NCBI GenBank assembly: GCA_025765615.1
Contig: JAIVFJ010000198.1
Location: 46,001 to 110,000 of the forward strand
Length of the DNA stretch: 64,000 bases
From: Zopfochytrium polystomum
Taxonomy: Eukaryota > Chytridiomycota > Chytridiomycetes > Chytridiales > Chytridiaceae
Direction of reading: 5' to 3'
This document shows, piece by piece, positions 1-64,000 of this stretch (positions within the stretch are counted from its first letter, which is position 1; every line of letters begins with the position of its first letter). The position numbers and the translations under genes are program-made. The notes under the pieces are model-generated. The model was not told where the DNA came from and ran no database searches. It saw only the letters and a program-made list of their open reading frames with translations.

Positions 1-3000
1 CCTCTCGAGGGGGTGGCCGTCAGCGACCATCGACCGCGCGAGAAGCGCCAAAACACCCCGCGGAGGCAGCGCCTCCAAGCTCTGCCGAAGCCGCAGCCCA
101 ATCCACCGCGGCGCCGCCGAATTCAGCCCCCCGCGACGCAGTTCGAGAAGGCAGGTGTTGAACAAAACGGACGTTTTTTTCTCTGCTCGAAGAAAAAAAA
201 AAGAAAGAAAAAGTCGCTGGTTAGGTGAGGTTTGTGTGCGGAAATTTCGACGCCCGAACCTGGCAGCAACAACTCAGCTTGATTGGAAAACCAAACCGCC
301 TGGTCGGAATGTCCGAGCATGGACAACACCGTTGAAAGGTTCCCGTAGGCTTCTCCCTGTGGCGGGCGAACAACTCAGATCGTCCGGTTCATTCAACGAG
401 TCGATCGCTTACCAGAAGGCCATGATACGACCGATGCCTTAGCACCCGCTGCAAGCTTTGGTCCTTCCTAATGCGATGAACAACACCCTCTGGGGCAGTC
501 GTCCAGACTGTCTCTACGCCTGGTATCCCACAAGTAGCAGAAAAGCCACGCAGACCGAGGGGTCTGTTGTTTGGCTTGGCGGCACGGCCAACGGCAGGCT
601 CGTCTCCCCAGACAGTTTCGACTAAACTGACGAGGCGAAGGCCGGCTTGAAGGGCCTCTTGGACTGCAAACGGCTCCTCGAACGTGTTAGCCTCCTCGAT
701 CCACTCGGATTCCTCATTCTGCTCGCTCTCGTCCCTCGATGCATCGCTCTTTCCTTCAACAGAGCACCGTAAAAGCCCTAGACAAGCGATTGGGTCCCAC
801 ATGTCCAATGCTAGAACCTCCCGTGCCGAGTTTCTGGCCGCCACACGAGACTTTGCGGCCAAATGGACGAAAATGGTCGCTCGCTGGAGACGATTCAGGG
901 GTATTAGCTGATTCGATCTCGTTTCGCGGGATGGGGTGTGGGACAAGGCTTTCAAATCAGAAAAGTAAGGCTCCAGCTTTTGCAGCAGGGGCGAAGATAG
1001 TTGGGGTGGTGCGACTTCGGTCAACCAGCATAGTAGGCGAATTGGGTCAAGGCCACTTGGTAACGCGGGTCTAGGGATGAGTCGCACCCGATTGTACATC
1101 TCCTACTTTAATTAGCGACTTTTTTCCTTGTGGAAAGGGAATCCTCACCTGCACCGCTCGAATCAAAAAATCCTGTTCCTGAGCCCTCCAACCCAGAGAG
1201 CGCGCTACAACAGCCTTGCCCACCAAAGAAGTCATAAAGGTCGAGTCTTTCTCCAAAGAAGCTTGAAAATACAGAAGCGCAAGCTCATAGTCAGCCTGGG
1301 GGAAAAGGAGAATAGTCAAAAAAAAAAAAAAAAAGAGCCATTCGGTATAAACGCTGGAACAAACATTCTCAACCGCAACGATCCCCATTTGCGCCAAAAG
1401 AGCAACGGGAGCGGAAGTACCATAATCTACAAGGGCTCTTTCAAAATAGAATTTCGCCCTCTCATCACGGATATCTATTAGCCGGCAGATCCATCCTGCA
1501 TTGCACGTCAGCGGGTATCGCTAATAAGGCAAATACGGTACCAGCCACAAAGTTTGCGAGGCCAGACCGATGGCTTTTGGCAACTTCCTCAACTTCGGAC
1601 AGAATAGCGCCCGTGTCAGCAAGTCCTGAGCGCGCAGAACAGGTCCCCAACAGAACAGTGGAGACTGCCGCCACTGGCAAAGAGTTGACTGCGGGTATCT
1701 GACTGGGTGTTGCCTCCAGCTGGAGAGTTCTCAATCGTTTTAGGATCGGCATGAAACTCCAATCGCTCCGGAAGAGACTGTGAACGCTGCACAACCAAAC
1801 AATTCTGCTTGCGGCGTCCTGGAGTGCTGCTAAGCTTTCCGAAATCGAGTCGTTAACCACTAAGCCTTCCTGGTTGAATACAAGGTTCGTCAGCTGTTCA
1901 AGTATGAGCGCCGCTGCCGCGATGTCAAGCGGTGAGTCGTTTGTCAGCTCCGCACGGGAGCTTACAAACACTTTTGAAGTATTCTCTTGGTGTCTTGCAA
2001 GTACGAGTGCGATACTTGAGTTCACGGAGCTCGTGCCGGAGGAGGATGGCCTTGACGGATTCTCCAAAGTGTGGAGGAGAGGGTACAAGGCAGTTCGAAT
2101 GAGATCACAAGCAACTTTAGTGCTTCGCAGTAGTTGGCACACAGCAGTTCTGTCGCCTGGCCTGGTTGAAAGTAGTGCAGCTCCTCGGTTGTAGACGATC
2201 GTCAAGAGCACCGAACAAGTGGGCAAAGACGGCTTGCACGAACGGGCTTGATGGGCGACGGTAGTTGCACTGTCGATCAGGGAAGGAAGCTTTTCCCGCT
2301 AAATAGCTGAATCAGCGCCGATTGACGGAATTCTATTTCGTGAGATTTACCCATAGCTGTGCAGTAACCAAATTCTGGCGTTGGCAAATTGTAAAGAGAG
2401 AATCGGCAGACTCGCCTGCTCGCGTGTCAGTTGCGAAACCAGATCCCCGCGCCAAGTTCCCAAAGAGCGAGCTCACCCCCGAAATCCATCGAGGATCCAA
2501 ACATTTGCTCAGCGAGAACAAAATCGCCGCGTCCCGAATGATGTAGTCCACCGTACCAGCAAGCAAGGCTTCGAGCCCATCCAGGACCACTTTCTCTCCG
2601 GTCGTAACCGACACCGCCGGATCCGTCCTCCTCGCCTAGTTCGTCGCCAGAAAGCGCGCTTCGCCTCGATTTCTTGAGCGGCCCTCCGCCCTCCCGTCCC
2701 GGCGGCTCGTCCGCGCGTCGAGGCCGTTTCCTCGCCTCGCCGCCGCCGTCGCCGCCGCCGCCATCCCACCACGACTTGCATCCCGCCTGCCACCAGACCT
2801 GCGCGCCCACTTTGACGGTCGGCAACAGTCGTCTTGGAACGGACGGAAACAAGACGGACACGACACCCGCGATCGCGTCGTGCGTTTGCGGGTACACGGC
2901 GTGCGGGGGCGGAGTCGGTGGTGCCGAAAGAGAATCGGAGGGGTGGCGGGCGGCGGCGGCTGAGGTAGAATTCGGGGTGTTGAAGGTGAACGCGCCGGTC

Positions 3001-3572
3001 TCGTGGAGGACCAGCTCGACTACGAGAGAAAGAACGTCGTCTGCGTCGGGTCGTCGCGGAGCGTCGCAGAGCATGGGCGCGATGCGGCCGTCGTTGGGGC
3101 CGGCGTCCAATCCCGCAGACGTCGTCCGTGCGGACACCGCCGCGTGCCACACGGCGCGCAGCATTGCGCAGAGGCAAAGCGGCGGATGGACGACGGGTCG
3201 TCGCGCGCTGCTGCTACTGCTGCTGGTGCTGCTGCTGCTGCTTCCGGCGGGTGCGCCCCGCAAGGACTGCACGATCGCGGCCCAGGCTTTGGCGTCGCTG
3301 CTCTTGCCGCTGCTACTGCTGCTGCTGCTGCTGCTCCGCGCGACGACGGTGGTGAGGACCTCGAGCAGGCACGGGAAACCGCAGCGATCATGGTGCCTTG
3401 TCATCATCGTCCTCACCGACATCGCAAATATTATTGCAGAGGAGCGCAGATGAAGGAAGCCACAAGCACACGCAGCGGCAGCTCCACCTGCAGCCAGCTC
3501 GCTACACGCAACACCAGCAGAAGAAAGGGAAAAGGCTGCGTAGCTACACCGGCTCATGTTAAAAGAAGACAT
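1..3572 (-). CDS. partial multi-exon gene, TPR-like helical-repeat protein
   Basis: Product not recognised. A chain of minus-strand coding blocks runs from about 3,570 leftwards: a Ser- and Ala-rich N-terminal block (to about 2,430), a helical block at about 2,226-1,465, a short exon at 1,295-1,149 bounded by a good acceptor and a GTGAGGAT donor, then a block at about 1,090-413 ending in a GTAAGCG donor. Coding-like sequence continues to base 1, so the 3' end lies outside the window. The blocks around 1,460-1,340 and 1,295-1,149 read as two tetratricopeptide-like helix pairs (ADYELALLYFQASLEKD is the clearest). The poly-Ser tracts come from CTG/TCG repeats. The start codon is uncertain; an ATG near 3,396 (MTRHHDRCGF) is as plausible as one further upstream. 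An Integrator- or other TPR-scaffold-type role is only a guess. Exact exon joins between 2,430 and 1,295 are unresolved. Confidence 0.45.
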
Positions 3573-4331
3573 GGACAGTCAACCCCCAACCCTCGAACAA
3601 GCGCATTCAAACAATTCTCCTTACTGCCGGCAGGAATCGGGGGGGGTGGTTTCTCACGATCCCCCCAAGAGAGCTCCGTGAAATGAACGAGAAGGACGTC
3701 AACTGCAGCAAGAGTGGAGCGGATTCTTCATATGCACGTGTTTGTCGGCGCCGCTGTGTAAGGGAACCGCGCTTCGTCATTTGATTTTTGAGCGGCGCAC
3801 ACCGAGGGCTGATATGATCTCACCTTTAACGTGGGAACTTTTGTGTTATTTTTTGTTGCAAAGGAGTTGGTTCAAAAAGGGTAGCGAAAAGCAACCGACT
3901 GTTGATTTTGTCCGCCCGTCCGGAAAAGGGGGTTCCGTTCGCTGTGCCTACCACCTGCGGGAGTGCTGTGGTGTTGTGTGACTTAGTGCGAGAGAGAGAG
4001 AGAGAGAGAGAGAGTGTGTGTGTGTGTGTGGGTTTATTTGCGAAATTTGGTCGCTTGTTGTTGCGGTCAGTCTGTTTGCGGGAAGTGAAAATTCGTTCTC
4101 CGCTCGCCCGCACGAAAGGAACGCGTTGTCGCCGCCCCGCCCGCCTTCCTTCCCCCTCCGCCCCTCTCCCTCCCAGTACCCTCCCATCACACTCAGGTGA
4201 GTCCATCTCGCGCGCAACGGCGAAGGCTTTGAACAATTCTTGTCAATCGTATCCAACCGAAGACCCCGATTCCTCCCCCCTGCGACTCTGACATCAATGT
4301 CGATGTACTCACTCACTCTCCACAGGTCGAA
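3573..4331. other. intergenic and 5' region of the DUF8032 gene
   Basis: This is the shared upstream region of two diverging genes. It holds a (GA)n-(TG)n microsatellite at about 3,988-4,030 and C/T-rich tracts at 4,130-4,190. No TATA box stands out. An untranslated-leader intron appears to lie at 4,197-4,325. Confidence 0.5.
4197..4325 (+). other. probable 5'-UTR intron
   Basis: A GTGAGTCC donor follows CACTCAG, and a CTCTCCACAG acceptor lies six bases before the ATG at 4,332. The segment is C/T-rich near its 3' end and 129 bp long, like other introns here. It is inferred from splice consensus only. Confidence 0.5.
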
Positions 4332-6525
4332 ATGGACTACTTTTCCGGACACTCACACGACTCCCCCGAGAATATGATCGAATCGCCGTGGAACGAACCA
4401 TTCCCACGATCGATATGGGTGCCAGAGACCAGCGCAGCCCCTGACGGCCAGTCGTTTAACCCTATGCATTTACACATGTCCCACTCTGGACTATTCGGAG
4501 GCCACCATTTATACAATTTCTCCGATCCCCGCGCAGTGCACGGTGAACACGAAGGACAGGAACTTTCGCATCATGTGTTTGTCCAGCAACACCGTATGGC
4601 GCTGTACCATCACTCCGTAACCATGGAGGAGATCCACCACATTCATCAGACCAAACACATGTCGGATCTCGCCGTCCAACAACAAGCGTCGCCTTCACCT
4701 GACGGGCCAATTGAAATGGCGATTGACTCAAACGGCAGCCACTCGGATCCCAACGCCTACAACTATTTGAGATCCCCGCAGGCTCTCGCCGAGACTTCCT
4801 GCGCGCCGACCACGGTGTCTCTTTCCTCCATCGAGTCTCGCAAAACCGCGCTTCCAACGCCCCCTCGAGAAGCCGATGATAGGAAAGACCAACAAATGGA
4901 ATCAGTGCTACCAAAGAATGATCTCCGTGAAGAGCACCATCCTTTGGGTCAGAATGCAAACATTGACGCGTCCACTTCGTACATCACCCCCGGCCGCCGA
5001 AACTCCATACCCACAGCGATTCCCACTCCGAGAACCCCAGCTGCGCCGGCGGCCATGGCACCAAAGAGGAGGTCGGCGCTGCCAGTCCCTCCCCGCACGA
5101 AATCCAAGGACAAGGAGCGCGACGTGCCAGCCACGATCCCAGTCGTCGAAAACATTGACGGCGTCGAATGGTTCACGATCGAGTACGCCGTAAAAAAGGA
5201 CAAAAAGGTCTACCGCATTCGCACGGACATCGACGACATCAGCGTGGAAACACTCCCCACCGACTTCAAGTCTGACAACTGCGTCTACTCGAAAGCGTTC
5301 TGCCCGCGTTCGCAGTACAAGGGCCACCGATGGAACTACGAAAACAGTGTCAACATTGTCGGGTGGAAGCTCTGCTGGAAAAACTCTGAAATTTGCGGGC
5401 AAAAGGGTCTGATCCAGCGGGCTGTGGACTGCTTCCGGAACCGTTTCCCAGAGCTGAGGTCGAGGCGCGTCGTGAGGCAAGAAAAGAAGGTGAATGGCGT
5501 TTTGCGAAGCCGCAGGATCAAGTCGGGAAGCGCGAACGCTGGAACCCCGTACCCCAGAACCGAGCGCTGCTTGCGGTCGGTCAAGTCTGTGACACCGTCT
5601 GAAGTCGACCCTGACTCGGACGACGACACGGACGCGGTGGCGTCAGCCGCCGACGACGAAGAAGGGTACTCCCCAGTCGCGAGGAGGCGGCCCGGCTCTG
5701 CGCCCTCCGCGATACCGCTGCGAAACCCAACAGCAACCCCGCCGGAACCGCCCGTCGTAGACGCGCGGCCGCAAATGAGCCAAGTCCTCACCCTGGTGCC
5801 GTTGACGGGTCCTCACGTCGTCGGCATCAAGCTAACGCGGAAGCCAAACGCCCCGAAATCGCTCACGTTCGAGAGCATCGTCGACGGCCAGCTGCAAAAG
5901 ACTCGCATCTTTGTCAACATTGAAGCGTGCAGGATCCACCTCGAACTCGCCGCAAACACCTCCGCTGCTGCAGCCGCCGGCAAGAACTTTTCCAATCACA
6001 ACGCCGCCGCCGCCGTCGCCGCCGCCGTCGCGACGTCGCCGCAAGCACAGGACTTTAAGCGCTTGAACTGCGTCTACCCGCGCGCAGTCGGCGACTTTAA
6101 CCACTTTAAGCGCTCCTTCCCCTTTGCCCACCTCGTCCTCGTCGGCGCCGTCGATCCCGCGCAAACCGCCGCCGCCGCCGGCGTCGCCTCCAGCACGAAC
6201 GGCGGCGGCGCCAAACCCGTCATCCTCCCGCCGCCGCGCGTCGTCGGGAACCCCTCGGCCGCGCCAGCGACGGCCGGGGCATCCTACCCCCGCCGCCGCC
6301 GCTGCGGGCGCCGCGCCGGCCGCCGCGCACCCAGCGTGGCGCTCCTCGGCGGAGCTGATGGCCGCCCGCTACGCCACCGAGGTGATTTGCAACGAGATTG
6401 GCTGGCGGCTGGCGTACCTGAATCCGCGGCTGGTCGGACGCATCAACCTGCTGCAAAAGGCGCTGGACGCGTACCGCGACAAGTTTGGGACGGGATCGGC
6501 CTTGTTTGATCCCCCTATTTTCTGA
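4332..6525 (+). CDS. DUF8032-type fungal regulator-like protein, two domain copies, 3' frame break
   Basis: Long uninterrupted frame from ATG 4,332. The N-terminal ~260 residues are low in structure and rich in His, Pro and Ser. A conserved domain follows at about residues 275-390 (GVEWFTIEYAVKKDKKVYRI, then NCVYSKAFCP and a closing helix GLIQRAVDCFRNRFPE), which I read as the fungal DUF8032 family. A second, diverged copy starts near residue 510 (FKRLNCVYPRAVGDF) and should close with NLLQKALDAYRDKFG. That closing helix lies in another frame (codons to the TGA at 6,523-6,525), while the first frame runs on to 6,509 as Arg-rich non-protein-like sequence. A one-base shift in the C-rich tract at about 6,275-6,300 therefore separates the two, either a sequencing error or a mutation. 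DUF8032 proteins are often taken as nuclear regulators; the function is inferred. Confidence 0.6.
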
Positions 6526-7788
6526 AATAGGGAGATTGCGCGGGGGTGAAAGCGATGGAATGCTCTGGTCCCAATCAGTGTTTTTTTTTTTTATTTTTAT
6601 TTTTTTTTTTTTTTTACTGATCCCCTTTAGAGTAAGCGTGAAAGGCAATATCTTTTTTTTTTTCTTCTTCCCTTTTCTTTCCCCACGCTCGCTGCTTCCT
6701 GAGTGCCCATTCTGTTGTGCTTGAAACCAGAGCGAACCATATGCCATCTTATTTTTTTTTATTTTTTTAATTTTTTTTTGACTCCGTTTCGCCAGCGAGG
6801 CGTTGCATCTTGTATTTGTATCTAGCCCTTTTCCCTTTCCTTTTTCCCGCCTTCTCTGAACCAATGACAGCCGACTTCCCGAAACCCCTACTCAGTGACA
6901 GCAACCCCGTTTTAATTGCCTAGCTCTGTACCCGATCATATTAGTTCCTCCTTCGACTCCCCCTTCTCCCACTGTGCTCGCTTTTCTCTCTTCTCGGTCG
7001 TACACGTACTCTGTACCCCCCCTTCCGTGAGCTGGTCAGGTTTGTGAACATTTTTTTTTTTGGAACTCCTCCTCTGGCACGATCGTTTTTTCACTCTTAC
7101 GCGCTGTTGCGACTCCGACCTTTTTTTTATTTTATTTTATTTTATTTTTTTGTTTTTGTTGTGCGACGGCCTCGTGCAGTTTGCACGTCTGTACCTTTAC
7201 CGCACCCACCCATTTTAATGCCCTGCCCCCCATTTTTGCCCGCCGACGTACGTCTGCCCCCTCTTCCCACCCCATAGCTTTTCACCGCGCTTACCTCCTC
7301 CCATAACTCAGTGCCCCCCGCCAAAAAAAACATCGCGGGACGAGCTTAAAGTTTGCCAGCCTGTTATCAATCCTTCCACTCTTTTTTTTGGTGGCTGCGA
7401 AACGCTTTCCGCCCGATGTGACCCAAACCTTCACCCCCCACCCCCCAACAACACGCATTACCAAAAATAAAGCCCGGCAGTTGTGCAATGATGTGGGCAA
7501 ATTAGGCGACAGACGGCTTGGGGTCGGGATAGAAGATATTGGGGAATCCGCACGGGCGGCTCTAAGAAAATTGGTATCCCACACAAGAAACAAGGGCGGC
7601 GGCTATGGCAAGTGAAAAAAAAGGGAGAAAGACTCCCCGAGGCCGGTGATTCACTGATTTCGACTGCTGCGGTGCATAGAGGCAAAAAGTAAACTGATAT
7701 AAAAACAAGTGGAGGGGCGGAACGAGGGTGCGTTTTTGTCCCCCCACCGAACGCGTTTGAACCTTTGTTAAAATTTTTTTTTTTTTTG
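6526..7788. other. intergenic region between convergent genes
   Basis: T-rich low-complexity DNA (poly-T runs at 6,580-6,615, 6,650-6,662, 6,750-6,780 and 7,118-7,150) that will contain both 3' UTRs. No credible coding segment, RNA gene or repeat element was seen. Confidence 0.5.
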
Positions 7789-9471
7789 TCAACTCGCGGC
7801 GTCGAGCGTAAAGTTCGCGCAATGGATGACCGGCGTGTGCGGCAAGATGTGCTGCTCGATGCAGTTGCCGTACCCGTCGGATATCTTGCGGTCGTGGATC
7901 TCGAACGCCTGCGCGGGGCCGTCTTCGCACTCCGCGAAGACGGGTTTCCTCTGCAATGAAAAATTGGGGTTGCGGAGGATGAGGTTTCGCTTCGAAAAAA
8001 AGCACGGACGAACACGCGAACCGCCGTCCCCCGCGCCAACTGAATAAAAAAAAAAAAATAGACTCGCACTTTCTCAATCTGCATGCACAGCCGCGACAAA
8101 ACGCTCATCCACGACGACCCGCCGGCCACTAAGGTAAACACCTGGCCCCGCACTGCGCGGTCGCACTCGCCAAAGCTCGTCGTCGTCGTGTTGTCGATGG
8201 ACTCGTACCCGAGGCACAGGTCCGCGTCCACGTCGTGCACGCGGAAGAGGTCGGGGGTTGGCTCTGTCCCCGCGACGGTCGTCGTTGACGTCGGCGCGGT
8301 CGACGTCGAGGTTGAGGGCATGCCGCGGCCGCCGCCGTCGAAGGAGGACGAGGAGGATGCCCCGGTCCCGGTCGCGCTCGTCCCGCTTTCGCTGCTGGAG
8401 TGGCTGCCGTCGGTGGTGGTGGCGTCGCTGGAAGGCGACGTCGTCGCCTCCAAGCTGGCGCCGCCGCCGCCACCGCCGGTGGCCGTCGCGGAGGGCGGGT
8501 CGCTCTGGACCACGGTAGACGCGGCGGAGGGCGACGACGACGAGGAAGACGGGGCGGAGGGCGGCGGCGGGTGGGAGGAGATGGAGGCGGACGGGGAGGA
8601 GGGTGAGGAGGAGGAGGACGCGGCGGGCGCCGACGCCGCCGAGGAGAGGTTGTCGCTCGCGGTGTCTGCGGCGCTCGCGGTTTTGGTGCCGAAGCGGACG
8701 CCAACGGCGACGGCGGCGGCGAGGAGGAGGAGGACGAGGAGGATGAGGAGGAGGGCGGGGCGGCGTCGGAGGGGGGAACCTTTTGATACGAGTTCGGTCC
8801 GCAGTCAAAACTTCCGCGCACCAAAGCGCACCCAAAAAAAATCACAAAACATGATCGAATGTAACGGCTGAATTACCGGCTTGAGGTTTTGCATCAGCCA
8901 GCAAGAGGTCCTCTGGCGGCGGGTACGTCAGCTCGGTCGATCTCGAATGTCCCTCGTGGTTGTTTGGCTGCGGATACGTCAAGGCGCTGCCGTTGCTGTC
9001 GCTGCCGCCTCCGCTTCCGCTGCTGCTGACGCCCGACACGTGCCGCGGCAGCGGCGGCGACGGCGGTTGTGGCGGCGGCGGAGTGCCCGGCTGCTTCGAC
9101 TGCAGAAAGTACTGATCCAGCCGATGGTTCAGCCAGCCGTGCGTGCTGCTGCTGCTGCTGTTTCTGCCCGGCTCGTCGGCGGAGGCGGCACCGTGGGAGC
9201 CGTCGTCTGCCGCATGGTCCCTCTTCTTTTCGGTGTCGTAGCGGTCGAATCGGCGATGCAGCCAGCCGGTGGTCGCGTGGAGGCCCGTCGAGTCCTGGGA
9301 GGGTCGACCGACGTCGCCGGCATTTGAGGCTGCGGCGGCGGCGGCGGCGGGTGGAGGATGGGCGTCTGGGGGGTCGAGGTGGTTGTGGCGAGGAGTGCGA
9401 GAGCGTATGGACGAAGACGACGACGACGACAAGGACTGCGGCTGCGGCGAGAGGAGGTTACTGGACGCCAT
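7789..9471 (-). CDS. single-pass membrane protein with Ser/Thr-rich stalk and Cys-containing ectodomain
   Basis: Three exons on the minus strand: 9,471-8,877, 8,779-8,070 and 7,950-7,789. The joins keep frame and give 488 residues. The donors are GTAATTC and GTGCGAG and the acceptors are TCAAAAG and TTGCAG. The N-terminal ~200 residues are Pro/Ser/His-rich and contain two copies of a GWLxxRxDxY motif. A hydrophobic helix follows exon 1 (PALLLILLVLLLLAAAVAVG), flanked by RRR, so the N-terminus is probably cytoplasmic. Beyond it is a Ser/Thr-rich linker and a globular C-terminus with about seven cysteines (LCLGYES, FGECDRA, FAECEDG, GNCIEQH) that has a faint ricin-lectin flavour. It shares the cytosol-TM-Ser/Thr plan with the next gene but not obvious sequence. 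Function unknown. Confidence 0.6.
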
Positions 9472-10034
9472 TTTTGGTGCGCGGGCGACGGGTCGCGTAT
9501 AGGTCGAAAGAGGCCTGGCGCGGGGGGACTGCCAGGGGATTACTTCTTCGTTGTTTCTTCTTCTTTTCTCCTTCTTCGTCTCCTTCGTTTGCAGCAGAGC
9601 GTCTCTGTGCCCTCGCTCGCGGCGACGGCGACGAGGTGAGGCGCGGTGAGGGAAGAGAGAGCGAGAGAGATGAACCGTGTGAGCGAAGAAGAGGAATAAC
9701 AAGAAGAAGAAGAAGTAGAAGTAGAAGAAGTGATGGAAAGAAGGGTTTAACGGGCTCTGTCCCTCTCCCTCTCTCTCTCTCTCCTCTCTCTCGCTCTCTC
9801 TCTGTCTCGCTCGCTCGAACGCGAAAGCGTACAAGAAACGAAACAAGTCTGTCCTCCACAGGGTCGCAGAGGGCGAGAGACAGAGACAGAGACAGAGACA
9901 GAGAGTATGCGTGTCTGTCTGTCTGTCTGTCTGATCCAGGGGAAATTATTCCACCCGAGAATTTCTTTCCCTTTTTCGGTCCTTTGATTGTGCTGCTGCG
10001 TGCGCATTGCAGCTTTGTCTTCTTCTTCAGGCCG

Positions 10035-10080
<46 letters not shown>

Positions 10081-10700
10081 TGGTCGATGGATTCAATGCA
10101 AGACAAAACACAAACAAACAACAAACTGTTTTGCATGTTTGTTGTTGATCCGAGCAATCGAGTGGCGCAGCCAGGCAGACACACACGCACGATCCCACAC
10201 AACAAACCAGCACCACTTGCTTGCAATACACGGTGAAGGGAGGAATTGGAGTGTTCTGAATGCCGTTTCTTCTTAAAAGTAGCGTTTCGGCCAAATCAGG
10301 GGAAAGAAAAGGGAGAACGGGAGAAAAAAAAACAAACAAAAACGTGTCCTCCGGTGAGTCAAGCACTATCGAGGTCGCGTGAAAACGGGAGGGACAGTGA
10401 CAACGGGAACACAAGGTAGCAAAATCGAAAGAGCGGAAAAAAAGCAAGCCACAAGAAACCTCCTCTTCAATATCTGTCTCTCATACACACACACACACTA
10501 ATAGGAGCGATATGCATTTCTGTTCTGAAAGGTAAATTCGCAGGGATAATAGAAACCGAAGGCGGAAAGTGGGTGGGAGCGATCGTTTCGCTCCTCTCCA
10601 ACCGCCACCTCGTTATATGGTAAAGAAGGATGCAGGCCGAGCAAGAAAAAGAAAAGAAAAAAAGAAAAAAAGAAAAAAAGAAAAGGAACACAAGGCGAGC
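9472..10700. repeat. intergenic region with microsatellites
   Basis: Holds (GA/CT)n tracts at about 9,655-9,800 and 9,870-9,905, a (CTGT)n tract at 9,912-9,932 and a (TG)n run at 10,037-10,079. It lies between the start of the 488-residue membrane protein gene and the end of the 24-exon gene, so it must include a promoter and a 3' UTR. No further gene is supported. Confidence 0.6.
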
Positions 10701-11238
10701 TCAAATCACCACAGGCCGTCCGACGAGCGCGACCATCGCTGTCACGGCACCGGCCAAGAGCGCGGCCGCCGCAGCCGCTGCGTTTGCGGACCCCGCCACC
10801 CGCCGCGAGCCGTTTCGCCAGTTTGGACGCTTCGACTCGGCCGCCGCCGACGTCGTGGTCGCGTTGCGCGACAAGGTCGACGCGCTCCTGGCGCTGCTGC
10901 TGCTGATGCTGCTGCTGCTACTGCTGCTGGTACTGCTGGTGCTGCTGGTACTGCTGGTACTGCTGGTTGAGCTCACGCTAGTGCTGCTGCTGCTACTGGT
11001 GCTAGAAGAAGTGGACGAGCTTGACGAGGTGGAGGATGACGACGACGATGACGACTCGCTGCTGCTGCTGCTGGTTGAGGACGAAGACGGCGAAGGCGAT
11101 GAGGACGACGACGATGATGACGATGAGGATTCCGACGAGGACGAGGACGAGGACGAGGACGAAGACGAGGACGACGTCGGCTCAACCGTTGACGAGCTCG
11201 AAGTGCTCGAAGAAGACGAAGACGGCGAAGACGACAAC

Positions 11239-11269
<31 letters not shown>

Positions 11270-14200
11270 TCGGCTCAGCCGTTGACGAGCTCGAAGTGCT
11301 CGAAGAAGACGACAACGACGAAGACGAAGACGAGGACGACGTCGGCTCAACCGTTGACGAGCTCGAAGTGCTCGAAGAAGACGAAGACGTCGACGACGAC
11401 AACGACGAAGACGAAGACGACGTCGGCTCAACCGTTGACGAGCTCGAACTGCTCGAAGAAGACGAGGACGACGAAGAAGACAACGATGAGGACGAAGACG
11501 AAGTTGGTTCCGCCGTCGACGACGAACTTGAAGAGGTTTCCGTCGATGATGTGCTCGAAGAGCTGTCCGTCGAGGAGGAACTGGTGGAACTCGTGGAGGT
11601 CGGGGTGTCCGTTGGTGAAGGCGACGACGTCGACGATGGCGAGGACGAGCTTTCAGTCGGCGAGTCTGTTGGAGTCGGTGTTGGGCTTGAGGACGGCGTC
11701 GGCGTCGTCGTTGGCGTTGGTGACACGAGGGAGGGCCAAACAGTCGTCGTCGGGCGTCGCCCCGTCGTCCGCGTCTGCACAGTCAACTCGAACCTGAAGT
11801 CGTTGCAATTATTGGCGTTGTTGCGGACTTCGTAGTATGTGCCGGCGGTGAGTTCCGGTATGGAGTAAGTGCCGCCGTACTTGGTACCCAGATCGTTCTC
11901 GTGAGGCGAGTCGCAAGAAATATATGTCGTTTGGTTCTGAGTCAGCGCGAAGCCATAAGAGTCCTCAATTTGGAGCTGGGAACGAGAAAAAAAAAACAAG
12001 GGTAAGAAGTGGAACGCTTTGAAATCAGCTGATGAAGGAGCGAGATTTTGGATGCTTACTGTGTCAGCGTCGGTCATCCTTGTTGGCGGTCGCGCATATC
12101 CGTCGAAATTGTAAACATAGGGACCAGCTTCGATATTGAACGTCAGACTTTTCAGTTATGTTCATTCATTTTTTAGTGGAAGAGACGGCACTTACGAGAC
12201 ACGCGGAAGACATTCGGCTCTGTACAAACAAAGAAGCATGAGAAAGCTGTGCAAACGCCACAAGAAGTAGTGTAATAACAACGGTGCTCACGTGGGAGAG
12301 TTCCATCTATAACATCCATTATGAACTTTGCTGATGACGTCAAGCAAACTTCGGTGTCGTTCACCATCACAAAGTATCTCTGAGGAGTGCTGGGAAGCCG
12401 ATAGACTGACTGCGGAAGAATTGGAGAGAACTGGGCAACGTCCATTGGAATGCATTGGCCATAGTCATGGAGAGACGAAGCGAACACTAACGAGTAGGAG
12501 GAGCTGTTGAACGTCACCTGGATAACAGGATCAGCAACCGCATCACGACGAAAACCCGAAGGCAGCTCCCACTCACAAAGTTATTGACAGAAAACACGGG
12601 AGGTTGTGGATTGAATCCGAATGGATCGAAGTTGAACCAGACTGCTCCGTCAGATTCTTCAACTGGGGGTTGAACAAGGTGGTGGCATTGGGTAATTACA
12701 TCAGCAAATTTTCGAGAGTACAGGCCAAAGAGTGCGGGGAAAGGGGGGCGATGCACGGTGAAGAGAAATACCTGAGATGATTCTATTCGAAGCAGGCTGA
12801 GGTAGGTCTGGAAGTTTCATGTGAGTAACAAAACTGCTTTCTCCAACACCCTGCACAAAAAAAAATGAAGAATGAAGGGAACGGGGAAGGCTCTGCTCAC
12901 TGGGATCAGGAGGTGCGTCGACAACCCGCAAAGTGAAGTGTGCCCCCTCGAAGCATGCCCCGCGGTCGAAGCTCTGGAAGTAGTAGTTTCCGCCGACTTT
13001 GAAGGAATACGTCCCCGTGGAGTTTGGCTCGAGGGACCAGACGGAGCCGTCTGGGTACACGTGCGGATTTCCGTCGCACTCAAGGCATCGACGATACGAG
13101 TCACACAGGTTGATGCCTTCGTAAGGCATGGTGAACAATACCTGGCGGTAAAACTTTGTAAGCACTGCTGCGTACTTAAGATTCAGCCATCTCTTGGCTT
13201 CACTTACCTGGCTTCCAACGAAAAGTATGTGGTCGCCAGTGTATGGGTCTGTCGGCCATTCCGACAAGGACTCAAAGGAAAAGTAACCATTTGGCAGGCC
13301 TGAAAGAGCGTAAACGCGAGTGGTTAGAGCGCGAGAAGAATCGGTGAAAGCTGGCTGATAGAGTGGACGGAAAAGAGCGAGAACGAACGGGAACAAAAGC
13401 ATCTAAACGACTCACCATTGATGGCAAACGGAACTGGCGAGACCGATGGTGACGGGGTCGACGTTGATGACGTTGCAGTGGGAGTGTCGGTTGGGGTCTC
13501 CGTGGAGGATGACTCTGTTGGTGGTGGGGTCGGCGTCGGAGTCGGTGTTGGGCTTGAGGACGACGTCGGCATCGGCGTTGGTGACACCAAGAAGGGCCAA
13601 ACAGTTGTCGTCGGGCGGTAACCAGTCGTCCGCGTCTGCACGTTGAAAGGGAACTTGAGGTTGCAATCCGGAATGCCAGTACGCACTACGTAGTACGTGC
13701 CGGCACTTAATTCCGGGAGGGAGTAAGTGCCACTGTGCTCAGAACCCAAATCAAGGTTTTCAAGGTCGCAATTGTAGTACACCGCCTCGTTCTGGCTTAG
13801 CGCGAAGCCATTACTAGTTTCGATTTCGATCTACGTGCGGAAGGAAACAAGGATTTAGAAGTGGGCCAAGAACCAAGAGGGAGTCTCAGAAAAGATGGAC
13901 TTTGTGTGCTTACCGTGTCAGCGTCCGTCATGCCTGTTGGCGGTTGTTCATATCCGTCAAAGTCAAAATTGAAGCCTATGCCAACACCTTTGATATTGAA
14001 CGTAAGACTTTCAGCTGTGTTCTTTATTCTCTCAAGGTACTTACCAACCGCATGAAATACGTTCGGCTCTGCAACAACAAGAAGAATGTGAAAAAATTGT
14101 TCAAAAGCAACTACCTGCACCGCAGTAACATTGGTACTCACGGGGGAGAGTTGTATCAATGACATCCATAATGAACTTTGCCGAATGGTTCTTGCAAACT

Positions 14201-15052
14201 TCAGTGTCGTTCACCATCGCAAAGTACCGCTGAGGGGTGCTGGGAAGCTGGTAGACCGACTGCGGAAGAATCGGAGAGAACTGGGCCACGTCCATTGGAA
14301 TGCATTGGCCGTAGTCATGGAGAGACGAAGCGAACACTAAAGAATAGGAGGAGCTGTTGAAAGTGACCTGGATAACAGAATCAGCCAGAGTGCACTACGA
14401 GCAAATCTGCTACACCCCCCCACTCACAAAGTTGTTGACGGTGAACACGGGAAGTTCCGGATTAAATGTAGAGGATGGACCAAAGTTGAACCAGATGTCT
14501 CCTTCGGATTCTTGCACTGCAATTGAACAAGGCGTTGGGGCGACATCGAAACTCGTCAGCAAATTTCAAGAAAAAAACTTGCGGAAAAAAAAAAGTGGAT
14601 GCGGACGGAAAGGGGGGGATACGAGTTGAAGGGTGCGTGTGGATCCCAGCAGTACCTGAGATGAAGCTATTCGTAGCCGGGGCCGGTAGGTCTTGAAAAA
14701 TCGAATTAGAGACCAATGGGATACAACAAAGCAAGGAAGAAACGGGGAGACAGGTTCGATACTCACTCGGATCAGGAGGGGCGTCGACGACCCGCAAAGT
14801 GAAGCGTGCCCCTTCGAAGCACGCCCCGCGATCGAAGCTCTGGAAGTGGTAGTTTCCGCGCTTGTCGAAGGAGAAGGTTCCGGTCGTGTTTGGCTCGAGG
14901 CTCCATGGTCCAGGGTAGACATGAGGGTTTCCATCGCACTGAAGGCACCGACGGTACGTTTCGCACAGGCTGATGCCTTGGTAGGGCATATTGAAGAATA
15001 CCTGGGGCAGAGGGAAAGTAATTTGGAAGCAAGTGCATGTTCAGCGTTGGGT

Positions 15053-15087
<35 letters not shown>

Positions 15088-17625
15088 GTTGTTCGATTTT
15101 CGATTTACCTGGCTTCCAACGGTCAGAATGTGGTCGCCAGTATATGGGTCCGTCGGCCAATCTGACGAGGACATAAAGGAATAGAGACCATCCGGCAGAC
15201 CTGAAAGAGTCGTAAAGCGAGTGTGGTTAGGATGTGAGAAGTCGCGGTGAACATGCAACGCATAGAATATGCGGAAGGGGGACGAATAAAGCAAACAAAT
15301 TTGCCCAGAACCACTCACCATTGATGGCAAACGGAACTGGCGAGTCTGTTGGTGACGGAGTCGACGTTGATGATGTTGCAGTGGGAGTGTCGGTTGGGGT
15401 CTCCGTGGAGGATGACTCTGTTGGTGGTGGAGTCGGCGTGGGCGTTGGTGTTGGGCTGGAGGACGGCGACTCAAGCGTCGGCCACATCCTCTCCTTGAGG
15501 GGATACGACGTGCTCCTCGTCTGCACCGACAGCTGGAATCTGTAGGTGTCGCATGCGTCCCTCGCCGCCGCGTAGTAAGTGCCGGCGCTCAGTTCCGGGT
15601 ATCGGTACGTGCCGGGGTGCGCGGAACCCAGTTTGATGGCCGTGCTTTCGCAGTCGAGGTACGTTGACGGGTTCGTGCTCAGCGCGAAGCCGATGGGCAT
15701 GTCGCTGAAGACGAACTAGAGAGAGAGAGTGTGTGTAAGGGATTTGTAACGAAGGTTGGAAAGCCACAGAATCGACGCTTACGGTGTCGGCGTCTGTAAC
15801 GCCGCTAGGCGGACTGTCGTACGCTTTGTCGAAAATGAAGCCGCTGGGACCGCCTGTTTTATATGAGGCGCAGATGAACCTCTTAGTTTATCGTTTCGCG
15901 GCGTTTTGTCTGCTACTTACTCTGCACCGAGTATTCATTAGGCTCTGAAAATATGGAAGAATTTAAGAAAACTGAACCGACGCAAGAAAAAAAAACTTAT
16001 GCGGAACTCACGAGGTAACGCTGGGTCGATCACGTCCATAATAAACCTTGCATATGATTGCTGGCACACGCTAGTGTCGTTTACCAAAACATAGTATCGC
16101 TGGGGTGTACTCGGAAGCCGGTAAGTCGACTCGGGAAGAATCGGGGAGAATTCGGCCACGTCCAGAGGGATGCATTCGCCAAGATCATGGAGAGAAGAGG
16201 CGAAAAAGAAAGAGTATGATTGACTCTTGAAGGTCACCTAGGATTTCCGTTTGTGAGCAAAGGCGTTGAGGTGGGACCTCGAGCATTTTCTCGTTCTTCT
16301 AGGTCATGAAGGGTGGTTGGGTGGTTGGGAAAAACACTCACCAAGTCGTTGACGTAATACACTGGTGGTTGGTAAGTGTCGCCAAAGTCGAAAAAACGTC
16401 CCGCTGCCGGAACCGGCCACTGAAAATGAACAAATGAGCCGTCGCGTCTATCATGTGGCACTGACGCAGGTAAAGTACCTGAAATGGTCCAATCACGGGA
16501 ACCTGTTTGCGTCAACGCGGCGGGAATGGAAAAATAAGTTTCGTAGGTTGCGTAAAGTGGACAAGAGTCACTCACCCTCCGGAGCTCCGACGACACGCAG
16601 AACGAACCTTGCCCCTTGCGACTCAAGGCAGCTTTCGCGGTCAAAGCTCTGGAAGTAGTAGTTTCCACGATTGTTGAATGTGAAGGTTCCGGTGGAGTTA
16701 CCGTCGAGGGACCAAGTCGTGGAGTTTGGAAATAAGTCCGGGATGCCGGCACACTGCAAGTAGCGCCGGTACGAGTCGCACAGCCCAATGCCGCTGTAGG
16801 AAAGGTTGAAGAAGACCTGCGAGGTTCATTTATTAGTCATTTTGAGGGGCCAGGCGAGAAACACGCAGCCAAAGGCATGCAACGCTTATTACCGATTCTC
16901 CGACGTTCAAGATACGGTCACCCGTGACGGGGTCCGTTGGCCATTCCGGCGAAAAGGCGAAAGAGGTTTGCAGGCCTGTAGTAGAGAAAATGATAGAATA
17001 ATATTAATTAGGTGGTGCGCGTCCGCGAAGGCAAGCAAAAAAAGGCCAACCGACCCTGCACGGTGTACGTTGCCGGGGGCCTCGCAGACGCCTTGCCGCC
17101 AACACCTCGAAGCGCGCCGGTGGCGGCGGCGGCGCGTCCGCCATCAGAGAGCGAGGCGTCTTTCCCCTTGAACCACCCGCCGGCGGCGCCGAGCGACAGC
17201 ACGGCGGCGCCCGAGAAGAAGGCGAGTCCCGCCACGCACATGTAGAGGACGACCCTGCGTCTGGCGGGCCGCGACGACGGCGGCAACGCGAGGCCGGCGT
17301 CGGCGGCGGGCAGGCGGGATTTACCCTTTGCGGCGACAACGCCTGGAGCCAGGCGGTCGACGGCCCATCGTGGGAGGCGAGACGAGTACGGGTCGTGGGC
17401 GGCGGCGGCGGCGGCGGCGACGTTGTGGTGGTGGTGATGGGGTGGGGCTGGTGGAGGGGCGTCCCAAGACAAAGAAGATGGTGGCGCTGAAGGCGATGAG
17501 GGCGAGGAGGGCGCGGATGCCGACGAGGTCGAGACGAGGAGGTCTGAGACGGGGCCTGGGGCGGCGTCGGGGTCGGCGGCGTTGCGAGCCGGAGAGGGCG
17601 GGTTGGTGGGGCGCCGGCGGATCAT
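10701..17625 (-). CDS. 24-exon surface protein made of three tandem modules
   Basis: Exons (minus): 17,625-17,055; 16,975-16,893; 16,816-16,576; 16,478-16,342; 16,237-16,012; 15,944-15,921; 15,853-15,783; 15,715-15,319; 15,200-15,109; 15,001-14,767; 14,691-14,656; 14,516-14,428; 14,367-14,142; 14,068-14,045; 13,987-13,914; 13,830-13,416; 13,299-13,208; 13,141-12,901; 12,807-12,772; 12,662-12,577; 12,517-12,292; 12,219-12,196; 12,127-12,060; 11,975-10,701. All have GT-AG ends and the frame closes at about 1,662 residues. The N-terminus is His/Ala-rich with a TM helix (VVLYMCVAGLAFFSGAAVL). Three modules follow, each with WPTDPxTGD, SYRR-L-CxG, NYYFQSFDR, SLHDxGxCIPxDVAxFSPIL and a Pro/Thr/Ser linker. 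The last exon adds a ~300-residue poly-Ser stalk and a hydrophobic tail of GPI-signal type. Probably a wall or adhesion protein; not recognised. Confidence 0.7.
11020..11530 (-). repeat. coding minisatellite, Ser-rich stalk
   Basis: Four imperfect copies of a ~75-90 bp unit (GACGTCGGCTCAACCGTTGA then GACGAGCTCGAAGTGCTCGA on the plus strand) inside the last exon. On the coding strand it gives SSSSTSSSSTVEPTSSSSS-type repeats. The Asp/Glu-rich frame on the plus strand is its shadow. Confidence 0.8.
11600..13299 (-). repeat. intragenic module 3 of the surface protein
   Basis: Third copy, eight exons. Its last exon continues without a break into the Ser-rich stalk and the C-terminal tail. Protein sequence is close to module 2 (for example the segment around SLHDYGQCIPMDVAQFSPIL is shared). 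Confidence 0.75.
13416..15200 (-). repeat. intragenic module 2 of the surface protein
   Basis: Second copy, eight exons. The 226-nt exon (14,367-14,142), the 24-nt exon and the 92-nt exon have exactly the lengths of their module 3 counterparts. Its introns also look related to those of module 3 (the AG-proximal and donor contexts match). Confidence 0.75.
15319..16975 (-). repeat. intragenic module 1 of the surface protein
   Basis: First copy of the repeated exon block: seven exons from the WPTDP exon to the long exon ending in SPVPFAIN. It is the most diverged copy. One exon here (16,478-16,342) corresponds to two exons in modules 2 and 3. Confidence 0.7.
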
Positions 17626-17734
17626 ATTGGGCGCGAGCGCGCGCGGAGTGAAGCGGGGGGAGCCGGAGGGATGGCCGCGCGGTTGTGGGCAGGGTGGGGG
17701 GTAGTTGAGGCTGATTGTGTGTGCAAGTGTGTGG

Positions 17735-17809
17735 TGTGTGTGTGTGTGTGTGTGTGTTTGAGAGCAGGAGAGAGGCAGAACGCGACAACGCTCAATCAAG
17801 AAAAGCACC

Positions 17810-17846
<37 letters not shown>

Positions 17847-17878
17847 TGGACAGACAGATGGACAGACAGGCAGACAGG

Positions 17879-17909
<31 letters not shown>

Positions 17910-17912
17910 GTC
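17735..17912. repeat. (TG)n and (CAGA)n microsatellites
   Basis: A (TG)n run at 17,736-17,757 and a long (CAGA)n tract with a few interruptions at 17,811-17,912, just upstream of the 24-exon gene. Confidence 0.9.
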
Positions 17913-19189
17913 TTTGTGGCTGGATTCATTTCTTTCATTTCCTCTTTCGGCCAAAATCTCAACCATTAATTAAAAAAAGGATAGGGTGGAGTAGATGTGT
18001 CTTTTTCGCTTCAATTTGACAAAAAAAATTGGAATAGAGACAAGGAGAAAAAAGAAAAAAAAAAAAAAAGAAATGAAAAAGAAAAAGAAGACGGAACAAC
18101 AGGATCGAGTCTCGGACACTCGGTCCGAAAACAAACCAGAAACAAAAACCACAGAGGAAGGGAAGCCTCATTGAAGTGTGTGAGCTTGCAAGTGCTACTG
18201 ATTTGTATGGGTGTGATTGAAATGGGGCCAGAATTGTGGGAGCTGAGCGGTTGCGCATTTTTTTAGTTGCTACTGGTAGGATGTAACATTTGGAATTTTG
18301 CACCAGTAACCCCCCACCACTGCTTCACTCCAAAAGTTAGGGTAAATCAGGTCAAAAAAAAAGGCCGATTTGAACTTAATTTAACAATTCAAATCAAGCT
18401 CGAACCAAATAATGGGTTGGTGTAAATTCAACCATTTGGATCCGATTTGACAGTGATTTTCAATAAGTAAAAAGTCGACAAACAGTCCGATTCAGCGCCA
18501 TCCCAGCACTTCCTTTAAACCATCAAATCAAACATTCAATAACCCTCAGAAATTTGTCATTTGTGTTGTGGAAGCCTGGCGCGTAGCTCCCTAACCCCTG
18601 GCGGAAGATGGGCGTGCGATCCCCAGGGCAAAAGTAGCACCTCATGAGGATGGGATGGAACGGGATGGGACAGCGTGGGGTGTAGGGCTAGGTGCGCGGG
18701 ACGGCTGGATGGCAGGAAGTCGGGGTGACAAGAGTGTGTATTGGTTTCCCCCCCCACGGAGAAAATCAACCAACAAACGACGAAAAAGGCAACGAACCAA
18801 AAAAAAAAAAAGAGAAGAAAAAAAAAGCGGCCATGTGGAGGCAGAGAAAAGCGTTGCGTGGGAGTGGACACAAGACACAGCAGGTAAAAGAAGACACAAA
18901 CTGACAGGTGGGGCCTCCCAAAACAGGAAGCCGCCAGAAAACCCAGACAGAAAGCCCCCCAGAAACCAAGGAAGCGACCCACGCTTCCACAGTGTTCAAA
19001 AAATCGAATCAAATCAAATCAAACTCTGTTTTTGGACCAATTCGTGGTGGACCCTGCCAAAGTTGCTTCAAAGCTGCACCAAATCCTCAGTGCAATCCAT
19101 TCTTGGGTGAGGTTGATGGGATTGCATCACCAACACGAAGAATTCAGAATGCGGTCACACGCAAGTTATTTATTTTGTATGATGTGTTT
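17913..19189. other. intergenic region, nothing recognised
   Basis: A-rich and mixed sequence with no supported gene. Short ORFs are interrupted and compositionally biased by poly-A and poly-T runs (18,040-18,080; 18,800-18,825). Confidence 0.4.
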
Positions 19190-19415
19190 GGCGGAACTGA
19201 ATGATTAGTAGCAAGAGGGTAGCAAGAGGCACAGGACAGATTCTAATTTATTATAACTGTCAGTTATTGTGCTTCATGATGCCCATGGGGAGAACAAGCC
19301 ATCACCTATGCAAGCTTAAGCCTGGACGCTTCCTTGTGCCGTTGACAAATGCTGCAAGAATAAAGTGGAACAGAAACCTGGTGTAAACAGTTTTCCTCCT
19401 CCTTTGCCCAAGCAG
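19190..19415 (+). repeat. diverged solo copy of the 252-bp arm repeat
   Basis: Starts GGCGGAACTGA, continues with TAGCAAGAGGCACAGGAC, ATAACTGTCAGTTATTGTG and GATGCCCATGGG, and ends near AACAGTTTTCCTCCTCCTTT. In order and spacing this matches the arm at 27,752-28,003. The outer end (the GTGCTGGTCACGCTT part) is missing. Confidence 0.7.
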
Positions 19416-19542
19416 AAGCCATCAAAAATTCATAAGAGAGCTTTTTCTCCTCCAGATTCAGGAGAAGGGATCATCAACAAACACAAAAGCAAACGTCTCC
19501 ACCTTCTTCACTCCTTCCACTCCCACACTTGGAGTAGACTGT

Positions 19543-20010
19543 TTACAAGCTGCAAAGGGACAGCTTTCGGTTTTTCTCTTGCGAAAAAGAAATGACCCAT
19601 TTGATTGAATCTGGTGGTGGAACATCCAGCGAATAATCATCCCACCAGCCCAGGAACCAGAAGGTGCGAAAAAAACGAACTAGGTACCCCCGTGGGCGAA
19701 AGGGCGTAATAAGTCCATTTGGTTCTCGAACCGAAATACTAGTCCAGTTGTCACTCTCCTGAACAACTAGACTGGGAGGGGGCGCTTCTGCCTTGCGCTG
19801 CTCGCACACGACAGATGCAAATAGATCTACTGCCTCTACCGGTGCCGAAAATGTAAGGTTGCGTCCATTGACTGTCCCACGGTTTGCGTTGGTACCAGCA
19901 GTGTGCCACAGCAGAGGTGGGAGTCGGGCGAGTGTGGTATTCGCTTGTGCGGTTGAGCCAAGAGCAGAAGCGAGACAGCAACAAGAGGAAGAAGGTACTT
20001 TCACATTCAA
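19543..20010 (-). CDS. unassigned ORF, possible partial gene
   Basis: A 155-codon minus-strand frame of normal composition (segments such as VCEQRKAEAPPPSLVVQESD). No domain is recognised and no clean splice neighbours were found. It overlaps no better frame, but it could equally be chance or a relic. Confidence 0.2.
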   Translation of the reverse strand: MNVKVPSSSCCCLASALGSTAQANTTLARLPPLLWHTAGTNANRGTVNGRNLTFSAPVEAVDLFASVVCEQRKAEAPPPSLVVQESDNWTSISVREPNGLITPFRPRGYLVRFFRTFWFLGWWDDYSLDVPPPDSIKWVISFSQEKNRKLSLCSL

Positions 20011-20227
20011 GGTTGAGCGCTAGCAGTTTAGGCACGATTGTCATTCCTTCTTCCTCCGCGACTCGCTGCAGTCGTTTGAAAGGTCCGACGCTGTCCGCCC
20101 TTTAATTTTTTTAAAGATCGTTTGCCTGAATCTTGCGTATTTGTGCTTAGGTCGTGATTGACTTTGTAGTGATTGGGTGTTTCTGTTTTCCGACAATCTG
20201 TTTTGTCGCTGCGGATAAACTCCTGCT

Positions 20228-20835
<608 letters not shown>

Positions 20836-21095
20836 TGTGATCGAGGGTGGTCAGCAGCCACAGCAGGGCTTGATCCGCCGCGATCTGGGTTGGTCTGGAG
20901 GCCACCGAAGGGCGGGGGGGTGCCACCCTTGTGGACAATGCTGCCGGCCCTTGTGACCACCGCCAACCTTGTCGCGGGGCTTGATTTTTTGTGTCTTCTT
21001 TTGATCTTAATTTTCACCCCCCGTTCGGGCATTGGTCTTTCGCTTAAACCGTCGGTAAATCTCGAGGAGAGAGACAGGGAGCGCCCACTCTGGAG

Positions 21096-21103
21096 TATAT
21101 AAG
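21096..21103 (+). promoter_or_regulatory. TATA box of the beta-glucosidase gene
   Basis: TATATAAG lies 128 bp upstream of the ATG at 21,224, in a region free of other coding signals. Position and sequence fit a core promoter of a regulated gene. Confidence 0.55.
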
Positions 21104-21223
21104 AAGGCAGGCAAGTGGGAAAGTCATTTTCTATTTGCTTCACTTTGTTAAATACAGCCTCCTCCGTAAACAGTGCAATAGGAAACCTCTTACAGTCACA
21201 CGCACACACACAACACATACTCA

Positions 21224-21716
21224 ATGGCGCCGCGCAAATCTGTCGCCCTGCGAGACGTGCTCCTCACGTCCTCCCTCGCCTGCGCCTTCGCCGTCGCCGC
21301 GGCCTCCGATTCCTCGGCCCTACCAAACCAGCCGTTGCTGGATCGGCGCACGGACGACCCGTGGGCGGCGGCAAAGACGCAGGCGGCGGCCGCGGTCGCG
21401 CAACTGACAACCGAGGAAAAGATCCGCGTCATGTCCGGCTCCGGCTTCGGCTCGGGCGCCTGTGTCGGCCAGACGTTCCCCGTCGCGCGCGCCGGCATCC
21501 GCGCGTTTTGCCTCCAGGACGGCCCCACCGGCGTCCGCGTCGCCGACGGCGCAAGCGCCTTCTCGGCATCGATCAACGTCGCCGCGACATTTGACAAGCA
21601 GCTCATGAAGGAGAGGGGCGAGCTCATTGGCGCCGAGTTTGCCGGAAAGGGCGTTGATATTGCGTTGCTGCCGGTGAGTGTGCGAGAGTAAGAGAGAGCG
21701 AGAGAGAGCGAGAGAG

Positions 21717-21771
<55 letters not shown>

Positions 21772-24245
21772 CTGTGTGTGTGTGTGTGTCGAATGGCCGC
21801 ATGTCACGCGAGCGCGGTGGGGCGCGTGACATTTTGTGCGCGGAGAGCTTCTTTGTCTTTGATTTTTTGTCTGTCCAGACTTTGTCTGTCTGTCTGTCTG
21901 TCTCTCTGCCCGTCGCAAATGCCACAGATCTTCGTTTAATTTTTTTTTTCTCTTCGCATAAATCCGACGCGTGCCGCCAAAAACAAACCTGCAGGTTGCG
22001 AGTAAGTCCCCTAAAAAGGCCCCAACAAGCCGCCCCCGCCTCTCTCTCTCTCTCTCTCTCCGTCTCTCTTCTCAGCTGCTAACAACTCACTCCTGCACTC
22101 ATCCTCCTCCTCTTAACAAAACCTCCACCTCTACGCTCGCTCAACTTATTTCTCCCAAAAAAAGACATGGCCCGCGACCCACTCGGCGGCCGCAACTGGG
22201 AGGCCCAAGGCGCCGACCCGTACCTCACCGCACTCAGCGTTGGCTACCAGATCCGCGGCGTCCAGAGCCAAGGCGTCGTCACCACCGTCAAGCACCTCGT
22301 CGGCAACGAACAAGAGTCCTGGCGCCACCACACCAGCTCGGACATCGACGACCGCACACTGCGCGAAATCTACCTGCGCCCATTCCAGTACGCCGTCCAA
22401 AAGGAAAACGCGGCCGCCATCATGCATTCGTACAATATGATCAATAGCACACACACCGGCGAGAACGCGAGGCTGCTGACCGACATTGTCAAGAACGAGT
22501 GGGGCTTTGACGGTAACGAGTCGTTCGGGGAGGGAGTGTGAGAACGAAGAGGGGTTCAGCGTTCGTTATTACTGAGACCAACGCTCACCCTCACGCGCAA
22601 CTTTCAGGTTTCATCGTGTCCGACTGGTCGGCCGTGGTCAACAGCACGCAAGCGGCCAACGCCGGTCTCGACATGCTCATGCCCGGCCGGTCCTGGACCA
22701 CCTTATGCAGCACCTGCTGGGGCCTCAACCTGCTCAACGACGTCCAGGCCGGCAGAGTCCCAGAAGCCAGGATTAACGACGCAGTCACTCGCATCCTGGC
22801 CGCCGCCTACTTTGTTGGTCTGCCCACCGGAAGTAAGAGCGTTCACTTGTCCGCACCCTTCCATTTTTTTATCCGCGAGCCTGCAAAATAACACATCAAC
22901 TGACCCGTCCCCGTTCACGTCCCCATCCCAATTCGCCACTTGTAAAACGCCGCCGTAGACCGAACCGTCAGCCTCACCGACGCAAAGGTGAACGTTCAAG
23001 GAAATCATAGGAAACATATACGCGCCGGTTAGTCGATTCTCTGCCTCTGCCCTTTAGAGAGCTATTATTTAATCAAAGACCTTCGCAACAGCTGGCGCCG
23101 CCTCTACCATCCTCGCCAAAAACATCCGCGGCACGCTCCCGCTTACCTCCGCGACGCGCTCGATCGCCGTCATCGGCTCCGACGCGACCCACGGCACCGC
23201 CTACACCTCGGGCGGCGTCAGCTCCACCGGCAACCTCGCGCAGGGCGGCGGCTCCGGCCCGACCCGCTTCCCGTACCTCATCTCCCCGCTCGCCGCCCTC
23301 TCCGCGCGCGCCGCCGACGGGAACTTTGCCATCAAGCACGCCCTCAACGACTCGGCCCCCGCCGCCGCCGCCTCCGTCGCCGCCCTCTGCGACGTCGCCC
23401 TCGTCTTTGTCAAGTCCTACGCCACCGAAGGCTCCGACCGCGCATCCTACGCCCTCGACGCCGCCGGCGACGCCCTCGTCCTCGCCGTCGCCGCCGCAAA
23501 TAAAAACACCGTCGTCGTCCTCAACGTCCCCGGCCCCACAGACATGTCCGCCTGGGCCGACCACGACAACGTCACGGCAATCCTCTTCGCCCTCTACCCC
23601 GGCCAAGAATCCGGCAACTCCCTCGCTGACGTCCTCTTTGGCGACGTGAACCCCTCCGGAAGGCTCCCCTTCACCGTCGCGCGGAACCCGGCAGACTACG
23701 GCGTCAAAACCGTCACGGAATTCACCTTCCCCAACGGCACCACCGTCTCCGTCGCCACCTACCGCGAAGCAAACTTTGACCTGCTCCCTTATGACCAACA
23801 ACCCAAAGTCCCGTACTCCGAGGGCCTCTTCTTCGACTACCGCCGATTCGACCGCGACAACACCCGCCCGCTCTACCCCTTCGGGCACGGCCTCTCGTAC
23901 ACCTCCTTCGCCTACGCAAACCTCAAAGTCACCGCAGCATCCCGCCACGGCGTCGACGTCTCCGTCGACGTCACAAACGCCGGCGCCCTCCCCGGCCCCG
24001 AGGTCGTCCAGCTCTACCTCGGCTACCCCGCCGCCGCCAACGAACCCGTCAAGCAGCTCAAAGCCTTTGAAAAGGTAAACATCAAACCAGGCGCAACCGC
24101 CTCCGTCTCGCTCCACGTCGACAGCTTCTTCCTCCCCGTCTGGGACGTCGCCAAGCAGGACTGGGTCGTCCCCGCGGGAGAATACACCGTCTACGTCGGA
24201 GCGTCCAGCGGGGACATCCGCGTCACCGCAAAGTTCTCGATCTGA
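21224..24245 (+). CDS. secreted GH3 beta-glucosidase, 6 exons
   Basis: Exons 21,224-21,673; 21,995-22,001; 22,165-22,512; 22,608-22,832; 22,959-22,987; 23,079-24,245. All are GT-AG, with a total of 2,226 nt giving 741 residues, the usual size for glycoside hydrolase family 3. Residues 1-28 form a signal peptide (LLTSSLACAFAVAAASD). The family hallmarks are ordered: LQDGPTGVR, ARDPLGGRNWEAQGADPYL, VKHLVGNEQE, and GFIVSDWSAV, whose Asp is the expected catalytic nucleophile. Then come the C-terminal alpha/beta domain (LVLAVAAANKNTVVVLNVPG region) and a fibronectin-III-like tail from PFGHGLSYTSFAYANLKV. The enzyme should remove terminal beta-glucose from cello-oligosaccharides outside the cell. 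Exon 2 is a 7-nt microexon between TGCAG and GTAAGT; it supplies the exact phase needed to give LLPVANMARDP. Intron 1 carries a (GA)n tract. Confidence 0.9.
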
Positions 24246-25911
24246 TGAGAGGGGTCGTGGGCGCCGCGTGGGTGGAAAACAGAGGGGCCGCCGAAAACTC
24301 TTCTCCAACGAAGGGGCAAAAGTCGTCTCGTTCGAGCATGGACTGATTTCCTGATGCGCCCGGTCAACCTTTTCTCCCCTCACTCACTCCCTTGTAACTA
24401 CCGCATAGAAAAAACCCTTTCTTAACCTCGTCGAAACGTTTTCTCAATTCCTTCTTTTGTAAAATCGAACGTACGGAAACGAAACATTGTGAACGATTTT
24501 ATTCCCCCGCCCCCCCAACCCTTCAGCCAGACACCAAACTACGTCTCTCGCTTTGCTTTCTACTTCTTCGCCGTCTTGCTTTTTTCTTTGTCCCTCGGCC
24601 TGGTTCTTCTGTACATTTTGCGTGCCAATGTTTGCTCAAGATGCCTCTTTACCCTCACGTGTCTGTTCCCCTTCCTCTTCAACAGCCAGATCACCACTCC
24701 TCGAAACTTTGTTCTTTCAACTCATTTTTTTAACCCTCTTTCAAAGGAAGCGTCCGCGCTGAGAAAAAACAAATGTAACAAACAAATAAAGGAAAAGATG
24801 AAAACAAATGAATTGTTCCCACTCACTCGCCTTGACACCTTCTTTTGGGTCTATCAGAGTTTCGGCAAATACCATCTTCGCCTTCGAGCAGTAATGCGTA
24901 TTCGTGTGCTAAACTTGAAGGGTTGAACGAATCGAGGGAAGCAGTAGAGCTGTAAATTTGAGACAAAAGGGGGTCTCCGGAGACTGAACCCGAGACCTAG
25001 GAATCATTCCACTTGATCATGAACCATAAAGGTATTACTGTATAGTCTTTCAAATCGTGCTTTGGTCTCTGATGAATGATTCTGTCTTCATCCATCGGAG
25101 TTAGTTGGCCTTAACAAAAAGAGAAAAACCCTTTGGCTTCTGTCTCTCTGTCAGAACCCTCCGCAAAAATTTCAGACCGAAAATCGAAATTTTGGCGGTG
25201 TTGTGCTTGAGGAAGTGTTGTAAAGCGAAAATGGGGGGAACTTTCAGCAATTTGATGAGCAGCTGGATTGACTTGTCACACAGGAAGGACAAAAATGGTG
25301 GTGGTGGGAAGGTAGTGCAGTTCTACTTTTGAACCCTCCTTATCAAAATCCCTTGCAGCTCCAACTGCAAGAATTGTAGCAGGAGGCTCTTATAACCAAT
25401 TGAAAGAGCGGAAGCAAGGCTATTCAGGCGTGTAAGGGCGTCTTCTGATACCTCCTGGTCGTTGAGGAGATGGCTGGTAATGTTCGATCAGTGATGTCCA
25501 ACTTCGGAGGCCAATCGAATTGCGTAGAGAAGGTGTAGAGGGATCTGTGAGATTCTGGTCTTTTGAATGCACTATTGCAAGCCCAGATTGAATTATGGAG
25601 TCGATCGGTAGAGGACGCCAAAAAGTTTTGGCCTTCCCAACGAGAAGGTCTCTAAAGTTGAGCTAGGCTCAATCTGCTTGTTGGAGAGCGTAGAGTTGGT
25701 TGTTCTTAGCTAGAATCAGCTAGAATCTGCGTTTGCTGCAGCCAGATAGCTGGTGTAAACAGTCTACTCTGAGTGAGTGAGTGGAAGGCGTGAGTGAAGT
25801 GAAGATGTGTGTTTGTGTGTGGTCGTTCTCCCCAACTTTGAAAGAAAGAGAAAAACTCTGCTATGAATTATTGATACATTATGATGATATACACGCTATA
25901 ATAGTTGCTAC
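24246..25911. other. intergenic region
   Basis: Contains the 3' flank of the beta-glucosidase gene (T-rich to about 24,800) and a tRNA-Pro relic near 24,970. The stretch 25,030-25,900 shows no recognisable feature. Confidence 0.45.
24970..25022 (-). pseudogene. tRNA-Pro pseudogene lacking the anticodon arm
   Basis: On the minus strand the D-side segment (AAGTGGAATGATTCCT) and the T-arm and acceptor side (AGGTCTCGGGTTCAGTCTCC then GGAGACCCC) parallel the intact tRNA-Pro at 63,134-63,205. About 13 nt containing the anticodon loop are gone and the acceptor does not pair. Confidence 0.5.
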
Positions 25912-26163
25912 AAGCGTGACCAGCACAGGGTAAAACCCTCTCCAATATTATCTGCTTGAGCAGAGGAGGAGGAAAACTGTTAACACCAGGATTCCATTCC
26001 ACTTAATACTTGGAGTATTTGTCATCAGCACAAGCCAGCGCCCAGGTCTGAATTGGCAGTGGCCTGCTCTCCCATGGGCATTGTGAGAACGATAACTGAC
26101 AGTCACAATAAGTTCAGGTCCGTCTTGTGCCTCTTGCTGCTAACCAGTCAGTTCCGCCTAACA
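25912..26163 (-). repeat. left arm of the inverted repeat
   Basis: Reverse complement of 27,752-28,003, same length, with scattered substitutions. Its inner end is CCGCCTAACA, after which helicase-homologous sequence begins (ATGACTGATCATGTAATTAC). Confidence 0.8.
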
Positions 26164-27751
26164 ATCTGCATGACTGATCATGTAATTACTTGCAAATATC
26201 AATGGTGTTTTCAAACAAAACAAAATTGCAAACATCAATGGTGTTTTCCATACAAAATCAACTGCCTCCCCTTTCTTTATTGCACATGACATACTACCCC
26301 CAGATACCATTGACTGAAATGTCTGCTGTGGTAAAAATCTATGTATTTCTTTGGGTAAACCATCACTAATTACAATAGGGAGTTTTTGCAACGCAAGGAA
26401 ATTTACTTTTCCTTGCTCAAATTTCCTGACAGGAACTTTTCCTTCGCTCACAAGGAAAAATGGCGAAGAAAATTCCTTGTGAGCGGACCGTCACAAGGAA
26501 GAACTTTTCCTTGTGAGAACCATAAATAAATCGTAAAACACAAAGAAGAACACCAAGGTCGTTCCCCACACGACCAAACCGCAACCGATGGCCTCCTGCT
26601 CAACAACAGTGGAGGCAGCACCAACTGCTGTCCTTCCCGCCACCGCTTTTGCACTGCAAGTTGCTACAGCTGCTCACTCGGCCGCTTGCAGACCAGCTGT
26701 TGGCGTAGGAAGTACTCCAGGTGCAGAACCCGCTGATGCAGAAGATCTAGATGGAGCGGGAGATGGAGCGGGAGAAGTGTGTTCAAAAGCCTGCAAGGGT
26801 TACAGTTGCGAAAGGGTCGGGGATTGGAAGACGATCACATAGAATCTCGTCTTTCGTAAAGCGGAAGTGGTGCAGAACTCTGATGTTGTCAAGGTGTTTT
26901 GTCGGCTGTACTGACGTAACAAGATGGCAAGACTGTCGAGATCGTCCTCGTCGTCAGTGAGGTCCTAGATGTCCATGTCATCAATCTCACAAGGAAAAAC
27001 ACAAGGAAATTTGGCTGTGGCAAAAACTAAATCCAAACAGGAAATCCTTCTTCGCCACAAGGAAATCTTTCACAAGGAAAAGTAAATTTCCTTGCGTTGC
27101 AAAAACTCCCTAATGTCTTTGACCTTAATATCCCAATCCGAATTTGTCCTCAAATGTTTCATTACATTTCCAACTTTATCAAAAAAGCTTCATGCAACAT
27201 CTAGAAGAACACTTTTCACATCCACTTTCTCCTAACCAAGATAACATAACATCCCACTTGTCCGGACTAAACAACTTCATCATTGAATTGATATTTAAGT
27301 TGCTTGTCGAAATTTTCTGTATCCAAAGCTTTTCTGAAATTGATGTCAAAGTATTTTCTTACAACTTTTTCTCCTAATTTCTCGTCACATATGTACTCCT
27401 CTTCATCACATCCTTCAGGTATTTCTACAAATTCACATGTTTCTATATTATATATTTCATTCTTGAAACCATACCAACCTTTGTCCTTCGCCAAGTATGG
27501 GAAGTAATGATCATCGACAATTTTTGAATGTTGTAAGCATTGCTCAACCAAATTGGGTTTCCTCTCAAAATTGTATTCAGAAACTTTTCAGGGTTTTCAT
27601 GAATAGTTCATAAGCAAACGCCTGTTTTCTTTGTACACTGCACCAGTCCCTTCCATTTTTCTATACTTTTCTTTCTGGCACATTCTTGAATGTCTGCAAC
27701 TATAAAGTTATAAATATCATCTTCTTTCCTTAATGTCACTTGAAGTACTCC
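26164..27751 (-). pseudogene. fragment of the D5-type primase-helicase gene
   Basis: Two blocks (27,751-27,115 and 26,373-26,164) match the middle of the gene at 42,030-43,778. The match runs from GVLQVTLRKE through CEFVEIPEGCDEEEYICDEK to PKEIHRFLPQQTFQSMVSGG and ASNYMIS. Both ends stop inside the gene, exactly at the arms. Frameshifts, a damaged Walker A region near 27,220 and a ~30-bp internal duplication near 26,190-26,240 make it non-functional. The nested MITE separates the blocks. Confidence 0.8.
26377..27111. mobile_element. 735-bp MITE with 39-bp perfect TIRs and AAT target duplication
   Basis: The 39-bp ends (AGGGAGTTTTTGCAACGCAA and onward, 26,377-26,415; complement at 27,073-27,111) are identical. 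The intact helicase gene reads ATTACAATGTC at this point. Here ATTACAAT precedes and AATGTC follows the element, so AAT was duplicated. The subterminal parts are dense in TTCCTTGTG and CACAAGGAA. The GC-richer core (about 26,560-26,960) has an 84-codon Ala-rich frame at 26,588 of doubtful meaning. A 3-bp duplication suggests a PIF/Harbinger- or CACTA-like source; superfamily not settled. Confidence 0.85.
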
Positions 27752-28003
27752 TGTTAGGCGGAACTGACTGGTTAGCAGCAAGAGGCACAAGACGGACCTG
27801 AACTTATTGTGACTGTCAGTTATCGTTCTCACAATGCCCATGGGAGAGTGAGCCACCGCCAATGCAGACCTGGGAGCTGGCTTGCACTGATGACAAATAC
27901 TCCGAGTATTAAGTGAAATGGAAACCTGGTGTTAACAGTTTTCCTCCTCCTCTACTCAAGCAGATAATACAGAAGAGGGTTTTACCCTGTGCTGGTCACG
28001 CTT
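27752..28003 (+). repeat. right arm of the inverted repeat
   Basis: Begins TGTTAGGCGGAACTGACTGG directly after helicase-homologous sequence (TGAAGTACTCC) and ends GTGCTGGTCACGCTT. Confidence 0.8.
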
Positions 28004-29559
28004 TGTGAGACTACAGCAAGGTCTCAGTGATAAAGTCTAGGGAGTTTATTCGCAAAAACAAGCGTACCTGTCGTAAAACCGCACGGATTGGGACCCCTAT
28101 TATTATTCCTGGTTCTTAGTTTCCAAGGCGTTATAAAAGTGTATTTGCAGCTAACCCATCTTTATTAATGGGCCTGCTTTTACTACTTTCGTCTTAACAG
28201 TTTCTGTTGCACCAGGGTTTTCTCAACATATTTACGAAAATTGTGACGCAATGAAGGTGAGCTTGGCAGCGCTGCTGGCTCCCGTGCTGCACCGTTTACG
28301 CAAAGGGCGCGTGCCGGTGCTCTTTGCAACAGTGACAAGCAGTACACTTCGCCAGGGCTGCCGCACATGCTGCAGCAGCAGCCAGATTCATTGCCTCCGG
28401 CGACATATGAGACAGTACAACCGCAGCAACAGCAACCGCAGCCGGTGGCGACAGCTTCAACAACAGCACCAGCAATGGTGCCGCCACTGCTGAGGAGCCG
28501 CCTTTCTGTCCTCGGTGGCGGCGCTGGGGATGACAGGCGAGGTTCCCTCAGACTTTTTGGGCAAGCAGGCGGAATCCTGTCTTTGCGGCCAACAGTGGTG
28601 GCAGTGTAGGACGGATCCTCGCTGGCGGTGTGGGGGGCGAGGAAGTTTTCCCTGGCCTTCATTTACGACGACAAGGATGACGACAGCAGTGCGGCAGGGT
28701 AGGGAGAGGACGACGTATCCATGTTGACGACAAAGACAAGGACCAGGACGATGGCAGAGCGCTGCCTCCCGTCAACCACAACAACTGCAACAGCCAACCA
28801 GCACTTGTTTGCGACGCCACCCTCCTCAACTATCCTGAATCTTCTGATTGAGATTTCAGTATTGTTATTAACAAAACCTTCTGTTTAATACAATAGAAAA
28901 ACGAGGATTGAGTAAGAGTTGTGTATCAAAATGGCAGAGTGGCAGACTCACGCGCCGAGCTGGATTTGGGGGTAACAAAAGCTTGGTCAGGGATGATGAA
29001 AATTCTAATAACTCAAAAAGAGTTTCTCTGTGGTGAATGTCAAGCTTTTCACACCCCAATCGAGAGTGCATGGTCGCTCACTGTGCAACCTGTGGCAGTC
29101 CTGGCCCAAGTGAAAGCCCACAATCAGATCACTCAGTTCAACCTGGCTTGATGAAGGAGTTGCCAAGAGACCAAGACGGCACTGACCTCGCGGTGCACGG
29201 CGCAGCCGTGCACCACCACCACCCCTCCACGCGCATCCGGGACCAAACCCGCAACAATCCCATCGATCCGCTGTCCAGCGTGACGTCTGTCGCAGAGTAC
29301 CGGCGGCCCTTGTTTCTCGCTCGGTGGAGGACGCCGCGGACGACGCTGCCCGCGAAAGTGAACACGGAGGCCCATGACTCAAATGCGAGCCGCGGGGACG
29401 ATGCAGAGGGAGGCGCGCCGCCAATCGAGGAGGTTCCGTGGAAAGAAGCTGTGCTGGTATCGACTTGAGCTTGAGCAACAGAGGGGGCAACCGGTGGAAA
29501 GAGTACTTTCCCTTCCATCGTACGTGCACCCAGGATGGATGGACTCAACCTACATCGAC
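28004..29559. other. unassigned region between the inverted-repeat element and the WD40 pseudogene
   Basis: Contains a Gln/Pro-rich frame at about 28,340-28,610 (LPHMLQQQPDSLPPATYETV) and a frame at 29,037-29,468 that could be upstream exons of the WD40 relic. No splice model holds together and no domain is recognised. Confidence 0.3.
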
Positions 29560-30230
29560 GTGGCGTCATACAGTAACTACTTCGTTGTGCAGCGATTGGA
29601 TTTGCGCATCATCTTTTCTCTCCCTGGACCGCATTCTGTGGGCTGAGGGCAAGTCGCCCAGACGGCACGGCCGTCCTCCCGACAAGGCGGTGCAGCTGTG
29701 AGAGCTGACCACAGGCGCGTGCAGGCTGACCTTGAGCGGTCACCAAAGCCCTGTCTGGGACGTGGATTGGATTGGCCCATTCATATTCTCTGCAGCGCAG
29801 TAGCGAAAGTGTGTGACTGGTGGCAATGGGGCCCATTTCGTACACTCGAAAGCCGAGCTTTGAACGTGCTCGAATGGAAAACACACGGCGGCGGTCTGTT
29901 CTCGTTGTCAGCCGACGGTGCAATCCGCATATGGAACCACGTAACTGGGAAATGCGAACGAACCATGGTGGAAGCCAACCCGAACAATGGACGCGTGGAT
30001 TCTGGGTTACTTACGGTCAATTCCAAGCACACCCTGGTAGACTGGATCAATGAAAAGGAGGCGTCAGTGTGGAACATTGGGACCGGCGAACTGCTTTTAA
30101 GCTTCCACCGAACTGAAGAAGTAGCCGGTTTGTGTGATCGAAATTGGGATCTTCAGCATTTCACAGCGCGAAATCCATATGTCGGATGTTGCCTCTGGCT
30201 GTTTCACACGCCGCTTCGACCTGCCTAGAA
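29560..30230 (+). pseudogene. WD40-repeat gene relic
   Basis: In changing frames it encodes WD40 blades: LTTGACRLTLSGHQSPVWDV, then GGGLFSLSADGAIRIWNHVT, then EASVWNIGTGELLLSF. The frame must shift at least twice between 29,700 and 29,880. The blades are unlike the near-identical repeats of the NLR at 50.6 kb, so this is a different WD40 gene, possibly an F-box/WD type. It may be a gene with introns I cannot place, but a pseudogene is likelier. Confidence 0.5.
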
Positions 30231-30875
30231 AGGTTCAGATGGCTCAAGCGAGCAATACAGTTACTTGTTATTCCGACCGTATGACTCACACGAGAGAAGT
30301 TGTTTAAGAGTTAGAAAGAACTTCACTCTTGACTAAATCTTTCACTGTTTCCATTCGCCGGTGCCAGCAAAGTGGAACTCTCCTGGACTTTGGGGACGGC
30401 GTACCTTATGCAGAGAACTTTAAGAGTGAAACGAAAGCTGGAAAACGTAATGAGTTGAGGGACAGGTCATGACTTTTGCTTCTGGTTTTGTTTTGCGACG
30501 GTTTCCCGCCCGTTGCCTTCCCCAGAGTGCTTACCACCGACGGAGAACAAGCGATGGCGTCTTTCGCCTCAGCGCTACCTTTTCTCCTTCCGCTTCTATC
30601 CACATCTCTCTCTATCTCTCTTTCTCTCGCTGTGCTCCCTCTCCAACCCCCCCTTCCCACTCTCCCCCCAAATCCTCCCATTGCTCCTCGTCCTTGCCGT
30701 CGTTGGGCAGTGCTCAGCAACCCCGGCCTTTGGTGTGCTTCAAAAAAACCCCTCGTCCTCGAAACCGCTCGTTAAAAACGCTCTCACCCACACTAATCGA
30801 TATCGATGCAGGCTAGGGTCATTTCTTCGTGCATTGCTTACTCGGGCTACACCCGCCTAGGATGCGCAGACGCAT
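30231..30875. other. intergenic region, nothing recognised
   Basis: C/T-rich between 30,570 and 30,700; no supported coding sequence. Confidence 0.4.
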
Positions 30876-31745
30876 GATGAAAATCCGCCAGAGTGGACCA
30901 AAAAGCTCCTTGAGAATTCGCAGTTGCCAAAAGGAAAGAGGCGATCACACCTTCTTTGTCAGGTATAGCGGTTATGATCGCCTTTTGCCTATTCAAGTGA
31001 AAGCTTTTGTGCTGACTGTTGAACCCTCTCCTTATCGTTACCGTGTGGCGTCAGAGTGCTAACACGGCAGTCATGATGTCTTCTAAACTCGTAGACCATC
31101 TCATATTACCCGACGGATCGCAGGCGCACGCCTTATTGGGCAAGAGTGCCTTAATTACGCGGAGGAGTGGGGAGAGGATTTTTGAGGCCGCGTAACAATA
31201 GCCACGTTGCAGTGCTATTGTTATCCGAGGCCGGGATGGCGCGCCTTATGGATGCGCACGCAAAGGCTGACAACGTGCTGCTCCAGGTACGTTTGCTCTT
31301 CTTTTTTTTTTTTTTTTTTCCTTCTTTTTTTATCCCCCTTCAGTTGTGCCGTTTTCTAACGCGTCTGCAAATTGCAGCGGGAACTCGCGCTGGACCTCCG
31401 CGAAAGCGGCAGGCTCGACGTCCAACCAGTTTTTCGTCTGCAAATCAGACGTACTACCCTTTCAGCTTTAACGTCCAGGATCTACCCGAGAAGAAACACT
31501 TCCATTCGCTCAGCCCAAAGAAGCGTACCATCGAAGATACTATCAAAGAGATTATGAAAATTCAAGGAGTGCCTGCGCTGAATCCACGAAGTGGAGTGGT
31601 AAGCAATTTGGATCTTTGTCGCAACTGGTCGCAATTCTCCGGAACTGAAATCACTCTCTCACCCCAAGGCCTGCCACGTGCTGCCGGAGCCTTCTTTTCA
31701 AGAGATCCACTTCAAACTCGATTTCACCAAAGGTGTTTGCGCTGA
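30876..31745 (+). pseudogene. diverged TIR-family relic, third member of the NLR family
   Basis: Parallels the front part of the gene at 47.3 kb in order. It has an EWTKKLLENSQLP and HTFFVRY segment (compare KWIDLIPDNW and HPFFIRY), then ECLNYAEEWGEDF (compare ECLSYAEEWGINF). The TIR strand HVAVLLLSEAGMARLMDAHA and ADNVLLQ come next, then an intron at 31,287-31,377 in the position used by the 47.3-kb gene. After it follow RELALDLRESGRLDVQPVF and HFHSLSPKKRTIEDTIKEIM. A frameshift lies at about 31,180 (EDF to LRPRNN). No NACHT or WD40 part follows. It is much more diverged than the 34-kb copy. Confidence 0.55.
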
Positions 31746-34382
31746 TACAGCTTTACATTTGATGAGGATAGTCGCCTACGTCGGTGGCTCGATCCTTTGG
31801 ACGTCGAGATGAACAACAACGAGCTGGAGAGGCAGCTTGCCATTCACGTCCAGGGGGACCCGGGCATGGCTACTGTCTGAAGCCTTGAATTTCCTTACGA
31901 GCCGTACTGCTGATAGGTTTCCTGTGGCTAAAGGGGACAGCCTGGCGTCGTCAAGTCCGTAATGACTGCTGTAGACGCCAAGGGGCTCAACCCGACATCT
32001 CCTCGGCGCCCTTATTTTTCGCAAAGCACCACCCGTCGGTTGTTTTCCTTTCCTTCCCTCCCTCCCCCCATCTCCTCGCGTCGTAACGGCCGGCGTTGTT
32101 GCTTTGCCCCGTCCCCCCCAACCCGCGCCGCCCCCTCTCTTCCCACCCCGCTCTCATTTCGCACGATTTCGATGATTCCATGGATTTTTTCATTGATGGA
32201 TTGATTTGATTTGATTTGATAGACTCGGGCAGAGTTGGTCAGTGGACAGTGGCGCCGCCCGGATGGATGAACGAGGCGGTTGATAGGGCTCCTCCTCTTC
32301 TTCGCCCTGTCTCTGTGCCTCGAGCTTCTCGTACAGGAAATCAAGGTTTTTGTGCCATATACGGCACAGTGCCACCAATCACAACCTGCCTGCTCACCAC
32401 GTCCGTGTGCCACAAAAAGAGCAATCCAGCAACATCGCTGTGATTCCCAATCACGATTTTTAGAATAGAGGTAGATCCAGCATGTGCGCATCTGTGGACA
32501 CCTCATTTGTTTGAATCCATTCACTGATCAGCTAACACCAATCTGCAGTGGAACAAACCTTCAGAAAAAGATGGCTGGTGAAAACACACCCCCAGCTACA
32601 CCAAAACTGCCAAAGAAGCCTGGAAGAAACACAAAGGCATATTGGGAGATCCATTTAATCAACTCTGGACACTCCAAGAAATTGCTGGCAGGTCTGCTTT
32701 GAAAGAAATGAAATCTCGGGCTGGTGATATCTGCTCTTAATCCAAAAACTTGCAACTTCAAAGGACCTCGACTATCTGTGCACAATGCTGCATTGGATTT
32801 TGTGTTGGAAAGTGTTTCTCTAATCATAGTTTTGGCAGTGGAACTTTTGATATGATCAAAAGAAAGGCGTTTGACAATGCTGAGGGGCAAGCTGTCAAAA
32901 AAGGAAAGCAAAGGTTATCTTTGTAGTGGATTTTGCACCCATCATGGATACTGTCTATGACCCCCTAAAATCATTTAATTCTTTCAAAATTTTTTGTGGC
33001 CAGACTTATCAATAAAAAATTCATACAAAAAGCAAGATTTTGAAGCTTAGTCATTTCGCTATGCTCTATGGAAATTTGGTCTCGTTTGGAGAATGCTGGG
33101 ATTGCTAAAACGACAGTAAGTGGCTCCATGACCATTCAAAAGTGCCCCCTACATAATGGACCAAATCTTCATCAAAACTCAATTAAAGGATTCAAACAGC
33201 CAGCATCATCAGAGAGCCCTTATCCAAAGCAGTCTTTGTTACTAAGTAAGTAGTTGTGTATCTTTGTTTTTGCAAGTGTGGTGCAAGTTGCAAAACACCA
33301 AATGTGTCACATTTCGAACTTCAGTTATCACTGACCTTTTTTCTTCGTTTTTTCCAACTTCTGCTCAACAGAATCATCATAGAAAAAAAAATTGGAGCCA
33401 TAGTCACTCAAGCCATTTTATTTCATGTCCATTTTCGGAGTAGTACGCAAATTTTGAAAGACTTTAGTGCAGTTTTTACATCAGTCCACTAATAGGAGAA
33501 AAGGCGTGCCACCGTTGGCACAGCTGCAGTTTTGTTGCAATTACGATTTGGGTAAAACAAGGTGAAAAGGTACCAACAGAAAGCCCTTTCAATTCTGAAC
33601 TTGCTGGTTCTAGTTTCATCACAAAAGTTGCATTGGTGCAGAAGTTAGGTATGGGACAACTTTGAGGGTCATCGTGCCGCATGTGGCATGGTGGCACTGA
33701 CCCTTTTAAGGGTTAATTAGTGTACAGGCAGGAATCGAATCCAAACCCTGACAACAGTACGTGACGCAGAAACCACTGCGCTAAACGGTATGACACCATT
33801 ATATTGCTAAATGTGGCGATAACGTATCAATTTGAAAACTTACTCCCATGCTGGCCAGTGACGAGACAGCCACCTTCCCCCCCTCCCCAAGCAAGCAAAT
33901 TTCGTTTGTGCCTTCATACCAGATCTGGACCATGACGTTAATGAAGCAGCAAACGGCAAGAGGTGAGGGCGAGCGAATGCCCAACAGACACGCGGTACAG
34001 TAGGCCCGGTCCAACTGGCCCACAGAGCTTGGATGATCACTTCAAGCCCTCCTTTTGGGCAGTGCTGCCTTTGCTAGTTCCCCTCTGACATTATGAACAG
34101 AGGGTTTGTGTCAGGATCGTCAGCAATGCGCTACATCCGCTTCAGGAAAGAGACTCTGTCAAGAGTGTCCATGCTGCTAACTTTGTTCAATTTCGACATG
34201 CTTCAAAGAAACCTCTGAATATTAGCTGTTCCGTTGCCAAAGCTAACACAAATACTCTCCCTTAAACTGTCTCACCCTCTCAATGCCCTGTTTCCAAATC
34301 TCTCTCTTCTCTTGTTGCCCCCCCAATCTAACTGTCATTTCCTTTTCACAGAATCTGTGATTGATTGTGCTTTTGAAGAATT
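31746..34382. other. intergenic, low gene content
   Basis: No supported gene. A 44-codon frame at 32,570 (KNTKAYWEIHLINSGHSKK in part) might be a transposon scrap. A degenerate tRNA-like sequence lies near 33,720-33,785. Confidence 0.4.
33720..33790 (-). pseudogene. degenerate tRNA-like sequence
   Basis: The minus strand has TAGCGCAGTGG (A-box-like) and GGATTCGATTCC (B-box-like with one inserted base) at tRNA spacing. The acceptor and anticodon stems do not pair. Confidence 0.35.
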
Positions 34383-35408
34383 ATGGCGAGCCAAGTGAAT
34401 TCCTGGACTTTGGTTTTTGAGCTGGGCATTACTGGAAGGAAGATCGAAGTTCCTGCCAGCACTGGCTTTGACGATCTGCACCAGCTTGTGGCTTCCCGCT
34501 GGAATATCACTGGTCCCATTGAATTGGTGTACGTGGACTCTGCAACTGGTGGTAAAATGATCCTTGATGTGAAAGACAACCTTCTTTCTCAGAACTTCAA
34601 GTGGAAGGTAAGATTGCTTATCATCAGTTGTTCTCCTTTTTCATTCTTCTGAAATTTTTTTAAGGTGCTTGCTGAGCCAGTTTCGAACCTTCTGGAGCAA
34701 CCCCAACTGTTCCAACTGCATCATCTGGAGTAAGCACAACCACTGCTGCTGCTGCAAATGGTGATCGCTTTGATGAGAGCCTGGTGCCTGACAAGGGTGA
34801 GTCATGAAGTTTAGGAATGATCATCAGAGACTAACCCGTGTTGTTTCTAATTCTCCATCAGATAAGTGGATGGGGTTGATTCCAAGAGATTGGAAGTGTG
34901 AGACCAGTGTTCAAAAGCATCCTTTCATTATTAGGTCTGTGCTGCATGTTTGTTCCAATAATCATATCTGACCCTCCAACAGCCACCGCCAGGCATCAGA
35001 AACGGTGTTTGCGAAGGACCTTTTCCATGAAATGGAGAAAGCTTTGGGAAGAACAGTGCCACTGAATGATTTCAACCAAGAGACCAAAATGAATGGTCTC
35101 CAGGCTTTTTGGGATGCAAAGTTGTGAGGACGACAGGCTGTTGAACCTGCGACCTCAAATAAAAAGAGTATACCCCGCTTTTTTTTAACTGATAACTTGT
35201 GAGGATTATCAATCTGACTCGACCAAACAACGTTTCACAAAAGTGACGTAACACGGCTGGACCCCATTTCTTATTATTTTCATGGGTTATTGTTGTCCCT
35301 GCAAGCCGAACCACTGAGATTTGGACTGTCTCTTAGCTGCAGCCATGTATATTATTCATGTTATTATTACGCACTAAGTTGCAGGCCGAATGGCTCAGGC
35401 TGCTCTGC

Positions 35409-35478
35409 ACTCCTGGCCAGAGGCCCTCTAGCTCAGTGGTGTAGAGCGCTCCCTTCAATGGGAAAGGTGCTAAGTTCG
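35409..35478 (+). pseudogene. tRNA-like relic inside the 2.1-kb insertion
   Basis: CTAGCTCAGTGG with a perfect GCTC/GAGC D-stem, a TCCC/GGGA anticodon-like stem, and a degenerate T-arm (CTAAGTTCGGGAC). The acceptor is not paired. Confidence 0.4.
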
Positions 35479-36188
35479 GGACATGCTGGCAGTCACTGAC
35501 TGAATGATGCAGAAATGCTAAGTTCTGCACAATGACTAAGCCTTGCCCCCCTCACTTTTGGAAATGGATTAGGATGATGTGCTTCAGTGGGTAGAAGTAC
35601 AGAGTCCAGGTGTACACAGAGCTAACACAGAGCTGCTACATAAGCTACCATGATGAAAGGCCTCATGAAAGGGTATGAGATCATAGGGTTTTTTCTCCTT
35701 TCTTTATTGATGATTTTTACTTATTTTTTCAATTAGTAGTTTATCCTGTTTTTCCTGTTTTTACTGTTTTATCTTTTATTTATTTGTTTGTTTGTTGTCT
35801 CTGTGTGTGTCTCTTTTCTTTTGTGAGTGACTGTCTTCCTCTTTGCACCAACCAGCTCTCTCCATCTCCTCCATCTTTCTTGGCAGCCGATGCCAAGAAA
35901 TGCTCCATGATTTTCTGAGCTGTCTTCCTTGTTTGATGGCTCAGCCCCATTGTTTGGTGACTCACTCCTCCTCTCTCTTCTTTGTTGTTTTATTTATTGT
36001 TTTGTTCTTTTGTATATGTTTCCCCCTCTTTTCCCTTCCTTCTTCCTTCACCCTGCTGATTCCAACCCTCTCCTATTTAAGCAGCCCACTCCCCATTCTT
36101 GATGCCCCTTAGAACCTGTACCTGAAGTCTTCTTGCCTGCCCTTATTCCTTCTCTGACTGTGTGTATGAGCTGGGGGTGGCAGTCCCC

Positions 36189-36258
36189 TGGTGTGTGACA
36201 GGAGAATTGGTTCTCTTGGCCATTTATGGCAGTGTGCTGGGTTCAAGTCCCAGTGCAC
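36189..36258 (+). pseudogene. second tRNA-like segment inside the 2.1-kb insertion
   Basis: Ends GGTGTGT and GTGCACC pair with wobble. The T-arm CTGGGTTCAAGTCCCAG is perfect. The anticodon region (GGCCATTTATGGC) does not give a standard 7-nt loop, so a functional tRNA is doubtful. Confidence 0.35.
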
Positions 36259-39025
36259 CTCACCATTCTGCACATACTGTTTAGGCTGTTCTGGGGTAGG
36301 AGCTACTTGATGATGGATGGTGGGAGGGTAAAACTGTGGTAGTGCCTCGCCGGTTCCTGTCAATACATCGCTTCAAATCCAGGTCTCTCAAGGTGATATG
36401 AATGAGTTGGCTGGTCAGGTATTATGTGGTGGTATGGTCTCTCTGGTATTCCTCCCTGTCCCTGGTGATGATTCCTTTGGCCTTTGGTGGGCCTGGTTCG
36501 CTGGGTTCAGACCCTCTTCCTTTCATGCTAATACCTGTGGTTGTCTTTGGTGTCTTCCTTGTGTGTGGGAGTGGGTATTGACCTTCCTTGCTTCTAAGAC
36601 AGGTTATTCTCTCTGGCCTGGTGAGGCAGAGGTCTGTCTCCTGGTAGGATGAAGCAAGAAGAGTCCCACTGTCTCCCACCCTGGTTGCACCCTCTCCCTT
36701 GGATTGAGTTGGAACACTCTCCTTGGAGTGAGACAAGTTGTGTCTGGTTCTGTTAAGTGGAAAACAGTTCTGATTTGGTTCAACAGGCACCTCTGCACAC
36801 TAACTGTTCCTTGTGTCTGCCCTTTGTCTCTCCAACCCCCTCCAACTCAGGGTTTGACTTGTTGTTTTTTTCTTTTGTTGTTTCTTTTGATGGGTTGTAG
36901 TGGCTTGTCACTCCCCTTACCAATTCAGTCGGTCTTACCGATCAAGTCGGTTCTGTCTCTGGTCTAACTTGGCTTTGGCCTTGTGCCACAGATGAAACCC
37001 TTCTGTGTCTTGCACCAGAGGATTATGCTTTCTTTTGTGATTGTGTCTGTTTCATGCTTTGGTGTGAGAAACCCCTCTTTTGTGTTAGAGATTTATTTGT
37101 GTTTTTCTTGGGCTTTTTAAGACTCCAAATACACTTTCCTGTCTAGTGCCCCTAGACACCCTCCTTTTGCCCCTTTTCATTAGTCAGGATTGGTATTTAG
37201 GTCCATGCTCTAGTTTCCACCTATAGCCCTAGGTGAGGAGTTAGAGAGCACAGTCTCACAAAGTGCCTTGCTTTTGGCCAGAAGTGGGACGTCAACTTCA
37301 TGTCGGGCTTGTATCACTCTTCAGTTATTATTCTGCTGTGTTCTGATTTGAGCATGAAGCGGATGCTGGAGGCTGACAAAAAGCTGGACAATTGCTTGTT
37401 GGAGGTGAGCTTGTTGATCTGATTTTCTGGTTGCTAAATGTAATCATTAGTGGGAACTTGCACTTCAGATGAAGGAAGAGAGGAGTCGACATCCTGCCTG
37501 TTCTTCTTTCGGGGCAGGTGGCTGCAACTCTTGAAGATGGGAGGAAGGAGTTGTTGGAGAAAAAGTTCAGCACATTTGATCACTCCAAGTTTCCTGACTC
37601 ACTTCATGCTCATCCTTTGAGCCCTGCCGCCACACTGTATCTCAAATTGTCAAGATGGTGCTGGAGCTGAATGGGCCCTTTGCCCATCCTGACAGCGATG
37701 TCCTCAAGTAATGCAATTGCATTTTTTTGTTTTTGTTGTGTTTCTTGAACCTTTCTCACACAACTTTGGATATGCAACAGAGTTGTCACCGTTGCAAGGA
37801 ACGTGTACAGTGAAGGAGAACAGTCTGAGAAGAAGACTCCCAATGCAATTTCGGATATTTCACTCTCCAGACCAAGATTGCATGAATTGGAAACGTGGCT
37901 GACTCCCCTGTATGACATCATGGACAATGAAAGGTAGGCCCTTCTGAAGAATGTGCTTTCTGGGTCCAGACAGTGGCTCCTCAACAGAGTGTTTCAGTTT
38001 CTGTCTCCGGATGATCTGTCAGCAGCAAGCAGCAACAGGGTGAGATTGAGTACACGCGGAATTTTCTGATAACATTGAACGCTGAGCAATCTGTGGTGGA
38101 TGATGGATCCAAGCTCCTTGTGTCAAAGTCATCTGGGATTTTTGTCTGGCTTGTTACTGCTTGCACCTACCTGAGGGATTCCAATGCTGAGGTCATTACC
38201 CTTGATGAAGTCAATACACATGCCAGAGGGAGACAAGATGAATGGCCGCAGTGATAAGTTGTATGACAGGATCTTTGCTGGCATTTTGGACTCGGCCAAG
38301 TTGAGCCAGTTGGAGTCCTTGCTTCACACTGTGCTGTCCATCATTGTCCTCGCATATGAACCACTGACTGCAGCAGCCATGGTGTCTGCCATTTGACAAG
38401 TTTCACACTGAGATCCCTGATTTCAATGAAATAGTTGCAAATGGGCTCCCTGAGCATGTCAGAGCTGCGGTGAAGCATTTTTGGGAGCACTGCTTTCATG
38501 ACTCAGGGGAACTCTCCCCAAAGACATTTTCAGTGGAGTATCAGACAACCTCAAAAAGCCTCTTGGCGGAGGTGCAAACTTTTCTTGAAAATCACAGACA
38601 TCACTTCCTTGAGGCCTGCAGCTTATTGGACTCACTCAGTCTGGTGATTCCTGCCATGACGAAGCTTCAGACTTTGTTGAATGATTCTGGAAAGAAAACC
38701 TTGGAAACGTTGATGACAGACATTAACAGAGTTTTTGCAAAAGTTTCTCATTCCACTCAAGGCATCAGCGTTACAGGTTTTTCCTTTCTCTACAAGTGGT
38801 TCTGAATTTCACAAGAAACTTGTAGAGAAGTTGCCACGCAGCTTGTCATTCCCAAGTGCTGGACACTCGCTGGAGCAGCGTGGAATAAAGCATCTCCTAT
38901 CATCTCAGTTTCCTGTAATGGCCCTGCGCTGCACTTTTTTGAGCAGACTCCACCAAAGTCAAAGAATGCCAACATGAACTGTCATATTTGAGGAGGTTCA
39001 AAGGACTGTGGTAGGTTGCACCCAA

Positions 39026-39869
39026 TTTTCCGGAGGGCGCTCAGCACGGAGGCTTTCACGCGCGAAGAGTTTTTTTTAATAAGTGTCAAGAAAATAAAAT
39101 TTTAGAAATAATGTCCAAAAAAAGAACAAAAAAATAATGTAATGAAAAGTTTTAAATTAAAAGTGATATTAAAGTTTTTTATGGATTGTTTCGTGAGAAT
39201 TTAGAGTATTTTAATCATATTTATGCTTTAACTTCTAATTATTCCAATTATTTGACTTTTTTTAACCCTAGTCCTAATTTTTGACTTCTTTTTTCTAATA
39301 ATGTGTCACAAATATGGTATGAAATTGGGAATAAAAATGTGTAATATATATTTATCAACTGAAATGTATATTACATCGCCACTAAAGTCTTTTTCACAAT
39401 ATTTCTTACCTAATTTATGGTCACAATTTGAATAAAAAATGTGTAAGATATATTTATCGACTGATATGTATCTAACATCGCGCCACCAAAGACTTTTTAT
39501 TGACAATTTTAGCTTAATTTATGTCCAATAATATTAACTTTTTCGTTTGAAACATATTATATGTTTTTTTTTCTAAAAAATTTTCATATTATATGTTTCC
39601 TTATTTGTTTCAGATCGAACAGACTTTTCGGACTATTTCCTTCTTTGGAAACTAACCATAATATGAACCAGTCGAACAGATTTCTCAACTTCTCAGTTGC
39701 GATTCAGAGTATAAGTAATAATATATCAAAAAATATTTGAAACATTTTCATATATATCTTTTTCACAGTGTCTTCATTATGTATTCCTGAATGGGGTGAT
39801 TTTTCTTGACACTTATTAAAAAAAACTCTTCGTGTGTGAAAGCCTCCGTGCTGAGCGCCCTCCGGAAAA
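39026..39869. mobile_element. 844-bp element with ~69-bp terminal inverted repeats
   Basis: TTTTCCGGAGGGCGCTCAGC and onward at 39,026-39,094 is repeated inverted at 39,801-39,869. The only changes are CGCGCG to CACACA-type differences and a single A. The interior is AT-rich and belongs to the non-coding repeat found again at 40.8 kb. No clear target duplication (left ...CCCAA, right CTCAG...). It marks the left border of the AT-rich viral block. Confidence 0.7.
39103..39495 (+). repeat. AT-rich non-coding repeat A, copy 1
   Basis: Direct repeat with 40,778-41,172. Shared blocks include TAGAAATAATGTCCAAAA, AAGTTTTTTATGGATTGTTT, GAGAATTTAGAGTATTTTAA and CTGAAATGTATATTACATC. Contains no ORF. 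Confidence 0.75.
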
Positions 39870-39902
39870 CTCAGGAGTTTTTTTTAATAAGTAGGTGGTG
39901 TT

Positions 39903-40454
39903 TCAGAACTTCCTCTTTTTTCTCATATTCATTACCCACCTGTATCTTGCTATCTCTTTCCCAGTCTTTTCTTCCATATCATTCTTGTAGAATAAGTAAA
40001 TCACTTCCATTGCATCATTCATTGGCTTTTTCATACTTTCTTCTAATGTTTCCATCATTTTCCTTTCCTTATCCTCTCCATCTCCATCTGGATTGTATCT
40101 TATAAACCTTACTGGCAGCCCTAAATTGTATACTATGTTTGCCATTCTTATTTGTTCACATTCTTTTGATTCATATTGATGTTGTAATTCATCAACCTCC
40201 AATATCACAAAATATTCAAGACAATCAAATAAAAAATCAGGTCTAAATTTCCTACAACTTGCATCTTTATTTACTGGCTTGTCATGTATATAACTATATC
40301 CTTCTTTGTCTAGTAATTCTTTTACCCTTAATTCTTTTTTACTTCTTCTTATCCCACAATATTCACATTTCCCTAAATAATCCAAATCATCATATTCTAG
40401 CCCACAATCTTTACATCTACTCTGATCCATTTTAATATGTATTTCCGTAGACAT
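39903..40454 (-). CDS. zinc-ribbon plus restriction-like nuclease of viral type
   Basis: A 183-residue intact ORF. The N-terminus is a zinc ribbon (CKDCGLEYDDLDYLGKCEYC). The rest is a PD-(D/E)XK-like fold with FRPDFLFD then ILEVDELQH, a cysteine and arginine following (CEQIRMANI), and RFIRYNPDG. Such proteins are common in giant viruses and their mobile satellites and are rare in fungi. It is likely a DNA endonuclease; substrate unknown. It is divergent to the small gene at 40,534, with a 79-bp spacer that must hold both promoters. Composition is strongly AT-rich, unlike host genes. Confidence 0.65.
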   Translation of the reverse strand: MSTEIHIKMDQSRCKDCGLEYDDLDYLGKCEYCGIRRSKKELRVKELLDKEGYSYIHDKPVNKDASCRKFRPDFLFDCLEYFVILEVDELQHQYESKECEQIRMANIVYNLGLPVRFIRYNPDGDGEDKERKMMETLEESMKKPMNDAMEVIYLFYKNDMEEKTGKEIARYRWVMNMRKKRKF

Positions 40455-40533
40455 TTACATCCTTCAATATTTTAATAAACATTTCTTTACGCGCTCTCGT
40501 TTAAAACTTTTTCTTCATACATTAATTGTATTA

Positions 40534-40758
40534 ATGCTCTCACATGAATTCACTTCAACTATTGACAATTTGTCCCAGCGTGACCTCGTTCGACTTTACT
40601 TGTATGTCATTCCTAAAATTCAACAACTTAAAGAAAAACGTGGTCGATGCTTCCATAATATTGTTTATGCTGTAAAACATCCTGAGAAACTTCAAGAAAT
40701 TCAACAAGCGTCTCGTAAACGCTCTTCCCCTCCTTTGTTAGATACATTTGTCAATTGA
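40534..40758 (+). CDS. small conserved protein, family member 1
   Basis: A 74-residue ORF. Core LSQRDLVRLYLYVIPKIQQ followed by VYAVKHPEKLQ and the C-terminus DTFVN. It is clearly related to the ORF at 44,247 (LSKSDFLRHYLFVVQEFQ, FVRHPDKFR, DIFVN). Function unknown; mostly helical and basic. Stop codon and 3' tail (TTGATTTATACCTATCCCGC) are shared with the paralogue. Confidence 0.6.
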   Translation: MLSHEFTSTIDNLSQRDLVRLYLYVIPKIQQLKEKRGRCFHNIVYAVKHPEKLQEIQQASRKRSSPPLLDTFVN

Positions 40759-40777
40759 TTTATACCTATCCCGCCCT

Positions 40778-41172
40778 TAGAAATAATGTCCAAAAAGTAA
40801 TGAAAAATATAATGTCAAAAAAGTTTTAAATTAAATGTGATATTAAAGTTTTTTATGGATTGTTTCGCGAGAATTTAGAGTATTTTAATCATATTTATGG
40901 TAATATTTTCTAATTTTCTAATTATTTGACATTTTTTTTTTTTAACCCTAATCCTAATTTTTTGTCTTCTTTTCTAATAATGTGACATAAATATGGTGTA
41001 TAATTTGAATAAAAATGTTGTAATATATATTTATCGACTGAAATGTATATTACATCAGCAGCTAAAGTCTTTTTTTAACATTTCTAACATAATTTGTGGT
41101 CACAAAACATTTGCTAAAATGTGTAATATATATTTGTCGACTGAAATGTATATTACATCGCCACTAAAAATC
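40778..41172 (+). repeat. AT-rich non-coding repeat A, copy 2
   Basis: Begins right after the 3' tail of the small gene at 40,534-40,758. Block order is as in copy 1, with small indels. The following stretch to about 41,700 is AT-rich without ORFs. Confidence 0.75.
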
Positions 41173-41725
41173 TCTTCTGAAACTTTTATGGTCACTATTT
41201 ATGTCATATATATTACTTTTTTTTTGAAAAAATTTTCATATATATGTTTGAAATCATTTCCTTATTTGGTAAGTGTTTCAGAGCGAACCCGTCGAACAGA
41301 CGTCGGCAGCTAAAGTCTTTTTTTTTACATTTCTAAACTAATTTATGAGCACATTTCATTTGCTCTTCACATGAAACATATTATATGTTTTTTTCATATA
41401 TATTTTCTTCATAATTTATGACAAATTTCATCAGCTTTTCTCCTATATTTCCCTTGTTCCAGATTAGAACAGACTTCTCAACTGTAATATATCAAAAATA
41501 ATTTCAAAACATTTTAGTTTGTTATTTTTATGGTCCTCATTATTTATTCTTGAATGCCTTGTGGTTAAATGTTTTCAAAAACATTCTTCTTTGTGATATA
41601 TTTATGATCATGTATTAGATTGTATAAGACTTGTATTATCGACGTATTGTATAAGTTCTTTTTTCTTCTATATTTTCTATATTTTTTACCCCCCTCCATC
41701 ACTCTCATTTATGAATTGAAAAGGT

Positions 41726-42029
41726 AATAACAACGACCATAATATCCTCTCCCCCTTTTCTTCTATATTCTATATTTTCTACAAGCCATTTTACATTCAT
41801 AATATTTTAATTTTTTTTAATTTTTATTTTTTTATGAGAATTTTTGGCCTTTTTTTTGTATAGAATATAGAAAAAATTTGTTGTTGATAATCCCGTCACA
41901 ACATTTAAACTCTTTTCCTCCATGGTCACAAATAAAGTTTATAGAAAAATATAGAAAATATAGAAAGACCATTAATCAAAGTTTCATCGAACTTTTATCC
42001 CTTTAATCACATCTTCCGACGTATAATTC
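41726..42029 (+). repeat. AT-rich non-coding repeat B, copy 1
   Basis: Runs up to the stop codon of the primase-helicase gene, so it is its 3' flank. Shared blocks: AATAACAACGACCAT, TTTGTTGTTGATAATC, AACTTTTATCCCTTTAATCA and GACGTATAATTCTTAC. Second copy at 52,752-52,985. Confidence 0.75.
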
Positions 42030-44166
42030 TTACTCCCTGTATTGTTCACAACATCCTCGTTTGTGATCTTTCCTGCAATCCTTGCATATTAGTTTTTTTA
42101 ATTGCTGATATCTACTATCACATGCCAGTATACTTCCTTTACAATTTTGACCTGATTTTTTTGTGGTGTCTCTTTCATAATGTGACTTAATGTCTTTCAG
42201 TCTCAATACAGAATTCTCATCATAGACGTAATGTATTTTGACATACTTGAAAAATGGATTTCTTTCTGTTCTAAGATCCTCCTGCTTTTCAATGAAATAA
42301 GAAGGTGCCACATCCCATATGCTTTTATTTCCGACACGCTCCTCCCATTTTTTGTACAACAATGTGGACTTGTACAATATTGCATCTAGTTCTTCTTTTC
42401 TTATTCTATCAATCAACGAAGTGTCTTTCTGTCTAACAATGTTTTCAAACTGTGCAACCATCACACGTCTGCTAATTTGCCCCATATCTGTATAACTGAT
42501 CATGTAATTACTTGCAAACATCAATGGTGTTTTCCATACAAAGTCCACTGCATCTCCGTTCTTTATTGCACAAGACATACTCCCACCAGAAACCATAGAC
42601 TGAAATGTCTGTTGTGGTAAGAATCTATGTATTTCCTTGGGTAAATTGTCACTAATTACAATGTCTTTGTCCTTAATATACCCCAATCCAAATTTGTCTT
42701 CAAATGTTTCATTTATATTTCCAACTTTGTCAAAAAAGCTTCTTACAACATCTAGAACAACACTTTTTCCACAACCACTTTCTCCTAACAAATATAACAT
42801 AACATCCCACTTGTCCCTTATACCAAACATTCTTCCAATCATTGCATAAATGAACTCAACAACCTCATCATTGAATTGATATTTAAGTACTTTGTCGAAA
42901 TTTTCTGTATTCAAAGTTTTTCTGAAATTGATGTCAAAATATTTCCTTACAACTTTTTCTCCTAATTTCTCCTCACATATGTATTCTTCCTCCACATCAT
43001 CACAACCTTCAGGTATTTCTACGAATTCACATGTTTCTATATTATATATTCCATTCTTGAAACCATACCAAGCTTCGTCCGTCTCTAAGTATGGGAAGTT
43101 ATGATCGTCATATTTGGTCATGTATAGAGACAATTTTTGAATGTTGTAAGCATTGCTCAACCACATTGGGTTTCCTCTCAAAATTGTATTCAGAAACTTT
43201 TCAGGTTTTTCAATGAATAGTTCATAAGCAAATGCCCGTTTTCTTTTGTACACAGCACCAGTTCCCTCCATTTTTCTATACTTTTCCTTTTTGGCACATT
43301 CTTGAATGTTTCCAACTAGTGAGTTATAAATATCATCTTCTTCTTTCCTTAATGTCACCTGAAGTACCCCCATTAATTGACTGGTATCTTCCTGTCTCAT
43401 TTGGACAGATCCATGACTGAAACAGTTCTTAAAACCAATACCATTTTCATTGATATATACGCAGCTGTGACCTATCTCTCCGTGGTCAATATCTGGTTGT
43501 ACAATGCATTGTCTTCCTCTTGTTGTTAATTTAGTATTTTCTCCCATTTCTAAGTCCCACTCCTCCTCCAGTACTCGTCTATTTAATATTTTGTTTACTT
43601 TTTTTGTTTCGCCCTTTTTTAATTTCCTTGATCCAGAACCTGACTGGTTTTTGATTTGATTCTGATTTGGATGTAAAGAATTTAATTTTTCTATTTCTAT
43701 ATCTGATAGCCTCCTTATTTCTTTGTCCGTTATTATTTTGTAACCATTCCCTTCATAACAACAATGTTTATCTGTCAAAATGTCTATATGCTTCTCTTTG
43801 TTATTTACATTTTTTCACTCTCTCATCATATTCATAATATATGTGATGCCCTTTTGATCCTGTTTCAGTTATGAGAGTTTCTTCTTCATTCAAAGGTCCT
43901 ATGTTTTCCTCAAACCACTTTTTTGCAGTGTATGCTTCATCTTTTCTATCTAGATCCACCACAATTATATTGCTCTTATTTCCAGTCAAAATTGAGATAT
44001 TTGTTTGATTTATATACGTTGAAGATTCTAAATATTGCCATTTCTCTGGTCTTGCCCCTGTTCTCTTTTCCCCATTCTCTCGCCAAATGTTTATACCATA
44101 ATATATCCATCCTTTTTCGTGTGATTTACCTCTCATTTCATCTAGATTACTTTTTCTCTGGTCCAT
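42030..44166 (-). CDS. AEP primase / SF3 (D5-like) helicase of viral type, split by a one-base frameshift
   Basis: Two minus-strand frames form one gene of about 710 codons. The first (44,166-43,801) holds archaeo-eukaryotic-primase motifs I and II (VVDLDRKD and TGSKGHHIYYEYD). The second (about 43,808-42,030) opens with motif III (IDILTDKHCCYEG). It continues through a linker to an SF3 helicase: Walker A GESGCGKS, then IVISDNLPKEIH, QSMVSGGSMSCAIKNG and MFASNYMIS. It ends in a Cys-rich tail (CKDCRKDHKRGCC). The break lies at the A6 run 43,810-43,815. The fold should prime and unwind DNA for viral or plasmid replication. The host lacks such genes; homologues sit in nucleocytoplasmic viruses, virophages and related elements. 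A piece was copied to 26-27.7 kb. Confidence 0.75.
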
Positions 44167-44246
44167 TTCTAGTTATTTTTGGTTTAAAATATCTAAAGAA
44201 TATTTATTCAATTTTTGGACTCTCACTAATTTAAACATTTGTCTTC

Positions 44247-44477
44247 TTGAATTATGGTAATATGCAATCTCCACTTCAAGATCAAACTCTTGCTCTTTCC
44301 AAGTCAGACTTTTTGCGACATTATCTTTTTGTTGTCCAAGAATTTCAGAAGAGAAAAGCTCTTAATCCTACTGCAGTTGATAAACTCATGTACTTTGTTC
44401 GACATCCTGATAAATTTCGAAAAAAAAAAACAATATCAGCTTCAAGACGCAACTCTGTTGATATATTTGTGAATTGA
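44247..44477 (+). CDS. small conserved protein, family member 2
   Basis: A 76-residue ORF, divergent to the primase-helicase with an 80-bp spacer, as member 1 is to the nuclease gene. Aligns with member 1 over about 60 residues including the C-terminus. The same 3' tail follows the stop. An alternative start 7 bases downstream is in another frame and is not preferred. Confidence 0.6.
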   Translation: MNYGNMQSPLQDQTLALSKSDFLRHYLFVVQEFQKRKALNPTAVDKLMYFVRHPDKFRKKKTISASRRNSVDIFVN

Positions 44478-44657
44478 TTTATACCTATCCCGCGCAAAGA
44501 TAATATATCAAAAAAAATTTCAAAAAAGTTTTCATATATTATTTCACACAATCATTTTCAGCTGGTAACCAGTTGAACAGACGTCCCGGATTTTTTGTAT
44601 TCTTATTTAGCTGCACTTGAACAAAATTGAAAGTTTATTCTCTATATAAATATCTAT

Positions 44658-45900
44658 AAATGCTTGAATTAGAGGAAAAAATGAACATGATAAGAATAGA
44701 ACAACTTCTTACATCAAGTGAAAAAATATTTAATGATGAAGGGAAAGATATAACAAAGAAATTCATGATAATTTGAAAACTTGCACAGGAAAAACAAAGG
44801 TTAAGTATTCATTTGCAAATGATGCTAAATATGGAAGATTATATGCTGATAAAGGTTATCAAAACATGTCAACGAAAGTAAGAAGTTATATAATGAATGA
44901 TTTGTACATGTACATTGCTATAAAAGATTGTCATCCAGTTCTATTGAATCAATTACTTGAGAAACATTTAGAAAAGCAAAATGAATTTTTAAAGAATTAC
45001 TTCATGAATATGAAACAAGATGGATTTTCAAAAAAAACATTCATTTAGTCTTCTCTATGACTCTAATGCTACCACTTTCAATAAAGATATACAACAAATG
45101 CTTATCATGTTATATGGTGCATATGTACCAGGTTTAGTTAATGAGTTTATAGCAAATTGTTGGGATTCGCCTCCAGATACAAATACTACAATATTCTTTG
45201 ATGTATTCAATAATACTAAGTATAACCAGAAAGGAAAATTTTTAAAAAAGGTTGTTCAGAATATTGAGAATGACATATTGATGATTATGTATAATAAGCT
45301 ACAAGAAATGGATCTAGTTATAGGGACTTTACTATTTGATGGACTAACAATTGAAAGAAGTAGTGTAAAGGATAAGAAAATAAATGATATACTCTCTGAA
45401 CTTGAAAAAACAATTAAAGAAGAAACTGGTTACAAAATTGAGTTAGTTAAAAAGCCAATTGAAGAAGTCATCTTAAGTAAGGCCTTTAATGGAAAGGAAC
45501 TCAATGTATATGTATCTTCTGAAGAACCACTTTTTGATATAAAAGAAATATCTGAAATACTGAGTTTAGATGAAAATATTGTACTGGATGATGAATATTA
45601 TGTAGGTGATTTAATATCAGTTGATGGAGTATTCTCCATTATTAATAATAAAGAATTCCGAAAATGGTTTATTACATTGTTGAAAGAATTATTTCAAATG
45701 GAAGAAAAAAAGAAAAGATTACAAGTCGAGAGTGAATTTACCAAATATACAATATCAAAGGAAGGTATAATTACGATATCTGTGAATGTCTTAATTGTGG
45801 AGCGAATACAGATGATGAAACATATTTAGGAGCTTGTGAAGATTGTTACTTTAAAATCGTAAGAGGAGAATTAAAAAACAATAAAATTAGCTGGTTATAA
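44658..45900 (+). pseudogene. frame-broken polymerase-like gene (TVpol type) with C-terminal zinc ribbon
   Basis: Four consecutive segments in shifting frames: 44,658-44,757, 44,773-45,040, 45,026-45,770, and about 45,770-45,900. They contain KYSFANDAKYGRLYADKGYQ and MSTKVRSYIMN, then a motif-A-like IAIKDCHPVLLNQLLEKH, FSLLYDSNATTF, and ENDILMIMYNKLQE. A motif-C-like GTLLFDGLTIER comes next, then KPIEEVI. These resemble the transposon-viral family-A polymerase (TVpol) that in virophages is fused to an SF3 helicase. The last segment is a zinc ribbon (CLNCGANTDDETYLGACEDC) close to that of the nuclease at 39.9 kb. At least three frameshifts and a missing catalytic Asp in the first motif argue for a dead gene. 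Confidence 0.5.
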
Positions 45901-46158
45901 ATCTGCACACACTACAAAATGTATCAAAATTTTTCAAAAAAGTTTTAATATATATTATTTCACACTACCAAATTCGTTTTTCAGCTGGTAGTGTTTCTTG
46001 GAGAACCCGTTGAACAGACCTCCACATATTCTATTATTCACCAAACATACTATATTAATTTCCTTCTATTCGCTTATCAAAATTTTTCTAAAATAGTTTT
46101 TCATATATTATTCTTCAATCTACTTCCTCTGTTACAACATTTTCTGTCAACAGAGTAC

Positions 46159-46193
46159 TTTGTTAGATACATTTGTCAATTGATTTATACCAA
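46159..46193 (+). pseudogene. 3' remnant of a third small-family gene
   Basis: TTTGTTAGATACATTTGTCA and ATTGATTTATACC are identical to the last codons and 3' tail of the gene at 40,534-40,758 (LLDTFVN, stop). Nothing of the rest of the ORF remains upstream. Confidence 0.6.
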
Positions 46194-46400
46194 ACCGCAC
46201 AAATATAATATATCAAAAAATTTTCAAAAAAGTTTTCTTATATTATTTCACAATAACCATTCTATTTTTTTTCCTTTTGTGTTTTGGCACACATTCTGTT
46301 TCTCCATTAAATTACCCTCAAATATAATTTGAGTTTTCTTCTTTAGGCAAAATAATATATCAAAATATTTTCAAAAAAATTTTCATATATTGTTTCACAT

Positions 46401-47292
46401 AATTTCTTTCAGTGCCATCAGATTCTTAAAAACTTATGAAACCATAACACTCTCACTTTTTTTGACATGCTTCCATATCTATCAGCATTTGCAAATGAAT
46501 ATTTTACCAAGTCGACAGGCGGGACATTGTTGTTGTGAGCGAGGTTGGCGTTCTGAAAGGACGCCTTGTCAAACAGAATTTCAAAAGGGAAAAAAAAGAA
46601 AGGAAAAATTGAACAAAGGAAGTGATCCATCCCATGTAAGAACGTGCTCATCGCCCTCTCTCGACCTTCCAAAAGATACCCTCTCCTGTGGCGGATCTCT
46701 TAATCGATCGCTTAGATCTTTCCAAAACAAATCTCTGTGACGATTTCCTTGATCTCTCTCAATCTCCCTCGATCTTTCTCCTGATCTCTCTCTCGATCTC
46801 TCTCGCATAACTTTCCAAATTCTTTTGACCATTTCCTCTCAATCGCTCGATTCTCTCGATCCCTCAGCCTCTCTAGATCTTTCAATTATTCCAACTGAAA
46901 CCCAGTGTTAGAATTCTCTCACATCCCACGCTTTGTATTGATCGCTTTATGCTTGATCCCCTGTGACACTTACCTTCGTTGATCGTTGCATCTCAACCTT
47001 ATCGAATTGACCTTGCAATCATCGTCGATATTTACCAATCCCCTTTGATGGATTTAGATTCGTCAACGGTGAGAACGACCACCCTACCTTGTCAAGCCAG
47101 TTCGATCCCCGCTCATACAACTACTAATTTCCTTGATGAGCGGTGAGCAATCACTTTGAGACAAGGCAATCGACTGACTTTTTTTCGATTCAGTTATACT
47201 CATTCCCCCTCCCCCCATCTGTTACGAAGCTATTTTCTACATATTCTATCGTCAAAATCTAACACTCCTCTCTTACTTCCAGAATCTGAAGA
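46401..47292. other. 5' region of the NLR gene
   Basis: Transition from AT-rich viral DNA to host-like DNA near 46,500. Contains a cluster of GATCTCTCTC-type repeats at about 46,745-46,880. No gene is seen; the promoter of the 47,293 gene should lie here. Confidence 0.4.
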
Positions 47293-50200
47293 ATGGCCAA
47301 CCAAGTGACTGCATGGACTGTGATCTTTGTGTATGAAGGCACTGGAAGGAAGATCCGTGTACCTACAGCCACTGGTTTCGACAGCTTGCTTCAGCTTGTT
47401 GTTGCCAAATTTCAGATCCCTGATGCCGTGGAGTTGCTGTACGTGGACCCCGCCACAAACGATGCAACAATCCTTGATGCAGATGATGATCTGTCCAACT
47501 TGTTTACTCAAAATTATAAGTGGAAGGTAATTATTATGTTCTGTCTGAATTTTTCTGTCGTTCTGTTCGATTCAATTCTCAAATTCTCAAACTTGAAAGG
47601 TTCTTGGCGCTGTGAAAGCTATCTCCACTGGGAGTGTTGCTGGTTCTGCGGCGGCCACAAACAGCCCTGGATCTGTTGCTGCTCCTCCTACTGGATCTGT
47701 TGCTGCTACTGCAAATGACATCTACGATAAAAGTCTTGCACGCAAGAAAGGTGAGAAAGACGTTTCTGTTCGTTTCGTAAATGCAAACACTTGTCTTCTT
47801 CTTTCTGTAGATAAATGGATTGACCTGATTCCAGATAATTGGGTGTGCAAAACAAAGGTTCAAAAGCACCCTTTTTTTATCAGGTATATTTTCTCAGTTT
47901 GCTTTTCACCTATGTTAAAACTCTGCTAGCTACCGGCAAGCATCTGAAACGGCCTTTGCAAAAAGTCTATTTGAAAGGATGAAGATCAACCTCTTGGAAG
48001 CTTACACTGGATCTGTCCTCCCTGAGGAGTCCAGGCTGGATGGGAGACATGCTTTCTTGGATGCGGAATGCCTTTCTTACGCCGAAGAATGGGGTATCAA
48101 CTTCATGTCTGGACTGTTTCACTCGAAAGTTATCATTCTGCTGTGTTCCGATGAAAGTATGATGAGAATGCAAAGGCTGATACAGAGCCTGATAACTGCT
48201 TGTTAGAAGTAAGTTCTTCCTCCTCATCCACATTGCACTCTGACAAATACCTTTAGTGGGAGCTTGCACTTCAGATGAAGAAAGAAAAAGGCCATGACAT
48301 TCTGCCTGTCCTTCTTTCTTGCAGGGAAGATGGAACCTGGGCAAATGGCAAGAAGGCAAAGGTCTTGGTAGACTTCAGCACGTTTGACCACTCAAAGTTT
48401 CCTGCTGAGCCTCATGCACACCCTCTGAGCCCGAGACTCCAAACAGTGGCTGAAACTGTCAAGATGATTTTGGATCTGAATGGGCCAAAAGCAAACCCTG
48501 AGACTGATGTGATGAAGTAAATGTCAACTCTTTTTAACGTCTATCTTTCTTTGCATTGTACTGATCCTGTCATAAAGGATTGTGACTGAAGCAAGAGAAG
48601 TTTATAGTCGCCGTAAGGCTGAATTGAAGACTGCTAGTCCAAGCCAAGATATTTTACTTTCCAGATCTAGTTTTGCTGAATTGGAGAAATGGTTGTCTCC
48701 CCTGTCTGAAATCATGGATCTTGAGAGGGAAGCTCTCTTGAAGACTGTTCTTTCTGGATCTAGGCAGTGGCTGCTTGAGAGAGTGTTCAAGTTTTTGTCT
48801 CCAGATGATCCCACTGCTGCCAGCGCCAACAGGGTGATGTGGTTGAAAGGTGTGGCTGGAGTGGGCAAGTCTGTGATGGCTGCTATGGTCTCCAGGGAGC
48901 TGCAGGCCCAGGGGATGCTTGGTGGCTTGTTCTTCTGCAAGCATGATGACGAGCGTCGCAGCAGTGCTCGAAACCTGATCTTGACACTTGCGTTTGGTCT
49001 TGCAAGGTTCAACCTTCAATTTGGAGAGATTCTGCTTCAAGTCAAGCAAAAAAATCCAGATATTCTGTCCAAATCTGTATTTGAGATGATGAATGTCTTG
49101 CTTGTTCAGCCACTGAAGAAAGTTGTTGAAAGCAAGAAGCTGAATGTACCTATGGTCCTGGTTGTGGATGCCCTTGATGAATGCAGTGTTACTGGGAAGA
49201 GGAATGAGATTCTTTCAGTGTTTCAGGAGCTCAACAGGCTGCTTCCTGAGAATGTGAAGATGCTGGTGACTGGACGGCCTGAAGTAGATATTGTGAAAGC
49301 CTTTGAGATGATTCCTTTTGAGGAGATTGAGCCAACGGCTGAAGAGAACACTCAGGACCAGATTGAGTTCACAAAAGATTTCCTCAGGTCCTTGGGTGCT
49401 AAGAAATCTGTTGTTGATGAGGGATCCAAGATTTTGGTGTTGAAGTCTGCTGGAATATTTGTCTGGCTTGTGACTGCTTGCACTTATTTGTGGAAATTAG
49501 AGACTGAAGAAATCACACTTGAGCAAATTAAAGACCTTCCCGACGGTGACAAGATGGATGGAAGCATTGACTTGATGTATGACAGAATATTCAATGGCAT
49601 CCTTCAGTCCATCAGAGAGAGTCATTTGGAAACTCTTCAAGCTGTGCTGTCCACCATTGTCCTTGCCTGTGAACCGCTGACTGCAGCAGCCATTGTCTCT
49701 CTTTTGAACAACGAGACACCTGACAATGAAAAAGTGATGAAATGCATCCGGCTGCTTGATCCTATCCTTGTGCTCGATGGTTCCACCAAGAAGATTAGGA
49801 TTTTCCACAAGTCTGTCAAGGACTACCTGACAAGCTCATCGCGATGCAAGTTGTCTGTTCAGATTGACCTGGAAAGTAGCCACTCTGAATTTGCAAGGCT
49901 GTGCATCAATGCAATGGACAAGAGTCTGAAATTTAATATGTGTGATCTGCCATTCTCTGACTTCCACTCTGAAATTCCTGATTTTGATGAGAAAGTGCGA
50001 AAAGGAATCCCTGAGAATGTCCGATATGCAGTGAAGCATTTCTGGGAGCATTGCTTTGATTCCTCAGTGGAAACTACCGACCAGACTACTGATATGGAAG
50101 AGAAGCAACATCCAGAGGCATCATCCCCCACACAAGACACAAATGCCAAAGGAAAACAATCATTTTTCAGTTTATTCAAGAGGCATAGCAGAACAAAAGT

Positions 50201-52268
50201 TGTTGCCCAGCAGACAGAATATGCACACAAGAAACCTGTGACTTTCATCAGCAAATTCTTTCAGATTGACCAGACACTGTCTGCTGACTTGCAAAAATTT
50301 CTTGTGCAACACGGACATCACTTCTTGGAAGCATGCAGTTTGCTAGACTCACTCGATCTGGTGATTCCAGCCATGACCAAGCTCCAGATGCTTGTTCCTG
50401 ACAAGACACACCAACTGCACACCCTGATGGAAGACATGAAAAGGGTCGTGCAAAAGTTTCTCATTCCGCTTAAGGCATCTGCGTTGCAAGTTTACTTCAC
50501 TGCTGTTCCCTTCTCCCCAAGCGACTCTGAATTTTTTAAAACATTTGTTCAGAATGTGCCTGGAAGTGTAAGGTGCCCTAAAGTTGTGAAGGGGCAACCA
50601 AAATCTTGGCCTTCCTGTTTAAACATTCTTGAGGGACACTCTGACTTGGTCAACTCTGCAGCATTTAGTCCTGATGGGCAGTTTGTTGTGTCTGCAAGTC
50701 GTGACAATACAGTCAGGATTTGGAATGCTTCCACTGGTCAGGAGCTGCATAAGCTGAAAGGACACTTTAGTGATGTCAACACTGCAACATTCAGTCCTGA
50801 CAGTCAGTTTGTTGCGTCTGGAAGTTGGGACAATACAGTCAGGATTTGGAATGCTTCCACTGGCCAGGAGCTGCATAAGCTGAAAGGACACTCAAGTTGT
50901 GTCAGATCTGCAGCATTTAGTCCTGACAGTCAGTTTGTTGTGTCTGGAAGTTGGGACAATACAGTCAGGATTTGGAATGCTTCCACTGGCCAGGAGCTGC
51001 ATGAGCTGGAGGGACACTCTGGAGGTGTCAACTCTGCAGCATTCAGTCCTGATGGGCAGTTTGTTGTGTCTGGAAGTGATGACAAGACAGTCAGGATTTG
51101 GAATGCTTCCACTGGCCAGGAGCTGCATAAGCTGAAAGGACACTTTAGAGATGTCAACACTGCAACATTCAGTCCTGACAGTCAGTTTGTTGTGTCTGGA
51201 AGTTGGGACAAGACAGTCAGGATTTGGAATGTTTCCACTGGTCAGGAGCTGCATAAGCTGAAAGGACACTCAAGTAGTGTCATCTCTGCAGCATTCAGTC
51301 CTGACAGTCAGTTTGTTGTGTCTGGAAGTGCGGACAATACAGTCAGGATTTGGAATGTTTCCACTGGCCAGGAGCTGCATAAGCTGAAAGGACACTCAAG
51401 TAGTGTCAACTCTGCAGCATTCAGTCCTGACAGTCAGTTTGTTGTGTCTGGAAGTGCGGACAATACAGTCAGGATTTGGAATGCTTCCACTGGCCAGGCG
51501 CTGCATAAGCTGGAGGGACACTCAAGTAGTGTCAACTCTGCAGCATTCAGTCCTGATGGGCAGTTTGTTGTGTCTGGAAGTGGTTATGAATATGGTGAAG
51601 TTGCTGGTGACAATACAGTCAGGATTTGGAATGCTTCCACTGGCCAGGAGCTGCGTAAGTTGGAGGGACACTCTAGTCGTGTCCTTTCTGCAGGATTAAG
51701 TCCTGATGGGCAGTTTGTTGTGTCTGGAAGTGTGGACAATACAGTCAGGATTTGGAATGCTTCCACTGGCCAGGAGCTGCATAAGCTGGAGGGACACACT
51801 GATCGTGTCATCTCTGCAGCATTCAGTCCTGACAGTCAGTTTGTTGTGTCTGGAAGTGCGGACAATACAGTCAGGATTTGGAATGCTTCCACTGGCCAGG
51901 CGCTGCATAAGCTGAAAGGACAAACTTCTTATGTCGACTCTGCAGCATTCAGTGCTGATGGGCAATCCGTTGTTTTGCAGGACAGAAATGCCAAGATAAT
52001 TTTCGTCAACCTTTGGACAGGATTGCCGGTGGAAAGAAGTGATATTGCACAAAAAAGCCTGGCACACAATTTTAGTGGACGTTATTCATCAGGAATGCGG
52101 AAAGCTTTCCTTGAATCTGTGATGAAAGATGTTGGTGTTTGGTTCATCTTTGATGTCACAAAAGTCAGTTGCTGGCTTCCTCCTGAATTTCGTGGTGATC
52201 TCCAGCTCCCCTCAAGGCAAAATATTTTCATTCTTGGTACAGGCTTTTCTTCTGTCATACAATTTTGA
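47293..52268 (+). CDS. NLR-type receptor: ubiquitin-fold-like + TIR + NACHT + 11 WD40
   Basis: Exons 47,293-47,526; 47,600-47,750; 47,811-47,883; 47,930-48,208; 48,257-48,516; 48,578-52,268. Exon 1 is a ubiquitin/PB1-like fold (GRKIRVPTATGFDSLLQLVV). Exons 4-5 form a TIR domain (ECLSYAEEWGINFMSGL, SKVIILLCSD, DNCLLE, then WELALQ and ILPVLL). Exon 6 is intact for 1,228 codons. It holds a NACHT P-loop GVAGVGKS, Walker B MVLVVDALDECS, a helical region, then 11 WD40 blades (42 residues each, 10 nearly identical) and an 80-residue tail. In exon 4 one base is missing at about 48,171 relative to the 37.3-kb paralogue; the frame runs to TAG at 48,204-48,206. Thus as written TIR and NACHT are in different frames. 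Such STAND proteins act as intracellular sensors of non-self in fungi; ligand unknown. Confidence 0.8.
50629..51990 (+). repeat. tandem 126-bp WD40 coding repeats
   Basis: Eleven units with AATACAGTCAGGATTTGGAA and CAGTTTGTTGTGTCTGGAAG nearly invariant. One unit carries an 11-codon insertion (GYEYGEVAGDN near 51,580-51,612). The last is degenerate. Variation is confined to a few positions after GH and at the blade's outer residues. Confidence 0.9.
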
Positions 52269-52368
52269 TTAGAAAATGGCTGTCTCTTTGGCATTCTGTG
52301 CTTTCGTATTTTTTTCACCATTGGGCAGACTTGTTTTATCAAAACTGCGTGTTGTTAAGATTGAAGAA

Positions 52369-52374
52369 AATAAA
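52369..52374 (+). terminator. polyadenylation signal of the NLR gene
   Basis: AATAAA about 100 bp after the stop codon at 52,266-52,268. Confidence 0.5.
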
Positions 52375-52751
52375 CGGTCAATGAGACATTATTAGTCCTT
52401 TTGCTGCACAATGCAGCTAAATATGCACAACAAATAATATTCGTGCTTTCAGTAGTACTAAATTTGTAATTCCTTCTTACAATAATTCACTAAATTTCTT
52501 TTTTTCATGGATTAAGACAGCTTCACATTCTTTTTTTTTATCAATTTATGCCCATTCCAGACACCTATATCGGCGTCTTGTCGCTTTCTCAATAGTACTT
52601 GCACGCATTTGTATTTTATCAAGCCTGTGCGAAGATACTTTATTAAAAATATTTTTGAAAATTTTACCTCGATCTGCTTAAAAATTTTGACAATAGCAAT
52701 GTTACGTATTTTTACTTGTAAATATTCCCCTCCATTTATAAAAGGAATGGC

Positions 52752-52985
52752 AATAACAACGACCATTCCCCTCTCTTTTTTTTTCTATATTTTAATATTT
52801 TCTACTATAGAAATATAGAAAAAATTTGTTGTTGATAATCTCGTCACAGCATTTAAACTTTTTTTCTCTATGGTCACATATAAAGTTTACAGAAAAATAT
52901 AGAAAATATAGAAAGAACATTAAGCTAATGTTTCGCGAACTTTTATCCCTTTAATCACATCTTCTGACGTATAATTCTTACTTCC
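52752..52985 (+). repeat. AT-rich non-coding repeat B, copy 2
   Basis: Matches 41,726-42,029 in block order. In copy 1 the primase-helicase coding sequence follows at once; here the similarity stops at the same point and unrelated AT-rich DNA follows. So it marks a second viral-type element or a duplicated intergenic unit. Confidence 0.75.
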
Positions 52986-53028
52986 GTCCTATTTATTTTT
53001 TTAGTTAGTGTTTCGAGTCGAACTGGTT

Positions 53029-53518
53029 GAACAGACCCCCACACATTCTATTTATTCCGCAAACATATTATATGAAATTTTTTTGAATATTTTTCATATA
53101 TTATTTTTTATTCAGACACTCTGTCCAAATTTGTTTTTTTTTGTTTTCTATTTCAAATTAAAATAGATCACATTTTGTATCACATTTCGTATTCCTTTTT
53201 ACTGTCTGAAAATTATATCACGTCTGAAAAATTTTCTAATCTTTATTTTTTTTTTAACCCCCCTTCCCAATTTTTTAAAAACCCCATCAGGTTTCCAAAA
53301 TTTTTCAGACGAAACCATATTTTTCAGACAGAAAAAAATATATTTATTTATGATATAAATCTCGTCGCAACTACATTCCATTTTGAATTTTATTCAAGCA
53401 TATTTTAGATTTTTTTCAGACATGACGATAACTTTTTCAGACAGATTTTTTATGATATAAATATCATCTTATACAAATTATATTTATATAAAAACAAGTA
53501 TTATTCCACTAACATTTT
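53029..53518. repeat. AT-rich spacer with repeated TTTTCAGAC motifs
   Basis: Contains a GTTGAACAGACCCCCACACA module (53,027) like that at 46,010. It also has about eight copies of TTTTCAGAC or its complement (53,111; 53,204; 53,222; 53,301; 53,321; 53,412; 53,433; 53,515). The last overlaps the stop codon of the helicase gene. Confidence 0.6.
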
Positions 53519-54309
53519 TCAGACAGAATCAGGAATGTCCTCTACATCTATTTCTTCTTTGAATTTTAATCCCTTCCAACCTTTCTTTTTAATATTTGAA
53601 TTTGGTGTTTGTCTTAAACTGTCGATAATTGACCAGTCCTTTTCTGGACATTTTCCACCAAACTTTTCTCTGAACTTTCTCTCCAGCATTTTTATCAACT
53701 CTTTTTCTTCTGTCTTTGTTAATATCTTTCCTATATCCTCCCCCCATTTTGAACTTATGTCTTTGAAAAATATTCTATCATTATCAGTATTACTACTTTC
53801 TATATTGTTATCTATCCATGTTCCAAACTCATCACAGTCTTTTTTGTATTGATTTGTGCTTATCTTTACCTCTTCGGGTTCTGGTACGTCTATTGACAAA
53901 TAATCAATTAATATTTTCATGAATCCTTGTCGCCAGGACACATCTTCAACCATTTTTGCGTTCAGAGTTTTATCTACTTCATATTCATTTGGTGCTGATG
54001 GGTTTTCCACAAACTTACTATGAAAGTTTATCACATTTATTCTTCTCCAAATCGCTTTTTCTTCCGCTGGTACTTCAGGTAAAGTGTTACATGCCATGAA
54101 TAGTTTTGCTTCAACTTTTATTGTTTCTTGAGATTTAAAAAGCTCTCTTACACTAATTCTATCATTACCTGTTATTTTTTTCACAATTTGTGGATTTATC
54201 TTATCCTTTGATCCAGTTTCACTCATATAAACAAATCTTTTGTTCTTTAATTTCACTAAATGAGATGTAGCAGCTCCTGGGTCTCCTGTTGGTTTTGTGA
54301 TTAAGGTTG
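53519..54309 (-). pseudogene. second SF3 (D5-like) helicase, 5' part removed at the copia LTR
   Basis: The C-terminal half of a viral-type helicase. It runs from TTLITKPTGDPGAAT through LKNKRFVYMSETGSKDKINP, NDRISVRELFKSQ, LFMACNTLPEVPAEEKAIWR and RINVINF to the end DIEDIPDSV-type tail (VDVEDIPDSV region). It belongs to a different subgroup from the helicase at 42 kb. Walker A and everything N-terminal are missing: the reading frame enters the LTR at 54,310, and no continuation exists beyond the other LTR at 61,010. Confidence 0.7.
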
Positions 54310-54509
54310 TGTTGAAATAAGTTTTTTTTTTTTTTTTTTTAATTATTCCTTCCACCATGTTACATACAGGATACATTGGTGGGTACTTGCAACACAAGCT
54401 TATTAGCAGGCTCAGGACGCGTCGTATCTTTATCCAAAGAGATAAGCCGTATAGGCTTCTGAACCTTTTTGCTTTCCCACACGTTATTGTCTTTCAATGA
54501 AATGCAACA
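54310..54509 (-). repeat. 3' LTR of the copia element
   Basis: 200 bp. The plus-strand ends are TGTTGAAATAAG and AATGCAACA. It contains a T19 run. Confidence 0.9.
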
Positions 54510-54525
54510 CCCCCCCGCAAGAACG
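54510..54525 (-). other. polypurine tract
   Basis: On the coding strand a run of seven G directly precedes the 3' LTR, the expected plus-strand primer position. Confidence 0.7.
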
Positions 54526-54664
54526 AGCTGGGTAATTCAAGACAACTCAGTAATCACAGACTTCATGTCTACTTTGTAGTACCAAACTCGTAGAGGGACT
54601 CGAACCCTCACATGAAAGTCTTTGCCTATCAAAATCAAACCTGTAGAAACTTTGAATAGGTGTA

Positions 54665-57600
54665 TTACTGAAGTGTGGTGTTATCACTCACAACTGGGAT
54701 GGCGCTTTCTCCTAGTAGGTCATGAAGGCTAACCAATCCCATGTAAGAGGTGAGTTTAACATGTTGCACCGTTGGTAACGGTTTTGTTAAAATGTCCGCG
54801 ATCATGTCTTCTGTTGGGCAATATTTTAATGAAATATTTCCCTTCCGCAGGTGATCCCTTAGGAAATGAGCTCGCACATCTATGTGCTTTACTCTTGCAT
54901 GATTAATTGGATTCATTGCAATTGCCAATGTGGATTTGTTATCTTCATTGACAATAGTTGGGTTTGGGAGGTGGAAGCCCATTTCAGTTAATAGGTTCCG
55001 AAGCCAGATAGCTTCTTTGAATGCCTCCGCTAGTGAGTAATACTCAGCTTCAGTTGAAGATAGTGCGACTGTGTTCTGCTTTTTACTGTACCATGTGACG
55101 GCGGCGCCGTTAAGCATGAAAACATGGCCAGAGCGAGAAGTGCGATCTTCTTCTTCAGCATAACTTGCATCTGCGTATCCCTCAGGTCCTTGTATACTCA
55201 AGGCATCCTCGAACTGTTTGATTGGTGCATTTGAAAGAAGCAACAGTTCGGCAGCTTTGTCTGCAGCAGACTTTCGATAATAGAGCCCATAATCATATGT
55301 GCCTCTTAAATATCTTAAGAGTCTGTGTAGAGCTGCAAGGTCAGATTGGTTTGGACTGTTTAAGTACATTGACAATGTGTTCACTGTGAATGCTATGTCC
55401 GGTCGCGTATTTGTCGCGAGATATGAAACTTGCATGACAACAGATCGATACCATGCATGCTCCGTGGGCGTGAGCGGCTCCGCTGCTAAGTCATGTTCCC
55501 ATGAGGTTGTCATTGGTGTGGACTTACACTCAATGGGGATGTCTTGGCCATTCTTGGGTTTGTTCCAGAAGCCAGCGTCCTCCAGGATGCGCTGTGTGTA
55601 GTTCTTCTGGCCAACCCACATTCCATCATCGATTTCTTCGATTTGCATACCGACAGCGTATTTTACTTCATCGGTTGTTTTGATGGAGAAGATTTCTTTG
55701 AATTTGGACTGCAGTTCATGAATATTCTCCTTGAATTTACTCAGGATTTGAACGTCATCAACATGAACAAACACTATGGTTTTGATTGCGTTGTCCTCGT
55801 GTAGCACATATACACACGTGTCAGATTTGAGTTGAGTGAAGCCAAGTTTGACTAGTGCCTCATGAAAAGTCTCATTCCACTGACGTGCGGATTGCTTTAG
55901 GCCATAGATACACCTTTTTAGCAAGCAGGAGTAATACTTTGAACTCAGCTCTAGGTTTTCAAATCCCTCGGGCTGTTTCATATATATCTCCTCATCAAGC
56001 TCTGCATTTAAGAATGCAGTGTCAACATCAAATTGACCAAGCTTAAATCCGAGACCTTGGACTATCGCTAGGATTGTCCGTATAGAGCCGGTTCTTACCA
56101 CTGGGGCAAAGGTTTGTTTGTAGTCTACACCAGCTACTTGAGTGTAACCTTTTGCAACTAATCTCGCTTTAAAGCGTAAGAGATAGTCATTGTCATCTAG
56201 CTTATAAGCATAGACCCAGCGTGCGGCTAATAATTTACGTCCTTCAGGAGTTTTGGTTAAGATCCATGTGCCGTTGTCAATGAGCGCTTTCATTTCGGCG
56301 TGCATGGCTGCTAGCCAGTACTTAGCAAACTTTGACTCCACAGCTTGTTTATAGCTTTGAGGGAGTGGCGGTAGCTCTCTTGCATGTAACTTCTCTGACG
56401 GATATGGTACTGGAGTTTCCAATTTATCCGAGTCTGCCAAGTAGGCTTTGAAGTTTTGGTACATGATGCGAAATTGACCTCTGGCAAGTCTTTTCTTTCG
56501 CGCAAAAGCTACAACCGATCGTACAACTTTTCTGTTGTAGAGATTGCTTTTGTATTGCGGGTGCCGAAATTCGGTCTTTGGTAGGTCTTTAACAGCATCA
56601 AGGATTTCTTCAGCTGCTTTGGCCTTATCTGAGCTTTGTGGGCCATTACTCCCCTTTTGCCTTGAGCGCAGATTGTAAGAGTGTCCCCCCCGTAAATTGG
56701 AAACTGGAGGTGGAATGTCTTCATCTTCAGAGCCAGAATGAATCACTCCTTCATCTTCATTGACACTTTGTTCAACTTCATCAGGTGGACTTTCACTGTC
56801 ATTATCCGAACCATGATGAGAGTCGGTTTCCATGCTGTCTTCAGCACTTTCCCAAAAGTTGGTTATATCGTCGCGCGTGACGATGGCAGGGCCCAAGCGA
56901 GATGTCTTATCCAAAGTTCCATGCGGTAACATTTTTGGTTGATAACCGGGGAAGATGGCTTCATGAAATGCAACATGATAGTGATCTGAGACACGACGGG
57001 ATGTAAAATCATACACCGTCACAAGGGTGTTACCATTGAAACCAAGAAATATACCCATTGATCCCTTCGGTGAAGTGGTGGATTTTCTTTTGGCTTTTGG
57101 AAGTAATGTTACGACGAGACACCCAAATATTTTAAGGTGGTCGACTGGGGATGAAACTCCATTCCACACAGAAAATGGTGTTTTCCCGGTTGCACCGTGG
57201 ACAGTACGGTTCTTTATGTATGCGGCGTAGCGAATCGCATACGATAAAAGTATTGGGGGTAATCTTGCTTCAAGTAGCATGCAGACAGCCATCTCTTTGA
57301 GTATGCCGATGGTTCGTTCAGCGAGACCATCGAATTCTTTCACATGAGCAGGGCTTGGCTCAATTTCAATGGGCGGGTGTTTGGATGATGCCCAATTCTG
57401 AAATTCAGAGCTCTTTTCGATTTCGCCTTGATCGAATCGCACAGCTTTTGTGTGAAGAGAATGTTTGTTCTCAAATGCCTCAAGCGCAAGGCGGAATTGA
57501 GTTTTGGCTTCTGCTTTTGATGCAAGTATTTTTATCTCAATCCAACGAGAAAACTCGTCTACTATGCATAGCCAATAAAGTTCGTTACGCTTGCCACGCA

Positions 57601-59731
57601 CAGGCAGAGGCGCAGGGTCTGTGTGAACTCGCTCTAATAGGCGATTGGCAGGGGATCGAGTTGTGTGAATGGGGCGAGCGTGAATTTTCCCGACATCACA
57701 AGTCAAACAAGGAAAACGCCCAGTTCCTATTTGTGGGTACATATGCTTGCTACTTTTATTGATAATACCAACTTCCTCAAGGGTTTTACGGATCAAACCT
57801 CCGTGCAAGTGACCAAAACGCTTATGGAGAATTTCTTCTTGTGTGCCCGAGCGTAAAGGTTGAAGGTTCACCCTGTGAGTTGGTTGTGGTAAGTCTTCCA
57901 TGGCCAATGGTTTTTCAGACATACCGTCAGTTGACGCGAATGCAGTATCCGCATGAGTCAGCTGCATCACCGGAGTACCGGCGGAGAATTGTGCGATAAT
58001 AAATGTACGCTCTGGTGGTCCGTTCATCAAAGCGAAAACATGCGTCGGGTCCCAGAGTAGGCGAAGATTTCCCTGGCGCATTAAGTCCATTGGAGAGATT
58101 AAAGTCTCTCTGAACTCAGGAACATATAAAGAATTGCGCAAGATCAGAGTGATGTTTTCAACACTCAGAACAAAATCCCCTTCCAGTGTAGCTGGCACCA
58201 CTACACCGTTAGCTATGGAAATTGCAGCGCGAGTTGGTCTTAAATTGACAAAACGACTTTTGAGTGGCGACATGACCCTGGTTGCTCCTGAATCCAGGAT
58301 CGCCGTATTGGGACGGGCAGTCATAGCAAGGTCGGTTACAACTCTAGCGAAATCAGCTTTATCAGTTGAGCCGCGCAGAAATTGATCCAGACTGGAGTGA
58401 GGCGACACTCTGGCGTGATTGGCCATGTCTGTGTCTGCGATCCGAGCTTGCTCCGCAGAAGCTTTCAAGCGTTTAATCTGAGGGCAGTCTTTTGCAGCAT
58501 GTCCATGGGTGTTGCAATACTGGCATTTGGACGAGTCAGGCCAGGAACGTTTCGCGCCGCTCCTTTGGGTCTGTCGGTCCACTTTCCCCTCTTTAAGTAT
58601 GTCGCGACACTGATCAGCAGGGTGGTAAGCTGCTTCCCTGCCATGACGCATGCAAGGGTTATTCGGCAGTGTACGGTTGATGCGATAACTTGTCTTTACT
58701 GGCTTGGACTTGCCAGCAGAAATTTGAGCAGCATTAGCCATGTCTGAGGACGTATTGGTGCTTTGGCTCTTTTGATAGTTGACATTTGCACGACTTAATG
58801 AGTCCATGATTTCATCAACTGTTTTAAAACTGCATCGAATGCCTTTCTGTAGTTCGAGGCGAAGCGAAGCAAAGTTTGCATCGCTTGGTAGAGTTTCATT
58901 CAAGCGGGCACGGAAAAGCATCATTTTTAGGTCTTTCATTTTCGACCGGCAAGGAGTATAGGCATTCAATGTCATCTCCTGCAAATACAATGCTTCGTCG
59001 TCTTCGCCATTTTCTTCAGGAGGAATAGGCAGTTCAGGTCCAAATTCAGTTTGAACGGGCATAAATTGCCTGTCACGTGGCGGTAAACGCAACTTGAACT
59101 GGTGGTGCACAGTATTGGTACATCCAAACACTGTGTCGAAATCGTTATGCAGACGGTTGATAGCAGAATACCATTTGGTGACCTCAGAGGGCGAGTCGTT
59201 TGGTTTTTCAAGTGAGATATATCTCTTGAACCAATCGTCACCGGTAAATCCGACGGCATTGTTCGTAGCATATTTATTGCGTAGCCAGCAAATGCGATCA
59301 TAGAACGTGTCGATGCCATTGGTGTTATCCAACTCTTCAACATCCTCAAGCTTACAGCATTTGTTGAGAATAGAGATGGCTTTCCACATGTTGCTACGAT
59401 CCACTATGTGCTCACGTTCGATTTTGTTTCGACGGGCCATGGCATTGCAGTATTCTTTTTGGTATTCAATTTCAAGTCTTTCGCGCTCAAGTTGTTGGTT
59501 TCTCCCCATTCCAGGATCGCGAGGTGCGAGCGGTACAGGGAGAGGAGCGAGGATCTCATAATTGGGTTCCTCTTTAGCGCGGATAGACAGTCTTTCATTA
59601 TCAAGGAAGTCAAGGTAGCCTTCTTCGATTAACTTAGGTCGAATGACTTTATCTTCATGACGTTTCCATTCAGCACTCGTCCAGTGCGCGAAACGTGAAG
59701 AAGTCATGCGTCCTTTGCCTTTGTTAGACAT
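54665..59731 (-). CDS. Gag-Pol polyprotein of the copia element
   Basis: One uninterrupted ORF of 1,688 codons. Order: Gag with a CCHC knuckle (CQYCNTHGHAAKDC), protease (AILDSGATRVMSP), GAG-pre-integrase and integrase (HKRFGHLHGGLIRK, FPCLTCDVGK, VDEFSRWIEIK, then the D-D-E core). Next is reverse transcriptase (FDVDTAFLNAELDEEIYMKQ, YGLKQSARQWNETF, VFVHVDDVQIL in place of the usual YVDD). Last is RNase H (GYADASYAEEEDRTSRSGHV, ALSSTEAEYYSLAEA, KHIDVRAHFLRD). The PR-IN-RT-RH order defines Ty1/copia. Gag and Pol share a single frame, so no frameshift is needed. All catalytic signatures appear intact, so the copy may be active. Confidence 0.95.
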   Translation of the reverse strand: MSNKGKGRMTSSRFAHWTSAEWKRHEDKVIRPKLIEEGYLDFLDNERLSIRAKEEPNYEILAPLPVPLAPRDPGMGRNQQLERERLEIEYQKEYCNAMARRNKIEREHIVDRSNMWKAISILNKCCKLEDVEELDNTNGIDTFYDRICWLRNKYATNNAVGFTGDDWFKRYISLEKPNDSPSEVTKWYSAINRLHNDFDTVFGCTNTVHHQFKLRLPPRDRQFMPVQTEFGPELPIPPEENGEDDEALYLQEMTLNAYTPCRSKMKDLKMMLFRARLNETLPSDANFASLRLELQKGIRCSFKTVDEIMDSLSRANVNYQKSQSTNTSSDMANAAQISAGKSKPVKTSYRINRTLPNNPCMRHGREAAYHPADQCRDILKEGKVDRQTQRSGAKRSWPDSSKCQYCNTHGHAAKDCPQIKRLKASAEQARIADTDMANHARVSPHSSLDQFLRGSTDKADFARVVTDLAMTARPNTAILDSGATRVMSPLKSRFVNLRPTRAAISIANGVVVPATLEGDFVLSVENITLILRNSLYVPEFRETLISPMDLMRQGNLRLLWDPTHVFALMNGPPERTFIIAQFSAGTPVMQLTHADTAFASTDGMSEKPLAMEDLPQPTHRVNLQPLRSGTQEEILHKRFGHLHGGLIRKTLEEVGIINKSSKHMYPQIGTGRFPCLTCDVGKIHARPIHTTRSPANRLLERVHTDPAPLPVRGKRNELYWLCIVDEFSRWIEIKILASKAEAKTQFRLALEAFENKHSLHTKAVRFDQGEIEKSSEFQNWASSKHPPIEIEPSPAHVKEFDGLAERTIGILKEMAVCMLLEARLPPILLSYAIRYAAYIKNRTVHGATGKTPFSVWNGVSSPVDHLKIFGCLVVTLLPKAKRKSTTSPKGSMGIFLGFNGNTLVTVYDFTSRRVSDHYHVAFHEAIFPGYQPKMLPHGTLDKTSRLGPAIVTRDDITNFWESAEDSMETDSHHGSDNDSESPPDEVEQSVNEDEGVIHSGSEDEDIPPPVSNLRGGHSYNLRSRQKGSNGPQSSDKAKAAEEILDAVKDLPKTEFRHPQYKSNLYNRKVVRSVVAFARKKRLARGQFRIMYQNFKAYLADSDKLETPVPYPSEKLHARELPPLPQSYKQAVESKFAKYWLAAMHAEMKALIDNGTWILTKTPEGRKLLAARWVYAYKLDDNDYLLRFKARLVAKGYTQVAGVDYKQTFAPVVRTGSIRTILAIVQGLGFKLGQFDVDTAFLNAELDEEIYMKQPEGFENLELSSKYYSCLLKRCIYGLKQSARQWNETFHEALVKLGFTQLKSDTCVYVLHEDNAIKTIVFVHVDDVQILSKFKENIHELQSKFKEIFSIKTTDEVKYAVGMQIEEIDDGMWVGQKNYTQRILEDAGFWNKPKNGQDIPIECKSTPMTTSWEHDLAAEPLTPTEHAWYRSVVMQVSYLATNTRPDIAFTVNTLSMYLNSPNQSDLAALHRLLRYLRGTYDYGLYYRKSAADKAAELLLLSNAPIKQFEDALSIQGPEGYADASYAEEEDRTSRSGHVFMLNGAAVTWYSKKQNTVALSSTEAEYYSLAEAFKEAIWLRNLLTEMGFHLPNPTIVNEDNKSTLAIAMNPINHARVKHIDVRAHFLRDHLRKGNISLKYCPTEDMIADILTKPLPTVQHVKLTSYMGLVSLHDLLGESAIPVVSDNTTLQ

Positions 59732-60817
59732 TTTGCAGATCTCAGAAATTAAATCCGCTTTGGAGATAAATTCTGAAACGGAGTCGGAGTTTTTCTTTGC
59801 TGTCCGTACAACTCACGTAGTTTGCAGGAATTTCAGCAGTACTAGTTCTCAATGGCTCACAAGTCCAAAGAGTGTGCAAAAATTCTCAATGGCTCACAAG
59901 GTCCAAAGAGCAATAAATCAGTGACTCAAAAGTTCGCCAGAAAAATTCAGGGTTGACAATGATGAAAATCTCCGAGGCTCAAAGGTCCTCAGAAAAATTC
60001 AGACTTGATGACTGGCGATGATAGATAGCAATATTGGTAATGATAGGATATGAATAGTTGGAATAAAAATCAAACGGTCAGAGATCCAATCCAATTTCGA
60101 CGTTCCAAAAAAAAATGTAAGCGTCGACAGTCAAAATTCAGCAAGTCGACGTTCGACGTTTCAAATTCAGCAAGTCGAACTCGCGATTTAAAATTCCGGA
60201 TCTCGACAATCGACGTTCAACGTGTCCAAGAGTCTCAACGTCTTCAAATCAGTGGGTCGACGTTCCAAAAATTCAAATCGACGTTCGCGAATTCAAAATT
60301 CAGCAAGTTCGTTCGACGAATTCAAAATGCAAATCGGCAATGCGACAGAGATCTCGACTTTCAAAAATTCAGCAGGTCAATCCTGATGTTTCGATGATTC
60401 TCGTCGAGTTCCAAAAAAAAAATTCAGAGATCTGGTCTTCAGAAAAATTCGGAAATCGTGGTAAGCGGTTGGAAATCGATGGAAACAGATGGATCTTAGT
60501 TGGATATTAATGGATCCGTCACGTAGGGATTGAAAAACGCGCTCGGGGATGTAGATCTCTTGCTCGGGGATGTAGATCTGTTTGCGTCGAGCGAAGATCT
60601 GTTCGCGTGAAGCGGAGATCGGAGTTCAAAATTGAGAGATCTCGTTGCGGCGGTGGTGAAAGAGTCGGTGATAGTTCACTGCGGTGGATGACCACGCGGT
60701 TGCGGGCGGCGCGCGGTTGCGGGTGGGACGGGGACGGCGTCGGGGCGGGAGGACGGCGTCGGGTGGATGACCGCGCGGTCGCGGGCGGAGTTTGAAATTT
60801 GCCTATGGTTCTCTTTG
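59732..60817 (-). other. 5' leader of the copia element with internal tandem repeats
   Basis: A 1.1-kb untranslated leader. It holds direct repeats of TTCTCAATGGCTCACAAG (59,848 and 59,880). It also holds many short copies of AAATTCAGCAAGTCGA and GTCGACGTTC between 60,100 and 60,400, GCTCGGGGATGTAGATCT twice (60,541; 60,562), and GCGGTTGCGGG-type repeats at 60,690-60,790. Confidence 0.6.
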
Positions 60818-61010
60818 TGTTGAAATAAGTTTTTTTTTTTTAATTATTCCTTCCACCATGTTACATACAGGATACATTGGTGGGTACTTGCAACACAAGC
60901 TTATTAGCAGGCTCAGGACGCGTCGTATCTTTATCCAAAGAGATAAGCCGTATAGGCTTCTGAACCTTTTTGCTTTCCCACACGTTATTGTCTTTCAATG
61001 AAATGCAACA
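60818..61010 (-). repeat. 5' LTR of the copia element
   Basis: 193 bp. Base-for-base equal to the 3' LTR outside the poly-T run (T12 here). Confidence 0.9.
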
Positions 61011-63133
61011 AGATGTGACACTTAGAACGTCGAATCACATCATCTTTGTGCCGGTGGGAGAGCTCAAAGTGTGGGTGGTCGCTGTGAACTTAGTTTTTTT
61101 GGCCCTGGTGGAAAACAATAACAAAATGAAAAAATTGACAAAAAAAAACAATTAGACTTGGCCTCATATGAGTCCATATTGAGTCCATATTGAGTCCATA
61201 TGTGTGGACTCAATAGTGAATGAAAACCATAACAAAAACAATAAAATTGACAAAAAAAAACAATTAAGGAGACACAAAATGGACTCATTAATGGACTTGA
61301 TAGTGGACTTGATAGTGTGGACTTGATAGTGGCCCCACTTTCACTAAGTGGCCCCACTTTCACTACGTAGGGCCCGGATTGATATGTCTAGGGTTGTAGA
61401 TGCAACCCAAAAGCTTTGGGTGGCCTATGACATTTCCAATCTCATGGGTCAGTAGTTAGCTGGGGTTTTACAAGCGTCCCTGAGATAATTATTGACAATT
61501 ACCAACATAGTAGGCCCACCACCATGAAAATTCTAATTTTAAACTTTCCACACAATTTATACTGCATAACAGCAAACCTTTGTCCTGTCCTCTGCATCAT
61601 AAAAGAGCTTCTTGTGTTCTTTATGCTGACTGGGACACAGCATAGAGGTCACACCCCTTTTCTTTCCTGTTTAGTTTTTGTTGCTTTGGTTGATGTCACT
61701 CCCTTTTACCATTCTTCCATCCCCTTTCTGTGCAATGACATGTGGCCTCCCAGAGCTTCAAATTTCATCCATCGTCAATTTTGAGGGAAAATCTTCAAAT
61801 TTGAGAGAGGTGTGGCTGAATGTGTGGCTGTCGCCTTACCAATTGTTCTTTTCTTTCCTTTTCTCCTTTTTTTAATTCTTTTGTGTTGTTTCATTTTCTT
61901 GCTTTCCTTCTTTCTTTCTTCTTGTCTTTTCTTTTTCTCCTTGACTGCTATAAACCCTGCCACCCCTCCCCTATCCCTTTCTCTTTGTCTATGTTCTATC
62001 TTACTTTCCTCAATAGAACTCTCTCTCTCAGTGCCATCATATTGTTCTTTGTTTGTTGAGGTGGTTCTCCCTGGCCAGTGCGTTGTTGACCAAGGAGGGA
62101 GATGAGTCCTCTTAGGCCAGAGCCACCAGATCCAGCTGAAGAGGCAAGAACAACATTCCCCTTGGGCCAGTGTGTGAAGACCAAGCCTTGTGTGATGGCT
62201 GGTTCTGGGACAGTACTGGGACAAAAACCGGAAAAGCCAGACTTTACCCAGGCCAGGTTTCAGGTGGTATCTCAAGAATTCCTCAACAGGCTGAACCCTT
62301 ACCTGTGTGTACGCAAGCCTGGACTTGGCACAGACACAAACTTCTTGGTATGTTTCACCTCTCGATAGCAGCCTCAATGTACAACCAAATAACAGCTTTG
62401 TTGTGTAGCTGCTTGGATTGCACTTGAACTCCCTCTGCCGCCACCCTCAGCGCATTACCCGTACCTGCAGATTGCTGATGAGCGGCAGCTGGCTCCTGGT
62501 CTATCCTGAAGTAAGGGCTCGGCGGTTTGACCAAGCTGGTGCTTTATCCGACTGGTTTAAGGCCAGCACAGTGCCTAAAACAATGTAAAAATTTCACCCA
62601 GTGGCATATATTGCTTGAAAGTTTCATGTGCTTTGCTTTCACTGGAATATTTCAGGGCAGAACAATGCAAGTCAGAACTCTGGTTAAGCAAACTGCTGAG
62701 CCTTATCCTGAAGCAACTCTGGGTATCAGCAAGACACTGTGCCAGACGCTGTGCCTGTGCAAGCACCATGGAGGTGCCTGCCCAAACAGCTACACATAAG
62801 CCCACACGCATAGCTGCACCTGCGGCTACATGTACTCCCTCGAAGGATCTGTCAACTCAATCAAGTTCTGTGACTTGACCTGCCTTGTTGACAGAGGCCA
62901 CAAATGTTTGACTCTGATGACGAGAGCTTGGGCTGGCATGCCTGTGCTTCTGTTATGGTTGACGCTACTTTGGCCCAACGGCATCCACCCCTACCGCCAG
63001 TGCTGGTTCCAGCACCTGGGAAAAACAACTCACAGAATGATTGTCCCCTGGCTCCACAAACACCACTCTGGCAATCATGCATGGGATCAGCCATCACTTT
63101 GGGGACCTTTCATGCCTGAGACAGTGGGATATC
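61011..63133. other. intergenic region with short direct repeats
   Basis: Short repeats cluster at 61,105-61,370: GAGTCCATATT three times, GGACTTGATAGTG three times, AGTGGCCCCACTTTCACTA twice, and a ~45-bp A-rich unit twice (61,108 and 61,222). The remainder (61,400-63,100) has only short frames without recognised domains. Confidence 0.5.
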
Positions 63134-63205
63134 GGGGGATTCCGGGGAATGAACCCGGGACCTCCTGCACCCAAAGCAGAAATCATACCACTAGACTAAA
63201 TCCCC
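63134..63205 (-). tRNA. tRNA-Pro(TGG)
   Basis: 72 nt. The acceptor GGGGATT pairs with AATCCCC and the discriminator is C. The anticodon loop TTTGGGT has TGG. The T-arm is CCGGGTTCATTCCCCGG. No intron. Confidence 0.9.
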
Positions 63206-63580
63206 TGCCAGTGTTTCTGCAAAACAGAGAGTTGACGTCACGCCACCACTGACATTTCTGTCTGACTGTATGGCTCAAGTCGATACAGCATTGGTTAGCT
63301 TGTGCCCCAGGGCGCCAAAGGTCTCACTGGCACCCCCTTTAACTGTGCTGTCAGGCAGACTTGGACTTGTCATCTCTTCAGTGAAACTTTGCCACACTCA
63401 AACTTTTGCAGCAAGTCTCAGAAGTGGGCAAGGTCAGCTGGCACACCTGCAAGATTGTTATTCAGACGTCGGACCCAGTTTGGCCCTGACTCCCAAACCC
63501 CAGAGGCTCACAAAATCTGAAAACAAATCAATGAAAATTAAAATAAAGTGAAGTAACGAGGCTGCCATTCAGCCCCCTTT

Positions 63581-63662
63581 CGTCCTGCACAGGATTCGAA
63601 CCTGCGCTCCCAAAGGGAAATGCCTTAGCAGGGCACCGCGTTAACCACTCCGCCAACAGGAC
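63581..63662 (-). tRNA. tRNA-Ser(GCT)
   Basis: 82 nt. The acceptor GTCCTGT pairs with GCAGGAC and the discriminator is G. The loop CTGCTAA has anticodon GCT. The long variable arm has a CCC-TTT-GGG stem. The T-loop is TTCGAAT. Confidence 0.92.
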
Positions 63663-63886
63663 CCTACACAAGTCCATTTGGGCAAACAAGCCTGGTTCGA
63701 CTGGGCCTACCTGAAGCCTTTTCATACACTACCCAACAGCAAGACAGCAAGATCCTCTGCAACGGCAGTATTCAAGCATGAGCTTGGCTGGAAGTATGCT
63801 TACTTAAAGCTGCTTTTGACTTGGCGCATGCAAAATCCTGGTGCTATTGCTGCAACTGAAGACATCGAAGTATCTCCAGCAGTCCA

Positions 63887-63959
63887 CGAGCATAGCAGGA
63901 CTCGAACCTGCAATCTTTCGATCCGAAGTCGAACGCGGTAACCATTTCGCCATATGCCC
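63887..63959 (-). tRNA. tRNA-Arg(TCG)
   Basis: 73 nt. The acceptor GGGCATA pairs with TATGCTC (one G-T) and the discriminator is G. The anticodon stem TTCGA/TCGAA encloses CTTCGGA with anticodon TCG. The T-arm is GCAGGTTCGAGTCCTGC. Confidence 0.9.
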
Positions 63960-64000
63960 ACACCGAATTCAGCTAAGCAGCGAGACCTCTGAAAGACTGT

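Follow-up and report, generated by a model that had tools for sequence, protein, structure and literature searches.

The AT-rich island at positions 39,026 to ~46,510 of the window, by which we mean the whole 64,000-nucleotide stretch of the Zopfochytrium polystomum assembly analysed here, belongs to a family with members scattered across this 80-Mb genome, of which it is a truncated copy. We favour, at a probability slightly above one half, the view that it is a decayed and right-truncated integrated copy of linear DNA replicons whose telomeres were flip/flop hairpins like those of poxviruses and other NCLDVs. The family is multicopy and modular, with a conserved gene order; its members carry palindromes in both orientations, an adjoining motif and joins to host DNA that fall inside the hairpin. 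Palindromes in both orientations and joins that cut them are what hairpin-telomere linear DNA would leave.

Layout and gene content of the island

An earlier note, made from the sequence alone, had described an AT-rich island in GC-richer DNA, and the GC content is indeed 0.30 compared with ~0.45 for the surroundings. The gene set that it named, an AEP-SF3 primase-helicase, a TVpol and a zinc-binding nuclease, is also present, with the window copies of the primase-helicase and TVpol both broken. At the left edge, joined to host DNA, is a partial terminal hairpin comprising 54 of the 72 nt of its palindrome (39026..39079, minus strand). It is adjoined by a 22-bp motif (the 'alpha' end; 39073..39094, minus strand) in which 18 of 22 positions are as in the site where vaccinia concatemers are resolved. 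The short non-coding terminal unit that follows (39095..39800) has both ends in common with the 4.2-kb TVpol-SF3 unit of another locus, L038, and is therefore probably an internal deletion of such a unit. The TVpol-SF3 of L038 is itself not a complete gene. A second, inward-facing copy of the motif (the 'beta' end; 39801..39822, plus strand; 18/22) overlaps an internal hairpin palindrome that is complete (39811..39892); its 82 nt take in perfect outer arms of 18 nt.

Beyond this palindrome lies the nuclease, an open frame of 183 amino acids (39903..40454, minus strand), and then small ORF type B (40534..40758, plus strand) and non-coding sequence that is in part homologous to the terminal unit (40777..41560). 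The primase-helicase gene consists of an SF3 helicase half (42030..43778, minus strand) and an AEP (Prim-Pol) half (43801..44166, minus strand), which lie in different frames in the window copy, and is followed by small ORF type A (44247..44477, plus strand). The type B ORF is divergent from the nuclease, and the type A ORF from the AEP gene. The TVpol relic (44624..45829, plus strand) has an interrupted frame and replaced motif A aspartates, and its helicase half was not found. Repeated AT-rich non-coding motifs of 38–67 bp, which also occur beside other island genes, occupy 45918..46412. At the right edge a 39-bp piece of the TVpol relic recurs in inverted form, with 87% complementarity (46470..46508, minus strand), and no terminal palindrome is listed there. 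The window also holds a second island of the same family (52101..54550), with a D5-type helicase ORF (53519–54397, minus strand) the start of which is overlapped by a copia repeat, and an older primase-helicase relic (26164..27680, minus strand). The earlier note had not covered this second island, the family as a repeated one, its hairpin ends or its longer form.

The functions that we give to the element genes are predicted ones. For TVpol-SF3 the best named viral fold matches include proteins of Zamilon and the Qinghai Lake virophage. When the modelled nuclease was compared with known folds, nothing came out below E 0.05 and the top rows were a mixture of restriction enzymes and cap-snatching nucleases, so the PD-(D/E)XK/VSR-like assignment is based on motifs and one database name. 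Protein searches gave three relatives of AEP-SF3 (24–30% identity), six of TVpol-SF3 (the best with 39% identity over 95%) and 36 of the nuclease; as these are given with no organism and, for the most part, unnamed, they do not place the element. IMG/VR viral contigs, scanned with the AEP-SF3 and TVpol-SF3 proteins, with P0001 and with two alignments, produced no close relative and a single locus, L042, at 21% identity, which was left aside; phage records yielded only weak primase matches, in six records. Chitin_synth_1 gives 21 match rows in the same assembly and a radial-spoke family eight, as in a flagellated chytrid-grade fungus, which supports, short of proof, the fungal host proposed earlier.

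A dispersed and modular family

The SF3 ORF of the window has at least 76 match rows in the genome, its TVpol ORF at least 29 and the nuclease at least 49; the TVpol-SF3 of L038 has at least 62, helicase-only paralogues counted in. The common gene order is RING/C-rich genes, D5_N, small A, AEP-SF3, variable cargo, small B, nuclease, palindrome, TVpol-SF3 unit and end. Copies differ by swaps, with either an LRR gene or a methylase plus a helicase-like gene, with exchange of the helicase, and with either the TVpol unit or a short unit. The replicative helicases in the elements are of the SF3/D5 type. One cargo ORF looked helicase-like by eye and has no Pfam match, and in L040 the second RING ORF runs out into LTR sequence. 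The copy on contig C118 extends over at least ~18.5 kb (31.9–50.5 kb), as measured by sequence common to other copies. That on C99, at 18.9 kb, is a candidate for a complete element with a hairpin at each end, and the one on C114 has inverted duplicated flanks.

The earlier note had proposed endogenisation and had named a misassembled contaminant as the alternative. The first is supported. In some copies the joins interrupt host genes or repeats, among them an F-box gene in C118 and LTRs in C75 and C319. We set the contaminant aside on these joins and on the recurrence of the family on many contigs.

The main rival reading, possible but in our view less likely, is that the islands are terminal fragments of one or more endogenised Nucleocytoviricota with hairpin ends, as Kaumoebavirus and poxviruses have, that were preferentially captured by the host. 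For Kaumoebavirus the excerpt available describes a flip/flop hairpin, imperfect and 102 bp long, next to a TIR of 1,032 bp (PMC7909422), and one-sided truncation suits the broken ends of a large genome. The giant-virus-like contig C340 is also in favour. Its first 5 kb hold ORFs for VLTF3, for a caspase-like protein and, by eye, for a tail-collar-like one, and have a GC content of 0.27–0.38 after the first kilobase; RING/C-rich genes are common to this contig and the elements. These shared genes and the island-like AT-richness over much of those 5 kb count against the replicon reading. Nevertheless, the replication genes give dozens of match rows genome-wide, whereas VLTF3 gives one, in C340, with none seen inside an element read, the NCLDV capsid profile gives one, of 53 residues and outside any AT-rich segment, and the Pox_A32 ATPase none. 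Moreover, the gene swaps between copies suggest many small replicons. The GC content of C340, 0.32–0.45 in seven 100-bp samples, separates it weakly from the islands, its first 5 kb being lower.

The element size, together with the presence of TVpol-SF3 in PgVV, other PLVs and Sputnik-type virophages as given in the excerpted literature, would fit degraded Polinton-like viruses or virophages with capsid genes lost or lying in unread parts. We consider this very improbable. As the earlier note had remarked, no capsid or integrase gene is visible; in the loci read no major or minor capsid, packaging ATPase or cysteine protease was recognised either (capsid and ATPase profiles run: NCLDV MCP and Pox_A32). 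The Polinton genes for protein-primed PolB and RVE integrase were not seen among those island ORFs that were compared with Pfam, and hairpin telomeres are not among the PLV features described in the literature excerpts. The plasmid-like rather than full-virus look first reported is upheld.

Terminal palindromes, the adjoining motif and host joins

The elements end in imperfect palindromes of 58–87 bp beside the 22-bp motif, and the inner hairpin sequence differs between palindrome classes. Both orientations (flip/flop) occur in all four classes that have two or more elements. All eight inner junctions read contain a full palindrome with the nuclease on its far side. The incompletely paired terminal hairpin in two orientations, a poxvirus/asfarvirus-type feature, is thus seen here in integrated copies.

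We aligned 19 outer joins, of which 17 are independent, and 16 of these 17 have an assigned class; L053 (a copy of L043), L046 (a copy of L045) and L050 (no class) were left out, as was a second end in L011 (9744) that joins sequence upstream of an AEP gene. All 16 end within the palindrome, a count conditional on the joins having been located through the motif, since a cut inside the unit would escape the list. Nine fall near the palindrome apex, at 0.40–0.52 of its length. The consistent end is the motif-bearing one; among the other sides read there is truncation.

The motif agrees with the vaccinia resolution site (sequence from PMC8956199) at 18–19 of 22 positions, a likeness spotted after the fact. 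In the loci scanned there are 22 matches with at most four mismatches, compared with 0.01 per 7.5 kb in a Markov control; at three or fewer, none is present in the window. All but one adjoin a recognised palindrome, the exception (L011 9749) adjoining an arm-like stretch. Sixteen of the 22 lie in loci other than L043–L054, which give no independent support because they were fetched for carrying a 16-mer that adjoins the hairpin. This 16-mer occurs 51 times on 29 contigs, 27 of these 51 sites having been read, compared with 0 for the reversed control, and it faces the nuclease within 300 bp in 17 of 26 nuclease loci. By sequence likeness, a putative resolution-site motif adjoins the hairpin as in poxvirus/asfarvirus-type ends.

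Units bounded by outward-facing motifs number 17, spanning 0.63–5.9 kb, and 13 are under 1 kb. They could be taken for MITEs of a cut-and-paste DNA transposon with terminal inverted repeats that are palindromic by chance, the short units resembling internal deletions of a longer one. In six of the seven elements with both hairpins read (C18, C25, C49, C118, C198 and C471), the two have the same outward orientation, as is also expected of a terminal inverted repeat and contrary to the replicon reading; in the seventh, C75, the two hairpins differ. We judge a transposon improbable since Pfam showed no transposase or integrase in the island ORFs compared with it, the host joins lie at variable points within the palindrome and each of four palindrome classes occurs in both orientations. 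The far sides, of which a minority were read, gave no target-site duplication. A plain MITE was set aside on the same evidence.

A possible life cycle and comparison with known systems

The hairpin-ended replicons that we favour would be at least ~18 kb, with their own primase-helicases (AEP-SF3, TVpol-SF3 and D5-type), the nuclease and variable cargo. Their ends would have been covalently closed, the element being known here from integrated copies. Free copies would be linear molecules replicated via concatemers that are resolved at the hairpins, and the motif, from its sequence, may have served as the resolution site. Host repair, and not a transposase, would then have captured broken or opened ends. 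Units of 0.63–0.85 kb between two outward motifs resemble mini-chromosomes that have become joined to the rest of the element; a fused unit would no longer be resolvable because the other side of the junction has no motif. As no capsid genes are visible in the replicon, we propose a giant virus as the most likely carrier and perhaps the resolvase donor, which is the weakest step. A search for an A22-type resolvase was empty in the genome and equally in all controls. The elements, on our reading endogenised linear replicons with no visible capsid gene, are perhaps satellites of a giant virus that has a VLTF3-bearing fragment in the same assembly.

More tentatively, a capsid-less linear parasite with its own TVpol and AEP primase-helicases, of a kind new to eukaryotes, may imitate a giant-virus telomere and in this way be resolved and carried by the virus, and may have entered the genome of a chytrid-like fungus repeatedly as hairpin-ended DNA. 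If so, nature would have made mini-chromosomes in the 0.7-kb units with two telomeres, and an undescribed fungal giant virus with poxvirus-type telomere resolution would be implied.

No dsDNA virus infecting fungi was known as of 2023, according to the excerpt of PMC10640383. The titles, abstract openings and selected passages of the literature consulted contain no report of such an element in a fungus, the fungal dsDNA-virus fossils of Gong et al. (2020) falling outside that scope. Bellas et al. left fungi out of their integrated-virus survey, as the excerpt has it (PMC10120064), so such elements could readily have escaped notice. With a dispersed family and telomeres that can be read, several questions become testable: the identity of the giant virus that infects this lineage, a possible origin and spread of poxvirus-type telomere resolution beyond poxviruses and their relatives, and the entry of linear DNA into eukaryotic genomes by way of opened hairpins. 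The elements, with replication genes of virophage type and hairpin ends like those of poxvirus and giant-virus chromosomes, may show a route by which such DNA gets into fungal genomes.

The earlier suggestion of a transpoviron-like element does not hold for the gene set. Transpovirons of Mimiviridae and of pacmanvirus lostcity, in the sources as excerpted, are likewise linear, plasmid-like, capsid-less and possibly giant-virus-carried. They are given there as ~7 kb, with TIRs of 380–520 nt and no encoded DNA polymerase (PMC7031253), and the helicase that they conserve is one of superfamily 1 (from the title of Krupovic et al., 2016, as cited in PMC7031253). In contrast, our elements carry SF3/D5-type helicases and TVpol, which sets them apart from transpovirons, and the C118 copy exceeds that size.

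The phaeovirus EVEs of Ectocarpus are likewise giant-virus DNA that has become endogenous, and a palindromic site in them has been proposed to yield closed telomeres, but in the excerpt they are large and have a tyrosine recombinase, a telomere resolvase and an A22-like resolvase (PMC13236599), none of which was recognised in the element loci read. The endogenous viral region of Rhizophagus irregularis is also dsDNA-virus DNA in a fungal genome with no MCP found; as excerpted, it is 1.5 Mb, asfar-like and with D5 not detected (PMC10640383), whereas the elements here are a dispersed small family.

TVpol has been described in Sputnik, OLV and some PLVs (excerpts of PMC3671162 and PMC4642659), PLVs being defined in the latter by a PgVV-like MCP, mCP and ATPase. 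As in Sputnik/Zamilon-type virophages and the TVpol-bearing PLVs (PgVV, PLV-YSL1 and PLV-RED1), TVpol is fused here to an SF3 helicase, and the primase-SF3 helicase of the Sputnik group recurs with an N-terminal TVpol. Unlike virophages and PLVs, the elements have no capsid, ATPase or protease gene that we could see, and have an extra AEP-SF3 gene and poxvirus-like hairpin ends. With the telomeres of poxviruses and extended asfarviruses they share an imperfect hairpin in two orientations and an adjoining motif in the vaccinia order and direction, but in small multicopy elements that we know from copies integrated in a fungus-like genome.

The island and its host

The assembly that contains the window as part of contig C198 comprises 80.16 Mb in 761 contigs, with 21 match rows for chitin synthase domains and eight for a radial-spoke family; the host character fits a flagellated fungus of chytrid grade. 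The AT-rich island proposed in the earlier note is real, with a GC content of 0.26-0.35 across 39-47 kb of the window and clear edges. The nuclease, AEP, SF3 helicase and TVpol-like relic that it listed are likewise present, the large ORFs being accompanied by divergent small ones. The frame of the relic is interrupted and both motif A aspartates, invariant across the six rows of alignment A1, are replaced; a helicase half was looked for beside it and not found. An open AEP-SF3 ORF of 770 amino acids is present on contig C118, and a TVpol-SF3 ORF of 798 amino acids also exists, with its last part in a separate ORF.

The neighbours of the island are WD40 and copia genes; F-box genes and gypsy elements (the latter assigned by eye) occur at other loci of the assembly. 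WD40-gene paralogues, NACHT-type by eye, flank the island on both sides (window 37264-38854 and 48582-52268), and similarity in the left fragment stops about 170 bp short of the hairpin join. The copia element (window 54307-61010), with terminal repeats of about 200 bp that are 96.6% identical, starts at the edge of a second AT-rich island and overlaps the start of a D5-like ORF there.

A repeated family and its possible sources

The AT-rich block is one of a family. Counted as match rows, of which there are sometimes several per locus, the assembly yielded 76 for the SF3 ORF of the window, 29 for its TVpol ORF, 62 for the TVpol-SF3 of locus L038 (helicase-only paralogues included) and 49 for the nuclease, the last grouped by hand into 26 loci. 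At the DNA level, the primase-helicase region of the window shares 96.8-98.5% identity with long stretches of C471, C63, C144 and C554, as well as with C25 over half of the region; for an older group the figure is about 74%.

The conserved order is C-rich/RING genes, a D5_N gene, small gene A, AEP-SF3, variable cargo, small gene B, nuclease, palindrome and terminal unit. The cargo is either an LRR protein or a D12 methylase with a helicase-like protein (helicase by eye). The terminal unit is a 4.2 kb TVpol-SF3 unit in C118 or, alternatively, a unit of 0.63-0.85 kb (13 of 17 outward pairs). Modules have been exchanged among elements, since the AEP in L027 and L028 adjoins a different SF3 helicase.

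The elements could derive either from a separate replicon or from the end of a giant virus. The first source is favoured by this exchange and by replication genes with dozens of matches, against one VLTF3, one capsid fragment and no A32. The VLTF3 ORF (192 amino acids) lies in L040 (G000:C340:1026-5000) with caspase-like, tail-collar-like (by eye) and RING-like ORFs; this locus, which ends in a gypsy LTR, is to judge from its sequence a giant-virus-like segment. The NCLDV major-capsid match (L029, G000:C206:50226-50384; 53 residues, 78 bits) has no AT-rich segment within the 3.2 kb around it; it may be an exon from an ancient, captured capsid gene. A giant-virus end is favoured by the RING/C-rich genes common to C340 and the elements, by the one-sided truncation of the latter and by the AT-rich start of C340 (GC 0.27-0.38 past the first kilobase). 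Seven 100 bp samples further along C340 have a GC content of 0.32-0.45 and composition therefore decides little.

Hairpin palindromes and joins

Followed outward from the terminal unit, all ends that were read carry TTTTCTTGACACTTATTAAAA, with single changes at some (L023 alpha, L054), and then an imperfect palindrome of 58-87 bp. Every inner (beta) junction read (8/8) has the full palindrome and, after it, the nuclease. The palindrome of the outer (alpha) end is interrupted by other sequence: all 16 independent, class-assigned joins fall inside the palindrome, nine of them near its apex, though joins were located via the motif (27 of 51 sites read), so that cuts within the unit would be missed. 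The palindromes form five classes with unrelated inner sequences, one class being seen once. Both orientations were found in each of the four classes having at least two elements; in the 58 nt class, the call at each inverted join depends on no more than about 7-9 diagnostic bases. The window and C471 carry the same hairpin, inverted relative to each other. The two hairpins of one element in C75 differ in orientation; they agree in the six others with both read (C18, C25, C49, C118, C198 and C471). Short AAAAAAAG...CTTTTTTT hairpins also occur in or near element copies (palindromes of L012, L014 and L036), and recall the hairpin transcript ends of mimiviruses.

Several of the join flanks can be recognised as host DNA; the one in C118 is an F-box gene. 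Joins at C75 and C319 cut copies of one gypsy LTR, that of L041, and are therefore younger than the copies they cut; only 42 nt of this LTR flank the C18 join. The L041 element itself has identical 309 bp LTRs (L041:25-333 and 4932-5240).

An identical join and flank occur on two contigs, at L043 (G000:C99:225964) and L053 (C344:49644), a duplication after insertion. Two alpha ends 25.7 kb apart, L045 (G000:C114:131216) and L046 (105528), have identical flanks inverted, which points either to an assembly artefact or to the inverted duplication of a large segment. A further pair in C99 is separated by 18.9 kb; neither pair proves a complete two-telomere element.

The elements are most simply read, from the two hairpin orientations, the motif and the position of the joins within the hairpin, as linear DNA that had hairpin-closed ends and was captured by host repair. 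From sequence we infer that they would replicate, be resolved and live as satellites.

Comparison with viral telomeres

Vaccinia ends, in the extract of PMC8956199, are mismatched flip/flop hairpins with an adjoining concatemer resolution site. The 22 bp motif beside our hairpins resembles this site, a likeness spotted after the motif had been defined: one hairpin class agrees with the vaccinia sequence as printed at 19 of 22 positions, and three other classes agree at 18 of 22. Motif and hairpin follow one another in the vaccinia order, and the motif points in the vaccinia direction. The loci scanned gave 22 hits with at most four mismatches, 21 adjoining a recognised palindrome and one (L011 9749) an arm-like stretch; in Markov sequences with the composition of the island the yield was 0.01 hits per 7.5 kb at four mismatches and zero at three or fewer. 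The window itself has no match to the vaccinia sequence with three or fewer mismatches. Kaumoebavirus, as excerpted from PMC7909422, has a comparable hairpin layout on a giant-virus scale. The inverted repeat that is resolved in poxviruses lies, in the same extract of PMC8956199, between two resolution sites. Of the two sides of the inner junction in the elements, just one carries the motif, and this would account for the persistence of the junction.
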